Shown piece after piece: positions 1 to 64,000 of a DNA stretch of 64,000 bases. Each line of letters starts with the position of its first letter. Positions within the stretch are counted from its first letter, which is position 1. The translations under genes were made by a program, and so were the position numbers. Below the pieces are notes generated by a model. It made no database searches. It was not told the origin of the DNA and saw nothing but the letters and a program-made list of their open reading frames with translations. Source of the stretch: Clytia hemisphaerica (taxonomy: Eukaryota; Cnidaria; Hydrozoa; Leptothecata; Clytiidae); NCBI GenBank assembly GCA_902728285.1, contig CACVBU010001294.1, positions 1,302,001 to 1,366,000 of the forward strand, in the 5' to 3' direction.

Positions 1-66
1 CACCCGGTGGCCCGTGCGTCATATAGGAACACGATTCATGGGCCACCCAGTGGCCCGTGCGTCCGG
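1..66. repeat. Short GC-rich direct repeat at window edge
   Basis: The motif GTGGCCCGTGCGTC occurs twice about 44 bp apart (positions 7-20 and 51-64), and the second copy lies in a short palindrome (GGGCCACCCAGTGGCCC). Its GC content contrasts with the AT-rich flank. It is probably the end of a longer tandem array or transposon that continues outside the window; the identity is unknown. Confidence 0.5.
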
Positions 67-2092
67 AAAGGGTTAAGTAATTTTCGTATTTCGGGAAATT
101 TCTTTTTAACGAAGAGTACAACCTTTCTGTTTGACGTCAAATTTATTTATATATACTTTCCATAATAAATTCTCTAGTAAGGAAACTTGATTGACATATT
201 CTTTTCCTTTCAATATATGAGTTGAGCGACAGATGAATATTACAACACTTTTAAAATGATTTCTACTTGTGGTTACAAAAAAAAAAGTTAAGCTAGGTTA
301 TATACGCGAAGGTGAATAAGGCTTTCGCTAAATTGAACTTTTGTATTCGAATTTTTCCACAATCCGAGTTGACAGCACATCATCGTCAAGAACAAACCCT
401 AAAAGTAATTTGGTCTGAAAAATTGCTTGGATTAGGTCATTTATGATTAAAAGTACAAAGAATTATTTTAAATTTCTTTCCAAAGAACAAAGACAAAGTG
501 AAGCCGAAGGACACTTCAACCATGAAAACAAATGAGAAGTAAGTTTCATTAATGACTTTAGTTGTAGTAGCTCTCCTTTCCATTGATACCATACAGACAA
601 AATAACCGAAATAATCCAAACAGCTAAGAATAGAATAAAATATACAATTAAGAAATAGGAAAGTCCTCTAAAAGATCAAAAAGTGAGTCCTTAAATCATT
701 CTTACTGTCTATACTACTAATACACCAACAAGCAATTTCTTCTTCCAAAGCCATAATAAAAAAATAATATATTTTTTGTCCTGTCCTCTTTGGGCGAGCA
801 TGCTTTGGGTCACACTGAGCTCTCAGCGTTTGGATGTTTCGAATGAGTGTTCGTGTTATACTTGTTCTAATTCAACAGGCGACAAAAAATTTCATTATTT
901 ACACAGGCGCCAACAAAGAAACTCCCTCTGTGCAACGTGCAAATGTAGTTTCTCTTTCTTTTCTATTTTCTCTTTTGCTCAGAATAGCTTCTTCAGGACA
1001 TTTTTTTCATTTGTCACCGGCCGGAGACATGCATAAGGGATGAAAAAATTGATCGAAAGTCTGTAAAGAAAGTGCATTTTTTTCTTTTAAAGGGATAATC
1101 AGATGAAAAATGAAATTTTGTCCACAGTTAGCTTCTTTGGTTCTGGGTATAACCTCAAAATTCTTATTTACGAACTGAGTTAAGAGCTGAGATTTCAATT
1201 ATTTAAAATCTGAAAAATATTTGAGACTTTTCGTGGGACGTTCATTTTTATTGTAATTCAGCAATAAATTTATTTTTATTTAATTAATTTTAGAACAGAA
1301 CCTTTAAAGGCCTTGTTATATACATTCAAGTAATTAATGTCATTTTTCATTTCTTTTTACATGTGCTACATGACACTCTCTTCATAAAAAAGTAGCACGC
1401 AGAAAGAGAAAAAATATTGGCAAATGATCAAAACAAAGATAAAAATGTTTCCCAGAAAAAACAAAAACAAAAGTTTCAAACGCTTTTTTGAAAAGGAAAA
1501 TAACCGAAAATCGAAATAATTCTTATATGGAAGTTACATAATGCTATCGATCTTGTTGTGTGCCGAATTTCAAAACATTATTTGATGTGATGCTCGAGAT
1601 ATAAGGGGATATTTCATGCTTTGTGAAGACATTACTCTTAAAAATATCTACTTAATTTCCCTCGTTCCTTCCGCAATTACATTTTTTTCTTCTTTATAAT
1701 ATAGGTTACACGGTACACTAACGAACAAATAAGACGAAACACTACTGACAAAAAATAATAGCCTTATCCCCCCGCTAGGCACCAAGAAGGGATATCGCCC
1801 AAGGTACAAGGCTATATGAAAGAAAAAAAGTTTTTGTTTATAAAATTAATATAAAAAAAAACATTAAGAAAAGATGAAGAAGGTGAGCTATGATTGTTTG
1901 AGATTAAAATAGTTTAAAATAGTGCCCCGCTGAACCTACCGGTTTCATGCATAAAAGTAACAAAAGAACAAAGAATTGCTTGGTTTAGAAGTGAAGATAG
2001 GCTTTCATCACCATATAATAAAAGCCGACAAAATTTAGAGGGTTTAAGTGGGAAAAAATTTATGCCTAAGGTATGAAGCTTGTTGAATAGAG
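67..2092. other. No gene recognised
   Basis: AT-rich DNA with only short, compositionally biased ORFs and frequent A or T runs. I see no domain motif, no convincing exon with splice sites and no clear terminal repeat. Treated as intergenic or old unrecognisable repeat. Confidence 0.5.
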
Positions 2093-2154
2093 ATGTCCTT
2101 CATGGGAATATATAGAGCAATACAAGAAAACGTAAAATGTAGAAGCAGCAAATA

Positions 2155-2321
2155 TATAGAACAGAAAAAAATGAAGCGACTGCTTATATACAAATTTTCG
2201 TCATCTTTCGTGACTTCATCAGCATATAGCTCAACAAAAAATGATATCTTTTTTATAATGGAAGCTAGAAATTTCACAAAAACGTAAATAATAAAAACAA
2301 TTTAAAAGCTATAACTATGTA
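2155..2321 (-). repeat. Inverted terminal repeat (pseudo-LTR), left copy
   Basis: Reverse complement of 5366-5531 with few mismatches. The two copies diverge abruptly beyond the shared TTCTGTTCTATA block. It lies downstream of the endonuclease in the element's own orientation. It contains the minus-strand hammerhead-like motif. Confidence 0.8.
2182..2230 (-). ncRNA. Hammerhead-ribozyme-like motif in pseudo-LTR
   Basis: On the minus strand the order is GCTATAT, then CTGATGA, then a four-base-pair stem GTCA/TGAC with a seven-base loop, then GAAA, a minimal ATTT linker, GTA, and TATAAGC, which can pair back to the first block to form stem I. CTGATGA, stem II and GAAA are the invariant hammerhead core, and GTA is an acceptable cleavage triplet. 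One extra A follows CTGATGA and stem III would be very short, so self-cleavage is inferred only. Hammerheads of this minimal type are established in Penelope-like elements. Confidence 0.65.
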
Positions 2322-2746
2322 CAATAAAATATAATAAAAATTCTATTCGATTGAAATTCCCTAGATACAATAATAAAAATATATTCCTATGAGACTGCAT
2401 AATAATACCGCAGTAATAATACAAAAGAAATGGCTAAAATTGAAAAATTAGATATTAAAAGAAAATTCGCAAGGGAATATACACGCAGACGTAGATTGAA
2501 GTATAAAAAACGAAAAAATCGACTAGAACTCCCTTCTGGGTTTTTCAGAGAAACAGTCTAAAATAAATAAAACAGAAATCTAATTACATCGGATAAAACA
2601 GTAGATCACCTAAAGTGTATAAAATAAGCAAATATGTCTTAAAATACAACCCCCAAAGGGTAGCCCCCTAAAGAGGTCAACACAGTTAAGTGTAGCGAAA
2701 GGCGCTCGATACTGAATACAAATGTAATCATAAAATAAAATGGAGT

Positions 2747-3133
2747 TTATTGGGTCACAACTTCACATTCATTAAGACCATTTGGGAGAAGTGTTTTAAG
2801 TTTGTATTGCCAAAACCTCTCCCGTTCACGGGTATCTTCAAAATTTCTACCCTGGTCTATAAGGGTAAATTCAAAATCAGAAAACCCAGAATGGCCGGGG
2901 AGATCAAAATGATTATGAAGATGTTGCTGAGAAACAATGTCAGTCTTATGCCGTTTATTGCAGGACTTATAGTTTGCAAATCTAGCCCTCAATTGAGTTG
3001 TACAGCTACCGACATACTGAATCCCACAAGTTTTGCAAGTAAGAAGATAGACGACATTAGTTGAGCTGCAATTCAGATGAACTCCTCTAATGTCATAGGT
3101 CTTATTCTTGTTATCTGCAAAACCTGAGGACAC
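2747..3133 (-). CDS. GIY-YIG endonuclease domain of Penelope-like element (separate or partial)
   Basis: Nicks DNA for target-primed reverse transcription. About 128 aa. The family pattern is clear: a Cys-rich lead-in, VVYLLTCKTCGIQYVGSC (the GIY-YIG core written YLL...YVG), then TTQLRARFANYK, an internal H-N-H stretch (HLHNHFDLPGH) and an ERERFWQYKLKTL helix with the conserved Glu. In intact relatives this domain is the C-terminus of the RT polyprotein. Here it is an independent ORF about 360 bp downstream, and the linker that usually carries the N-terminal Cys cluster is not visible. It is most likely a fragment of a once continuous ORF. The first Met may not be a real start. Confidence 0.85.
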   Translation of the reverse strand: MSSGFADNKNKTYDIRGVHLNCSSTNVVYLLTCKTCGIQYVGSCTTQLRARFANYKSCNKRHKTDIVSQQHLHNHFDLPGHSGFSDFEFTLIDQGRNFEDTRERERFWQYKLKTLLPNGLNECEVVTQ

Positions 3134-3491
3134 ATTTGACAGCGGTTTTCGTCACATCCTCCACTTGAGCCTCGGTTGCCGTCTGGAGATGAAATTTTTG
3201 CACGGACTAAAAGATCCTAATAACGGTTGAAAACATAGCCAATCAAATTTTGTTATTCTTTTACTGGTCACACTTTCTTAGAGAAAGCGCAACTTTCGAA
3301 ATTTGGTTTTTATTTTAGTAAGTGAGGACAGCGCTAAATTCGAATTTTCTACTGTAAAAAATGTGAGTCCAATATTGGACTCACAGCTCGAACCCGTCTT
3401 GTGTACATCAAATTATAAAAAAACACACGACGGGTCTCCTGTCTAGGTGAAACGTGACAGTAAGTGTTAGTTTATATGTTTTCTCACGTTT
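3134..3491 (-). other. Non-coding gap inside the Penelope-like element
   Basis: This lies between the stop of the RT ORF and the endonuclease ORF. No frame continues the RT C-terminus into the endonuclease, and the expected thumb-to-endonuclease linker is not recognisable. A deletion, insertion or replacement within the element is the simplest explanation. Confidence 0.5.
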
Positions 3492-5372
3492 TTACTGACG
3501 TAAAAGATCCTTGCGCTTTTGTCTACGCGCATCCAGAACCTTAGTTCTAACTAACTTCTGATCATACCCACGTTTAATCAGCCATGTCTCCAGTTCGTTG
3601 CAACGTAAGTCGAATTCATGGGGCTCCGAGCAGATGCGATGAAGTCTAAGAGCCTGACTGCACGGAATCGAAGTCTTGGAGTGAATGGCATGACAGGACG
3701 AAGCATCCAGATACTGGTGAGTATCCGTTGGCTTCACGTAGAGATCAGTAGCTAGTTTATCCCCCTTGCGATAAACCCTTACGACCAAAAAATTGATGGA
3801 TGTATTAGAGTATTCGAAAGTAAATTTGACACTCTTATGGGTTTCGTCGCTATTTAAGTGGTCAAAGAAAAGTTTCAGAGATTCTTCACCGTGCTGCCAG
3901 AGAAAGAAGATGTCATCGATATATCTCCACCAGACTAAAGGTTTAAGATTGTGTGGTGCCGAATCAAAAATCCTTTCTTCAAGGTCACTCATGAAGAGAG
4001 TGGCATAGTTTGGTGCCATTTTAGTACCAATCGCTTTACCTTGCTTTTGTTTAAAAACCTCGCTGTTGTGTTCAAAGATGTTATTTTCTAGAACACATTT
4101 CGAAAGCTCCAAAAGACTGCTGGTAAAGATTGTTTTTTCATCCCTACTATCAAAAGCACGGCGCAGCGATTCTAGACCATCCTCATGGGGGATACTAGGA
4201 TAGAGACCAACTACGTCTGCAGTGCATAAAATGGTATCAGATTGTAAATTAGGAAGAGAGGAAAAGTTTTTCAAAAAATCATTTGTGTCTTTTACAAATG
4301 ATTTGACCTGTTTAGCTAGAGGCTTTAGATGAAAATCAAGAAATGCCGAAATATTCTCCGTATAATACGAAGAATTTGAAATGACAGGTCTCCCGGGAAC
4401 CCTGTAAAGTCGTTTGTGGATTTTTGGTAATAAATAAAAACGACCAATCTTAGGGTTTTCAACCAGAAAATAATCCAAAGTATCTCTAGGAATGTCACCT
4501 CTTTTATCAATAGAGTCAATGCAAGACTTGACAACCTCAATGAGCGGACTAACAGCATCCCCACTGAGCTTCTCATACACACTCTCATCTCCCAACTGCG
4601 ACTCAGCTTCCCGAAGATAATCCTCCCGATCCCAAACCACAATACACGAACCCTTGTCAGCCCCCTTGATGATAATTGAAGTGTCATTCCGTAATGAATC
4701 AATAGCTTTCCTTTCCTCCTTAGAAATATTGTGTTCCCTTATTCTAGTGTTAAGATTAAGAATTTCTTCTTCCAAACGACTAAGATACATCTCAATAGCT
4801 GCATCTTGGTTTCTTGGGTTAAAATTCTTAGACCGGTTCGATTTCTTTTTAAACTGATCCGGCACAAAATCACGTTCGTCGTTTCGAAAAAACCACTTCA
4901 ACCGAAGCTTCCTCCCAAAGCGCTCAAGATCGTTTTTAAGAGCAGCTTTGTCAACGAAACGTGGTGTAGGAATGAATTTTAACCCTTTTGAAAGAAGAGA
5001 TATCTCTGCCTCAGAAAGTCCACGTTTAGAAAGATTCAAAACATTCTTAGAAACAAAAACCCCTTGAAGACGCTTATTTTCTTCTTCCCCAACCTCAGAC
5101 GCTACCCCTAATGGCGAGATAACATGGCTAAAATCCCCATTATTTTCTAAATTTTCTGAGTTAGAATTATCAAAATTATTGTTCATGATGTTCGTTAAAT
5201 TAGTTAAATTATCAATATCAGACGACAAAGTATGTCCATGCTCAGCCAGATTACTTTTGAAATCAAAACATTTTAAATGATCATCAAACCTTTCCAGTGC
5301 CATTTCCATCCGATCCTCATCATGTTTCAGTAACTTTCTCAATTTCTTTCTTTTCCGTTTGACAATGTACAT
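3492..5372 (-). CDS. Penelope-like reverse transcriptase
   Basis: Copies element RNA into DNA at the chromosomal target. 626 aa, one uninterrupted frame. The N-terminus is basic (KRKRKKLRKLLK). Visible RT motifs in order: GRPVISNSSYYTENISAFLD, then TADVVGLYPSIPHEDGLESL (catalytic Asp motif), KQGKAIGTKMAPNYATLFM, WWRYIDDIFFLWQHG (YIDD catalytic box), then the FTFEYSNTSINFL and TDLYVKPTDTHQYLD motifs typical of Penelope RTs. The ATG lies inside the inverted repeat, which therefore supplies both the start codon and the upstream region. The protein stops right after a basic tail and lacks the fused endonuclease. The Penelope-class assignment is firm; the clade within it is not assigned. Confidence 0.93.
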   Translation of the reverse strand: MYIVKRKRKKLRKLLKHDEDRMEMALERFDDHLKCFDFKSNLAEHGHTLSSDIDNLTNLTNIMNNNFDNSNSENLENNGDFSHVISPLGVASEVGEEENKRLQGVFVSKNVLNLSKRGLSEAEISLLSKGLKFIPTPRFVDKAALKNDLERFGRKLRLKWFFRNDERDFVPDQFKKKSNRSKNFNPRNQDAAIEMYLSRLEEEILNLNTRIREHNISKEERKAIDSLRNDTSIIIKGADKGSCIVVWDREDYLREAESQLGDESVYEKLSGDAVSPLIEVVKSCIDSIDKRGDIPRDTLDYFLVENPKIGRFYLLPKIHKRLYRVPGRPVISNSSYYTENISAFLDFHLKPLAKQVKSFVKDTNDFLKNFSSLPNLQSDTILCTADVVGLYPSIPHEDGLESLRRAFDSRDEKTIFTSSLLELSKCVLENNIFEHNSEVFKQKQGKAIGTKMAPNYATLFMSDLEERIFDSAPHNLKPLVWWRYIDDIFFLWQHGEESLKLFFDHLNSDETHKSVKFTFEYSNTSINFLVVRVYRKGDKLATDLYVKPTDTHQYLDASSCHAIHSKTSIPCSQALRLHRICSEPHEFDLRCNELETWLIKRGYDQKLVRTKVLDARRQKRKDLLRQ

Positions 5373-5531
5373 AGTTATAGCTTTTAAATTGTTTTTATTA
5401 TTTACGTTTTTGTGAAATTTCTAGCTTCCATTATAAAAAGGATATCATTTTTTGTTGAGCTATATGCTGATGAAGTCACGAAAGATGACGAAAATTTCTA
5501 TATAAGCAGTCGCTTCATTTTTTCTGTTCTA
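5366..5531 (+). repeat. Inverted terminal repeat (pseudo-LTR), right copy
   Basis: Inverted copy of 2155-2321. It overlaps the first codons of the RT ORF and carries the plus-strand hammerhead-like motif at 5459-5507. It lies upstream of the RT in element orientation, so it may include the promoter; no promoter motif was identified. Confidence 0.8.
5459..5507 (+). ncRNA. Hammerhead-ribozyme-like motif, second copy
   Basis: Same core as at 2182-2230 in opposite orientation: GCTATAT, CTGATGA, stem II GTCA/TGAC, GAAA, TATAAGC. The cleavage region reads ATTTCTA instead of ATTTGTA, so this copy may be mutated at the triplet. Relative to the RT ORF it is antisense. Confidence 0.55.
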
Positions 5532-5545
5532 TAGAGCAATACAAA

Positions 5546-6150
5546 ATAAAGTGTTGTGAATTTTCAACAGAGTTTGTCCGACAACCACAGAAAGGGTCTA
5601 AAGTATCACGAAAACTGTGCCTAAACTTGTGCTCATTGAGATGACGCAATTACATGATAATATAATTGCCCCTTCCTCGAAACAAAGAGAAATAGGTGTT
5701 AAAATGATTGATAGAAGAGTACACACACGCGTCGTGTTACGTAATCTCTCTTTCGGCCCACCAGAGCTTTTATTTTATTTCCATTAACCAATCAAATTTC
5801 ATGCCAGGTGAAGAGACAAGCGCTGAAATTTTATAATAGTTGTTTCAAAGTATGACTTTAAGGAGCGCAATCTCCCTTACAATTTTTTGGAATCAAATAA
5901 ATTTGATTCTTGAACTTTTCTTTCTTAAAACTAAACTTTTTCTTCAAAAAAACATGAAGCACGCGTACTATAAACGAAAGACAAATTTAGTAAACAAAAG
6001 GAAAACTTTCAATACAAATTTTACTCAAGCATGAAAATAGAATTTTATAGAAAAGAAAAGAACTGTACCCAGTCGGCACGAGATCTCTTTGAGACGTCGA
6101 TTTTGCGTGAAGATAAAACCCTTTGTTTTCAAATTCTTGGCATTTTTAGG
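5546..6150. other. No gene recognised
   Basis: AT-rich flank between the Penelope-like element and the TTGTTCGACA repeats. Only short ORFs without domain signals are present. Confidence 0.5.
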
Positions 6151-6159
6151 AACAAACTG

Positions 6160-6390
6160 ATCGCTTAGTTGTTGAACAACTGATCACTTAGTTGTTGAAC
6201 AACTGATCACTTAGTTGTTCGACAGACCAGTTGTTCGACAGTTACTTGTTCGACATTCACTTGTTCGACTGTATGGTTGTTAGACACCCACTTGTTCGAC
6301 ACTCATTTGTCGAACAAGTGGTCTGTCAAACAATTAAACGATCTGTTGTTCGACAGCGCATCAGTTCGACGGACCAGTTGCTCGACAAAA
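6160..6390. repeat. Interspersed TTGTTCGACA repeat cluster
   Basis: At least eight variants of TTGTTCGACA occur in about 230 bp, some inverted (TTTGTCGAACAAGTG), with two perfect neighbours reading AACTGATCACTTAGTTGTTG. Both orientations are present, so the stretch can fold extensively. This style resembles the subterminal repeats of DNA transposons, but no matching terminal repeat was found. Confidence 0.7.
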
Positions 6391-6629
6391 TAAAACAACG
6401 GAAATGAAACGAGGCCCGGAAAACCTAGGCTCGGAATTATCGAATTAACAAAATTCGAGTTAGAAATTTTCGAGTTAGCGATTTTCGAGTTAGCTAAATT
6501 ATGATGAAGTGAAAGTTATGACGTCACTTAACTGTTACTCGCTTTTCCATTTTCCCAAAAGGATTTTCGAGTTAGCAATCAACTCGGATTTCATTTTTCT
6601 CAAAAACCATAGACTGTAGGAGCCCCCCC

Positions 6630-6850
6630 CCCCCCAGCGGCACCCCTAATCACGCCACCACGCAAAAAGATTTTCTCCATCACGCATCACGAAAATCGCT
6701 AAAATTTGTCATCACGCAAAAAATAGCGAAAAATAGCCCAAATCACGCATCACGCCAAAATCTTGATCACGCCATCACGCCAAAAAAAATCTCTAATCAC
6801 GCCATCACGCGAGAAAAAAGTCCCAATCACGCCATCACGCAAACCGCTGG
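6630..6850. repeat. AATCACGCCATCACGC repeat cluster
   Basis: Degenerate repeats of ATCACGC(CATCACGC), about ten occurrences, spaced by short A-rich spacers. The cluster begins after a run of C residues near 6626 and ends near the GCTGGGGGGCC stretch. It is possibly the end of a MITE. The flank up to 7265 shows no gene. Confidence 0.7.
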
Positions 6851-7428
6851 GGGGCCTCACAGATATCTGTAAGACCCGAAGGGCTATATAGGCAACTTTA
6901 AGCTTTTCCAGCAAAAAAAAGTGAAGCAAAAAATTCACTTTTTAAATTTCATGCCGATGGATAGGATCTAGCATTTTAATTGTTTTCGGAGCACAAGATC
7001 AAAAAAAGTAGGCGGCAAACGCTATTTCACATCTCTTAAACCGGTGAAATTGCATATTTTAGTCACGTGACTTTGGTAGGAAATCCTTCCAAACCTAGGC
7101 TTCACTTTTCGATAAAAGCCGCAAATCTAGCCCTTCGGGCTTTACAGATCTGTGGGGGGCCTCCTGTAGTCTAGAGCTAGACTTATAAATGAAAAATTCC
7201 AGGTCAATAATCAGCTCCACCTAATTTCAAACACTGAAAGGTGAACAGTACTGCAAAAGAGAAGTATTATTATTATTAACTAGTTATATTCTGTTGGTAA
7301 CAAGATAGCTTTATATAAATACAAAACTAATAAAAACCAACTACGTTAATTTTAAAATCATAAAAAAAATATATATATTAAAATAAAAAATTTAAAACGT
7401 GGAAATAAGAGGAGCGGAGGGGTTATTT

Positions 7429-8133
7429 TTAATAACAGATTTTGCAGGTACAATTTTCACCAGACCAGCTTTGGAGTTTAATTTTGAAAAGCTTTGGAGA
7501 ATCGGCAGACTTTATATCAGCAAGTAGGCAATTCCAAAGAAGACTACCCCGAAAAACTAAAGTGTTAAGCCCATATGTTTGGGTTCTGCCTACATTGGGT
7601 AAGATGATTTTCCTATCTCCAGATCGAAGCACATAAGGTGACTTCGTTATATTATACATATCCCAGAGAAAACTTGGGCAATCTTTCCAAATAATACTAT
7701 AAACTGCTCGTAATAGAAATCTTAAATTCTTAACATATATAGAAACACTTGCATCCTTTTCTAACAAAGTTTTAAAATTAGAGTTGAAGTCGAGGTAGAT
7801 TGCACACAATGCCCTTGTATGGACTTTATTGATAAGGGTGTCATTCCCCTTACAGCCATACATCCAGATCAAAGGACAGTAATTAAAAGTTGATAAGATA
7901 TATGCTTCAGAAAGTGTTTTGGCGCTGCTAATATTCAAAAAATGTCTCATACGAAATAAGGCCTTGACTTTATTGGATGCAGATTTACATAATGTTCTAA
8001 CATGTTCAGAAAAATTCAATTTACAATCAATTTTAATACCTAGAAGTTTAACACAATTTTTAGGTTCTAAATTGATATTCCCAATTTTAAGTTTAATATG
8101 ATCAATATTTCCTACGTTTCCAAGAAGCATCAA
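7429..8133 (-). pseudogene. LINE ORF2 C-terminal region
   Basis: Post-RT region of the LINE protein. Visible features: KLLGIKIDCKLNFSEHV (thumb-type motif), KVKALFRMRHFL, LSEAYILSTFNYCPLIWMYG and the LINE tail VFRGSLLWNCLLADIK followed by a terminal Cys cluster. It is in a different frame from the RT part at 8166-8792, so a frameshift lies near 8133-8166. A related tail is found at 11305-11559. Confidence 0.85.
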
Positions 8134-8165
8134 TTGGAATTGTTCTGGGTTGGCGGCAATGGAAT

Positions 8166-9374
8166 TTAATCTGAACCAAGTAAATTCACTGTTTCTTGTT
8201 TTAAAGATTGTAAAACTTGAAGAAAGTTTTTTGCAAAAGTGGATAGGGTATTATCGTCAGCAAAATTACAGAGTGATGCTTCTTCTACAAATTCAATTAA
8301 ATCATTAATAAATATATTAAAAAGCAAAGGTCCCATAATGGAGCCTTGTGGAACACCAGTTTTTAGTAAAAGGAAATTGCTAAAATTATTTCCAACTTTT
8401 ACTCTTTGATATCTATTGGATAAATAATCTATCAACAAGCAAAAACTTTCAAGACTAACTCTGTATGCCGCACATTTGGCTATTATTAGATCATGCGGTA
8501 GACAGTCAAAGGCTTTAGATAAATCCATTAGGATTGTACCAACTACATTTCCACCGTCTAATTTTTTTTGCCAAGAACTCAGAAGTTGCATGAGAGCATG
8601 TTGTGTTGAATGTTTTTTCCGAAAAAAAAAAAAAAAGAATAAGGATAAATGTGAAAAATCCGTGCTTAGCTCGAAATCCACAAAGTAAATTACAAAAGAT
8701 GTTATCGAAATATGAAGTAAGTTGATTCGAAAGAATTTTTTCAAAGAGTTTAGAAATAGCTGGTAAAATACTAATGGGTCTGAAATCCCCAACGTTCTGG
8801 CTATCTTCAGTTTTCGGAACAGGAGTTATCTCAGCAAGTTTTAACTTGTCAGGAAAAAAGCTATTTTCAATGGAAAGATTTATAAGATTAGTTATAAATG
8901 GGCATATAACAGTAACGGAAGATTTTAAAATTTTGTTAGATATACTACCACTAGTCAATTTTGAACAATTCAACTTCAATATCTTCTCATAGACCTCACT
9001 TGAAGTAACCTTTTTGAATTCGAACGGACCATGGGTATTTTTTGATAAGATTTTTAGGATACTTGGGTGTTCAGCATATTTCAAAATAGACTTAGCAACT
9101 GACATGGTGGTGTCATTATCTGAGGTAGGATATCCATGATTCCATTCAAAGAGGTTAAGAGGCTTTGTGACTTATTGAAGTAGTTATTGAATAGTTCAGA
9201 AATCTCATTCTCATCTTGAGTAATAGAATCATCGGCACCATTTATGACAATCCGAGCGTCAGAAACACCTTTATTTGAAAAGAAAGGTTTACAGAAATTC
9301 CAAAAGTCTTTAGGATGACCTTTGGCGTTTTGTATTGCTTGTCGAAAATGCTGCTTTTTGGCTCTCTTATTCAA
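8166..9374 (-). pseudogene. LINE reverse transcriptase, frameshifted
   Basis: Three overlapping frames together give the RT: 9081-9374 (KAKGHPKDFWNFCKPFF, pre-RT), 8515-9105 (KLAEITPVPKTEDSQNVGDF and RPISILPAISKLFEKIL) and 8166-8792 (GTILMDLSKAFDCLPHDLI, TGVPQGSIMGPLLFNIFIND, FADDNTLS catalytic box). The frame changes near 9090-9105 and around 8600-8680. In the latter place a T-rich insertion of about 54 nt separates GFRAKH from a second FRKKHSTQHAL, disrupting the conserved GFR...H motif. Confidence 0.88.
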
Positions 9375-10303
9375 TTTGACAACAAAATTTCTTTGTTTCC
9401 TATAAACATCGTAATCCTGAGAATTCTTTTACCATTTTTATAATAAATATTCCAAAGCCTGGATCGTTCCATGACTGTTTTTTTAATGATTTTATTCATG
9501 TGGGGCTTTTCCTTTCTCCGAATGGTTTTCATTCTCAGTGGCGCATGTTTATCTAAAACGGTGGTAAAAATAGACTCAAACATATCATAATCCATCATTT
9601 CACTATGAAAAGAGTTCAATTTGTCGGATAATTCTTGCAAAAAATCCCTCTCGCAAAACTTTTTGTAAGATCTATAATGAACTTCTTTAGGAGGAAGTTT
9701 CAAGAACTTTGATTTTAAAACAGTATATATCAATCTGTGGTAATCACTAATACCAGTATCCAAATATCCTGTCATCTGTAGGCTATGTTTTTGATTTGAC
9801 AGAATTAAATCAATAGTAGTTCCATCTTCAGCTTTAAAGCAAATCTTAAATTTAATATGGTTATATAACTCATGGGAATCAATAAAGTTTGAGATTCCGT
9901 GAGGTTCAGAGTTAAGATCACCAAGGACAATGAATCTTTCTACACTGTAAAAATCTAGAGTTTTAGAGATCCACGACAAAAAATAATCAAGACTTCGCTT
10001 AGGATTGTGGTAAATAGAGATTACTACCCATTTACAAGATTTTAGTGAGATTTCTAAAGGAATAATTTCGATATCCTCTGGTAAGCTGAATATTTTTAGT
10101 CTCCTCGCTGACAAAGAGGGCTTTGTAAAAACCATAAGACCACCACTTTTATTAGAAATATCAAGTCTAAAAGGCGGATTATAACCCTCAACTTTAAATT
10201 GGTTTTTCGGTAGTTTTGTTTCAGCGATACACAGGATGTCAAATTTATTTTCAGTAAAACCAAGCAGATCATCTAACTTATTTCTCACAGAATTGATATT
10301 CAT
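9371..10303 (-). pseudogene. LINE apurinic-type endonuclease domain
   Basis: Nicks target DNA for target-primed reverse transcription. Motifs in order: NINSVRNKLDDLL, DILCIAETKL (catalytic Glu), GGLMVFTK, VVISIYHNPKRS, FIVLGDLNSEPHG (GDLN), TTIDLILSN and TGISDYHRLIY (SDYH). These are the exonuclease-endonuclease-phosphatase signature residues. The frame continues upstream through PNNVLLGY before a frameshift links it to the N-terminal fragment at 10309-10509. The core domain is intact, although the element as a whole is broken. Confidence 0.9.
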
Positions 10304-10308
10304 ATATC

Positions 10309-10509
10309 CTAGCAGGACATTATTTGGATACTTTTCTTTGATTTTTCTAATTTTTTCAACTCCAAAGGGTAGTTCAAGAGTACCTTCAGCACATCAGTAG
10401 AGATCAACCAATTTTGACTTGAGATTTTTGGCAAATTTTTTCTTACCATCTTTGGAAAAATGTAGTCCTTTCTTTCCAAGATCTTTGGATGTGATATTTT
10501 TGTTGTCAA
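10309..10509 (-). pseudogene. LINE N-terminal fragment
   Basis: About 66 residues with KLEKSKK and LERKDYIFPKMV segments just upstream of the endonuclease but in another frame. The join lies near 10330-10345 in a T-rich stretch. It is probably the region preceding the endonuclease of the same LINE protein. The 5' limit of the element is unclear. Confidence 0.55.
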
Positions 10510-11290
10510 CGATATCGATGTCCAATTGACGTAGATGGGTGTTAAAATTTCGAATTGTTAGATTTGATTTATCATTATCGGTCCGAGTTATTAGTGATGA
10601 AAGTATGTGCGCTCATCAAAAGATGAAAAGAGGAAAATTATTCAAAACACTCTCTAGCGCGGCTTTTTATGGCAGACATATATGTAGTAGAATTGCCGCC
10701 CTATTTTGCGTAATAAGAACAATGGTCTGGAAATCGAGACTACATAGACTGGAGTCGTTTATGCGTGTAATACCGTAGTATATATGTTATATGATATTAT
10801 GATTTACGGGATTTAGTTTGTATAAACGACTGGGAAGAATCCGGTATTCCGGGCCTTATAGAATCCCCGGCTACTTACACAGAAACTTGCGTAGCGAGAA
10901 AACAAAGGGTCTTTTTCTAAAAAAAAGAGTTTATCGGACGGGGGTGCTGTTCCGTTAAGAGCACGAAGGGTATAGATTAAATTAAATTAATTCTTGATCA
11001 AACAACAACACGTATCCTCGTATCATCAGCTTTTTGATGCTTCAATCAGTAACGTAAATAAAGCACGGGACGAGATTAGCATCAACAAACTCTCAAAAAC
11101 AAAATCAACTTTTTTTGTGAGAGGGAAAAAATTATAATTGAAATAATGACACTTTTCTTTTGTTTGGACAATGGAGAATAATTTCTTTAGAGAGGAAATT
11201 GTTATGCGTACTGATATCTCATTTTATGTGTTTCAACCTTGTTCAACCGATTATGTGCGTCTCGATTGTTTTTCTAAACTGAGGTTTATA
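10510..11290. other. No gene recognised
   Basis: Between the two LINE copies. It may include the 5' part of the minus-strand LINE (to about 10720) and unidentified DNA. No splice-supported exon or domain was found. Confidence 0.45.
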
Positions 11291-11304
11291 AATCTGAGAA
11301 CAAA

Positions 11305-11704
11305 TTGAATCCAAAGTTCATGCAACAAATTTACGTAACAAAGAAAATCAAATTCAACTTCCGAAACAAAATCTTAATGTCAATACCTCAGGCAAGTTCT
11401 GTTCGTTTTGGAACTCAATCCTTTTTATTTCGAGGAAGCCTGCTCTGGAATCAAATTCCTGAAAATATTAAGCTCAAATCCTCTATTGAATCTTTTAAAT
11501 CCTCACTGAAAGAAAAATTAAATCTTAAAAATATTTGTCTTTGTAAAATATGTACATAATATTTTTTCTTTTTTTTAATTTATCATTCTATACTATATTA
11601 TTGTATTCTATATAGTTGGTATTAATTAGTATTTAATTATAACTATGTCAAACCAACGTTAAATAAATTGGAAAATAAAAATAAAATAAAATAAAATAAA
11701 ATAA
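11305..11704 (+). mobile_element. 5'-truncated LINE 3' end with (AAAAT)n tail
   Basis: The ORF 11305-11559 carries SFLFRGSLLWNQIPENIK and ends in NICLCKICT, clearly homologous to the C-terminus of the LINE at 7429-8133 but from a different copy and on the opposite strand. A short AT-rich 3' UTR and an ATAAAATAAAATAAA tail (to 11704) follow, as expected for a 5'-truncated target-primed insertion. Confidence 0.85.
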
Positions 11705-12040
11705 ACCAATCAAATCGATTATGAAATCAAAGCAAACATTGATTCCGAACAAGACCCCTAGATATTTTTCACAAAGGTTTCTAGACGACTAAAATTTTTC
11801 CCTCCATTACCTCTTGCTTTATGTCTGCTATGTCTGGGGACCCACAATTCGGGACACTGAAGTGGGACTCTGAATTCTGCAAACCAGGACTTTGAAATTC
11901 GGCAAACCGGGACCCTGAACTTACAGATATTTACATATCTCTGTGGTTGTTCTTTCGAACTTCGTGTATTTATTTTTTTGTGATCACAAATAAAGGTCTT
12001 TTCCAGAAAAAAAAATCGAATATGAGGGAGGGGCAGAAGC

Positions 12041-12540
12041 AGCCAACGACAAAGAAATCGTAAATACCTATCCGTTCTTATTTGCTAGCTGGAAGGATTT
12101 TTCGATCTTAGAACAGATACCCCGATTCCAAGGGCACCAGTCTTCTACTCAGAACAGATCGCGTTTTTCCAGCCAAGAGAACAGATGCAATTTTATGAGA
12201 AAAAAACAGAGTTCATAAAATAAATTTCCTGTAAATTTCTGTTCTTATTAGCCAGCTGGAAATATTTTCAATCCTAGAACAGGCATGAAAATTAGTTTTT
12301 TTGAGAATATCTGTTCTACTTGCCAGCTAGAAATTTTTGATTTTTAGAACAGATCCCGCTAATTTCCAGGTGGAACGCTGTCAGAACAGATCACAGAAAA
12401 GTAAAGGCTAGTGATGCGGGGCTTTTAGAACAGATAACAAATTTCCAAAAAATCGGCCAGATTTTATGTAAGAACAGATCAATAATTTCCAGGTAGACAA
12501 ATTTCTAGTTTTTCTTAGAACAGATATTTTATGGCTGCTT
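12041..12540 (+). repeat. AGAACAGAT / CCAGCTGG array, copy 1
   Basis: AGAACAGAT alternates with variants of TTTCCAG(CTGG) roughly every 40-60 bp. It begins AGAAGCAGCCAACGAC, close to the AGAAGCAGCCACCGAC of the array starting near 55151, with which it also shares TTTGCTAGCTGGAAGGATTT. It is a diverged member of the same transposon family as 43490-44106 and 55151-55800. Confidence 0.75.
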
Positions 12541-12778
12541 TTGGAGGAGGGGGTGGAGGATATAAAAAATGTTTGGAAATTAACCCCAAACAACATTGAG
12601 ACTTTTGACACCCGGACAGCAAGTATAATCCCCGGACAAACATTCAAAAACCCTCAAGCACCCAGTACCCCCAGGCACTATATCCCCCACCCCCGATATG
12701 TCATATAGCTGTCAACTCTCCCGCTAGACGATGCTATCGTCCGTTAGGGATAGTAAAAGCCAAGAAATTATAAGCGCC

Positions 12779-12868
12779 GAGTTTACAGCGGTTATGGCAG
12801 TTTACGGAAAATATAGCGGCGGTAGAGTTTGGAACAAAAGACCACCAAACTCTACCGGCTGTAAACTC
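12779..12868. repeat. Imperfect hairpin (GAGTTTACAG ... CTGTAAACTC)
   Basis: Outer arms GAGTTTACAGC/GCTGTAAACTC and inner arms AGAGTTTGG/CCAAACTCT around a short loop. It lies about 400 bp upstream of the HECT gene start. It could be a very small MITE or a foldback remnant; no function is implied. Confidence 0.6.
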
Positions 12869-13282
12869 TTTTCAGCCGAACACCCGTTTTCGAATTTTTT
12901 TTGGCTTTGAGTTTATTTCTTAGATAGTGATTTGTCATTCTGATAAATCTCCCGCATCTCCAAAAATGACCGAATGTCGAAATTTCTCTTGATTTTGAAA
13001 GCTCGGGACGAAAAATTCCCCGATTTCCCGAAAAAAATTTCCGATAAAATTTTGAAGGAAAATTTCCCTGATTTTCTGATTTTGAAAAATCGGATTATCG
13101 GGAGAGAATTTTTCCGACTCGGAGCTCTCCCGCATTTTCAGCTAGTACGAACATTTTATGAAAGAGCCCAAGCTAGAACCTAGTCTTCTCAAAACTCAAA
13201 AAGTGGTGCGAGTGGTTCTGGCAGTCTGGGTACGAGATTGACTGGTCAAATGGAAATTCACGAAAAATGTAATCAAACAAAG

Positions 13283-13312
13283 ATGGCGGCTGAAAACTTG
13301 GATGTTGTGAAG
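13283..13312 (+). CDS. HECT gene exon 1 (start)
   Basis: Encodes MAAENLDVVK with a favourable start context (AAAGATGGCGG) and ends at AAG|GTAAAA. Joined in phase 0 to exon 2 it gives VVKIVEFLKDRGYDAETLEK, a typical SAM first helix, which supports this distant small exon nearly 6 kb upstream. Confidence 0.75.
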
Positions 13313-16300
13313 GTAAAATAAAATTTTTCGTGGTGTATAGGACTAAAACTTTCAGGAGATTTACTTCATGCAGAAAAATTCAAATACTCATTTTCACTTT
13401 TTAAATGCATGAATTTTCAAATACATATAATACGAGAAGGGTGAATAAAAGAAAGTTAATTGTTTAATTATGTGAAGGTTTGAAGAAGTATTTTAACTAT
13501 TAAGCATACCTAACGTATTAAACAAAATATATACAGCTAAACCCACTCTGTAAATGTGGAACCAGAGAGGAATGCGTTTAAAATTACTTTGGTATACATA
13601 AGTGAAGTGAGGATTGGTGTAAAAACACTAGTCAACAGGTCAATACACGTACATACAAAAAAAAATTTAAAATGAAAAATATATAAAACAGTACGACCAA
13701 GCAGTTTCTGAAGCATTCTTAATTTTTTTTGCTGGAGATTATCAGAGATTATAAAACCTTTTTGGGGTGTAAAATGCTTTTCAAGAATTCAAGGTGTCAA
13801 AAATTCACTCTAACTTATGTGCTGATCAATTGATTTATGTGGCAGAATTAGACAAGGTATGTGGTATTAAATTCGCTTCTGCACTTATTGCGAACAAAAA
13901 TCAGAATTCTTACCAAAGACTTCTTCAGGTACTTAAAATTAGAATCCTGAACGTCACTGGACAAAATTTTGACCCACAGGCAATTGTTGTTGATTTCGAG
14001 GGTGCTCTAGTTGGTGCTATTATTGAAATCGAATTTCCAAATTCTGAACTCTTTGGGTGCTATTTTCACTTCAATAAAGCACTTTGGAAACATGTCATGC
14101 AACTTGGGTTGGTTCAAGGTTTTTATGGTGACGCAAACCTGAAAGTTAATTAAAAAACTGATGTCAATTGGATTTCTCCCTCTTAACCAAGTGCTACCTT
14201 CCCAAACCCTCTTAAGAGCTAGAGGGGGCACCGGGAGGCTCATCAGGAGATTTCCAAACCTGGCTAATTTTTTGACGTATTTTGAAGATACATGGGTCAA
14301 TGATAATGCACGGTTTCACAGGAGAATGTGGAACGTTAACGCCCATGGAATACCGTACAAACAATCATGTTTAATCATTCCACAACAGATGGAATGCAGA
14401 TGTTGGGGTTGCTCATCCTAATCTTTGGGTCTTCATTAGGAAAATGAAAAATAATCAAGTGGTTACTGAAAACACTGCGGCTTCTGTTCAGCTTGGTAGA
14501 CCAGCTCCCAGGAGAGCGAGGAAGTGGCGTTTATTAGAAGCGAGGATTGATGTGTTGAAAATCAGGCTAGCAAACAACAATATCACTATTGATCAGTTCT
14601 GGCGATCGATTCGGCATACAATTGCACAATTTTATAAACAGACTAGATATCTTTTGTACTTTATAATTTTTTGATATTTTCAATTCAACATGTTATTGAG
14701 ATAACATTGTCACAGCATGACTTTAGCTTCTTCCTCAGTTATGGGTTTGTACAAAAAAGGTGCTATTTCATATCCTATTAGAAATAAAGGCTGTTTTTAA
14801 ATATATCTGTTTAACCTTCCTGTGATAACTAGACTTGTTTTTACATTGACAAGAAAAGATTTGTTATTTAACTATTTTTTTTTTTTTTATTATCAATTGG
14901 CTACTTTTGTGAAATGCATACCTTGTACCATACCATGCTTTTATATTATAAAAGTATAATAACTATAAAGCATGCTTAAATCATACTTGAGGGGTTTCAA
15001 AAACAAACACCAAAGAAGTATACTAAAAGTATGCTTTCATCACAAGTTGATTATCACTGAAAAGCATGCTTCATATATGTACTAGAAGTATGCTTGCAGT
15101 ATGCTTTATACATGCTTTCAGTAAGCTTTATATGTACCTACTGCTGAAGTATACTTATGGCATGAAAAAGCATGCTTTAAGTCAGTCAGGGAATATTAGC
15201 AAGTTTTGTCTTCGCGCGAGTCTTTAATATCCCGCAGAAGCGGTATACATAATATACTTCAAACAAAAAGAGTAAAAACTGCTCCAGTATAAAAGAATGA
15301 AAAAATAAAAACAGTTTATGTACGACACGTTTCGACGTTTTAGACACGACACATCTAATTTATTAAAATATTAAATTTGTCCCAATAGGACGTAGTAGGA
15401 AAAAGATAATTTTTATTATAAAAGGAAAATTTAACCCTAAATAAAAGAAACACATAACGACCTACACCCACCTCTCTTACTTGGATTTAGGAAAACAAAG
15501 CACAAACAAAAACGGTACTAAACTGATTAAAGGACCTCTGTAGGTGTCAAACAAACAAGGAAAAAACTCTATACTCTATACATATATACTATACACTCCA
15601 TCATAATCCAGCAAAATGTCAATAATTGGCTCTAAAAAGAAACTTTTGCATGGGTGAAATTTTCAAGAGTCATAGAAAAATAATATTTGAAAAATTCTAT
15701 CCAGCGCGATTTCCATTTTCTTCTTTTCTTCGTCTTAATAAAGAACTGAAAAATGTCACGTGACATGAAAGAAAAAATGTCCATGCGAAGGAGTTACCGT
15801 CAGGTTGCCTAATCCCGACCACCCCTATCTAATCCTGACCCCCATCTAATCTGCAGAAAATATTAATCTTTACTTCATAAACTTGATTACATAATCATAA
15901 ACAAGACTAATCTGAACCAATCCAATACAAATAACATAAAAACAAACCAAAGGAAAAATATTGGTAGAAAAGTAGTGAAAACACGTCATACAGATGTAGA
16001 CAAATGATAACAAATTTTACAAACTCTATTACACATTTTGTTTCTGCCCATGCTGTCATAAAAAAGGGATTATTAAACCAAAATTTGGGTAAATTGTTTG
16101 TTTTAGAGGGGGGTCAGGATTAGATAGGGGTGGTCGGGATCAGGCAACCTGACGGTACATGACGTTGGAATAGTCGTAAAAGTCGTAAAAGTCATAATTA
16201 CCAATAATTTGCTTGCGTTCTATCTGGGGAATAAATTTGTTTTTAAATATGACTTGAACTATAGACTCATTAAATGTGTGAATTTATGGTATAGTGTTTT

Positions 16301-19300
16301 TTAAGAGCCTTGTGTGATTTGATGAAATTTAAGTGTTTCCATCGTAATCAATTACGCTAATCGTTTTCATTTGGACAGTATTGGTAATGAGTCAACGCTA
16401 TTTTTAATTTTGGTAATGTTATGGGGACGCTTTTTTGGATGGATTCCCTGACTGTAAGTATGCTGCATTTTGGTAAGGGTACTCTCCATCATAGACACCA
16501 AATGATTGAGCAAAAAATTTTAAAAATAGCTCTAAAAACTTTTTGCACGGTGAAATTTTTTCAAACTTTCAAGAATAGTAGAAAACTATTATTTGAACAA
16601 TTCTAACCAGCGCAATTTTTTACTTTTTCTTTTCTTTGTTCTCAACGAAGAACTGAAAACTGATGTATGGAGTGAGAAAAAAATGCCTTTGTATGAGCAT
16701 GAGGTTTTGTGTCGTAGAGGCAGTTGCAAAAGTCATAATTAAGGAGAATTTGTGCAAGTTCTAAGACCAGATTTTAAAAGGATAAAAGCCAAGGGAAATG
16801 TTAGCCAACCAAGTGAAATAATGTTAGGCATGTTGACGATATCACAAAACTTTTAGATTAATATCTCTGTTCAATGGAGGTCTGACAAATTTCTTTTTTA
16901 ACCAGGGTTTAGATGAATTTAAAAAAGATATAGTGTCCTAGATGGATTAGCGAGGCGCTCGAGAAAATCGCCTTTCAATCTCTCGTAATGAAACGACCAC
17001 TCCTTTCTTAAAAACAAAGTCAAGCAAAGGATAATCAAAGTCAATCAAGCATCAATCGAATACAATCGAATTTCAATCGAATGTAATAGAACACCGTTCG
17101 CGGAAAAAAAAAGCAAGCGGTTCATGGGAGTTACCTTATACTTACCAAGTTGCGTAATCACAGGTCTAGAAGCGGGTCGTTGAAAAATGCTTAAATATGT
17201 ATGAAATATTTTCCTTCATTGCAAGAGATTGGATGGATGGAATTTTTTACTGGTCGATAGAATTTTTCATTAATAATTGAAGATTCTATTAAAAGAAAAA
17301 TGAAAGTGCCGTTCGTTTTAGTCTTTTGCCAATCTCATTTCAAAGTTTAAATTTTCTTATTTTCGCGCGTTTAGCTTGAACCGTTCTAGCTCATTTGCAC
17401 AGGGTTGGAAAACCCGTTGCAAATACACACCCCCGTGCAAATGCAAGGATTTACTAGACTAAATATTGTTAATGTAATAATTGTTGTCTTGTTGCAGTTA
17501 GTGTTTCCTAAACCTGATATTTTTGGGAGCTCCTTCATTCTTTATGGATGTCTTTTTTATTTTTTTAACTTTGAGAGGATATATCTGTTTTTGGATGAAT
17601 TCCCTAACTGATCATGTTGAAATTTTTTAGCGGCAAGTACAAAACGCCTAGTGGGTAGCCACTACTTAATACTTACTACCTACTACTTACTACCTAGTGT
17701 AAAATAGCTCAAAACGGCTCGAAATTACCTTTAAAATATTCAGCATGTTAAAATTAGCAAAATCTGAAACTTTGGTGGTAAAAAAGTTAAAACTTCTTCT
17801 TTTATCGTACTTTGAAGACTTCAAAATATTTTCTTTCTTTTATTTTGTTTATGACTTTTTCCCGCGCTTTTTCTATAAAGTTTACAGACGCACTTCTTCG
17901 TAGAAGAGAAAAATATTTCCTTCGCACACTTATTTATTCATGTCAGTTTTATTTATAAGAATCGATCAATCTAAAAAGTTAAAATACTTTAAGTAAGTAG
18001 AGCCCTATGTTTCACTGGGTACTTGCTGAAAATCCTTTCACATTTTGACAGTTATTGACAAAATGACCCTTTTGAACCAAACTATTGACAGGGTCGTTAA
18101 ATATGACCTTTGTAGACTTCATTTTATGTAGCAAAAATTCTTATTGTGCTCAATAAGATGCTTTCGGTATCGCAAGGTAGAAATTTTCAGTAGGAAAATA
18201 CTACAAAGAGCTGTTTTAGAGGTGTCAATTTGACCATGTCAAAGTATTGACGAAATGAAATTGTTGATAAAAATATTGACACAGTTATTGATAATGAAAG
18301 CTTCGCAAACCAATTCCAAGAAATATTTTGGCACCATTTGATATGATGCAGATCATACAATAGGATAGAGATAGATTGACCCCCTATTTATATTACAGAG
18401 CCTTTTTTGACATTTACGTGTATTCTTATCATCCTATAATAAGAGTTATAGAGGGAGTATGTTTAGGAAAAAGGAAAGTTCCTATAAGAGTCGAGTAGGT
18501 TTAGGAAAAAGAAAAAATCAAGATAATGGCCTTTTGTTTTATACTTCAGTATACTTATATGAGGCAAAGAGAATATTTACTCACTACGTAAATATACTAA
18601 ATATTATTTTAGATAACACTTTTTTCAAGTAAATGTAAAGCGAAGACTTGTGTGTAGTTAGCATTCAGATATTACAAAACCAATTTTTTTAGAATAGAGA
18701 TTTCGAACAAGCGAAGGAGATTCCTGGTCTGTAAAGTATACAAACTGAGTAGGTAGTAAGTAGTAAGTAGTAGGTAGTAAGTATTAAGTAGTAGGTAGTA
18801 GGCGTTTTGTACTTGCCGAATTTTTTAGCCCATTAGTTTCCCGTTTTTGTTTTTGTTTTCCAGTTTTTATTTCCAGTTTGTTGTGCCGACATTTTTCATA
18901 GCATAAAATTTATCATTAAAATTCTCAGGTGAATGGGGGCACCTAACCCAGAGTAAATTCTTAAGGGTACCTAAATCATTAGGGGCACCTTATTTTGTTG
19001 GGGGCACCTAAAAAGTGGGCTGAAACCATGTTTTTGGCCAGAAAAACGATTTTCAACCTTGAAAAAATTCTCTCGCAACTTACTTGCGATTCTTACTGAG
19101 TTTTATTTTTATGGAAGTTTTATTTATTTCTACAGTTTGAACACATCAACAAAATATCAATCAAAGATAGTTACAAACAGCGTCATTTCACCGCACCACA
19201 CTTTTTTCCTAATGTTTGGTTGAAATTCAATGATAATTGTAAATAGTCGTGTCTTATTTTAGATTGTGGAATTTTTGAAAGATCGTGGGTATGATGCGGA

Positions 19301-22300
19301 GACATTGGAAAAAGTTGAAGAATCAAAGGTAAGAAGGCTTGTTTGAAAATTCGTAAGAATAATTTTGAATTCTAAGTTACACCCACCTTCATATGATAGT
19401 TCATGCTTTCCGATCCTAAACTAAGAGTATTAATAAAAAAAGTATTCACAAGGAATGTTTACATACAAGCTTCAATTCTTAGCAATTAGCTCTGCACATG
19501 TATTTAGGAAAAAGCTACTAGAACACACATGTGGAAAAAGCTGTCATTGACAATGTTAACAAAAAATGTGGGAATAAGTTTAATGCAAACTAATTTTGAT
19601 AAGTTAACCCTCTAACTACTGTTGACGGGATAAATCATGATGAAATATATCTTGTAACAACATTGATTTTGAAATCGTCATTTTAAGCCAAACTTGCTGG
19701 GTTTTCCTTCCATTGAAAAATAACTTCAAAATTCGGCCTTTTCAGTGAGATTTTGGACTTAATGTCAAAAAAAGCGCCTAAATTTCGCAAAAATCAACTT
19801 TATTGAGATTTTGACTGCTTTTTGACCATTTTCATCAACAAAATAAGGTCAAATTTTTCAGCCAAACAAAAGTTACAAGCTTCTGATTCCTTCTAGAACC
19901 GTAGATATAACTGTTTAAAGCTAGATCTATGAAATTTTTTTGTAAGATTTTAAAAGTGCGTCCAGTAGCTAAAAGGTTAATTTTTCGAAAAAATAACTAT
20001 TATTGTGATCAAAGTTTTCGATTTTTGGGGTATTTTCTTTGGTTTTACTGGGCATTCTTTTAAGAAATAAAAAAAGTTGTTTACTACTAAAAATTTGCAA
20101 AAATTAATACCCTATGAAAAATTGGACATTCTATTTAAGAATTATATAATTTTTTATAGGTTTGTGCTGAATCAATACACCTTCTAACACTAAATGATTT
20201 TAAATCTATTGGCATTGGACTTGCAGACGGCAGGCTTTTGATTGAGAAATATAGAAGTACACAATTGGCTGAACTGGCAGAACTTGTTTCGCAAGCTAGA
20301 ACTCAACCTAAAAAAGACAGTAAACAAGATTCCGTGATGGTTGAATTTGTTTGGCAGCATTATAACATTAGTCTTGGAAAGTATACCACAGTGCCTGTTA
20401 GTCGTGGTGGAGGTGCCCGCAAAAAATCCTTTAAGCGGTTAACAGCTATGAAAGAAATATTTACTATAATAAAGGAGACTTATTTTCCTGGTGGAGAGAG
20501 CAAACACAAAGGCAGTTTACACCTTTTAAAGGCAATGTTACATGCATCAGATCACACACTAATGAATCTTTCATCAACTCTGGATGACTTTTTGAAATTA
20601 AAAAAGATGAAACACAACAAGCTCATTTTGAAAACATCGAAAGATTGGGACCCTACCAAAGAGATGCAATCTAAAGAAATTTATGATCCAAAAACAAAAT
20701 CACCAAAACTAGATATTGGTGTTTTGCATTCCACTCCTAAAATAAAAAGGCAGAATATCAGACGAAATAATGTTCCTGAGGAGCCATCATTGATGGAAGA
20801 TTCCACTTTGATTTTTGTACGTCATCCAACACAAGGCATGAAACATCGTTTGTTCCTATCAAAAAGCAAAATGGAAGATGTGTACAATTGGGTCGGAAGT
20901 CTTACTCCTGAACCTGAACTTTTCCACTTGCTTCATGGGCTCAATAATGAATTGATTGTGGATACAAACGAAAAGGTTGAAAAATTCGACTCAAGATATT
21001 TGACTATGGTGGAAGTTGAACATTCAAACTTTACAATGGACCTTATCAGTGGGAGTAAAATTAACACCCTACCTAAAACCATTCAAAATCAACAATGTCC
21101 TCTTTGTCGAAAATCCTTTGCTTCTTCAGAAATTGAGAATCATGCATCAACCTGTGGAGAAAAGAATCACATGGGTGGATTCAAAACATCAGAGAAAAAA
21201 GCTCTTTCCTTATCGTCTGGTATCTCGACCAAAGCCAGACAAGTTCATTCCAGAAGAGAAGTACGCTGTCCTGTATGTAAAAAGTTTTTCGCGAGTTCAG
21301 ATGTTGAGGAGCATGCCATTCAGTGTGCTGATGAAAAATTTGCAAACACTGTTGTATGTGATGATGATGAGAGTACTTCTTGTTCAGATGGTGAAGACAT
21401 TGGAATGGAGGACACTGAAGTAGCAATAACCATTAAAGATGTAATTTCTTCGTTGGCTATTGATTTTAAAAGTGAAACATCAATTAGAATCAGACGAGGA
21501 AACTGTTTCAATGATTTCGTCGAAAAAAGGAGCTCACCGTTCATGAAGAGACAAAGCAAAAACAATGCATTAAGAATAATTTTTTACGGTGAACACGGCG
21601 TGGATCAAGGTGGTGTACGAAGAGATTTCTCTACAGGTAAGGAAACGATTTCAATTGTAATTTTAAAAATTATCATCAGAAATTTTTACTTCACTTACCT
21701 TTTGATTCTGAATTTTAAAATCAGATTGTTGCAATGTGAGCCTTACACCATTTTGAGAGAGAAAGTTGTAATTAGAAAGTTATAAAGCCAGAAGCCAAAG
21801 ACTGGATTTTAAGCTTCTATTATACTCGGGAAGGGGTAAGTAAGTCAATAAAGAATCAAATCGAAAATTAATCGAATCAATTACTTATTTTTCATTTTTT
21901 GCAATAACGTTTTTTTAAGTGGTAGGTGTTACTTTTAATTTAACGTTGAATGAAAAATACGCACAATCTTGGTACCTTAATTCCCTTAATCTTCGCGCAC
22001 TATGTCACGCGAACATTTAACTGATGCGCTAATTAGTGACCACTATTTTTGGCTATTTTGGCCTTTACATGAGCTTTGATGTAGTTCTAGCGATATTCAT
22101 CAATCATTTTTGTACTCTTCGTTGGATTTGTTATGGTTAACCATAACAAAACCATAAAAAAAAACCGTAATTGTGAAATTTAATGTTGATATTTTTCTTC
22201 CATCGGCTTTATGTTTTTTGATGCTCCAAATTCATGGGTTTCCGTCTCAAGAAATTGACCCTTTTGATGCAAAAGCATAGTTTTTCGTTCAGAAGAGAAA

Positions 22301-25300
22301 ATGTACTTGTTACACTGAAGTAACTTATATAAAACATGACACAGTAAAGCTTATGTCAGCAAATCTTAAAAACACTGAATGATATACATATACATACATG
22401 ATGTACATAGGTTAGTTTGCGCAAAATATATAAATAACAGATTTTAAAGACGGACCCAATTTTACCCTTAGTCCTCGTCTGTTATATTTCAGAAGCCATT
22501 CAAGAGATCAAAGACCAATTGTTTGTTAGCAAGGAAGATGGTATGCTGCCGAGTTGTACGATGACTTAGCAAATGGCCTTTTCAGAAATGCGGGAAAGCT
22601 CTTTGCATATTCGATCTGTGAAAATGGACCTGCGCCAAATTTTCTATCTCCTTGGGTCTATGATTACATAGCTGGTGGTGTGGGTATGGTTCTCAACAGA
22701 TTGCCAGAGAAAATAGAAGATAAAACATACCAAAAGGTTAGAACTGTTCAATATTGTGTATATGTATCTTCATTGTTAACTCTACTGCTAACAATGCTAA
22801 CAAAAGTTCCTACGACGTTTATTTTAGAGGTTAAAGTATAATTATTTCGATAAAGACAAGTTATTACAAGATGAATGTTATAAAAGACAGAGCACTGTAC
22901 TGGTCAGTAAAATTAATATCGTGCAAATATCTTTGTTATTATTAACATTGCGCTGGAGCTCTTATTTGAAGGCTAAAGCACTTGATATTTTATCATTTTA
23001 AATCTCTTTGATCTTTTGTAATTTAAACTATACTTGTTTACTTGAAATCATGTTTACTTGCTCCCAAAAACTGATTAATTTCAATATTTTAAAGGGTATG
23101 CTCGTGTTATGCATAAAAACGAATTTTGAATGAACGCCTCTGCTAAAGCTCTTTCCATACACCATCGTGCATCATACATGATAAATTGAACTACTTTTCA
23201 AATCTATACCCCCTGGTACAAGTAGAAAACCACCATGCAAAAATATTCACTTATTTCATTCTCGTCCCTGAATTACATGTGAATTAATTACAGGTGTCCA
23301 ATAATCAACCAAAAATTAGGGCCCCAATTTGGGCTCCCTACCTTTTTGACCAAATCGTTTTAAAAAGGGCAAATTTTAAAAGTTTGAAACCTTAAAACGA
23401 TCAATATCAGATAGAGCATGAAATTTATCAAATATCAGAGTTTGGTAGGAAATTATTGTCCCATTTCCATTTATGTTTTTTGTTTCTCCCTCTAGAAGAC
23501 CTAGAAGTTATTAGAAAATATTCACTAGGTATTTATTAACTAAAAATTCTTATTTTTTCTTACTCAGATCTATAAAATTCGAACAGAAGAAGAGCTGAAG
23601 GATTTTTGTACATCAGATGAAGGCACCGATGTTCTATCAGAAATAAAATATCGAAGTGTACCAAGTTCAATAAAACTAAAATCAGAAGAATTTATTTTAA
23701 GGTAAGCAAAATCTAGATTTAAAGTGCAATTCCCTTATAATCTGTTTTCCACAAATTTAAGAATATTCTTTTTGATATCTAGATTTTTATTTTTTGAATA
23801 AATTTTCTTGTAGCTTCTTGTTACTTCACGATTCTTAAGTTTCAGGGAAATTAGGATCAAACAGGGAACTTGAAGCAAATATGTTAAGTAGAGTTTTAGT
23901 TTTGAATTCTTTAGCCTTCTAGTGTAGAACAAGCTAGTTTGCGTCTTAATAAGAGACATTTATATAAAAAATTAGGCAAAATCAGGTGGGCTGAGGCAGA
24001 GTTTGCTTATTTTGGATATTTATCCCGCTATATGCAAATAAGGAACATGTCAAGAATTTTTCATGAGCTATCGCCCCCTAAAATTTGAGATTATTTGCCC
24101 GAAAAATGCACTTCAGGTAACTCGAGACCAATATAGAAGAAATTGAAATTCTGTTTAAAAGTTTATACATCTAATTATATATCAAAATCAAATTCCACAA
24201 AAACGTTTCCTCATGAAAAACTATAAAGTTCCACGCAACTGAACTCTTTGAATCCTTTTATCAGCTGACAAAATGTTTATCTATAGCTTTCATGTCAAAT
24301 TAGTAAGTTTGTTATTGTTCGCTAGACAAGGCAAGGACCCCTTTGGATTTATCATTTCCTCTTTTTACTTTAGATCTCTATTTGCAAAATGGTTAAATCC
24401 CTACGTTCCTTTCATTCAAGAAATTGCAATTGGTTTGGAGCAATATGGTTTTCTACAAAAGATAAAGGAACATCCTCAAAGCCTGAAAACCTTATTTTGT
24501 TTACATACTGATTTTGATTGGACATTTGATGAGGTTTTTGAACTCCTGGAGCCCGATTTCAGCCCGGAAAACAATACTTACAGATATAAAGAAATCAACA
24601 CTTTCAAAGCTTTGTCAGACGCTTTGTCAGATTGTTATGATTTGAAAGGTAATTTTTAATTTCGGTTTGTGCAGAAAAGTAAACGCGACATCGAAAAAGA
24701 GGGCAAAAAGCCGACTTTAAGGAGGGTTTTTAATGGTTTCAGAAAAGATATCTATACCTCAATGGGCTTAAAAATTAGGAAAAAATGGCTCAGTTAGCCG
24801 AAAGTATTTCAAAATGCTACCTGTTGGCATTTCTTGTGGTGTAATTAGCTGTCAATTAAATGCTATTAACTCTTTTTGTAAAAAAGTTAAACCTACAGCA
24901 CCTGACCCCGAGAATGTAGGTGAAATTTGAATCAGACCTGAGAGATGTAGATTTGCATTTAAAAAAATATTTTTTATTTATATGTTTTAAACGAAATTTT
25001 GAACTCCCAAAATCCTTTCCCAGGGGTTAGTTTCATTACTTTTGATAGATAGGCTAATTTTTTTGGTCCTTGAAGTTGACTCCCATTTTCATTATAACCC
25101 CCAGAATTTTATGGCTTTAAATCTAGTAATAGTAAAATGTTGATATTTTTTCGATTGAATTAATTATAACAGGAAATTTTAGAAATATTTGATGCCAAAA
25201 CAATATTCTAAAGAGCTTTTGTTATTCTGAAAATTGCATTTTTTCGCTTTTTAACCCCCATAATGTAGGTGAAAAGATTCGATTGCTGAGAGCGAAATTT

Positions 25301-27938
25301 CAGTATTCATCGGAAATTTTTGTTCTCTAAGTGAAATTCATACTTTAGAAATATACTCTGACAAAAAAATTAACAAAGATATTACTTTTATCGTGCTACA
25401 AATGATGAAAAGTAAAAGAAAGGACGAAAAGAAGAGACAAGAAAGTTGTTTTTATTTTGTAGGTTGAAGATTCTGGGTTAAAATATGTGAATAATTTAAC
25501 AACACCCCTGCCTCACAGCCCCGGTGGAACTTTTCCCACATCGGGTCAAAAAATTTATACTAAATTCCCAATGGGGATAGAAATTCTATTGTTCCAAACT
25601 TAGGCAAATTTTCTGATTGGGCTGGGGTCCCAGCGGGTCTGGGACACGTCGTAAAAGCTTAAAATGCCAACATTAATTATCTCTCAGGTAATACTTTCAT
25701 GTTATGAAAGTACAACAAAAAAAGTTTATATAATTTGACAGACTTTTTAAGTCGGGTTACGAAGGCTCCCAAATTGTAGGTCAACTAACCCCAAAAGGTA
25801 GGTCAAACATTTTCGTTAAAATATCTAACTTAGAACAATAAATATTCAAATGGACTATTTTCCACATTTCCTTAGTTCATTAGGAATAAGAAAATACCCT
25901 ATCATCATAACTTAATTCCAATAGATTTCGATTTAGAGAGGATTTATTTAAAAAATGTCTCAATTCGAGTAGTATCCAATCAACTTTGATTCAGATTTTC
26001 GCCTGAAAAAATCAATTCAAGTTAAAATTTTATGTCTAGAAATAATCAGTAATATGTAATAGTATGCTCTGAAACAACTTTTTATGAAGTTGAACTATCG
26101 TTAGGGCTACCATGCTAAAAAATGAGAAACCTACATTCTCGGGTTTTACTACATTCTCGGGGTCAGGTGCTGTATATACCATCTTAAAGAAGTTAATTAA
26201 ACTACCAAAAAACATAATTATGGCCAATTGGATTTTATTCATTGTTTTCAGAACCCTTTTTTGACTTTGAAGCCGATTTTCTCAAAAAGTAATCCTTTTA
26301 AAGACAAAGTGAGACATGTTTTTCGGCTCAGCCTTTCTTCTTTACAATGATGTAATTCTCAAATTCACCAATCAAAACGTGTACGTACGTTAACTCTCTG
26401 AAAATAGTTGGTATTGATTTTTTAGAAAAAAATTATGATCCTAATTGTACTAAACTCTTATCCAATTTGCCATTGAAAGATTTTTGTTATACTGTTAAAA
26501 GAGACAAAAACAAAATTCTTTATTTACATGAGAGGGCCTGAATGTACACGACTAGATGTAGATCCATAATGGCAAATTTTAATTTTGATGCGTCCTATTG
26601 TATGCCCTATATGTAATTGTATGGCAATCATTCAGAACTTTTCTCTTGCTCACTTTTGATATGTAAACATTGGATCTAAAAACATTTCTACAACGAGATT
26701 TATAGGAAACAGCTGCCCCCCCCCCTAAACGAAAATCTTTGATAATTTTTGAAAGACTTGTCCAATCGACATGAAATTTTCTCAGTGTGTACCAAATATG
26801 GATTGGCATCTTCAGTAAAAGCTCCGGCATCATCGATGACGTCATTACCACCTGATGACGTCATTAAAAATGCCACAAATTGGAACCCCTTTTAACTATA
26901 TTTCTTACTCAAATTTTGTGTGGCAACTCCATACGACATATAACTTTGGGGGGTCATTTTTTTGCCACCTGAGTATTTACAGACCGGCCTAAAAGAGCCT
27001 TTTTAGCCTAAATTCGGACTTAACATTCTCAGGATTGAGAAATGGTAAGATCTTGATTTTGACCAGTGGTTAGGAATTGATTATAGAAGCTTGCTGCCTT
27101 AATTTCAACGAAATCGGACATGTGGTTGTCCAGAAAGTGAGCATTTTAGGTAAATTATTGACTGTTCTCTAAAATAGGAACCACGCAGGTGGCTTACTTG
27201 AAATTTTCCACATTCCTCAGATGGTCAGTCAATGCCTATCACTCGTCAAAATTTCGGTAGTTCATGAGTTCCGGAGGGGGGCTATGTGTATTTTGCAGAC
27301 CGGTCTGTAAAGTATTAAATATCAATGGGACAAAATTTTGTTGGTCACTTGTTGCACTTGTTACTTTTAGTTGAAAAATTATGATTTTAGCCAATTTGAC
27401 GTTCTTATCTGTAAAATACCAACCAAACAGGTCAACTTGAAATTTTGCAAGTCATCCCGTTTGTCTTTTCAAGTCATCAGCATTTTATAGATATTGAGAT
27501 TTCAGACCCAACCCTCCCCCAAAATGCTTCCTCTATTAAAAATATAAGAAGATGCATGAAAGGTTAACCCTCTCCCTTGTCAAATCCCTCAATTTTCTCA
27601 TCGGTTCTTCTCAGGCCTTAGTTGTGTATACTTTGCTTTCATATAAAAATATATCTTTTCACAATTCTTGTCATTACATTTTAGGTGAAGAAAACGCTCT
27701 TACACTTTCAGAAGTAATGAAGTTCATCACCGGTTGTTCTTCAAAACCAGCGTCTGGGTTACCAGGGAAAATCACTGTGATATTTGAGAAATATTGTCCC
27801 GAAAATTGCAGATGTAAACCCACAACTTCTAGCTGCGATATTCAAATCGAAGTTGCTTTGCGCTACACTACCAAACGTGACATGATGATAGCTTTAACAG
27901 ATGCATGCCGCGAGAGTAAAGGAATGCTAAAATACTAA
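13283..27938 (+). CDS. SAM - double C2HC finger - HECT E3 ubiquitin ligase-like gene (7 exons)
   Basis: Predicted to transfer ubiquitin from a thioester on its HECT cysteine. Coding exons from splice sites and frame: 13283-13312, 19263-19328, 20160-21636, 22493-22736, 23568-23701, 24374-24648, 27685-27938. The spliced length is 2480 nt, one short of 827 codons. Domains: SAM-like (about 1-62), Ser/Lys-rich linker, two C2HC fingers of UBZ type (345-364 CPLC...H...C and 402-421 CPVC...H...C), and HECT (about 474-826) with the presumed catalytic Cys near 793 (PTTSSC). The HECT domain resembles the G2E3-like group found in fish and cnidarians. Exon 4 needs a one-base frame correction, so it is either a sequencing error or a young pseudogene. 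Introns are packed with transposon debris. Confidence 0.88.
13794..14674 (+). pseudogene. Mutator-like (MULE) transposase fragment
   Basis: Lies in intron 1 of the HECT gene. The first frame (13794-14153) gives FASALIANKNQNSYQRLLQV, IVVDFEGALVGAI (second catalytic Asp) and GCYFHFNKALWKHVMQLGL (the MULE C...H signature). Further frames (14161-14421, 14444-14674) contain MWNVNAHGIPY, an RTNNHV box in another frame at about 14352-14370, SFHNRWN and LWVFIRKMK. Frameshifts and stops make it inactive. Confidence 0.85.
14930..15180. repeat. AAGTATGCTT / AAGCATGCTT repeat cluster
   Basis: About ten copies of the near-palindrome A(A)G(C/T)ATGCTT occur in 250 bp, irregularly spaced. It follows the MULE remnant by about 260 bp and could be its subterminal repeat region, but no terminal inverted repeat was found. 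Confidence 0.65.
15797..16155. mobile_element. MITE with 46 bp terminal inverted repeats, TA target site
   Basis: The left end CCGTCAGGTTGCCTAATCCC and the complement of the right end match over about 46 bp with one mismatch, and TA flanks both sides. 359 bp with no ORF. TA duplication points to the Tc1/mariner type. It lies in intron 1 of the HECT gene. Confidence 0.92.
17631..18818. mobile_element. Non-autonomous Mutator-type element, perfect 10 bp target duplication
   Basis: Terminal inverted repeats start CGGCAAGTACAAAACGCCTA and run on into a TACTACTTACTACC-rich subterminal stretch. The element is flanked by AATTTTTTAG on both sides (17621-17630 and 18819-18828). A perfect 10 bp target duplication with long TIRs is characteristic of Mutator-like elements. 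1188 bp, no coding capacity. It is in intron 1 of the HECT gene, in the same intron as the dead MULE transposase. Confidence 0.92.
19263..19328 (+). CDS. HECT gene exon 2 (SAM domain)
   Basis: Bounded by TTTTAG| and |GTAAGA, 66 nt, phase 0 on both sides. Encodes IVEFLKDRGYDAETLEKVEE plus SK, the first half of the SAM domain. It continues directly into VCAESIHLLTLNDFKSIGIG in exon 3. Confidence 0.85.
20160..21636 (+). CDS. HECT gene exon 3 (SAM end, linker, zinc fingers, HECT start)
   Basis: Acceptor TTTATAG|, donor ACAG|GTAAGG. Encodes the second half of the SAM domain (LTLNDFKSIGIGLADGRLLI), a charged linker, two near-identical fingers CPLCRKSFASSEIENHASTC and CPVCKKFFASSDVEEHAIQC, an acidic stretch, and the HECT start IFYGEHGVDQGGVRRDF. 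The frame runs on into the intron to 21785, but the donor and homology support ending at 21636, in phase 1. Confidence 0.92.
22493..22736 (+). CDS. HECT gene exon 4 (contains a one-base frame break)
   Basis: From phase 1 the exon reads EAIQEIKDQLFVSKEDGM, then must change frame before YDDLANGLFRNAGKLFAYSI and LSPWVYDYIAGG. The shift lies at about 22540-22556 and equals one missing base. An alternative acceptor after AGCAAG (22533) would keep the frame but drop residues aligned with the HECT family, so it is less likely. Ends CAAAAG|GTTAGA in phase 0. Confidence 0.75.
23568..23701 (+). CDS. HECT gene exon 5
   Basis: Acceptor TTACTCAG|, donor TTAAG|GTAAGC. Encodes IYKIRTEEELKDFCTSDEGT and VLSEIKYRSVPSSIKLKSEE, a middle HECT segment. 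Phase 0 in and phase 2 out match its neighbours exactly. Confidence 0.8.
24374..24648 (+). CDS. HECT gene exon 6
   Basis: Acceptor ACTTTAG|, donor GAAAG|GTAATT. Encodes RSLFAKWLNPYVPFIQEIAI, LEQYGFLQKIKEHPQSLKTL and a Phe-rich acidic segment, corresponding to the end of the HECT N-lobe and the hinge. An upstream in-frame extension to 24273 is intron read-through. Confidence 0.85.
24896..26172. mobile_element. MITE with TA target site in HECT intron 6
   Basis: TIRs CAGCACCTGACCCCGAGAAT (24 bp or more, perfect) flanked by TA on both sides; 1277 bp. The right end contains an extra direct copy of the CCCGAGAATGTAG block. Internal ATGTAGGT motifs are scattered as subterminal repeats. No ORF of its own. 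Confidence 0.9.
26173..27684. other. Remainder of HECT intron 6, no gene
   Basis: Contains a C-run at about 26716 and TGACGTCAT repeats near 26838-26865, typical of old transposon DNA. No exon-like segment with splice sites was found before exon 7. Confidence 0.5.
27685..27938 (+). CDS. HECT gene exon 7 (C-lobe with catalytic Cys)
   Basis: Acceptor CATTTTAG|. Encodes LTLSEVMKFITGCSSKPASG, then PGKITVIFEKYCPENCRCKP and TTSSCDIQIEVALRYTTKRD, ending at TAA. The Cys of TTSSC (codon 27834-27836) aligns with the HECT thioester cysteine; the more usual residue before it is Thr. The length and position before the stop fit a HECT C-lobe. Confidence 0.87.
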
Positions 27939-28970
27939 TCCTATAAACGGATCGTTTTTATATAAATCTTTTGTTTTACAAAACGACATTGCGAATCAAA
28001 TCGTATAGTATTACTATAGTGATTTTGATATAGCTTGCTTTTATTTTTGATAATGTATATAATATTATTTATTCATAAACTAGAGTATTTCAGATTTTTA
28101 TTTGACAATTAAAATGAAAATTGATTGACAACGTTCGCTAACAATATTTTGATCAGGAATCAGAAATAGGTATAGGAATATTTAACTTGATTGATAAGGT
28201 GTCTTTTTTGTGCAAAACTTTGGTTTGAATTATCTTAAATCCTTATCCAAAGTAAAGAGGACCTTCATTCGTTATTAACAATATCATGTATGGTACTTTT
28301 TATTTCTTTTCGTTTATATTCATATTTGTTTTTTCATTAATTTCTGTTCCCTACAGTGAAAGCCTTGCTAATACAATACGTGTATTGAATTCAAAACCAA
28401 AAAGCTCCTCCAGTACATCATGTTTTCGTTCTTTTCGTTTATTCTTACGTTTATTTTTATTCTTCTGTGCATTTTTCTTTTGTTATTGCCTTTGTTTGTT
28501 TGGCGAAAGGTTCCATCTCTCATTCAAAGTTTTATTAAATCGTTCCGCTAAAAGTATATTTTTTAAATAGATGATTGTGATTTAAAGAGGCTTAAATTGT
28601 GACTTTTTTATCATTCATATTTTTAAAGTTGACACTATTTGTAAGAAGCTACATGACCTGTTTGTTAATATTATCAGAAACCAAACATGTATTTTATTTA
28701 ATTAATTAATTTCCGTCCCTTTGTTTCAAGGTTCTCATTTCTTCCCCAAAAATACCCATCCCATGATAATTTTCCCGACTTTCCGTAAAGTTTCCCGATA
28801 AAATCGTATTACGAAAAAATTTACCCGATTTTACCCTGAAGTTTCGAATCGGAAAATTCGGATTTTAAGGAATTCTTTTCGTCTCCTGCATTTTGATTAG
28901 TCGATAGCTATGCTTGGGTAGATTGTTGATTTATCTGAATGACGAAAATGACATAAAAAAACCGAAAATC
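27939..28970. other. 3' flank of the HECT gene, no gene
   Basis: AT-rich. A Phe/Leu-rich ORF at 28286-28570 reflects T-rich composition rather than a gene. No clear AATAAA directly after the stop. A CCCGA-rich stretch at 28750-28890 resembles 12960-13140 and may be the same old repeat. Confidence 0.45.
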
Positions 28971-28973
28971 TGC

Positions 28974-29138
28974 CCATTTTTTTCAAATAAAACTTTTTTT
29001 AATGTTTTTTACAGTTGACATCACATTTCTCAGCAGTTTAATTTTGCGGTTTTCCATTTTTTTCAAATAAGACTTTTTTTTAATGGTTTTTTTACAGTTG
29101 ACATCACATTTCTCAGCAGTTTAATTTTGCGGTTTTCC
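28974..29138. repeat. Tandem duplication, about 82 bp unit
   Basis: Two adjacent copies of a block containing CAGTTGACATCACATTTCTC followed by AGCAGTTTAATTTTGCGGTT differ mainly in the lengths of T runs, which suggests recent slippage or tandem duplication. Confidence 0.85.
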
Positions 29139-29523
29139 GAACTCGACCGCGAAACCACGAAGTTTTTATGCAATAAAGCAAGTAAATTTTCAAAAACATT
29201 TTCCTTAAGTTTTCGGATATGCTTCATATTGGACCACACCTTTCTTGGGTGTGGCCCGACCCCATCCGGGTGTCCCGGACTTTTCAGACCCCTCCGGAAC
29301 TCCCCGGCAAGCCTCCGGAACTCGCGACTTCCAAAGGCACCCCTCGTATTATGGTGAATTATAGAGTGGTGTTTAAGTTTTTTGCATCTTCAAATGCATT
29401 TTATCATGGGCGACAAGCTTTTTTATTGAAGAAGAATACCTTATTTTACACAAAATTAACTGGTCATGTTATTAACGGACTTTAAAAGAGTGCGACAGTT
29501 TATCAACGCGAATGAGAGGACAT

Positions 29524-29596
29524 ACCTTTAGATGTTTAGTGATTCTGGGCTCTTTCCACCCGTTGATGATTATTTCTGGTTCACTCCTTGCATAGT
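29524..29596. repeat. Exact 73 bp direct repeat, copy 1
   Basis: Identical to 30184-30256, exactly 660 bp away in the same orientation. On the minus strand this copy ends CATCTAAAG|GTATGT, a good splice donor, which the other copy lacks. Confidence 0.85.
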
Positions 29597-30011
29597 GTGC
29601 GTAATTAACGCTAATTGGCAGTAAAGATTTTAATATGCGACATTAATATAATTAACGCGAATTTTGTTCGCAAAAATATAATTTTGGACCAGATTTAATA
29701 AATTCAAAGAAAATGAAATGAGAGACAATGAAATAATCTTACTTTTGCGAAAATATGTAACAATGGAAAAAGCAAGTGCTTTAGGTAAAGTATTAAATGT
29801 ACAATTTATTGGGGTTCTCCTTTTATATTCTACCTGAGCCGTTTTAGTGTTATTTTGTTATTTTGGAAAATTAACGCTATTGTCCACACTATGCTGGCTT
29901 GGGTACCACTTTCGATTTGAAAGTGTCAAATCTGTCGAATATGTCGATGTGAATCTGATGCTAGATTCATTTTGGTTCAATTCAATACGCTAAATCCTTT
30001 AGAAAAAATCT

Positions 30012-30365
30012 TTACTTTTTCATTGTCATTTTGCTTCTTCGTTTTCGTAGGTATAAAAAATTATTTTTCTTCACATTAATCCACTCAAAATGATCTTTCC
30101 AACGAGGGTTGTTTATAAAGTTAGGAGAATTAGATCTCAAAATATCCTGGAAAATGCAAGTAGTGCACAAATATTTGGAACAGACCTTTAGATGTTTAGT
30201 GATTCTGGGCTCTTTCCACCCGTTGATGATTATTTCTGGTTCACTCCTTGCATAGTATTTGACATAAATGCGAACATCGAGGCTCATTTGATCAGAACGT
30301 TTTCCTATGTGACTTTTTAAACGTACACGAAACGTACACGAACATGACCCATTTTGCGTCGTCAA
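30012..30365 (-). CDS. Uncharacterised ORF containing the duplicated block
   Basis: 117 aa, basic: CTFRVRLKSHIGKRSDQMSL, YVKYYARSEPEIIINGWKEP and RITKHLKVC, then a Trp/Lys-rich end. No family recognised. A possible acceptor (CCCAG) lies upstream at about 30377. Codons 30184-30256 are duplicated exactly at 29524-29596. It may be a gene fragment, an exon or a transposon-derived ORF; whether it is expressed cannot be judged here. Confidence 0.35.
   Translation of the reverse strand: MTTQNGSCSCTFRVRLKSHIGKRSDQMSLDVRIYVKYYARSEPEIIINGWKEPRITKHLKVCSKYLCTTCIFQDILRSNSPNFINNPRWKDHFEWINVKKNNFLYLRKRRSKMTMKK
30184..30256. repeat. Exact 73 bp direct repeat, copy 2
   Basis: The copy inside ORF 30012-30365; identical to 29524-29596. 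In this copy the sequence continues AAGGTCTGTT rather than AAGGTATGT, so it reads through. Confidence 0.85.
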
Positions 30366-31437
30366 TGCTGGGATGATTGCGCTTAAACCTGCGCTTTATC
30401 AAAACCAAATCTCCCAAATTTTGAGATTTTCAGTTTTTAGTAGAAAAGTTTTAGAAAAATATTCTAAAAATAAAAGTGAGCACACCCAACGGATACGTTA
30501 AACGGATACATTAACTTTACTTTCCTATCAAATTTAACCCTTTAAGTTTAAGTGCCGAGGCCCTTTTTTGGGTGTTTTTTTGGTAAAATGAGCTAGGTCA
30601 AACTTTAAACGTCAATATCTCCTGAACATAAGGAATTAGCCTATTTCATGGGATTTGTGCATTTGTTACATGCTATTGTCGCGCTAGCCAGTCCTCGGGA
30701 TTTATTTACTGTGGATTTGTGGAAAAAGGGAGTTTGAAAAGGAGTTTTTGAATAGTTTTCGAAACATGTCTAAAAAAGTGGAGGGTAAAAAAAAGGGAGA
30801 TCAAGTCGAAAATTGGTTCTAAAAGAGTGTAAAAGGTTCCGAGCCCTCTATCTGGACTTACTTGTATTTCATGACCAGACAGAGTTTAAAACAAAAAGAT
30901 GAGTACAGAATGAATCAGAGACAGAATGAAATTTCATTAAGAACAAGTTCTATTTCAACCACCATACTAAAGCGTTAGACAAAATTACTTACATAGTAAA
31001 ATCAAAACAAACTGTATCCAAGACTAAAATGTACTGTCAACAAAATACAAAAACAAAATTTTGACCTCTATATATACGACTGGGCCACTAAATCAAAATT
31101 GCTACATGTAATGTTAATAGTGTTAGGACCTAAATTGGGAAACAAACAAGGTCGTAAAGGGGCATGAGGAAGACTGCTCAGGAAAGCATAAAATAAGGAA
31201 TTTCTAGGTAATAAAAAGGGGTTCTGGCTAGTGGGAACAAAAGGATTAATGATCAATTCATTTTCCAGGTACTAATATAATAAAAATTAGCTTTCACGAA
31301 GGGTTCCAGAAGTTTGATAACGAGGGCTTGTAAAACGAGGGATGGTTTCATGAATTTACGAAATCGAGATGATTCAGCAGAATTCATTTGAGGAAGGTCA
31401 TGGATGGGGAGGCGAGGGAATTAACCGGGATTCGACA
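30366..31437. other. No gene recognised
   Basis: Low-complexity and AT-rich DNA. The short ORFs lack domains. Confidence 0.5.
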
Positions 31438-32069
31438 CTATTTTCTATTCAATTTTGTTAAAAAATCCCCTGAACTCAATTGAGAATTTAAAAACTGTTT
31501 AAAAACTCCATTGTTATCGTCTTTATTCTGTATATCACAGTTTTATACGTCACTATGCTAGTTATATTTTAATTGCTAAACGCTCCTTCGTGCATTGAGA
31601 GTTGAAATTTGTAAAGACGACAACAATATAGAAAACAGTTTTCAAATTCCCAATTGAGTTCAGGGGATTTTTGAACAAAATTGAATCCCGGGGGGGGGGG
31701 GCACTCAAGGTAAATGACATACGAGACGTTCGGCCCTTAAGGGTAGGTTTTTCATAGTTCAGCTAGTGCACTGTAAGGGTAGGAGATTACAAAACTGCAC
31801 TGAACTGCACTGTAAGGGTAGGAAATTGTGATAAAAGGCCAATTTTTTGGTAAAATTGGCACAAAATTGGTCAATTTTGGAGGAAAAATTCCACATTTTC
31901 TTGGAAAATTGCAAAAATTTTCGCCCTTACTGGCGAGAAATTTTGAAAAAGTGCACTGTAAGGGTATGATTTTTCATGGAAATTCACTGCACTGTAAGGG
32001 TCCGATTTTAGAAGCCAAATTTTGGGCCGAACGTATGGTATTCCCCCCCGGGAATTGAATAGAAAATAG
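31438..32069. mobile_element. Nested foldback or MITE cluster
   Basis: Outer arms CTATTTTCTATTCAATT (31438) and its complement near 32052-32069 enclose two parts. The left part is a second inverted repeat whose arms contain AATCCCCTGAACTCAATTG (about 31449-31503 and 31631-31685). After a G-run comes a block with four or five CACTGTAAGGGTA repeats. It looks like one element inserted in or duplicated within another. No coding potential. Confidence 0.7.
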
Positions 32070-33000
32070 CACGTAACAAATGCACGAATCCTATTAAATA
32101 GGCTATAATTAGAGGTTGGTTCATAGCTCATTGGATAGTTAAGTGTCGCCTCTTCTTTTGGGGCAACTTCGGCGCCGCCCGTTTTAGGCAAGGCGGGTGG
32201 GCGGCGGGCGTTACTTCTCACAAAGTCAGGCCCAGTGGTGCGGCTTCAAATCACTCCTGTTTCAATTATATTTGGTAGAGGACAGAATCTAGTATAACTG
32301 AGCCAAATATTTTGGATTTTTGTCCTTTCGTTGCTCAAATGTGGTCAAAAAACTGCCAAAATCTCTCCAAAAAGACCAAATTTGCAACTTTTTTGTGTTG
32401 ATCCTGAAAGTGCATTTCATTTCAAATTTTGGTACACTGGCTTCATATAGGTATGAAAATTATTTGGTGACTTTACGGTGGATCCACCTTCGGCATTCAA
32501 ATCTTTTGCGGGATCAAAAATCGGGATTAAAAAATGAAGGGAAAAAACCTCCTTCCTCCCCTAAGGAATTTGATAGAAATATTTAACTGAAAAATCAAAC
32601 TTCAGTAACAATATAGTCAAAGTAAAAGTTACAAAATTCACTAAATTTTGATGAAATTTAATTTTGCGTGACGTTTCCGACTTTTAAAAGGAACCCAAAA
32701 AGTACCATTAAGGACGGCCTCGAGGACGAAACATTTAGGAAAAGGAGGGAGAAATCCAGTTACGGTCCGTCTAGAAATCCATCAAACTTAGCACGTAGCG
32801 CAGCCTATTCTCATCAATGGTCTCCTTCCCCCTGCTATACGTTTTTGAACGTAGGAAACGATCTCCACAGAAAAAAGCTAGTCCGATTCACCCATTGGAA
32901 TTTTTAAGCAAAACCTGTGTTATTACGTAATCGTCAACAAGAAGTTGATACTTATAAATATATGCCAAGCTAAGCTCATAGACAGTCGGCTTGTTGTATA
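32070..33000. other. No gene recognised
   Basis: Includes a GC-rich stretch (CGCCGCCCGTTTTAGGCAAG near 32172) unlike its surroundings and short ORFs without known domains. Confidence 0.45.
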
Positions 33001-33005
33001 TTCCA

Positions 33006-33450
33006 GATCTCCCAGCAGACTAAAAATAGGTTTAAATTTTAGGATTTTAGGACATATTTTGGCTAAATTTTAGGACATTTAAGCACAAAATTGATGAATT
33101 TTTAGGATATTTTGGGACAATTTAGAACAAAGCTATTAGAAAATTAGCTCATGTTATAATTTACAAAGAAATTCTTGCTTTAAAACGAAAAGAAAAAGTT
33201 TCCTGTTTGCTACATAAGTTACAAGGTGAATGGTGCGCGCCGCAGGGGAAAGCTTTTTACTGTTTACAAGACCTGCATTGAATATTATCAAAAATTTTAT
33301 ATAGCAAAACCTGCCAGAGTTAAATATAATGCTTGAAATTTTAGAACAATTTAGGACATTTTCCCAAAATTTAGGACTATTTAGAACAAATTTTCAAAGT
33401 TTTCAAATATTAGGATTTTTTAGGATTTTAGGATGACGTCTGGGAGCCCT
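33006..33450. repeat. TTTAGGAC-rich repeat with short inverted ends
   Basis: Many TTTTAGGA(C/T) motifs occur in opposite directions at the two ends, with CTCCCAG near the left end and CTGGGAG near the right end. It is probably a MITE of about 445 bp with subterminal repeats; the exact ends are not certain. Confidence 0.55.
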
Positions 33451-34330
33451 GTTGTTCTATGAGAAATATATGCCAGTAGTTGAAATTTCAACCCCTATAT
33501 TAATTCTTTCATCAAGATGATTCGGGATTAAATTTCAATTCTCTTAAATCGAACTTTAAAGTAAACTTAAGTAAGTAAGTATAAGCAACACTGGGTAAAT
33601 CGGACTAGCTAGATTATTTACCGAGTATACTGTAAGCATTACATTTTTACCTGTGAAAACCACGAAACAGACGTAAATAAAGCTCCTCACTCTCACTGGA
33701 TGCTTTCGATCATACATAGATATGGTTAGAAAATAATGGTTAGATAGATGGACATAATGTTATGGCGAGTATGGCCAACATTGTAAATCAGCAGTGGGAA
33801 AAAGACTATTTTCCGAAATATTGGTATAATACTATGCATATAATGAATATAGATTTTCTGTGAAATGAAGGTCTTTAAAACAAAAGATTTTTCTTGGCTA
33901 AAATTACAAAATTTAATACCATAAAAAATAAACACTTTCGAATACCTGGAAAGATTTATAGAACAGCAAATATTCATATAAACACAATAGTAAACTAGCA
34001 AGCCTAAAACATAGAAATTAATATTATGATAGAAAAGACAGTTTCCAGAATACGGAGAAAAAATCTTTGAAGTTTATTTTTACATCAAAAAACTAGGGGA
34101 AAATTATATGATCTTTTTGTACGAGCTTAAAGAGGCCGTCACGCCATAACCTTTTCTACATGAAAATATCATTATGAAAAAGTATTGAAATTTCTAGATA
34201 ATTTCTATATTTTTATACAGTAGTAACAAGACATGCATAATAAAATTTCTTAGGAGGAGAAAAAGTTCAATAAAAATATATATTTTAAAAAGTTTAAAAA
34301 GTTTCTAATTGAACTTCAGATTGGACAATG
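33451..34330. other. 3' flank of the integrase-like gene, no gene
   Basis: AT-rich sequence downstream of the minus-strand stop codon at 34331. No separate gene or clear polyadenylation signal recognised. Confidence 0.45.
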
Positions 34331-34557
34331 TTAAAAATGATATGCGTTTTCCAAACCATTAATGAATCGGAGCAGAAGGCCATAAAGTCTTTTGGCTTCT
34401 TGAAATGAGCTTGGAAATCTCAAGTTATTTTCATTCATAAAATATAAGCCAACAGTTTCAATTTCGTTTCCACAACCAAAAACGTTCGGTGTACGACAAT
34501 ACGCTTCAGCAACATTTATTTCAGCTTCACGAACATTCCACATAAAGTCGGTGGCAC
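34331..34557 (-). CDS. Integrase-like gene, last exon
   Basis: Acceptor AATTCAG|GTGCC. Encodes ATDFMWNVREAEINVAEAYC, then GLYFMNENNLRFPSSFQEAK and RLYGLLLRF to a TAA stop. It completes the C-terminal domain of the family. The joined codon G|GT restores Gly after NYF. Confidence 0.82.
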
Positions 34558-37500
34558 CTGAATTGCGAATAGCCAATCATAGATTATAACATAGAGCTTT
34601 TAAAACTCGTAAGGTATTCCTGCCATAGTGTGCACCTCCGTTTTCTACCTGTTTATGTTTTGCAAGTGATAAATTACAGCGCTACAAAGTAGGCCTAAAT
34701 GGCCAAAAAATAGGCAATTAGACCCACTTGAAGGAGCTACAACATTAAATGTGAAGTTTCCACATAGTTTTTTCGATGGACTTAAGTACCGAATGTAACC
34801 AAATGTTACAGCTTACCGAAATAATTTGGCATGCTGTACAAAAGTTCCGGCTTTCCACCAGTTGTTTCGTTTGTGTTACTTCTTCTAATCCTGTGAGTGT
34901 TGTGTATTAGTTTGAAATCATCTAACTCTTTTTGAATCAGTTGGAGAAAACAAAATTTTAAACATTCCCTAAAAATAAATAATTGTACCATTAATTTTAC
35001 TTAAAAGGAGAACAGGAGAGCGTTACGGTAGATAACAAGTACTATTGGCGGAATGTAATTTATATTTTTAAAATCGTTATTTGTGTAAAATTGCTCTTTT
35101 AAATGCAAACATTTTTAGAATTATAACAATTCAAAAGACTTGAAAATGATTTAAAAAAGTTCGCGTGGGGGTCAATTCAGTTTATCTGGATCTCATTTTC
35201 TTTTAAATGTTACATTTTAATTTCACTTTTCAAATCCGTGGACACTCGCTATTGCTGGTCTGGTCATAATTTTGGTCAGAAATCAAAGTCCATTGAATTA
35301 GGTCAAAACTCTTCACCGTTAGAATTCATTCAATTCATTCAGAGAGAGGGCGAGCAGAGCTTTCATTTTTCAAAAATTAAATCCATTAAATTGAATCCTT
35401 TTCTATTGTTTTTCTATTGACAATAATTTATATTCTCGCGTACCTTGAAATTCATCAGATTCATCAAATGTTCCATCGTCAATCATGTCCTGGAAATTCA
35501 TATACATGTAATAAAAAACAGCTGCAGTATGATTGGTCAAAACTATCAACCTTGTTCATCGAACTGGCTCGATTTTGGTATCTCTTAAAAAATTATCCCC
35601 ACAAAAAGCAATTCTGTCAATTTCAGGATTTAAAGTCAGAAGAAACTCTACCAGGTACTAATGCAAGAAAAAATTACCAAAGATTTCAGCCAAAATTCTC
35701 TGGGTTGTTGGGAAACAATGAAGGAATAAATTACCTTAAAAAAGTTCATCCACCATGGAGTCAGTGACCGCTTCAATTGAGACCAAAATGCTTCATTCTC
35801 TAAATTGGAAAGTCAATATTCTCTACAGGGTGTCCGGAAAAAATGTATCCGATCAGACCACTGCTATGAGTAGAAAGTGTTGGTGTGTGTATCGCAAAGT
35901 TTTTCTTAATGCAACAGCATAAATATGAAATATTGCATTTATGTCAATGCTCTTGACCAATAAACACGCTCGCATTTTTTTGGTCGACGATCTATAAAAA
36001 TAATTAACGTGCGTAATAAAAAAAAGAAATTATATTCATAAAAAAAAACACGAAAAAAAAATGATCGAAGAGTAGATAACGTAGCCAGTACCTTCCCACA
36101 AACCAAATTTTTTCTTTGTTTTATGGTCAGTTACACTTTGAAGCGTTTGTCGAAAGTTATCGCACTGTGGTGGAGGGTGACGTCGATCCCGTGCGGAGTG
36201 TATAAAGGCGGGAAAACACGGAACTCGAAAATAAAGACTGGAACGGACAATCGAATAGGTAGGAGAGGATGTGCGTTGATGTTCAATCTAGTCTCAATTT
36301 TTGAGTTCCGTGCATTAAAATCAAAACAAAAGAATCCTCGGGATCGGGATGGAGTTTGGTGAGCTGAAAATGTTTTTTTTTGAAATTATTTTGATACACC
36401 CCTATGATAACGAAAGAACTATAGAAGCAAAAAAGTTTCCAAAAGTCTTCAAGGAGCTCCAATTAATGGTATTGTCAACAGGCTCTTAATTTAGAAAGGT
36501 AGTGAGATAATCCCACTTCTTCAAAAGGTTTTCTTCCTTGTAGAGAAAAGCAACCAAAATCAAATAAAAGAAAACTCTCAACACTAGCCATAGCCAGTTT
36601 TTGAAACAGGGATGTAAAATAATGAGGATTCCAAGACTAGTATCTGATGGAAATGAGTCGATCTCGTGCAATTTCAGGATTAAGAGGTACAAATAATAGA
36701 AATATATCATTAATGTATTTACCAAAAAAATTAGCAAAGTTCTAAAGTTGTAATAAAACTATGTCAATGACTATAACATCTTAAAAATATAAATTTATAG
36801 GAAAGTTAGATAAAATTAATAAAATTTAGGTAGATTCCTCTCACAATTCGAAGCAAAACCTCCACATTTTACTGGCTTACTATCTAGTTTCCAAAGTTGA
36901 GAAATTCAAATCTAAAATCTGCTCGAGATCTCAAAATTAGTTAGTAGTTTTAACTCTGACTATACAGGACCAAACTCTTCACATCAAAATGTAAAAATTC
37001 TAGAATAATATCATAAAAATAGTGTCAAGTTTTGGCAATTGTCCAGAATTGTCAAGACCTTGTCTATGTCACTGGTGGTGAAGACAGCTGTGAAGAAAGT
37101 TTTTCATTTCCATTCCCAGCAAACTTTCGAATCGAATACAATCAAATTTCACTTTACTTTCAATCATATGTCAATTTACTTTCCACCATTTTATCAATGG
37201 AATATTTTCAAACTAGCGACCAGATAGAGACCACATCGAACAGCCAATAAAAACAACAACAAACAAACAGTTCTTCTTTCCACTGGAATAGGCCAGGAAT
37301 AAACAAAATAAATTCTTCCAGGTTTCATGCCATATCCAAAAGATATTCGTTGCCATCCCAAAGCATACAAAAAGTACAAAAGTTCGTCTTCAATCATCAT
37401 TGGAGCAGCACTTATGGTTCTAGGTAGGATAGGATCTAATCTGATTTGATAATTTTCATTCTCAATGTTTACAGTCTCTGGGATTCTTCAATCCTGTTAT

Positions 37501-40500
37501 GGAAATAACCCAACAACTCTGCTGCTGTTGATGCAAAAAAAGGATTTCCATCTTCTTTTCTCCTCCATCCACTGATACTGTTTCTTTTTCGTTCGGTTTC
37601 AACTTTTCAAAACAAATGATTTTGGTTCTCTTTCAATTTCAAAATTCGAATCACAAAATTCGAATTACAAAATTCGAAAGTTCGAAAATCTATTTGAACT
37701 TTACCGATCGAAGCAATGCAGCGACTTCTTAAAAAACGAAAAAAGCACACGCGATGGAGTGCAGCTTGTCCAAAGTCACGGCAAAATGAGCTGCGCCGAA
37801 GAGAAAATCTTGGACGGACTTTCCCGTCCAAGAACATTCGATTCCACGGCAAAAAGTAACAGACGTTAAATCGCGATAAAAAAGCGGTTTTCGTCTAACA
37901 GGCTATAGATAACGTGGCTGGTTTCCTGGAATCGGGATGTGAGATTGCGTGCTCGGAAACCTTGTATACCGTTACAAACCTATAGTACAGTTGCCATTAG
38001 AATTTGAACGTATGTAGATCATGACTCGGTTACTGCAGCTGTAATATGTTTTATCATATAAAAACATTTATTAACGTTTACTCAAATAACTTAACATCCC
38101 AGTTCATTTTTCGGATTTTGTTTGTGATACACACACAAAGACTTTCTACCCATAGCAGTGTTCTGACATTTTTTCGGACACCCTGTATTTAAGCTAGAAA
38201 TTCATTATTGTAATGAATTTTAACTTCAGTACATCAAACACCCTTTAATTTATGGACGTAATTGAGATGGAGGTTATTCTGGAAAGATCTAGCAGCACAT
38301 TGTATCAAAGGGTAGAAAGATTTTTCATTTTAATCCTTATTCCTTGTAAGCAATTCAAACATTGAAGGATTATCTTTCATCTATACATTCATATTGAATG
38401 TATTTTTGGTAAAGCGACATTGCCTAAAAACTAAAAAATATTTTAAATATAAAATGGAGTTTACTTGATTTGAAGTTGACCTGCCAAATCGGAAACTTTT
38501 TTCAATAGCTTGGAAGTCATTGTCGTTTGAGCGAAAAAGCCTCTGTATTCCAGCGATGTTCGAGTTTTCTGTTCCTCTGTCTGCACGAACGTTTAACGCA
38601 GTACCTAAAAGTTAATATTATAATAATCTTTATTATAATTCTCAACGAAATAATTACAACTCCTTCTAGTACTGTCTAACGTGCTAACAGCCTGGATCAC
38701 CTTAAGGTTATCTTAAGTTTTAGTCAGGGTACTGTATATAATTTAAGAAACAAGTGTAAAAAGTTTCAGCTGATCGGACCCGTCCAGTTTCCGGACTGCC
38801 AAAAAGAATTTACCTCCTTTACCTCCTCGTCCCAAAAATGAAAATTTCCAAAATATGAAAAACACCCATAGAGGATCTGGGGACACAAGTTTCATACAAT
38901 ATCTCTAAAATCTACACCGGGCGACTCAGAAAAAGTTTTGTAATATTTGTATAATTCTTAAAGATAACAACAAAAATTCAATTTTTGTATTTTTGTATTC
39001 AGTGAAAATTCTCATCGAGAAATGCTTTTTCTCCTAATGCAACAAAGAGTCATCAAAGTTGACCGTCGTTATTTTCAAAACCTTGTTAAACGATTTACCT
39101 TTTTTAATTGAAGAAATAAACGTACCTTTGAGTGATTTAACTTGATTGAGAAAAAAGCCAGCCACAACAGCTGGACAATTGTTAGTAGATGCTGCTTCCA
39201 ACCAGATCAACTTTCTGGAATAGCTACAAAAATAAAATTCAAAAAATTAAATAAGGACTTAATTTATCTTTTATTCATCTATATAATAAATATTATGTAA
39301 TGTAAAGCTTTTCAAAAGTACAAAAAGTCAGGCAAAAGCCTTTTAATAAATCAAATTCAAAGATTTTTAACCATAGAACTTTAATTAGATATTATTTTGA
39401 TTCTTTAATTTTAAAATCTAACTGCTAATTCACGCCATTTTAAATTTCCCCTTTTTTAATCAACAAAACTTGCTAAATTACCCGTCAATACAACCATGTA
39501 TACAAATCCCATATCGTTTCAGCTTATCGTAGCCATCCAGGTGCCACAAATAGTTAGGACCCTAAAAAATACAAGTTCACTTATGCTCAAATAATTAATT
39601 TATGCAAAATGCTTTTGCAAGCTATATCTTACTGGAAAACTGTTATATATTTGGATATTGATTTATCCTCACTAGGATGATTTCTGACCCAACCTGAAGG
39701 TTTTTAATCGTTAAAGACATTTTAAGAGAACAAGTTTTACAATCTAATCTCCTTATTACAGACCAAAAGTATGTCAAAATTATAATAGTTTCAAACTTAA
39801 TCTTTACAGGTGTGATGTATCTTCTTCTCTTTAATTTCCTAGCACGGCGCTCAGCAACACCAATAGGGTCGATAGCCTTTTGAAGATTCATCACATTGTT
39901 TCTGAATTGTAAATGAAATCAAATAAGATTTTACCTAAGCATGATTTACGAGCTTAGGTTTGGATGATAGCACTTCTAAGAGACTGCAGAAAATTGAAAT
40001 CCTTAAAAAGGGCTTCACAAAGCAAGAAATAAACTAAAAGATTGATTTCTACCTGCTGATTTGAATGTTATGGATTACACGCAATTTCTGATGCATACAT
40101 CTATATCCTAGCAAGCTTCCACTTCCTTGAATTTCAGTCTAGAAAGAACAGGGTAATATTATGTAGAAAATAGATTATTGATTGAAAATTTAGAAGAATT
40201 TAAAATTCATTGGTAGAAAAATATGGTGAATGGGGTTAATTGCTTTATAGATTGACAACCAACCAGGCAGGACTTCCAACCCAAAATATTTTATTGCCAT
40301 TTTTAAGAAGGACTCATATCTTGTCTGTCTCAAGCATAAGAATCGTGAATTCCCTGCTAGCGCTCTTCCGTTTTCCATTCAAAATTACCTAGATGTAAAG
40401 CTGTGTGGACAAAGATTTCATAAATCCTCAAAATAATTTTTTTTTCCGACTGACCCACCCACCTCCAAAATCTAGGGTCGGGTGACGGCAAACCAACAAT

Positions 40501-41708
40501 TCCAGCCCCATGTAAAAAAACACCCTTCAATAAAATAAATTATATTATGTAGCAAGAAAATAACTGAATATGAAGCTTAAGTTCGGAAGTAATATAATAA
40601 AAATGGTTAATTTAAAAAACCTTGCAAAATTAACATACCATAAGGGTATCACACACATGGGCCAGTGAACAATTTGGTTTTCTTCTTGCAAGCCCGAGGC
40701 TGAATAAGATTCTTTTCAACTTTCGCATGCTAAAAAAAACCATAGCATGTCAGCCAATTATATGTATATAATCAATTAGCTTATCACAATAGAATAACAG
40801 CAATGATTGCTTGATTTAAGACCTTGTTTTAATTTAAGCTCCTTTCGAAGCTCCCAAATTCGTAAAAAGAAGAAAAAAGGAGATCAAGGGATTAAAATTT
40901 ATCTAAATATCAAATTTGATGATGTAATTTTTCCTTAATTAGAATTTAATCTGGTAATTGAAATTAATTACTTAAAATTATATAGTCTGGTTATAGTACT
41001 CTATAATAACAATGACCTTGACCTTTAATGTATATATTTTTATATACCTGATCACAATACCAAGTCTTTGCAGCAACCGTAAAATGTTTTTATAGCTATA
41101 TCCCTCATTGAAATATTTCTGAATTGCGACATTCCCTAGGAGAAAAAGAAATGACAGTTGTAAAAAGGAGATAGGTCCAACTGTTAGTATAATGGAGGTA
41201 AAAGTATGGGAATTCCATAAATTTCACCCAGTTTTGTTGCCAAAGTATATCGGAATTCCATTATTTTTTAGGGAACTTTACAACGGAAATCTGACAACTT
41301 AAAAAACTAAAAAAAAACTGAAAACTAAAAAAAATAGTGTGCTTCATGTTGTCCAAACAAAGATACTGCCATTCATTATACTGGTGAGGTGCAAAAGCCT
41401 GTATAAGCCCTATATAAGATGTATATATTTTTATTTGACAATGTTATCCAGTGTTTTATCCTGTCAGTTTATAAAAGTACATCGATTTTAGCATCAAAAT
41501 AAAAGCTTACAAAACTGTTATTATTCACTACGGCAACCAAACGAGTGAGAAAAAGTTATTAAACACTCCTCAAGCTCTTACACTCGTAAAACTGTTTTTC
41601 CAAATACACTTGAGAATACAGATGCTAAAAATATATGCGCTTGCGTTTGTAATTTTAAGACATTTACTAATTACCTAATCTTCCGCATCTCTTGCTATCT
41701 CTTGTCAT
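34331..41708 (-). CDS. Integrase-core (DDE) protein gene, 12 exons, probably host-domesticated
   Basis: Coding exons, in order on the minus strand: 41675-41708, 41048-41135, 40639-40729, 40053-40138, 39808-39901, 39482-39561, 39126-39223, 38465-38604, 35735-35797, 35444-35489, 34817-34968, 34331-34557. All but one junction keep frame. The spliced 1199 nt lack one base of 400 codons (399 aa). Regions: HTH-like N-terminus (GYSYKNILRLLQRLGIVIS), GYRCMHQKLR, then the integrase core with D140 (WHLDGYDKL), D199 (VRADRGTEN) and E239 (NEAFWSQLK), a complete DDE triad with 39 residues between D and E. The C-terminus (LIQKELDDF, THRIRRSN, GKPELLYSMP) matches the uncharacterised integrase-core family of cnidarians and fish. 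Many introns argue for a host gene rather than a mobile copy. The function is unknown. Confidence 0.87.
34817..34968 (-). CDS. Integrase-like gene exon 11
   Basis: Acceptor TTTTTAG|GGAATG, donor TTCG|GTAAGC. Encodes ECLKFCFLQLIQKELDDFKL, THRIRRSNTNETTGGKPELL and YSMPNYF. Joining to exon 10 is one base short (CAAG plus GGAATG); an additional G in the G run at 34967-34969 would give GEC in frame. Confidence 0.82.
35444..35489 (-). CDS. Integrase-like gene exon 10 (46 nt)
   Basis: Acceptor TTTCCAG|, donor TTTCAAG|GTACGC. Encodes DMIDDGTFDESDEFQ, matching the acidic stretch that follows WxNFFKD in the family. Phase 0 in, phase 1 out. Confidence 0.7.
35735..35797 (-). CDS. Integrase-like gene exon 9 (catalytic Glu)
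   Basis: 63 nt, acceptor TTTAGAG|AATG, donor TTTAAG|GTAATT, phase 0 both sides. Encodes NEAFWSQLKRSLTPWWMNFF plus K. The Glu is the third DDE residue. Its acceptor lies about 28 bp from the end of the mariner-like insertion. Confidence 0.82.
35826..38185. mobile_element. Mariner-like non-autonomous element in an integrase-gene intron
   Basis: TIRs begin CAGGGTGTCCGGAAAAAATG on the left, and the right-end complement reads CAGGGTGTCCGAAAAAATGT; matching continues through the CACTGCTATG and TAGAAAG blocks for about 60 bp. TA flanks both ends (35824-35825, 38186-38187). 2360 bp with no transposase frame; the internal ORFs are short and unrecognised. Without it the host intron would be about 305 bp. 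Confidence 0.9.
38465..38604 (-). CDS. Integrase-like gene exon 8 (second catalytic Asp)
   Basis: Acceptor TTTTAG|GTACTG, donor AATCAA|GTAAAC. Encodes TALNVRADRGTENSNIAGIQ, then RLFRSNDNDFQ and the FGRSTSNQ motif. The DRGTEN box is the hallmark of the family. Confidence 0.9.
39126..39223 (-). CDS. Integrase-like gene exon 7
   Basis: Acceptor TTTGTAG|CTATT, donor AAAG|GTACGT. Encodes YSRKLIWLEAASTNNCPAVV and AGFFLNQVKSLKG, between the first and second catalytic Asp. Confidence 0.87.
39482..39561 (-). CDS. Integrase-like gene exon 6 (first catalytic Asp)
   Basis: Acceptor TTTTTAG|GGTCC, donor GACGG|GTAATT. Encodes GPNYLWHLDGYDKLKRYGIC and IHGCIDG. The WHLDGYDKL block contains the first DDE Asp. 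Confidence 0.9.
39808..39901 (-). CDS. Integrase-like gene exon 5
   Basis: Acceptor CAATTCAG|, donor ACACCT|GTAAAG. Encodes NNVMNLQKAIDPIGVAERRA and KLKRRRYITP, the basic segment before the catalytic core. Confidence 0.85.
40053..40138 (-). CDS. Integrase-like gene exon 4
   Basis: Acceptor TTCTAG|ACTG, donor AGCAG|GTAGAA. Encodes TEIQGSGSLLGYRCMHQKLR and VIHNIQIS, matching the family's GPGxLxGYRxMxxxLR motif. Confidence 0.85.
40639..40729 (-). CDS. Integrase-like gene exon 3
   Basis: Acceptor TTTTTAG|CATGC, donor CTTATG|GTATGT. Encodes MRKLKRILFSLGLARRKPNC and SLAHVCDTLM, the second part of the HTH-like region. Confidence 0.82.
41048..41135 (-). CDS. Integrase-like gene exon 2
   Basis: Acceptor CTCCTAG|GGAAT, donor ATCAG|GTATAT. 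Encodes NVAIQKYFNEGYSYKNILRL and LQRLGIVI, an HTH-like N-terminal domain. The split codon AG|C joins exon 3 as IVIS-MRKL. Confidence 0.82.
41675..41708 (-). CDS. Integrase-like gene exon 1 (start)
   Basis: 34 nt: ATG, then TRDSKRCGRL and a split Gly codon, donor TTAG|GTAATT. The phase fits exon 2 (G|GG). It is a small exon chosen by phase and donor alone, so less sure than the others. Confidence 0.55.
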
Positions 41709-42129
41709 TATGACCTGAATCTTTTTCAATCTCCAAGCATGAGAACACAATTTTATATAAGGAATTTTGTCACACTCTATAGCAGATGGGCAAAAACTAA
41801 AGTTCTTCTTTTCTGTTCTTCGCATCGATGGGTTAAAAAGAAAATATCAAATATCGTTCGATTGCTAACACGGATCAAATTTTTCGTAAAAGATACGCCA
41901 GAAATTGGGTTCATCGGTGTTTCTTTTGTTTTTTTTATCACTTTCTTTTATTCCGTATCTGACGAGTAGAAGTTTGTTTTATGCAAAAATCGATGTACTT
42001 TTATAAACTGCCTGTACATACTAAGAGCTCTGTAATCTCTTATTTATATATACTCCGTCCAAAAATTGTCTAGACGAGGGAAATACCTTGATTTTTAAAG
42101 TCAGCTCCTTCGTTATGAGTCAACGGTTC
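41709..42129. other. 5' flank of the integrase-like gene, no gene
   Basis: Putative promoter region for the minus-strand gene. No TATA or other motif could be assigned with confidence. Confidence 0.4.
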
Positions 42130-42131
42130 TA

Positions 42132-42349
42132 CCGTGAAAAAGGGTAACTTGCATCAGTGGAGGCTAACATGCATAGCCCTCAAATGAATGACCTGGCTGG
42201 TCATTAAAATACAACTACGCAGCTCCGCTCGCAGCTCTACTCTACCATTTTTGTTTTGATTTATTTTTGTATTTTAATGACCAGCTGGGTCTTTCATTTG
42301 AGGGCTATGCATGTTAGCCTCCAATGATGCAAGTTACCCTTTTTCACGG
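42132..42349. mobile_element. Hairpin MITE, about 80 bp arms, TA target site
   Basis: Arms begin CCGTGAAAAAGGGTAACTTG and match inverted over about 80 bp around a 60 bp loop, flanked by TA on each side. 218 bp in total. Its transcript would form a long hairpin. Confidence 0.92.
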
Positions 42350-42480
42350 TATTTATTTTTATAATGTTATGAGGAAGCTATTTTGGATTGATTCCCTGCA
42401 GGACCTGAGCTGAATTACCTTTGATTATCCATCAGCATCATTGATTTATTATCAGATGACATGTATTTATTATACATATA

Positions 42481-42750
42481 TGGCGGCCATCGAAAAATAG
42501 TTATGTTCGCGTCGCCAGAAGGTCTCAAATATATTGAATTATATAAAATTTTACGGGTTTTTTAAATATCGCCTGAAGCTGAAACCCTCCTCCTTCCCCA
42601 AAGAAAAAGTTATACATTTGAAGAACAAGTTGTTTCTTCTGGATTTTTCCTGGATTTTTTTCGAATCTCCGCACTGGAAAATCAGTGAAAAATATGGATG
42701 GTGCGGGCGGGCGACGTGAACAGAACAATTTTTCAATGGCTGCCTCGCCT
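42481..42750. mobile_element. Small MITE with GGCGGCCAT-type inverted ends
   Basis: The left arm (GGCGGCCATCGAAAAATAGT, then TATGTTCGCGTCGCC) and the right arm (complement GGCAGCCATTGAAAAATTGT, then TCTGTTCACGTCGCC) are about 85 percent alike. About 270 bp. The precise ends are not resolved. Confidence 0.75.
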
Positions 42751-43232
42751 ATACCAATGAATAATTGATTGAAAATGTAGTACTTTAGTAAGGATCAAAG
42801 TAAAATTAATGAGTAATCGATAAAAATACAGAATTGATAGGTAATCCATACTCAGGATCTTGACTGAATTACCTAACAATTTTTTATCAATCACCCTTTC
42901 CCATCTGCCCATTCATTGATCACCACGCTGTCATGAGTGCAACCACCCTGGACGCTGGACATAGTACCCCTTCCCTTCTGTACAAAAGACGCATTAATTG
43001 TTCAGGATTCTTTAAAAGGTGTTGTATTATCTAATATGTTGTGAATATTAATGATTGGAAAGAAATACTTACTTCTTCTATCATGATGAGGCATGGTCTC
43101 TTTATAAAGGTCAGTGGGTCTCAGTGCTTCTTCACCTGTTTTTATTATTCTATTTTTTGTACCACTATTCAGTTTGTTTACACGTTACCTGAGGCCCGTT
43201 TCAAATCAACACATCAAGTGATGACCTATGGC

Positions 43233-43460
43233 CGATCTTAAGCGGAAAAAAAATCAACGCTTCGTAAATTTCAAGTGAAGCGCGGAAAATTCCAAGTAAC
43301 GCTTGTGATTTAATCTGCAGTGGAAAGAATTCTCACACTGCACATTTAAAACATAGAGCGGAAGATCTTTTAGTAGTGCTTCATGTTTAAGTTGCAGCGC
43401 GGAAGAAAAACGAATAGCGCTTCTGATTGAAATAGAAGCGTGGATATTTTTTCCACTTCA
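43233..43460. repeat. GAAGCGCGGAA / AACGCTT repeat cluster
   Basis: Degenerate units of about 55-65 bp containing AGCGCGGAA and (A/T)GCGCTT(G/C)TGATT. Four or so units are recognisable. Identity unknown; possibly the terminal part of a transposon. Confidence 0.5.
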
Positions 43461-43489
43461 AGGTGTTGGCCCTAATGGGCTTCCGTAAT

Positions 43490-44106
43490 TCCATCCCATT
43501 TCTCTGAGCGAACTAAAGAAACAAGTCAGCTGGAAAAAAGTGGCCTCTTCTACTGAAGATTAGGACCAGCTGGAAAAATATGATTTGTTCTACTGAAGAT
43601 TGGGACTAGCTGGGAAAATATGATCTGTTCTTATGAAAAAATAGTTTGATATCCAAAAAATAGGGTGTCTAAGAATTTCCTATCTGTTCTGAGGGAATTT
43701 CAGTAAAAAACTCTTTGGGATCTGTTCTTTTCCTTCTGAATGTGGTTGCCCGGAGTGGCAGCTGAAAATTCTCCATCTATGTAGTGCATCTGGAAATTAA
43801 GTTTCTGTTCTTAAAAGTCCTTCAATGTCGAGCTGGAATTTAGCGATCTGTTCTTATAAGATTTTGTCAGCCCTGGTAAATAAGAACAGTTAAGATAAGA
43901 GAACAGTTAACTCGCATAAAATCAATCGCCTGGTAATTTCGTACCTGTTCCGAAAGTTGTTTTACATCCTAGCTGGAAAAATATAACTGTTCTGAAGTAA
44001 AAATTTCTCCCCAGGAAAACGAGGGACTTTTCTTAATTTCGGGAAAATCCTTCCAGCTGGCAAATCAGTACAGATATTTGCAAATTTTAGGTCGGTGGCT
44101 GCTTCT
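43490..44106 (-). repeat. AGAACAGAT / CCAGCTGG array, copy 2
   Basis: Reverse-complement copy of 55151-55800, highly similar over about 600 bp. On the minus strand it reads alternating AACAGAT and TTTCCAGC(TGG) words. It directly abuts the truncated transposase frame at 44105, so it is inferred to be the subterminal region of that transposon. Confidence 0.85.
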
Positions 44107-44952
44107 AAGAAGTGTCCGGTGGGAGAATAAATTGCCTCAGCTTTTTATTCTCGCAAAATGACATCACGTTCTCATCAAACCTGGAGCCTTGTCTATCAGC
44201 TAGCATCACAATCGGACGCTCAATATTTCTTGATGTTAATACATCGTCAAGATTTTTGTGGCCTGCCAGTATAGTCTTATGGTCAGACACGGCACTCTCA
44301 TCAACAGAAAGTAGGAGATTTTCAATCTCACTTTCTGCAGCTTCTGGTGCCATGTGTGAAGTTATGCCGGCACTTGAAAAAATAACTTGGCACATTGCCA
44401 GATCACCTTTGAATGAAGAAAAAGGCTGGACCGTAATGCAGTCTCTGTTCTCTTTGATAAGTTTCGAACAATACTCATCTTTAGCTCCAATAACAAGTTT
44501 ACGTGACTTCCCAGAGTTGTTAAAACTGATAAATTGCGGGGTCTCGTCGTGAGCCCAGATTCTAGATCGGTCTATATTTCCCTTCCATTTACCAGGTCCA
44601 ATCGTTTTCATTTTTGTGGCAATTTTGGCTGCTAAAAGTTCTTCTGCAAGTTCATCAATATATTTGATTCCCATCTGACGAGTGCAGATCAAACCTCGCA
44701 ATACTGAGACTTTGTTGACTGTTTTCTTACCAAGGGTTTTATGTTTTGAATTGAATCTTCGCCAAAACGACCTCCCGACTTTATTTTCGATAAAATCTCT
44801 TTTGCGTGTTTTGATGCATGTTTTCGACCACCAGCTTTATTGGCCACCAGCTTTTCGAACGCGTAAAATTTTAAGGAGCACTTCGTCAGCTTCATCCTCC
44901 TTGACAGCATCTGTAAAAGATGAAAAACATTTTCAACATCTAAACTATTCAA
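44105..44952 (-). pseudogene. DDE-type transposase, truncated and frameshifted
   Basis: Two frames: 44689-44952 (basic N-terminal part with KSGGRFGEDSIQNIK) and 44105-44701 (GLICTRQMGIKYIDELAEEL, IWAHDETPQFISFNN, KLVIGAKDEYC, IVMLADRQGSRFDENVMSFC, FILPPDTS). HDETP and MLADRQGSR are the probable first and second catalytic Asp motifs, and LPPDTS is the typical block just before the third acidic residue. The ORF ends there at the repeat array, so the C-terminus with the last catalytic residue is gone. The superfamily is not assigned (pogo/DDE_1-like in outline). Confidence 0.7.
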
Positions 44953-46038
44953 ATCTTTTTTAGCACATGTAGAAAATTGAGGAATTTTTTATGGCAAAAA
45001 TTACTCAAATTACCTGCTTTTGTTCTTAAGGTAAAGTGCAAGATTATTTTCTTCTTGAAATATTAACACAAGTTAATGAGTTTTTCCGTTTTCAATGATG
45101 ATTTCAGAATCCGATGTGTTATCAAGATCAAGATGTGTTGTTTTCCTTGCAGTAATTGACGGCTGCCTTTAGCTGCTCAGTTTTAGCGTTAGTGTGGCTA
45201 GCCGCTATCCTGTCACGAGCCAAGGAGAGGTGGCTTGTCGAACTTCTTGTTAATTTTCTCTTGAGTTGAATCTTTAGAATTGGTTTCATTTTACTTTCAA
45301 CCTTGTATCGATCATTTTGTCAGAGTATGAAAACCGCTGCCCACTTAGACGTGAAGATTTTAAGATAAGAAACTTTCAATGATAATGTGATGCAACTCTC
45401 AATGTTAACAAAATGCCAGCCCAAAAATGTGTCCTTATGAAATTGATATACTCTTTTAGTCTTACATCAGTTGAAACTATTTCGAATCGCATTTTAACAA
45501 GGATTTTCGGCAAAATTAAGTTTTTCAAAATCAACCAAACAGTCTCTTTCTGTTCTTATAAAGTTATAAATTGATGTTTTTTGCTTCCAATGATGGTACA
45601 TCAAAGAAAAGCCGCTTTGAATAGATTTATAAAAGATTTCAACGACCATTTAGATCATTACCGAGGCGTTTTCTCTCCATCTATGTCTTTATTACCTCCA
45701 TGCTCTCACAAAACTGTTTTTACACACAATTTGTTTTCATGCAATCTTAGTGGAATTTTTTTCTCATAAAATTCCAAATTCAACTTTTGATTTCCCATGA
45801 GTACTCAACAAAAGGGGATTACAATTACTCTTTCGGCCTGTTTTTTTTTTAACTTACCAAAAATTAATTATTTTAAAATTACTTTTCATACAAATTTGAT
45901 TTGAGTGCACTGACATATTGGGGCCATAAACCTGCATTTTGACGACCATTCAATGAAGAGAAACAGAAAAATTACCTAACTCTGATTTTTTTATTTTGTA
46001 AAGGATTCTTTCAATAGGCATTGTTGATAATACTACGT
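44953..46038. other. No gene recognised
   Basis: AT-rich. It may include the remaining 5' end of the transposon whose transposase fragment lies at 44105-44952. Confidence 0.4.
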
Positions 46039-46041
46039 TAA

Positions 46042-47879
46042 TTAGCCTCCGTCTCGGAAGAGGACTGGGCCCGAATTTGCGGACGTTTTCACAGTTTCAC
46101 TTTCGTTTTCGGCTATACGGACAGCGTTTTCAAGCAGAAAGCAGAGGAAATCTGTGAAATTATGGCAGGGAATGCTAACCTATTTTTCCAGTGTTTCTCG
46201 AGATTGGAGCAAGATTATTGTTCTAGAAAGTTCATAAAGGCCTAATAGTTTCAGATTAGTATGATTTCATCTGAAAAAACATTTACACCAAAGCTCCTTA
46301 TTGATATGTGAAGGCTACCAAAAATAGCAATGTCCTCCATGCTCCATCAGAACAACTTTAACATAAGGGACAAGGACAGTCAAGAAGTCTACTTTGTTGA
46401 AAATTTGCACAAAATGCTTAGAGAAAATGGTACTATGGAAGCCCATTCTATACTCCTAAATGATAGTTGAAAGATCAGCAGTTGAGAGGGTTGATTAAAA
46501 TAGAACTCAAAACACACAATAAAGTATACATATATATTTGTCCAGAAAGAACTGGCATGTTGTTTGCTTTGTTTTGGTGTTTAAAAATATGTACTTATCA
46601 GTCCTAAAAAAATACAAATTCGAATATAATGAGGGCAATCAGTCTGGTTAAATGTTACTATATTTACAAGAAAGGATTACTGAAAAAATACTACTGTGTG
46701 TACTACTGATGAACTAAACTCAAAAACTAAAACTTTACCATAAATTTACATTACGACAATTTAAAAATCTATCTTTAATACAGTAATGGCAACAAAGAAA
46801 AGAACATGGCTCAAAGTTTTAAAAACAGAGCTAGTCAGAGCTTCAATTCAGTAGGTATAAATAGAGCTTTCAAAATTTGAAAACAGACACTGTATTGGTT
46901 ACTACAAGACATACTATCCACACGGTTTTTTCGATTCATGAAAAAAATAAAGTATTTATCAGAAAAAGGTTCTCTTTTTTTTGGTACTGTAATCAATTCA
47001 AACAAACAACAATCAATACAACAGTATTTTGAAAACCATCCCACAGTGTAAACATTATCAACCAACTACGTAAATCCACACCGCCAAAATTGTAAAAATA
47101 AGTCAATATAATTTCTATCAACAATTTCTCGTAAAATGTTTTTTTTCCAACATTCTGATACCAATCATGGCTGGAGGCATCATGTGTAGAGTGACTGTGT
47201 GGCATTTCATTGTTTTTAATGACCACGATACCAAACATCAACCAAACAAAACTGACGCCAAGCCAAATCTGTCGATTAAAAATTTCCATGAAAATTTTAA
47301 TTGAAAGTTATCTCGTAAAATGCTTTTTTCAACATTCTGGAGGTGTTCAAAGTTATAGGTATCATATGTAGAGCCAAGCAATACATGAAAAGTCATCTGC
47401 TATCCCATTTGCCATGAGATATATGAGTCAACAAATCATACAAAAACCAACAAATCATGTCTCTTCACTTTCATGTCACATCGTGTTTATATGGGGTATC
47501 AGAAAGTCAATCCACAAGAAGAGCCATCTTCCTTTATTATGGAGTGTTCCAAAACTATTGGTAGGTTGTTTGGAAGTAAAGAAACCCACACAGTTTGTTT
47601 TATTTTGAAGATTTAACTTGAAAACAAACTGCATCTTTCCAGCAGAAACTCATGTTTCAACCTGCTACATAACATTGGTCAGTCGGGTCTGCTACTAACA
47701 TGTAATAGTTTTATTATAACCGAGCTTGAGAATCCGTAGACAGAACTTGTAACATGTATTATGTGTATAATTATGTCAGTCGACTTGAATCATAATACAT
47801 TACTTACATTTCACTGGATGCATTTTCGCTGTGAAATTATCCGCAAAATTTTCTGACCGCGTTCTGAGACGGAGGCTAA
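46042..47879. mobile_element. Non-autonomous element with TAA target site
   Basis: 14 bp perfect TIRs TTAGCCTCCGTCTC flanked by TAA (46039-46041 and 47880-47882). The TAA three-base duplication suggests the PIF/Harbinger superfamily. The 1838 bp interior has diverged internal repeats around TCTCGTAAAATG(C/T)TTTTTTC (near 47128 and 47310) and no transposase frame. Confidence 0.8.
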
Positions 47880-47882
47880 TAA

Positions 47883-50320
47883 AGTGATTTTTCTTGAAGA
47901 TATTTTGATAAAACTAGACCTGCATATTGAGGGCAATGAACCAAAACAAAACCTTTCTTTGAGCAAAAAAAATATACCCGAATACATTTTTTAAGGAAAA
48001 AACCATTCGGGAAAGAAAATTGAGGTGTCATAGTGTAGTTTATAAAAAAACCGAGCACTTTTCTCTTTTTTTGAATTCACCAGCGAGATTTTAATTTTGA
48101 CCTATATATTGGGGGGCCATATACTGTAGTTAAGATCAAAACTTAGGTTGGTGCCTAGCCTGGATATCCAAGCTCTGACAAAGTTCTGAAATTCAGAGCT
48201 TGGTGTACCTAGAAGTCTATAAACCCAGGCTTTACGAATCTTTAGTTGCGTGCAATCATTGTTGTGGCTTAGTGCGCATGCGTTGCATTCAAAAATCAAG
48301 TTAGGTGATCCAGTCGGTGAACACATAAACATAAAAATCAATGAAAAAGTTCACAGACTGGATATCCAGGCCATGTGATTTGAATCATTGCGGCTAAAAG
48401 TTTATAATATCATGGAGGTATGAAGAAACAGGAGAAGTATGCTATTGTCATGAGGGATTTATAAATAAAATTTTGTATGTTTGAATGTTTGTAAATATGC
48501 ATTATGCATGAGATAAAAATATATCATCCAGATATAGAAATTCAGACATTCTTCAGCGAGCGTTCGTCCGGACAAGACGTATTGAGGAATCACGGATTGC
48601 GTGGCCATCAGACCTAGGTTAGCCTGGTTCCACAAGTGGACCCCGTTGACCCCAGTCTGACTGCCATGCGTATCCACAAAGAATGCTGAAGCAGAGTCGT
48701 TTAGAGACTGGACCGTAAGGTTGGTAAAGGGAAGTACCTGGATGAGACAGGTGGTGAATCAAACGGAGTGAACTGCGGAGTTATGGGGTTCTCGCGCAGA
48801 GTTAATAATAAAACCCAAGTCGCAATAAACTGCAGTGAGCGGCGACGCCTGGACGCAGGTGAAATATTGACATTTAAATTTGTTTGTTTATTGTGTGTTA
48901 TTACTTTATCATTTGGATGGATTGAAATAAATATGCACGAGCCGAAAAACTCTTGTCTACTTTGTTCTACTGTCACTCTGAATTTCACTGTACATTCAAG
49001 TCCTCCCCGTCTTCTAGCGGCGGGTCAGATCTTAAACGCCTGGGGCATAAAAATAAATATTCGCTTATCGCGCCAGGAGAGGACCGTGCACGACCTCTTC
49101 CCGCGCGACACTATTGTAACCAAGCTCGCCCTACGATTAAAAAAGTTACGATGTATACATGCTCATAATCTCATATATCGTGCATTTTTAATGAGCTCTT
49201 TTATCCATAGGTGAAATCTTATTGGCTCATTTAAGCTTTAGAAATTAGATGAGATGAGATTCATTGTTTCTGACATCAGTGTAAAAAATATTTGGACTAA
49301 AAAAATGCCTGTAAACTTGGCAATCCTTCTTCAAATGATAAGATTTTTCGATCAATGTTTTCTTTAAGGTGAACGAACTCCTATTGCTTGATACTTTCCT
49401 CCAAAATTCTCCAGCGACTTTATGTCTACAAATTGAGTCTGAAATCGTGTGTGCTTATAAAGAACTTTTCATTTTCTTTTTGAACGGATAGTGAAATGGA
49501 ACATAAACTTGTTTCATGGACGAAGTTTTATCTGATTTTCTAATATTAGAATGTTCAGAGCAAACTTGAGTTCTACTAAAAAGTCTTATTTCATCGGGCG
49601 AGCTTAGAATTTATTTTGATACATATTATAAAAGAAATCAAACGACTTTAACGACCAATTACCGACACATTCAACTCCCCTGTATTTCTTTATACCTCTA
49701 TGATAATACCAACACTTTCGTCGAGAAAGTAAATAAGTCCACTCTTGTGGACAGATATTTTTTTCAATCCACTCTTGTGGACAAAGATGTACTACTTTGA
49801 TGATCAAGAAACTTTCCGACACACTGTTGGTGTGGAATGACTTCATATACACACCAGCACATTATTTAGCAGGTTTAATATAGGTTAAACAAGAGAAAAA
49901 ATAAAGGATAATATTTCATTCACAATAGACTATTGTTTGTTCTTCAGACCTCAGATAAGGAACCTAACGAATGATACCTGGTTGGTCAGAAAAACCACAA
50001 CTTTCCAACCTGAGATCAGATTGTTAATGTTTTCTGCACACTACGCTGAAGCTCTAAAGGGATGTGTGAAAACAAACAATCTGACGAATATGCAATCTCA
50101 AAATTGTAAGGACTGCGTTCGTCTAAAAGGACTAGGAACGACAATAAAGTTTCGTGATTGTGTTGAAAAATAGCGCGCCGTATCAGTTTTTGATTTTCCC
50201 GCGCACAACAAGATTCTTGTTGTAGAATTTTCCGCGGGAGGGCTATTTTCCTCAGATGTATAATTTTCATCAAGCGCCTTCATAGGCGAGGGGTAAATCA
50301 CTTGAAAAAAGGTGAACGAT
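47883..50320. other. No gene recognised; small hairpins
   Basis: Contains a hairpin CCAAGCTCTG/CAGAGCTTGG (about 48168-48203) within inverted GGATATCCA words, and a repeated CCACTCTTGTGGACA palindrome near 49738 and 49767. No splice-supported coding exon found. Confidence 0.45.
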
Positions 50321-50324
50321 ACTT

Positions 50325-50780
50325 TTTGTCTTTTTGACTTTTTGACTTTTTGAATTTTCATTTGACTTTTTGACTTTTTTTTTAACTTTTATTTGACTTC
50401 TTGATTTTTTTTGACTTTTTTTTGACTATTTTCAAACTTTCATTTTGACTTTTTCCGACAAAAACGCCCACCGCCTTCGGACGCCCAACATATTCCACCC
50501 AAATCTGTCCAAAAACGCCAACCACCCATAAATTTTGCTCCACCCATCCGCCCATTCAAGAAACTTTTTGACTTTTTCAAGACTTTTTTTTTACTTTTAT
50601 TTGACTTCTTGACTTTTTTCTAAGAATCTTTGACTTTTTCTTGACTTTTTGACTCTATTTTTGACTTTTTGACTTTTTCTTTGACTTTTTGACTTTTTTT
50701 TTGACTGTTTTGAATTTTTCTTTTGACTTTTTGACTTTTTTTTGACTTTTTTGACTTTATTTTTGACTTTTTGTCGAGGT
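50325..50780. repeat. (TTTTTGAC)n low-complexity tract
   Basis: Degenerate TTTTTGACTTTTTGACTTTT repeat, interrupted by a more GC-rich spacer around 50455-50570. It produces spurious Lys/Ser-rich frames on the minus strand. Confidence 0.9.
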
Positions 50781-51370
50781 GTACGATAACTTTTCGAGTG
50801 ATTTCCCCCTCGTTCAGAGGTTTACCGTGCGCGTAAGAAAATTACGAACATCTGTTATCAGATTACAACTTTCTTGATCACCTGGGCTATAAGTTTGAAC
50901 TGCTTTCAATAAAAATTAAGAGTTGAGGACCCGACCCTTGACCTTGAAAAAAAAGCCGAACTAAATAAGACAATTTCGCTTAGTGTACTTAGCCTACTGG
51001 ACCCAAATAAACACCGACTTCTTTGGCCCCAAAGTTAAACCTCTGCGGTAAAGAGTGCAATCTCAAAATGGCGGCTAGAATAGAATGAATCTGACAAGCT
51101 TACCACCTCAAATGTGCTCTTAAAATGGATTCGCTCTCGAACGTAGATGTTTTACGTGCGCACGCAAAAACAAAAAACGCGCTCATAACGCGGCGCATTG
51201 ACTTCTGCCCGCAATTTTGGGCTTTTTCAAGGTTTTTCTTGAGCCACGCGCACAACGCTATCGCATTCGAATTTCCTTCTAATATCATCATTATCCGCCG
51301 CCTGAAAAAGCCGTTTTAAGAAAAATTTCCCTAGAAACGGTAAATTTTTAAAAAGAGATTATTTTGGTTA

Positions 51371-51898
51371 CTTTGTGCAGAGGAATGTAAAGAGATGGAA
51401 AAACAGCTTTTCTGATTACTCAAAGTTCAACGATCACTTCTATTAAAAATTCTATTGTAAAAACGTTGATCAGGTCATTAGATGAAAGTCCAGAAAAGAC
51501 GGCTCGCCATACAAATCGGACGGTTTCTACATGATTTGACGATAAAAATGAAAATTTGTTTTTCCTTTTTTGCTGATTACTAGCTCAATTTTTAAGAATA
51601 AGGAGCAATATTTTTACCGATGTATAGCAAAAGAAATTCTTAACGCAACGAACTCTAGCTTTCCATATTATGGTGCGGAGAGGAGAGGAGAGGTGTAGGT
51701 TTGCACATAATCAGGCTTGAAACAAAAGAATTTTGTCACAACACGCTAATTATACAGATTTTTTTATAGCAACAACAAAAGAAACCTATTTACTCGACAT
51801 AAACTCCCTTAAGGGCAAGAGACCTGGTTATGGCGAGTCGTTTTTCCATTGTTTTCAAGAAGCTATTTTTCCATCTCTTTACATTCCTCTGCTTTGTG
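51371..51898. repeat. Inverted repeat, about 38 bp arms
   Basis: AGAGGAATGTAAAGAGATGG at the left and its complement at the right, 528 bp apart, with roughly 90 percent identity over about 38 bp. Possible MITE ends; no target duplication found. Confidence 0.65.
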
Positions 51899-52825
51899 AA
51901 CTAAAAGTCTTAAGTTAGAATATATTGACAATATAGAAATTATAAATCAAGATCTTAGCATACGATTTCATTTAAGCATTATCTTCGAAAGAACGTTTAC
52001 TACAATGATAAAAAAAACATCTCAGACCCCCTTCTCACAGACCCGGTAGGATTTTTTCAGCCAGTGGGGGTAAACGGTCTGAAACTCGATTGGGATCGAT
52101 ATTCCAATATTTCTTTTAGCTTGGTATTCAAGTTTTATTGTTTTCAAGCGAGAAAATTTAGCGGGGATGAGAAAAATGGCATAACTTTTGCAGTGTGGAT
52201 TTCTTTATTTTTGCCCCCGCAGGAGCGTAGCGACGAGGAGGCACTCATAGTTTCACGCATAGATATTGGACTGGAATCTCGAAATTTTGTTGCGCTTTGT
52301 CGACCAAGCATCCCCGTAGTTAGTCTCTTCCGTAAATGTTCGGTTTTTTTCCGGGACGTTAGTATACATATTTTCATATTACATACATATTTCATATTAC
52401 GTTTCATATTACCACTATTACATATTACAGTTTTAGCTTTGAAAAGCTGAATCGAGTGTTATAAATGCAAATCATAACAGTGTATGATATAACACGAATT
52501 ACAATATTACTTGTGCAAATCAAAACAAACAAAATGGCAGACTGGTTATGATGAACTGATTCATTGACTGGAAAAAGAAAAAGTGTTTTGTATGTCAAAT
52601 TTTGTTTCTTGTCTTTGAAACTGAATACTAACTACTGTAATTTAGTCAGAAGTTCACTTCAGCACTGATTTCAATTCTTTTCCCGGAATCTTTAAAGAAA
52701 TTTGCTCAAGTTTTCAAATGTACATTTGATAATTTTGTTCAAACTCTAATTTATCTTTGTCTTTTATTTTATTAACTACCTTTATTGTTTATAGAGCTTC
52801 TCGGGCTTTAAATACCGGCAAAGTA

Positions 52826-53050
52826 CAAAAAAGTTGAATGTATGCATATGTAAAGTTGAATCCAAAAGTGGTTGAATGAATGTTGAATGTCAATCAATGT
52901 AAACAAACTTTTTCTTTTGGTCTTCAAAATAGATTTACCTCACTTAGAGTTTTTTCACTGCTTTTTCAGTGGGGTAAATCTATTTCAAAAACCTGCAAAA
53001 AGTTTGTTTACATTCGTTTAACTTTACATGCGCACATTCAACTTTTTCAT
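52826..53050. mobile_element. Hairpin MITE with AAAGTTGAATG arms
   Basis: Outer arms AAAAAGTTGAATGTATGCAT and the inverse (TGCGCACATTCAACTTTTTC), inner arms TGTAAACAAACTTTTT and AAAAAGTTTGTTTACA, GATTTACC and GGTAAATC. About 225 bp in total. Confidence 0.75.
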
Positions 53051-54285
53051 GCAGTTGTGATATAAATAACTTACGCTCCAGTGGTTTGGTGAAATAGCTC
53101 CAATTCTGGCTTTCCAAGTTAGGATGGACCTTCCCGAAGGCATTTAACGATGGTTAGACTAGGTACACAGACAGTCATACAGAAACACCATAAAGTGAAA
53201 GTATATATAGCTATAAACTCAAAAAGTCTAGCTTCCTGAAGGCACGTCTCTTCATTGTCTGCGCTGCTTGGAGAAAAGATTGCATCATGAAAAAGTACTT
53301 ATGCACTTGAAAAAAAATTTAGGCGCATTTCAACTTTTCTCGACTGTACGTCTGAATGGACCACAATGGCATTCCTTTATTTTTCTTTTGACCAATAAAA
53401 TAGAAGATTTTGTTTGAGAAGTGCAATCACAGCGTACGCAAGTGGAGGCCGGGCCTTAACTAGGATTGGTTTCTATTTCACCCTATTTAAGATGGCGCAG
53501 AACTTTTTGATGAATTTCATACGCAGTATCCTCTTGACTATTGTTTATCAGGCAAAGTTGCAATAGAGAATTGTTGAAATATAGCAGCCAATGAAAAAAA
53601 ACAAGCTATTTTTGATTGGTTACCTTGTTGATTTATTCACCGCTACACGTTTTTTTTTTTATTAGAACCCAGTTAATAAGAACGTTTAGGCTGAAATTCG
53701 TCGAAAAATTAAGAACATCGTAAGAACATGCCCAGCCTCAGTTTGGAAAAAAATGACAAGAAACTACAATTTTTCTTCTTTTCAAGCAGTTTTAACCCAA
53801 CTTAGGCATGGATTTTCTAAAATCGATAGTCAAATATTGTCCAAATTGTACTAATTTTATATGCTCTTTATTTTGCATGATATTGTCGATTTAGAGTAAA
53901 AATTATTAGTAAAATTAAGAACTCATTTAAGAACATTTAAGACTGAAAATTGCTAAAAAAATAAGCACATCCAGGCTCAGCCAAATTTTAAGTGTTCTAA
54001 TAAAAAAAACAACGTGTATATATTTTGCCTACAATCTAAGATGTCTGTGGCATTATCAGAAAAGGTCTATTTAGTGAATAATAATCACGATATATATTCT
54101 TGTAAGAAAGAAACTAAGGAGAAAAAAACAAACAGGAGATGTGAAAACCTGTAAGCTAATGATACCATAATTTTTGAAATATATTTTTGAGAAGCTTTTC
54201 CAGTTTTTCCTTAAATTTTATTAAATTATCAAGCTGCGAATTCTTCAAGTATTTTGTTAATGAAATATAATTTTTTTTCAAGCAA
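53051..54285. other. No gene recognised
   Basis: AT-rich intergenic DNA between small repeats; no domain or exon evidence. Confidence 0.45.
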
Positions 54286-54290
54286 ATGCC

Positions 54291-54360
54291 TCAATCAATC
54301 AATCAATCAATCAATCAACCAATCAATCAACCAATCAATCAACTATTAAATCAATCAATT
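54291..54360. repeat. (AATC)n microsatellite
   Basis: Tetranucleotide repeat TCAA/AATC with a few CAAC variants. Confidence 0.95.
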
Positions 54361-55150
54361 ACTCCTGATTATATTTTAATGTTTTAATTTTTAAAGCATT
54401 AAAGCTTTATAAGTGCATGACATGATCTTTATGTGGGGGCATTTAGTGAAAGCTATGACTAGTATTATTTTCAGTGGGGACAAAAATTCGAGTAAACTTT
54501 TCAACCGGGGACGAAATTTTAACCAATTTTTCCTGTACTTAGAACTTTTCCCGGTGGGTCTTTGAGAGGGGTGTAGAATACGATTTCTAGAAATACGACA
54601 ACACTAATGAAACTCCTCAGAAGCCTTTTTTTTAAAAGCAATTAACTTTTTTTGAGGTGGAAAAATAAAAGAATTGGAAAATTAGGGAAAAAAAGGCGCA
54701 AAAAGACGATGTCTACAAAACCCGACGAAAAATATTGTTTGAGAAATCAACGCTTGAATACCGTCTTATTAATTTCGCTTAGCGAAGTATTACGATAGCC
54801 TTTCGCGGTGGGCGGCGGCGGTGTCCTCGGAAAAAAAATTAGAAAACGAAAGTATTTAATACGGTGGATGAACTCACTAAGTTTAATTTAAACTTGCACG
54901 CTCCGTTTAACCACGGCAATTTTCGCGGTTTTTTTTAAGATTACATCATATCTTTCATATTAGCTCATACTAGTTTGGTATTGTGGAGGTAATGAGATGA
55001 TCAGGTTCATTTTGTCTATTGTATCATTAGCTCCACAGTCTGACGCGTACGGCACCATACTTCTGGAAGAAAAGGGAAGGCAAGGAGGAATTTCAATTTT
55101 TAGAAGCGTTTGCAGGTTTGCAGCCATCGATTTTTAGCAAATTCCAGAAG

Positions 55151-55800
55151 CAGCCACCGACCTAAAATTTGCAAATATCTGTTCTGATTTGCTAGCTGGA
55201 AGGATTTCCACGAAATTAAGAACAGTTCCTCGTTTTCCAGGGGAGAAATTTTTACTTCAGAACAGTTATATTTTTCCAGCTAAGAGATAAAAAAACTTTC
55301 AGAACAGATACGAAATTACCAGGCGATTGATTTTACGCGAGTTAACTGTTCTTATCTACCAGGGCTGACAAAATCTTATAAGAACAGATCGCTAAATTCC
55401 AGCCTGACATTGAAGGACTTTTAAGAACAGAAACTTAATTTCCAGCTAACAGTTCGAACAGATCCACAATTTCCAGATGTTTTGTAGAACAGATGGAGAA
55501 TTTTCAGCTGCTCTCCAGGCAACCACATTCAGGACTTTTTTGAAATTCCCTCAGAACAGATAGGAAATTCTTAGACACATTATTTATAAATATAAGATAT
55601 CAAACTATTTTTTCATAAGAACAGAACATATTTTTCCAGCTGGTCCCAATCTTCAGTAGAACAGATCATATTTTTCCAGCTGGTCCCAATCTCCAGTAGA
55701 ACAGACCATATTTTTCCAGCTGGTCCCTATCTTCAGTAGAACAGACCACTTTTTTCCAGCAGACTTTTTTCTTTAGTTCGCTAAGAACAGACCGCCATAT
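55151..55800 (+). repeat. AGAACAGAT / CCAGCTGG array, copy 3
   Basis: Opens with AGAAGCAGCCACCGACCTAA, the same sequence that abuts the transposase stop at 44106 in the opposite orientation, and follows that copy for about 600 bp. No transposase is attached here, so this looks like an internally deleted or solo copy of the same family. Confidence 0.85.
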
Positions 55801-56391
55801 CCAGCTGGAACGTACCTTCAGAACAGATATTTTGAAGTCCCCCTTCGGTGGATGCTTTCGAAATTCCTTGTGTTTACACTTCTTCTCAAAGCAAAAATTA
55901 TTAACTAAGAAATAGTAAGTATAGAGTTTCAACTTTGCTTTTCCAGTTCCACATAGAGTTATTTTTCTAGTGGATCTGTTTAAAGCACCTTTTTCGCCTC
56001 TTCACCTAAAAAGTGATTGAGGCATCTTTTCTTTTTTTTTTGCCACTTTTTTTCAGATTCATTCACTGCACTGAATCTGATTGTGGTTTTTTTTCCCGCC
56101 CTTCAGATTCAAGGTCGAGACTCACCTGTGAATCTGATTGCGGCAACCCGTGGCCAGGACAGGTGTGGATTCTGTGCCTGCGACCGATCGAGCTTGTGCG
56201 TATCGACAGCTCATAAAGAATTCAACTGCATTGTCAGTTATCAAATACATAAAGCTGCATTGTCATTAAGTACTAGTATATATTTAATTTATCCTCTCAC
56301 AAGAATATTTTATTTTACCAGATATTCTTTGTCATATATTTAGTTAGAGTTAGTTTTTCTATCTGTGACTGTACTTTGTACTTAATTGAAG

Positions 56392-59300
56392 ATGATATCT
56401 GTTGCATTATATCGTGCACGCATAGGAAGTTTTGCTTTTACAGCTCAGAAAAACGTTAAATGTGTCGCTAAATCTATTATTGTTGGTTCAGACCTTTCCA
56501 ATAATGCATTCTCAAAACTTTTTAAACCTGTACGTTTCATAGCACTTTTTACCCTCCTATGTTTTGCAATTCCAAAATCGTTTGAGCTAACAGAGCTTTA
56601 CACACCTCTTGATTTTCTCAATCTTTCAAGAAATGGAATTTTCGTTCAATATCCCAATGTAGCGGGAGATCCAAACCTTACTTTTTTCAAAGTTAATTAC
56701 ACACTCTTATTATCAGGCGATGTAGAACTTAACCCAGGCCCAACTGTTCAAGGTTCATTTCACCAGGGCAACAGTAAATTTGGCAAGACGGCAGGTATAC
56801 AATGTTCCTCAAATTGTTTTTTTGCTATTTGCTATGCTCAGTTGAGAAAATTATCGCTATGGAAGACTCATGATTTGGATTATGTTTTAGATCAAGGTGA
56901 TTTGAATTTCAAAAAGTTGGGAATCACAGGACAGTCTCCATTTGTTGAAGAGTTTTCTAAGTCAATTGACATAGGAGGTAGCACTTGTGCACTGAATTTC
57001 AACATTTTTGAAGGCTATTTTGAGACTGGTAATATTTCAGTAAATTTTGTTCAGGAGGAACTCTTATTACAACATTCTGGTGCAGTTTTAGTGATAGCTG
57101 GAAATTGCTTAGCTGTGATGCATTATAACAAAAATTACTTTTTTTTTGACTCACATAGCAGAGACTCCGAAGGCCATCAAGTTGAAGGCAGTATTGGAAC
57201 TTCAGTTCTTTTAAAGTTTGACAACTTACAAGAAATTAAACAGTATATAAGATCTGAGTATAAGAACGTAAATCTTTTCAATATCATTTATCTCAAAACT
57301 GATTTTCATGATCAGGAAAGTATAAAAAATACTGTATCAAGGCAAGTATCACGCAGACAAAAAAATTGTTCACATAAGAGATCAGTTGAAAAGATTAAAG
57401 GTACTGATCAATATAAAGATTTATTGGAAAAACAAAACGCTTCTAAGAAAAGATCACGTGAAAAAATCCAAGGCACGGATAAGCATGAACAGGTAAAGAA
57501 GAACAAACGTAAGCATCGGGAATTAAATAAAGGATCAGAAAAACATGATCAAGAAAAAGAACTAAAACGTAAGCATCGGGAATTAAATAAAGGATCAGAA
57601 AAACATGATCAAGAAAAAGAACGAAAACGTAAGCATTGGGAATTAAATAAAGGATCAGAAAAACATGATCAAGAAAAAGAACTAAAACGTAGACATCGGG
57701 AATTAAATAAAGGATCAGAAAAACATAAGAAAGAAAAAGAAAAAAAGCGTAGAGTCTACAAAGCTAACAAGAAACTTAATGTAGGAAAAAGGGTTGACAA
57801 CTTCAGGCAGAAAAAACAAGAGGGCCCGTCCTTCATCTGTGTAATGTGTAACCGCTGTATGTATAAAAAATCTGTGTTTGGTTTTGATGAACAAAAATTC
57901 TCATTGATCAACTTTGAAGAAATAGAAAATTTTAATCCTGTAACCTCGTTTGATGGTAATTTCTACGTATGCACAACCTGTCATAGAAAATTAATGAAGG
58001 GAGAAATCCCATGCCAGTCTGTTACTAACAAGCTTCAAATTTTTGATCTCCCAGATAATCTAAATGATATACGAAAACTGGAAAGAATTTTAGTGGCTCA
58101 AAGAATTTTATTTTCTAAAGTCATGATCATGCGTAAAGGTGAATTCCCCAAATTACAAGGTGCAATATGCAATGTTCCCATTGAAACACCAGGTGTATGC
58201 AAAGTACTTCCTAGAGGAAGTGATAGTAGTGGTGTAATAAATGTTGAATTAAAAAGAAAGATATCCTACAAAAACCCTGTTATTTCGCAGCAAGTAAGAC
58301 GACAAAAAGTTTTTGAAACTTTGGAATTTTTAGTGAATAATAATCCTTTGTATCATGATATACATATTGATATGTCAATCATCGACCAAGTAACTAATGA
58401 TGAATATGTTGAAAGGGTTTTATCAAATAATGATTCCATATCAAACGCTTCTTCCAATGATATAAGATTTGTAGATGATACAACAGTTACTTTAATTAAG
58501 CCTTTTGAAGAGCAATTAGAGAATGAATTTGATTCTGATGATCCACTCAGTGCGTATCGGACACCAACATGTGAAACAGTTATTGTATCAGAAGTGCCAA
58601 ACATTATTTTAGATGATGAAAATGCAATTTTAGCTCCAGGTGAAGGTCAAACCCCCAATTCATTAACACAAGATGAGTTCTGTGAAGAGCTAGCCCATCC
58701 TCATCTTTTTCCTACTGGGAAATTTGGTTATAACGTAGAGCGAGATATAAAATTGTCGCCAACAAAGTACTTTAATCAGCGTCTTTTAAATTACACTCAA
58801 AAGTTTGCTTCGGATTCAGATTACATTTTTTTTGCTCACAAAACTTTACTACAGCTTAATCTTAGAAGTAAGATCAATATCGCAATGAGAATTTCAAATT
58901 CCAACTTGACTGCAGGATTATTAGCAAATAATTTTAATGATACAATTCAAAATTGCGTAGCATCTGATAATGCATACAAGTTTATGAGTACTATAAAAGG
59001 AACCCCTGCATACTGGCAACATATGTTATCTGATGTTCTTGCAATGGTTAAACAACTTGGTGTCCCAACATACTTTATGACTCTCTCTTGTGCAGATTTA
59101 CGGTGGGAGGAATTTGTTACCATTATCAGACAATTAAGCGGGGATGCTGATACTGATCATGAACTTCTTGATTACCAATCTAGATGTGCCCTACTTAATA
59201 GCAATCCTATTGTGCTTGTGCGTCAATATCAATATAGAAAAGAGTTGTTTTTCAAAGAGATTATAATGGATGGCCAACTTGGAAAAATTACATACTATGC

Positions 59301-60414
59301 TCTCAGAGTAGAATTTACTTTCAGGGGTAGCCCACATGATCATTGTTTGCTTTGGGCTAAAGATGTCCCAAAACTTGAAGATGGAAAAAGAAAGTATATT
59401 GAACACATAGATAGTGTTATTTCTGCTAATGTTCCTGATAGAGAAGAAAGTCCTGAGTTATGGAATTTAGTCACTAAATATCAAATACACTCCCATTCTA
59501 GAACGTGTAGTAAATATCGCAAAAATGAATGCCGATTTAAATTTGGAAAACTTTTCTGCAAGCGTACTATTTTGTCTGAACCGCTTCCTGAAGGGTTACC
59601 TGAAACTGAAAAACATGATATTTTGGTTGCTAGAAATAATGTGATACAAACTGTTCAGGAATTTATAGATACAAATTTGCATCCTAAAAAGAGAAACATT
59701 TTGGATCCTGATAAGCCTGAGTATATTGAAATTGGCTCTATTGATACAATTTTGTCTTCATTAGGGTTAAATTATGAAACATATGAGTATTACTTATCAA
59801 TCTCACCAGACAAAGATCAGCATTTGTTTCTAAAACGTGACCCATATTCTTGTTTTGTCAACAATTATTTTGCAGAAGGCCTCCTAGCATGGGAGGCCAA
59901 CATCGATATCCAACCAGTGTTTAATGCATACAAGGCAGTTACATACATGTGTGCCTATTTTTCAAAAAGTGAAGATAAGTGTTCAACTGCAATGCAAGAA
60001 GCATTAAAACAGGCCAAAGATTCAAATGACAGTCAGTTTGAGAAAATGTCTAAAATTGCCAAAGTTTACAACTCTAATAGAGAATGCTCAATCCAGGAAG
60101 CAGTTTACTTAACAATGCCTGAACTGTGGCTTAGAAAATGCTTTCCTGCTATTTCATTCGTTAACACTAACTTACCTGATCAAAGGTACAGAATTTTCAA
60201 ATCAAAAGAAGAAATTGAGGAATTGCCTGAGGATTCTGATGATCTTTTCAAACGAAATATGTTAAACAGATATATTGACCGCCCAAACACAGGGCAATTC
60301 AATACTATGTGTTATGCCACATTCTGTGCAAACTATACATTAGACACAAAAAAAAATACAAATGATGAAAATGATTGGCAGCCTACTGTACTAGATGATC
60401 AACAAGTGCAGTGA
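56392..60414 (+). CDS. Helentron polyprotein part 1: leader-2A-protease-like-Rep
   Basis: First in-frame ATG at 56392, seven bases after an in-frame TAA. Residues (ATG = 1): hydrophobic leader 45-60 (RFIALFTLLCFAIPKSF); 2A motif LLLSGDVELNPGP with skip point Gly116/Pro117; protease-like region about 118-310 with GIQCSSN (Cys138) and FDSHSRD (Asp253, His255); Lys-rich 20-aa repeats about 373-453; Cys clusters CVMCNRC and CTTCH about 480-540, then NKLQIFDLPDNLNDIRKLER; Helitron N-terminal domain; HUH at 982-984 (GSPHDHCLLW); Rep tyrosines at 1185 and 1189 (VTYMCAYFSK). Rep would nick and rejoin DNA during rolling-circle transposition. The stop at 60412-60414 is an apparent frameshift, not the natural end. 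Confidence 0.9.
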   Translation: MISVALYRARIGSFAFTAQKNVKCVAKSIIVGSDLSNNAFSKLFKPVRFIALFTLLCFAIPKSFELTELYTPLDFLNLSRNGIFVQYPNVAGDPNLTFFKVNYTLLLSGDVELNPGPTVQGSFHQGNSKFGKTAGIQCSSNCFFAICYAQLRKLSLWKTHDLDYVLDQGDLNFKKLGITGQSPFVEEFSKSIDIGGSTCALNFNIFEGYFETGNISVNFVQEELLLQHSGAVLVIAGNCLAVMHYNKNYFFFDSHSRDSEGHQVEGSIGTSVLLKFDNLQEIKQYIRSEYKNVNLFNIIYLKTDFHDQESIKNTVSRQVSRRQKNCSHKRSVEKIKGTDQYKDLLEKQNASKKRSREKIQGTDKHEQVKKNKRKHRELNKGSEKHDQEKELKRKHRELNKGSEKHDQEKERKRKHWELNKGSEKHDQEKELKRRHRELNKGSEKHKKEKEKKRRVYKANKKLNVGKRVDNFRQKKQEGPSFICVMCNRCMYKKSVFGFDEQKFSLINFEEIENFNPVTSFDGNFYVCTTCHRKLMKGEIPCQSVTNKLQIFDLPDNLNDIRKLERILVAQRILFSKVMIMRKGEFPKLQGAICNVPIETPGVCKVLPRGSDSSGVINVELKRKISYKNPVISQQVRRQKVFETLEFLVNNNPLYHDIHIDMSIIDQVTNDEYVERVLSNNDSISNASSNDIRFVDDTTVTLIKPFEEQLENEFDSDDPLSAYRTPTCETVIVSEVPNIILDDENAILAPGEGQTPNSLTQDEFCEELAHPHLFPTGKFGYNVERDIKLSPTKYFNQRLLNYTQKFASDSDYIFFAHKTLLQLNLRSKINIAMRISNSNLTAGLLANNFNDTIQNCVASDNAYKFMSTIKGTPAYWQHMLSDVLAMVKQLGVPTYFMTLSCADLRWEEFVTIIRQLSGDADTDHELLDYQSRCALLNSNPIVLVRQYQYRKELFFKEIIMDGQLGKITYYALRVEFTFRGSPHDHCLLWAKDVPKLEDGKRKYIEHIDSVISANVPDREESPELWNLVTKYQIHSHSRTCSKYRKNECRFKFGKLFCKRTILSEPLPEGLPETEKHDILVARNNVIQTVQEFIDTNLHPKKRNILDPDKPEYIEIGSIDTILSSLGLNYETYEYYLSISPDKDQHLFLKRDPYSCFVNNYFAEGLLAWEANIDIQPVFNAYKAVTYMCAYFSKSEDKCSTAMQEALKQAKDSNDSQFEKMSKIAKVYNSNRECSIQEAVYLTMPELWLRKCFPAISFVNTNLPDQRYRIFKSKEEIEELPEDSDDLFKRNMLNRYIDRPNTGQFNTMCYATFCANYTLDTKKNTNDENDWQPTVLDDQQVQ
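56692..56742 (+). other. 2A ribosome-skipping sequence
   Basis: Encodes YTLLLSGDVELNPGP, a full match to the 2A consensus D(V/I)ExNPGP with the upstream LLxxGD context. It should release the first ~116 residues, a hydrophobic leader peptide, and start a new protein at Pro117. 2A sites are established in picornaviruses and in several invertebrate LINEs and NLR genes; in a Helentron it is unusual. Confidence 0.9.
56743..57325 (+). other. Cysteine-protease-like domain (herpes tegument/C76-like) in Helentron
   Basis: Immediately after the 2A site: a Gly-Gln-Cys box (AGIQCSSNCFFAICYA), a hydrophobic strand (GAVLVIAGNCLAVMHYN) and a Asp-x-His box (YFFFDSHSRDSEG). Cys followed by D-x-H is the catalytic arrangement of the tegument-type deubiquitinases and some related cysteine proteases. 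The role is inferred: possible deubiquitination or protein processing. An OTU-like fold remains an alternative. Confidence 0.6.
57510..57749 (+). repeat. 60 bp in-frame tandem repeat in the Helentron
   Basis: Four units of exactly 60 bp (57510, 57570, 57630, 57690) encode K(H/R)RELNKGSEKHDQEKELKR, a highly charged, probably coiled-coil or disordered segment. Older, more degenerate 20-residue units precede it (REKIQGTDKHEQ), so the array has been expanding in frame. Confidence 0.9.
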
Positions 60415-61499
60415 ATCATCAAGAACCCCAAACACTTCCAAAATCAGCCAAATTACTCAACAGTAAGGAAAAACTTAAGCTTCGTAAGGTTCCAAAAGTT
60501 TTGAGGTACTACACTCCTAACAAAAACAAACATCCAGAAAAATTTTCCCACCATATTCTAATGTTGTTTTACCCATTTAGATCAGAAGAGAATGATTTGA
60601 AACTTGATGGTTCATATGTGTTGAAGCTCAATTTAGATGAAGTCAATGCAGTTGTTAACGAGAACAAGCAAATTTTTGAACCTGATGGTCATCTTGTTGA
60701 TTTAGTACTTCAAAACTATCGCAATGACCTTATGCATAATCAAGATGCCTTTGCTCAACAAGAAAATGATGAAGTGCAAGACCTAATGAGCAACTCATCA
60801 GACAGTGAAAATGATGATGAAAGTCATGATATCGAACAAATTTTAGCACCATTTACTCAAACAGTTCATGGCTTGCAAACTGATGACCAAATCAATACCC
60901 ATATAAGATCTTTAAATTCTAAGCAAAGAGATATTTTTGATATAGTACTAAATTGGGGAAAAATGTATGTGCAAAATTCCAAGTCCAATAATCCTGTACT
61001 ACTAGAACCATTGAGAATATTTTTAACAGGTGGTGCGGGCGTAGGAAAATCTCACTTAATTAAATGTATTTACAATTGTTTGTCAAAAGTCCTAGCATAT
61101 AAAAGTGATGAGCTAGAGAAGCCACGTATTATTAAATTGGCCCCAACTGGTATAGCAGCTATCAATATATCTGGCACCACAGTACACACAGGATTGAGTA
61201 TTCCAGTTGGAAAATTCAGAAATATGGCTGACAAACAAAGGACTGCCATTAGAAATAAATTACATCATGTAAAGTTGATAATAATTGATGAAATATCTAT
61301 GATTTCGTCGCAACAGCTTTTGAACATCCATACAAGATTATGTGAAATTTTTGGTGTAAATGACAACACACCATTGCAGGGAAAAGTATCATTGTTTGTG
61401 GAGACCTCTTTCAATTACCTCCAATTTTTCAAAGTCCAGTATTTTCAACTGAGGGACCTATTATTGGTGCATTCAAATTATGGCACCTATTCAAACTAG
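60411..61499 (+). CDS. Helentron part 2: Rep end and Pif1 helicase N-part
   Basis: Continuation of the same protein, one base out of frame with part 1 (open from about 60399). RKVPKVLRYYTPNKNKHPEK and LMLFYPFRSEENDL are the Rep-helicase bridge. The helicase shows Walker A (FLTGGAGVGKSHLI, about 61020-61055), LAPTGIAAINISGTTVHTGL and Walker B (LIIIDEISMIS, about 61275-61300). It unwinds the strand displaced during rolling-circle transposition. After GKV at about 61385 the frame is lost: the next frame gives SIIVCGDLFQLPPIF. The GTG at 60411 is not a plausible start on its own. Confidence 0.88.
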   Translation: MNHQEPQTLPKSAKLLNSKEKLKLRKVPKVLRYYTPNKNKHPEKFSHHILMLFYPFRSEENDLKLDGSYVLKLNLDEVNAVVNENKQIFEPDGHLVDLVLQNYRNDLMHNQDAFAQQENDEVQDLMSNSSDSENDDESHDIEQILAPFTQTVHGLQTDDQINTHIRSLNSKQRDIFDIVLNWGKMYVQNSKSNNPVLLEPLRIFLTGGAGVGKSHLIKCIYNCLSKVLAYKSDELEKPRIIKLAPTGIAAINISGTTVHTGLSIPVGKFRNMADKQRTAIRNKLHHVKLIIIDEISMISSQQLLNIHTRLCEIFGVNDNTPLQGKVSLFVETSFNYLQFFKVQYFQLRDLLLVHSNYGTYSN

Positions 61500-63037
61500 C
61501 TGAATTAGATGAGATTATGCGTCAAAAGGATGACTCTGACTTCATTGATCTCTTGAACAATGTAAGAGTAGGTGAATTGAATAGTAATGATGAAAGTATG
61601 ATTAAATCTAGACTGATAACACGAGAACACCCTGATTATCCAATAGAATCATTGCATTTGTTTGCAGAAAATGCTTCAGTCCATCTTCACAATATTCAAA
61701 GATTAGATACTCTGCCCTCGGAAACAATAAATGTAGAAGCTATGGACGTTTATCCAAGGGATTTTACTGAATCTCAAATTACCAAGGTTAAGAACCTGCC
61801 ACTTAACGATACAGGTGGCTTATCAGTTCTATTTGATTTGAAAATAGGGGCAAGAGTAATGCTAATTAGTAATATTGATATAGAGGATAGGTTGATCAAT
61901 GGTCAACTTGGAACCGTCACTGACGTAAAATTCAGAAACAATAAAGCAGAGCTAATTTATGTTAAACTAGACGATAAGACGGCTGGAATAAAAGCTCAAA
62001 GTAAAGACCAATATGCTAAGGCCACTGAAACTGTTCCCATTGAAAAGAGTGAGGTAAATTTTCCCTTTGACAAAAAAAACCCATACACTTCACCTATCAT
62101 TTCTCGGACACAATTTCCTCTTAAGCTAGCTTATGCTTGTACAGTGCACAAAGTTCAAGGATTGACTTTGGATTCAGTAGTCGTTAGTTTTGACCTTGCA
62201 AGGCAAAGAAAGTTCAATGCTGGTCAAATGTATGTTGCAATGAGCAGAGTGAAAAATTTAAATGGTTTGTACTTTACTGGTCAATATCGACGTAGTGCTT
62301 TTGTCTGTAGTGATAAAGTTAGTGAAGAATACACACGATTGCGTCAGAACAAAGTTGAAAGAGTTGCAGATATTATGAGGTGCAGTTCTAATTTAAATGT
62401 TTGCCTATTGAATGTAAGATCTTTAAAACGACATGCAGTTGATATTCAAAAGGACAGATTTTTGTATGAAAATGATTTGTTATGTCTGACAGAGACACAG
62501 ATGAGTTATGAGCATTCTGAGGAAGACAAACAAAGTATTCATGAAAAGCTTCCTTATTATATTCTTAGTCATAATATTGACCAGCATAAATTCAACAGTG
62601 TTACTGTCTGTCATTCTCCTTCTTTTATTGACATTGATGAGTATGATCATTCATCATGCTTTTCTCTTGTAAAATTTAGAAAAGCTGAATTTACTGAAAA
62701 GGAATTTTGTGTTTTGGTTCTCTATAAAAGTTCAAGAATTCAACGTGATGTGTTCTGTTACAATCTTGCTCAATTTATTGAAAGATACACAATTGATATC
62801 ATTTTAGGAGACTTCAACATGGACGGCTTTGAAATGGAGCATGATCAATTGTTGGCTGACATTCTCCAAGATTATGATTTAGTTCCGAACTTTCCAACAC
62901 ATATCGATGGGAAAATGCTTGATCAAATTTGGACACATAAGGAATTGGTGCACGAGTATGGTATTGAAGTTATTCGTAAATGTGTGAACTTATCCGATCA
63001 TGATGGAATCAAATTATCGCTGACTTTGCTAGCTTAG
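61385..63037 (+). CDS. Helentron part 3: Pif1 helicase C-part and apurinic-type endonuclease
   Basis: Frame opens within the helicase (IIVCGDLFQLPPIFQSPVFS), then ELDEIMRQKDDSDF, LPLNDTGGLSVLFDLKIGAR (linker), LAYACTVHKVQGLTLDSVVV and GQMYVAMSRVKNLNGLYFTG (helicase motifs V and VI). From about 62395 an endonuclease-exonuclease-phosphatase fold follows: LLNVRSLKRH, LLCLTETQM (catalytic Glu), IILGDFNMDGF (GDFN, about 62808-62827) and LSDHDGIKL (SDH, about 62995). Stop TAG 63035-63037. The attached endonuclease defines the Helentron group. Confidence 0.9.
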   Translation, partial: SIIVCGDLFQLPPIFQSPVFSTEGPIIGAFKLWHLFKLAELDEIMRQKDDSDFIDLLNNVRVGELNSNDESMIKSRLITREHPDYPIESLHLFAENASVHLHNIQRLDTLPSETINVEAMDVYPRDFTESQITKVKNLPLNDTGGLSVLFDLKIGARVMLISNIDIEDRLINGQLGTVTDVKFRNNKAELIYVKLDDKTAGIKAQSKDQYAKATETVPIEKSEVNFPFDKKNPYTSPIISRTQFPLKLAYACTVHKVQGLTLDSVVVSFDLARQRKFNAGQMYVAMSRVKNLNGLYFTGQYRRSAFVCSDKVSEEYTRLRQNKVERVADIMRCSSNLNVCLLNVRSLKRHAVDIQKDRFLYENDLLCLTETQMSYEHSEEDKQSIHEKLPYYILSHNIDQHKFNSVTVCHSPSFIDIDEYDHSSCFSLVKFRKAEFTEKEFCVLVLYKSSRIQRDVFCYNLAQFIERYTIDIILGDFNMDGFEMEHDQLLADILQDYDLVPNFPTHIDGKMLDQIWTHKELVHEYGIEVIRKCVNLSDHDGIKLSLTLLA

Positions 63038-64000
63038 AATACCCGTCAGAGGCGATTCCCGGCGGGACAAGGGGGGGGGGGGGGTGGAAACTGGGGTGGT
63101 GGATGATCTCAACTTTCTGATGATTAGTTTTGAGTGGTCAAAATTGCAGGAAGTAAAAAAAATTATCTCAAATAAAAAGGGTATAGTATCCCTTTTCTCC
63201 TATAGCAAATTCTACCTAACTTAAAAATTAATCATCAGAAAATTAGCCAACGATTCAGAAACATTTGCTTACTGTATGTTGTCATAGGTGCTTCTTTATG
63301 AACAGTTTGAAGTGATCAAATGAATTTTTTTGTGATAGACTGAGTAAACTAGGAATACTCTTTAAAGCAATGATGTTATCGAAAATCTGTTAATATGATA
63401 TCAGTACAGGTTTGATTCTGGATAAAATGAACTTTGTAATTAAGGATTGAAGCTTAACTCTGTTGGAAATATGCAATTAAGGTCATCCCACCACCCCGTC
63501 CATTCTTATGTAAGTTTTCTGACGTTTAAAGACTATTCTTAAAAGACATTTATTCTTTGGGGAGGAAGGCTTTTTTTCTGCATTAACCAAAAGGAGGGCT
63601 CTGTTGAATTTGACATTTGCAGATGAAGTTGGGGAGGGTGTGAGAAATGGGTCAAATATGTGTGAGTGTCTTTTATGGATGGTCTATGGTAGAAAAAAAT
63701 CTATAGACAAAGGACAATTAGTTTAAAGATGCCTTTCATTAATTCATTTTTGATTACTATCTCGTCAGGAAACTTACATACCTATGGATATGGCATTTAA
63801 TGTATTATTTTATTTATTGTATTATTTATTTCTATTTTTATATTATTTATTCCTATTTTTTATATTTATCATTTTTCTTCTGTTTTTCATAATTATTAGA
63901 TTTTTTCAAATTATTATATTCAAAACAAAGTAATATTTCTACCATTTTTTAATAGGTTTTTGTTAATTGTTTTATTATTTTCTTGTATTCTTTTTGTTAT
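63038..64000. other. 3' flank of the Helentron, G-run and AT-rich tail
   Basis: Begins with a 14-base G-run (63071-63084) and becomes strongly AT-rich, with TATTATTTATT repeats after 63800. The element's 3' terminus (short hairpin expected) was not located with certainty. Confidence 0.4.

Follow-up and report, generated by a model that had tools for sequence, protein, structure and literature searches.

The 64-kb stretch of Clytia hemisphaerica DNA analysed here (the window) contains a long open frame in which a leader ending in a 2A (StopGo) motif is joined to the proteins of a Helentron, and the unexpected part is that the leader and 2A appear to travel as a unit. Our best explanation, which is probably right as a whole, is that the window holds the 5' half of one member of a multi-copy family of Helentrons (rolling-circle DNA transposons), and that these elements encode a polyprotein with an exchangeable leader-2A at its front, at whose end the ribosome would skip, followed by a viral tegument-like deubiquitinase (VTD) domain, Rep, helicase and endonuclease that the VTD would protect. 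The deubiquitinase part is of a kind already described; a 2A leader in this class of transposon seems to be undescribed, and a predicted ribosome-skipping signal is thereby placed in rolling-circle DNA transposons.

The window element and its VTD domain

The frame (1340 codons at 56392-60414 on the plus strand) has its first Met at 56392, two codons after the stop-to-stop frame opens. Its N-terminus reads MISVALYRARIGSF and the run up to residue 117 reads LLLSGDVELNPGP. The initial annotation had noted a hydrophobic segment, an exact 2A and a domain with GIQC and DSH boxes, all in the frame of Rep, and all of these are seen there (Table 1). The parts of the element lie in the order leader-2A-VTD-linker-Rep-helicase-endonuclease, and the combination that marks a Helentron (Rep, PIF1 helicase and C-terminal AP-type endonuclease) is present across three frames, the two frame changes of this copy both falling in the helicase part. 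A related copy, L009, is a single open frame whose last residues are those at the C-terminus of the window's endonuclease.

Table 1. Features of the Helentron copy in the window (window coordinates)
Feature	Position	Strand	Remarks
40-nt tandem repeats, 5' region of element	55618..55760	+	upstream of frame
Leader-2A cassette, 117 codons	56392..56742	+	MISxxxYRxxIGxF motif, hydrophobic segment, 2A
Hydrophobic segment, residues 43-61	56518..56574	+	mean Kyte-Doolittle 1.76 over 19 residues
2A / StopGo motif GDVELNPGP, residues 109-117	56716..56742	+	predicted skip between Gly116 and Pro117
VTD domain	56755..57309	+	PF04843 and 8ADD matches
VTD residues Gln125, Cys138, Asp253, His255	Cys138 56803-56805; Asp253 57148-57150; His255 57154-57156	+	
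Basic linker	57330..57820	+	partly coded by 60-nt tandem repeats (57505-57741)
DUF6570 domain	57997..58383	+	PF20209, 66.7 bits
Helitron_like_N Rep domain, same frame	58768..59352	+	PF14214, 98.5 bits
HUH box of Rep	about 59332-59343	+	reads PHDH
Helicase N part (PIF1), other frame	60399..61496	+	frame change near 60.4 kb
Helicase C part and AP-type endonuclease (about 62411-63001)	61364..63034	+	second frame change near 61.4 kb

The HUH box of Rep departs from the form PH-hydrophobic-H in the window and in all seven family A and B loci read (L009-L014 and L016, with L015 left out), and decay was dropped as its cause because the same box stands in all seven; elsewhere the box reads PHIH (family C and leaderless copies) or PHAH (L049). 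A search for the subterminal inverted repeats of a Helentron gave no inverted match as long as 11 nt between 54500-56300 and 63037-64000, and the 3' end of the element may lie beyond the window. Stretches related to the 5' region of the element are also present at 43503-44106 on the minus strand (80-91%) and at 12034-12180 on the plus strand (75%); from their sequence these are likely remnants of other Helentron copies.

Residues 117-311 match the Pfam family PF04843 (Herpes_teg_N) with 39.0 bits (cut-off 25; E 8e-10), and the score within the whole frame is 33.8 bits. The best solved relative is 8ADD, a zebrafish Helitron VTD, with E 1.2e-6 for the single sequence and 2.1e-15 for a profile of seven sequences, the next matches being herpesvirus large tegument proteins. 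The GIQC box contains the expected catalytic Cys138 and the DSH box the expected Asp253 and His255; Gln125 sits 13 residues before the Cys, and all four residues are invariant in the seven aligned VTDs. A tegument-type cysteine-protease domain had been proposed for residues 117-310, with PF04843 as the profile to try; with this profile above its curated cut-off, homologues, and a relative of solved structure, the likeness of this part to cysteine proteases at the sequence level points the same way. The OTU family had been named as another candidate, and PF02338 gives no match in the window frames (the database relative P0010 has one). The 2A site and the protease part of the initial annotation are supported, and no evidence was found for its suggestion that the domain processes the polyprotein. 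Scans of viral and prokaryote contigs with the seven-sequence alignment gave 9 and 35 pattern matches, respectively, none of them a relative.

VTD deubiquitinases in Helentrons were described, assayed and, from zebrafish, crystallised (8ADD) by Erven et al. 2022 (PMC9741609); the zebrafish Helitron VTDs cleave K48 and K63 chains, and it was suggested that they protect transposition proteins from the proteasome (PMC9741609). The zebrafish DrT1/DrT2 (PDB 8ADD) resemble the window protein in having the same domain, with Cys and Asp-x-His, in a Rep-helicase-endonuclease element, but here the VTD starts 3-31 residues behind a 2A and a conserved leader; the terms "2A peptide", "2A-like" and "skipping" are absent from the main text of PMC9741609. 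Helentrons with OTU proteases (Thomas et al. 2014, PMC4067079) also combine Rep-helicase, a C-terminal AP endonuclease and an accessory cysteine protease, and differ from the window element in having the OTU where the latter has the VTD. The combination had at first been thought little described; its deubiquitinase in Helentrons was already in print, while no publication pairing a Helitron or Helentron with 2A was found in the literature searched, the claim of novelty being limited to that literature, outside which lies a survey from 2025 of 2A sequences in eukaryotes (Rao, PMC12338488). The available text of a 2026 StopGo paper (PMC12846837) contains neither "Helitron" nor any word starting with "transpos".

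Leaders and 2A motifs in related copies

The D[VI]ExNPGP core lies in frame in the window protein, and about 3e-5 occurrences of this word would be expected by chance in six frames of 64 kb. No NPGP other than that in the GDVELNPGP of the Helentron occurs in any of the six window frames, so a LINE origin of the leader was rejected as a conclusion to be drawn from the window alone. Among nine leader proteins compared (window included), leader identity drops to about 30% and the 2A core varies only at tolerated positions, the forms found being DVELNPGP, DIELNPGP, DVESNPGP and DIEQNPGP only. These leaders start with MIS and share a YR..(I/V)..F motif, and in all nine a hydrophobic segment and then 2A follow (P0012 fits this pattern after an upstream extension, trimmed before the comparison). 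No Pfam match was found for the four leaders scanned and no PDB match for that of the window. A search of a protein collection with the leader gave one match among 37 candidates; it is another Helentron, so this search says little about leaders in other classes of element.

In the C. hemisphaerica assembly (417 Mb, 951 contigs) there are at least 152 VTD matches (150 of 358 candidates scored) and at least 150 leader matches (150 of 229 candidates scored). The whole genome has 349 exact GD(V/I/M)ExNPGP sites and none of the reversed pattern; among the 100 listed of these 349, 39 are at window-type leaders and 11 are at the leader type of locus L060 (below). Twenty copies with an open frame of at least 1983 codons were fetched among the VTD matches listed. 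Twelve of these (L009-L017 and L019-L021) carry a 2A that is read in the same frame as the VTD; the L014 leader is in another frame over its first half, and L015, which holds masked letters, was left out of the family reading and of the 19-row body tree. L009, which belongs to the family of the window (family A), has an open frame of 2160 codons that begins at the leader Met and reaches the end of the endonuclease, and L010 and L021, also with leader and 2A, are open for 2243 and 2341 codons from the leader Met. The remaining eight copies (L018 and L022-L028) have no 2A: in L022 and L026 the first Met is just before the VTD, L028 has a stop inside the VTD, and in the other five the VTD is preceded by an open stretch rich in repeats. 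In these five (L018, L023-L025 and L027) the stretch consists of in-frame NLLNLL-type repeats, which may be a 5' untranslated repeat or an alternative leucine-rich leader.

Three protein searches gave 13 database relatives (P0002-P0014), and an exact 2A precedes the VTD in eight of them (P0003-P0008, P0011 and P0012) and is absent from P0002, P0009, P0010, P0013 and P0014. The linkage of 2A, protease and Rep for which the initial annotation would have searched other genomes therefore recurs, in these relatives and in the copies of the own genome. A DUF6570 tree of 12 rows groups the window with P0002-P0008 (100/99) and places P0009, P0010, P0013 and P0014 outside; the VTD tree (14 rows), whose deep order is poorly resolved, needs three changes of 2A label. 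P0002 is the closest database protein to the window in the body tree; its deposited gene model has no 2A.

Possible roles of the leader and the VTD

From what is known of 2A biology, the ribosome would make a 116-residue leader with a hydrophobic segment, skip one peptide bond at NPG/P, and go on to make a VTD-Rep-helicase-endonuclease product that starts at Pro117. If the suggestion of Erven et al. applies, the VTD would strip ubiquitin (perhaps NEDD8) in cis off the Rep polyprotein, or off host factors, and the transposition protein would in consequence survive. Our best guess for the leader, a speculative one, is that it is a signal-anchor-like segment which takes only the unskipped product, or the free leader, to membranes. 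The leader may have the membrane or secretory role that the initial annotation gave it. In the window protein this segment ends 55 residues ahead of the skip point, and in leaders of the P0003 and P0007 types it abuts the 2A, so that the former would have left the ribosome at the time of the skip and the latter would still be in the tunnel. This difference in position makes it conceivable, if speculative, that the two types target differently.

A precedent exists in sea urchin NLR genes, whose 2A leaders have signal-sequence activity (SpNLR2A; Roulston et al. 2016, PMC4981915, which also names 2A in non-LTR retrotransposons). By analogy the Helentron leader could be a dual-targeting switch, a signal when 2A fails and discarded when 2A works, that divides VTD-Rep between membranes and the cytosol or nucleus. 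We consider this possible but rather doubtful. The sea urchin leader, like the one here, is hydrophobic, N-terminal and ends in D[VI]ExNPGP (PMC4981915); the succession of hydrophobic segment and 2A in all nine leader proteins agrees with such a switch, as does the excess of K+R over D+E within the N-terminal 50 residues of all leader-bearing proteins but P0012, where these 50 belong to the upstream extension. On the other hand, the sea urchin leader belongs to a host gene and is a 26-aa signal that overlaps the 2A (PMC4981915), whereas the leaders here have 72-120 aa and a YRxxIGxF motif and belong to a DNA transposon; that of the window is 117 aa long with its segment at residues 43-61, and in the leaders compared the 19-residue stretch of highest hydrophobicity begins at residue 43-61, away from the N-terminus. 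Moreover, it is hard to see what a Rep protein would do in the secretory pathway.

Protection of the transposition protein by the VTD, as our preferred explanation has it, would require its catalytic residues, and these are not kept everywhere. Eleven loci were fetched among the leaders without a listed VTD match, a subset of such leaders. Five of them (L049, L050 and L054-L056) constitute family E; of the other six, L051-L053 belong to family C and L057 to family F, the 2A of L058 is broken, and L059 ends short of the 2A. Where the catalytic boxes of family E can be read (L049, L050, L055 and L056), the Cys is replaced by Ser and the Asp-x-His lacks at least the His. L049, the only family E copy read at full length, is nonetheless open for 2261 codons, a condition in which this family differs from the zebrafish VTDs and which indicates that catalysis is not universally needed; cis-protection by deubiquitinase activity thus cannot be general. 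From the sequences, this argues that a VTD domain can persist without deubiquitinase activity, and inactive VTDs have been reported from insects (PMC9741609). In family A/B, L016 has lost its DSH box.

Could 2A and VTD then be vestigial, with the element living on Rep, helicase and endonuclease alone? The long frames without leader (8 of 20) and family E would suit this idea, and so would VTD dN/dS values of up to 0.21-0.34 between families A/B and C and of 0.37-0.46 against E where computable, values for which synonymous sites are near saturation. We think it unlikely, since VTD dN/dS is 0.08-0.15 among the A/B families and 0.13 in L018-L026, and since the leader has a dN/dS of 0.14-0.33 between families, which indicates selection on the leader protein. 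An exact 2A is also present at 36 of the 38 leader matches that reach residue 117 (contigs C1-C261), a proportion biased upward in that a match must reach that residue.

Apparent exchange of the leader-2A cassette

The dS and dN/dS values given here are Nei-Gojobori counts for single pairs, and pairs without a motif anchor were left out (leaderless copies and L014 for the leader, L028 for the VTD, and some family C bodies). L009 of family A and L010 of family B align over 5953 bases, starting at the linker and passing the stop, with 97.9% identity, against 69.8% from the leader to the linker. The dS between them is 0.045 in the body, 1.06 in the leader and 1.89 in the VTD, and over the A-B pairs (L009 with L010 and L013) leader dS is 1.06-1.47 with a body dS of 0.045-0.084. 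The join, at which different N-terminal cassettes meet near-identical bodies, falls in the basic linker that is coded by tandem repeats. Differences in dS of 24- and 42-fold between neighbouring parts of one frame are hard to obtain by selection alone and so favour recombination.

The converse relationship is seen between more distant families. Leader dS is 0.53 for A-C (L009-L017), 0.66 for A-E (L009-L049) and 0.71 for C-E (L017-L049), and body dS is 3.1 for A-C and saturated for A-E and C-E; the family B leader (L010) is farther off, with dS 0.96 from C and 1.48 from E. The BLAST block shared by A and C, and likewise the one shared by A and E, opens 3 nt upstream of the ATG and closes 1 nt past NPGP. 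The C-E block includes shared 5' sequence as well and ends 5 nt past NPGP, and other blocks run farther beyond it (33-36 nt for L010-L017 and 176-179 nt for L049-L011), so that in these comparisons the 2A often, though not always, marks the limit.

In a 19-row tree of the body, the family C copies with 2A group with L028 (99/98) and are nested among leaderless copies; the well-supported branches of this tree require the leader state to have changed twice or more. Sequence on either side of the leader that L028 lacks matches between L028 and L017 (88% upstream and 84% from the VTD onward). The direction of change is likely to be a gain by family C rather than repeated loss. Judged from these comparisons, the leader-2A appears to behave as an exchangeable cassette that has been swapped between Helentron families. 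The opposite possibility, that nothing was exchanged and the low dS among A, C and E leaders reflects slower synonymous change under RNA constraint rather than recent transfer, could draw on the noise of dS in so short a leader (117-120 codons) and on the use of single pairs, but is very unlikely given that leader synonymous sites do diverge between A and B, where the bodies have hardly changed, and that the tree needs its changes of leader state.

Exchange would be easily tolerated because the 2A would detach whatever stands in front of it, so that one leader could replace another with no alteration of the enzyme; the 2A thus looks like a recombination-tolerant module boundary. Since the VTD appears to be part of an exchanged unit, joined to a replication body that has hardly changed, and since one family has lost the catalytic residues, any role of the N-terminus towards the host can be examined independently of transposition, and two questions about transposon deubiquitinases are hereby set apart.

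Eight further 2A sites of the genome were read (L060-L067). In L060 an endonuclease match (PF03372, 25.7 bits against a cut-off of 24.5) follows right after NPGP, and the leader starts MGVSLSQYRACIGFF; in L065, whose leader starts MGISLQQYRACVGNF, the 35 residues after NPGP resemble those of L060 by eye and have no Pfam match. Both leaders carry M.[IV]S[IL]..YRAC[IV]G.F, and matches to the L060 leader sit in open frames of up to 1159 codons. We call L060 and L065 LINE-like from the position of this sequence and, for L060 only, from the endonuclease match, the sequence read containing no reverse transcriptase. APE-type LINEs reportedly carry 2A sequences (an account attributed to Odon et al. 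2013), which like those of the Helentrons stand just before the next enzyme; in these LINEs, as in L060 and L065, it is endonuclease-type sequence that follows the 2A and not a VTD.

A profile was built from 13 Helentron leaders trimmed of their 2A end and was scored against each leader and 20,000 of its own shuffles. It gave 11.3 bits for L060, a score reached by 8 of the 20,000 shuffles, and 14.1 bits for L065, reached by none. As a relative of the Helentron leader that of L062 was rejected (5.7 bits, below many shuffles). The likeness of two of the three leaders tested is suggestive of a common origin with the Helentron leader. We tentatively propose, giving it not quite an even chance, that the leader-2A is a mobile module, reaching from ATG to NPGP, which recombination has moved among rolling-circle transposons and, over longer time, LINE-type retrotransposons, the 2A being a neutral junction that lets the downstream enzyme gain or change its leader. 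If true, such a module would parallel in nature the way in which 2A is used in the laboratory.

Among the other sites, L061 is a Helentron to judge from the start of its VTD, the leader of L066 suggests another, and L064 runs into a stop shortly behind its 2A. In the LINE-like L062 the 2A is followed directly by a PHD-like finger (below the Pfam cut-off) and then by an endonuclease match of 25.3 bits, and the LINE-like L063 has a similar finger in the same place; the hydrophobic leaders of these two differ from the Helentron leader. The window itself contains pieces of other elements, namely a GIY-YIG domain adjoining a reverse transcriptase at 2750-5420 on the minus strand, which looks like a Penelope-type element, a broken LINE with pieces of AP endonuclease and reverse transcriptase at 7432-10393 on the minus strand, and a fragment of a MULE transposase at 13773-14150 on the plus strand.
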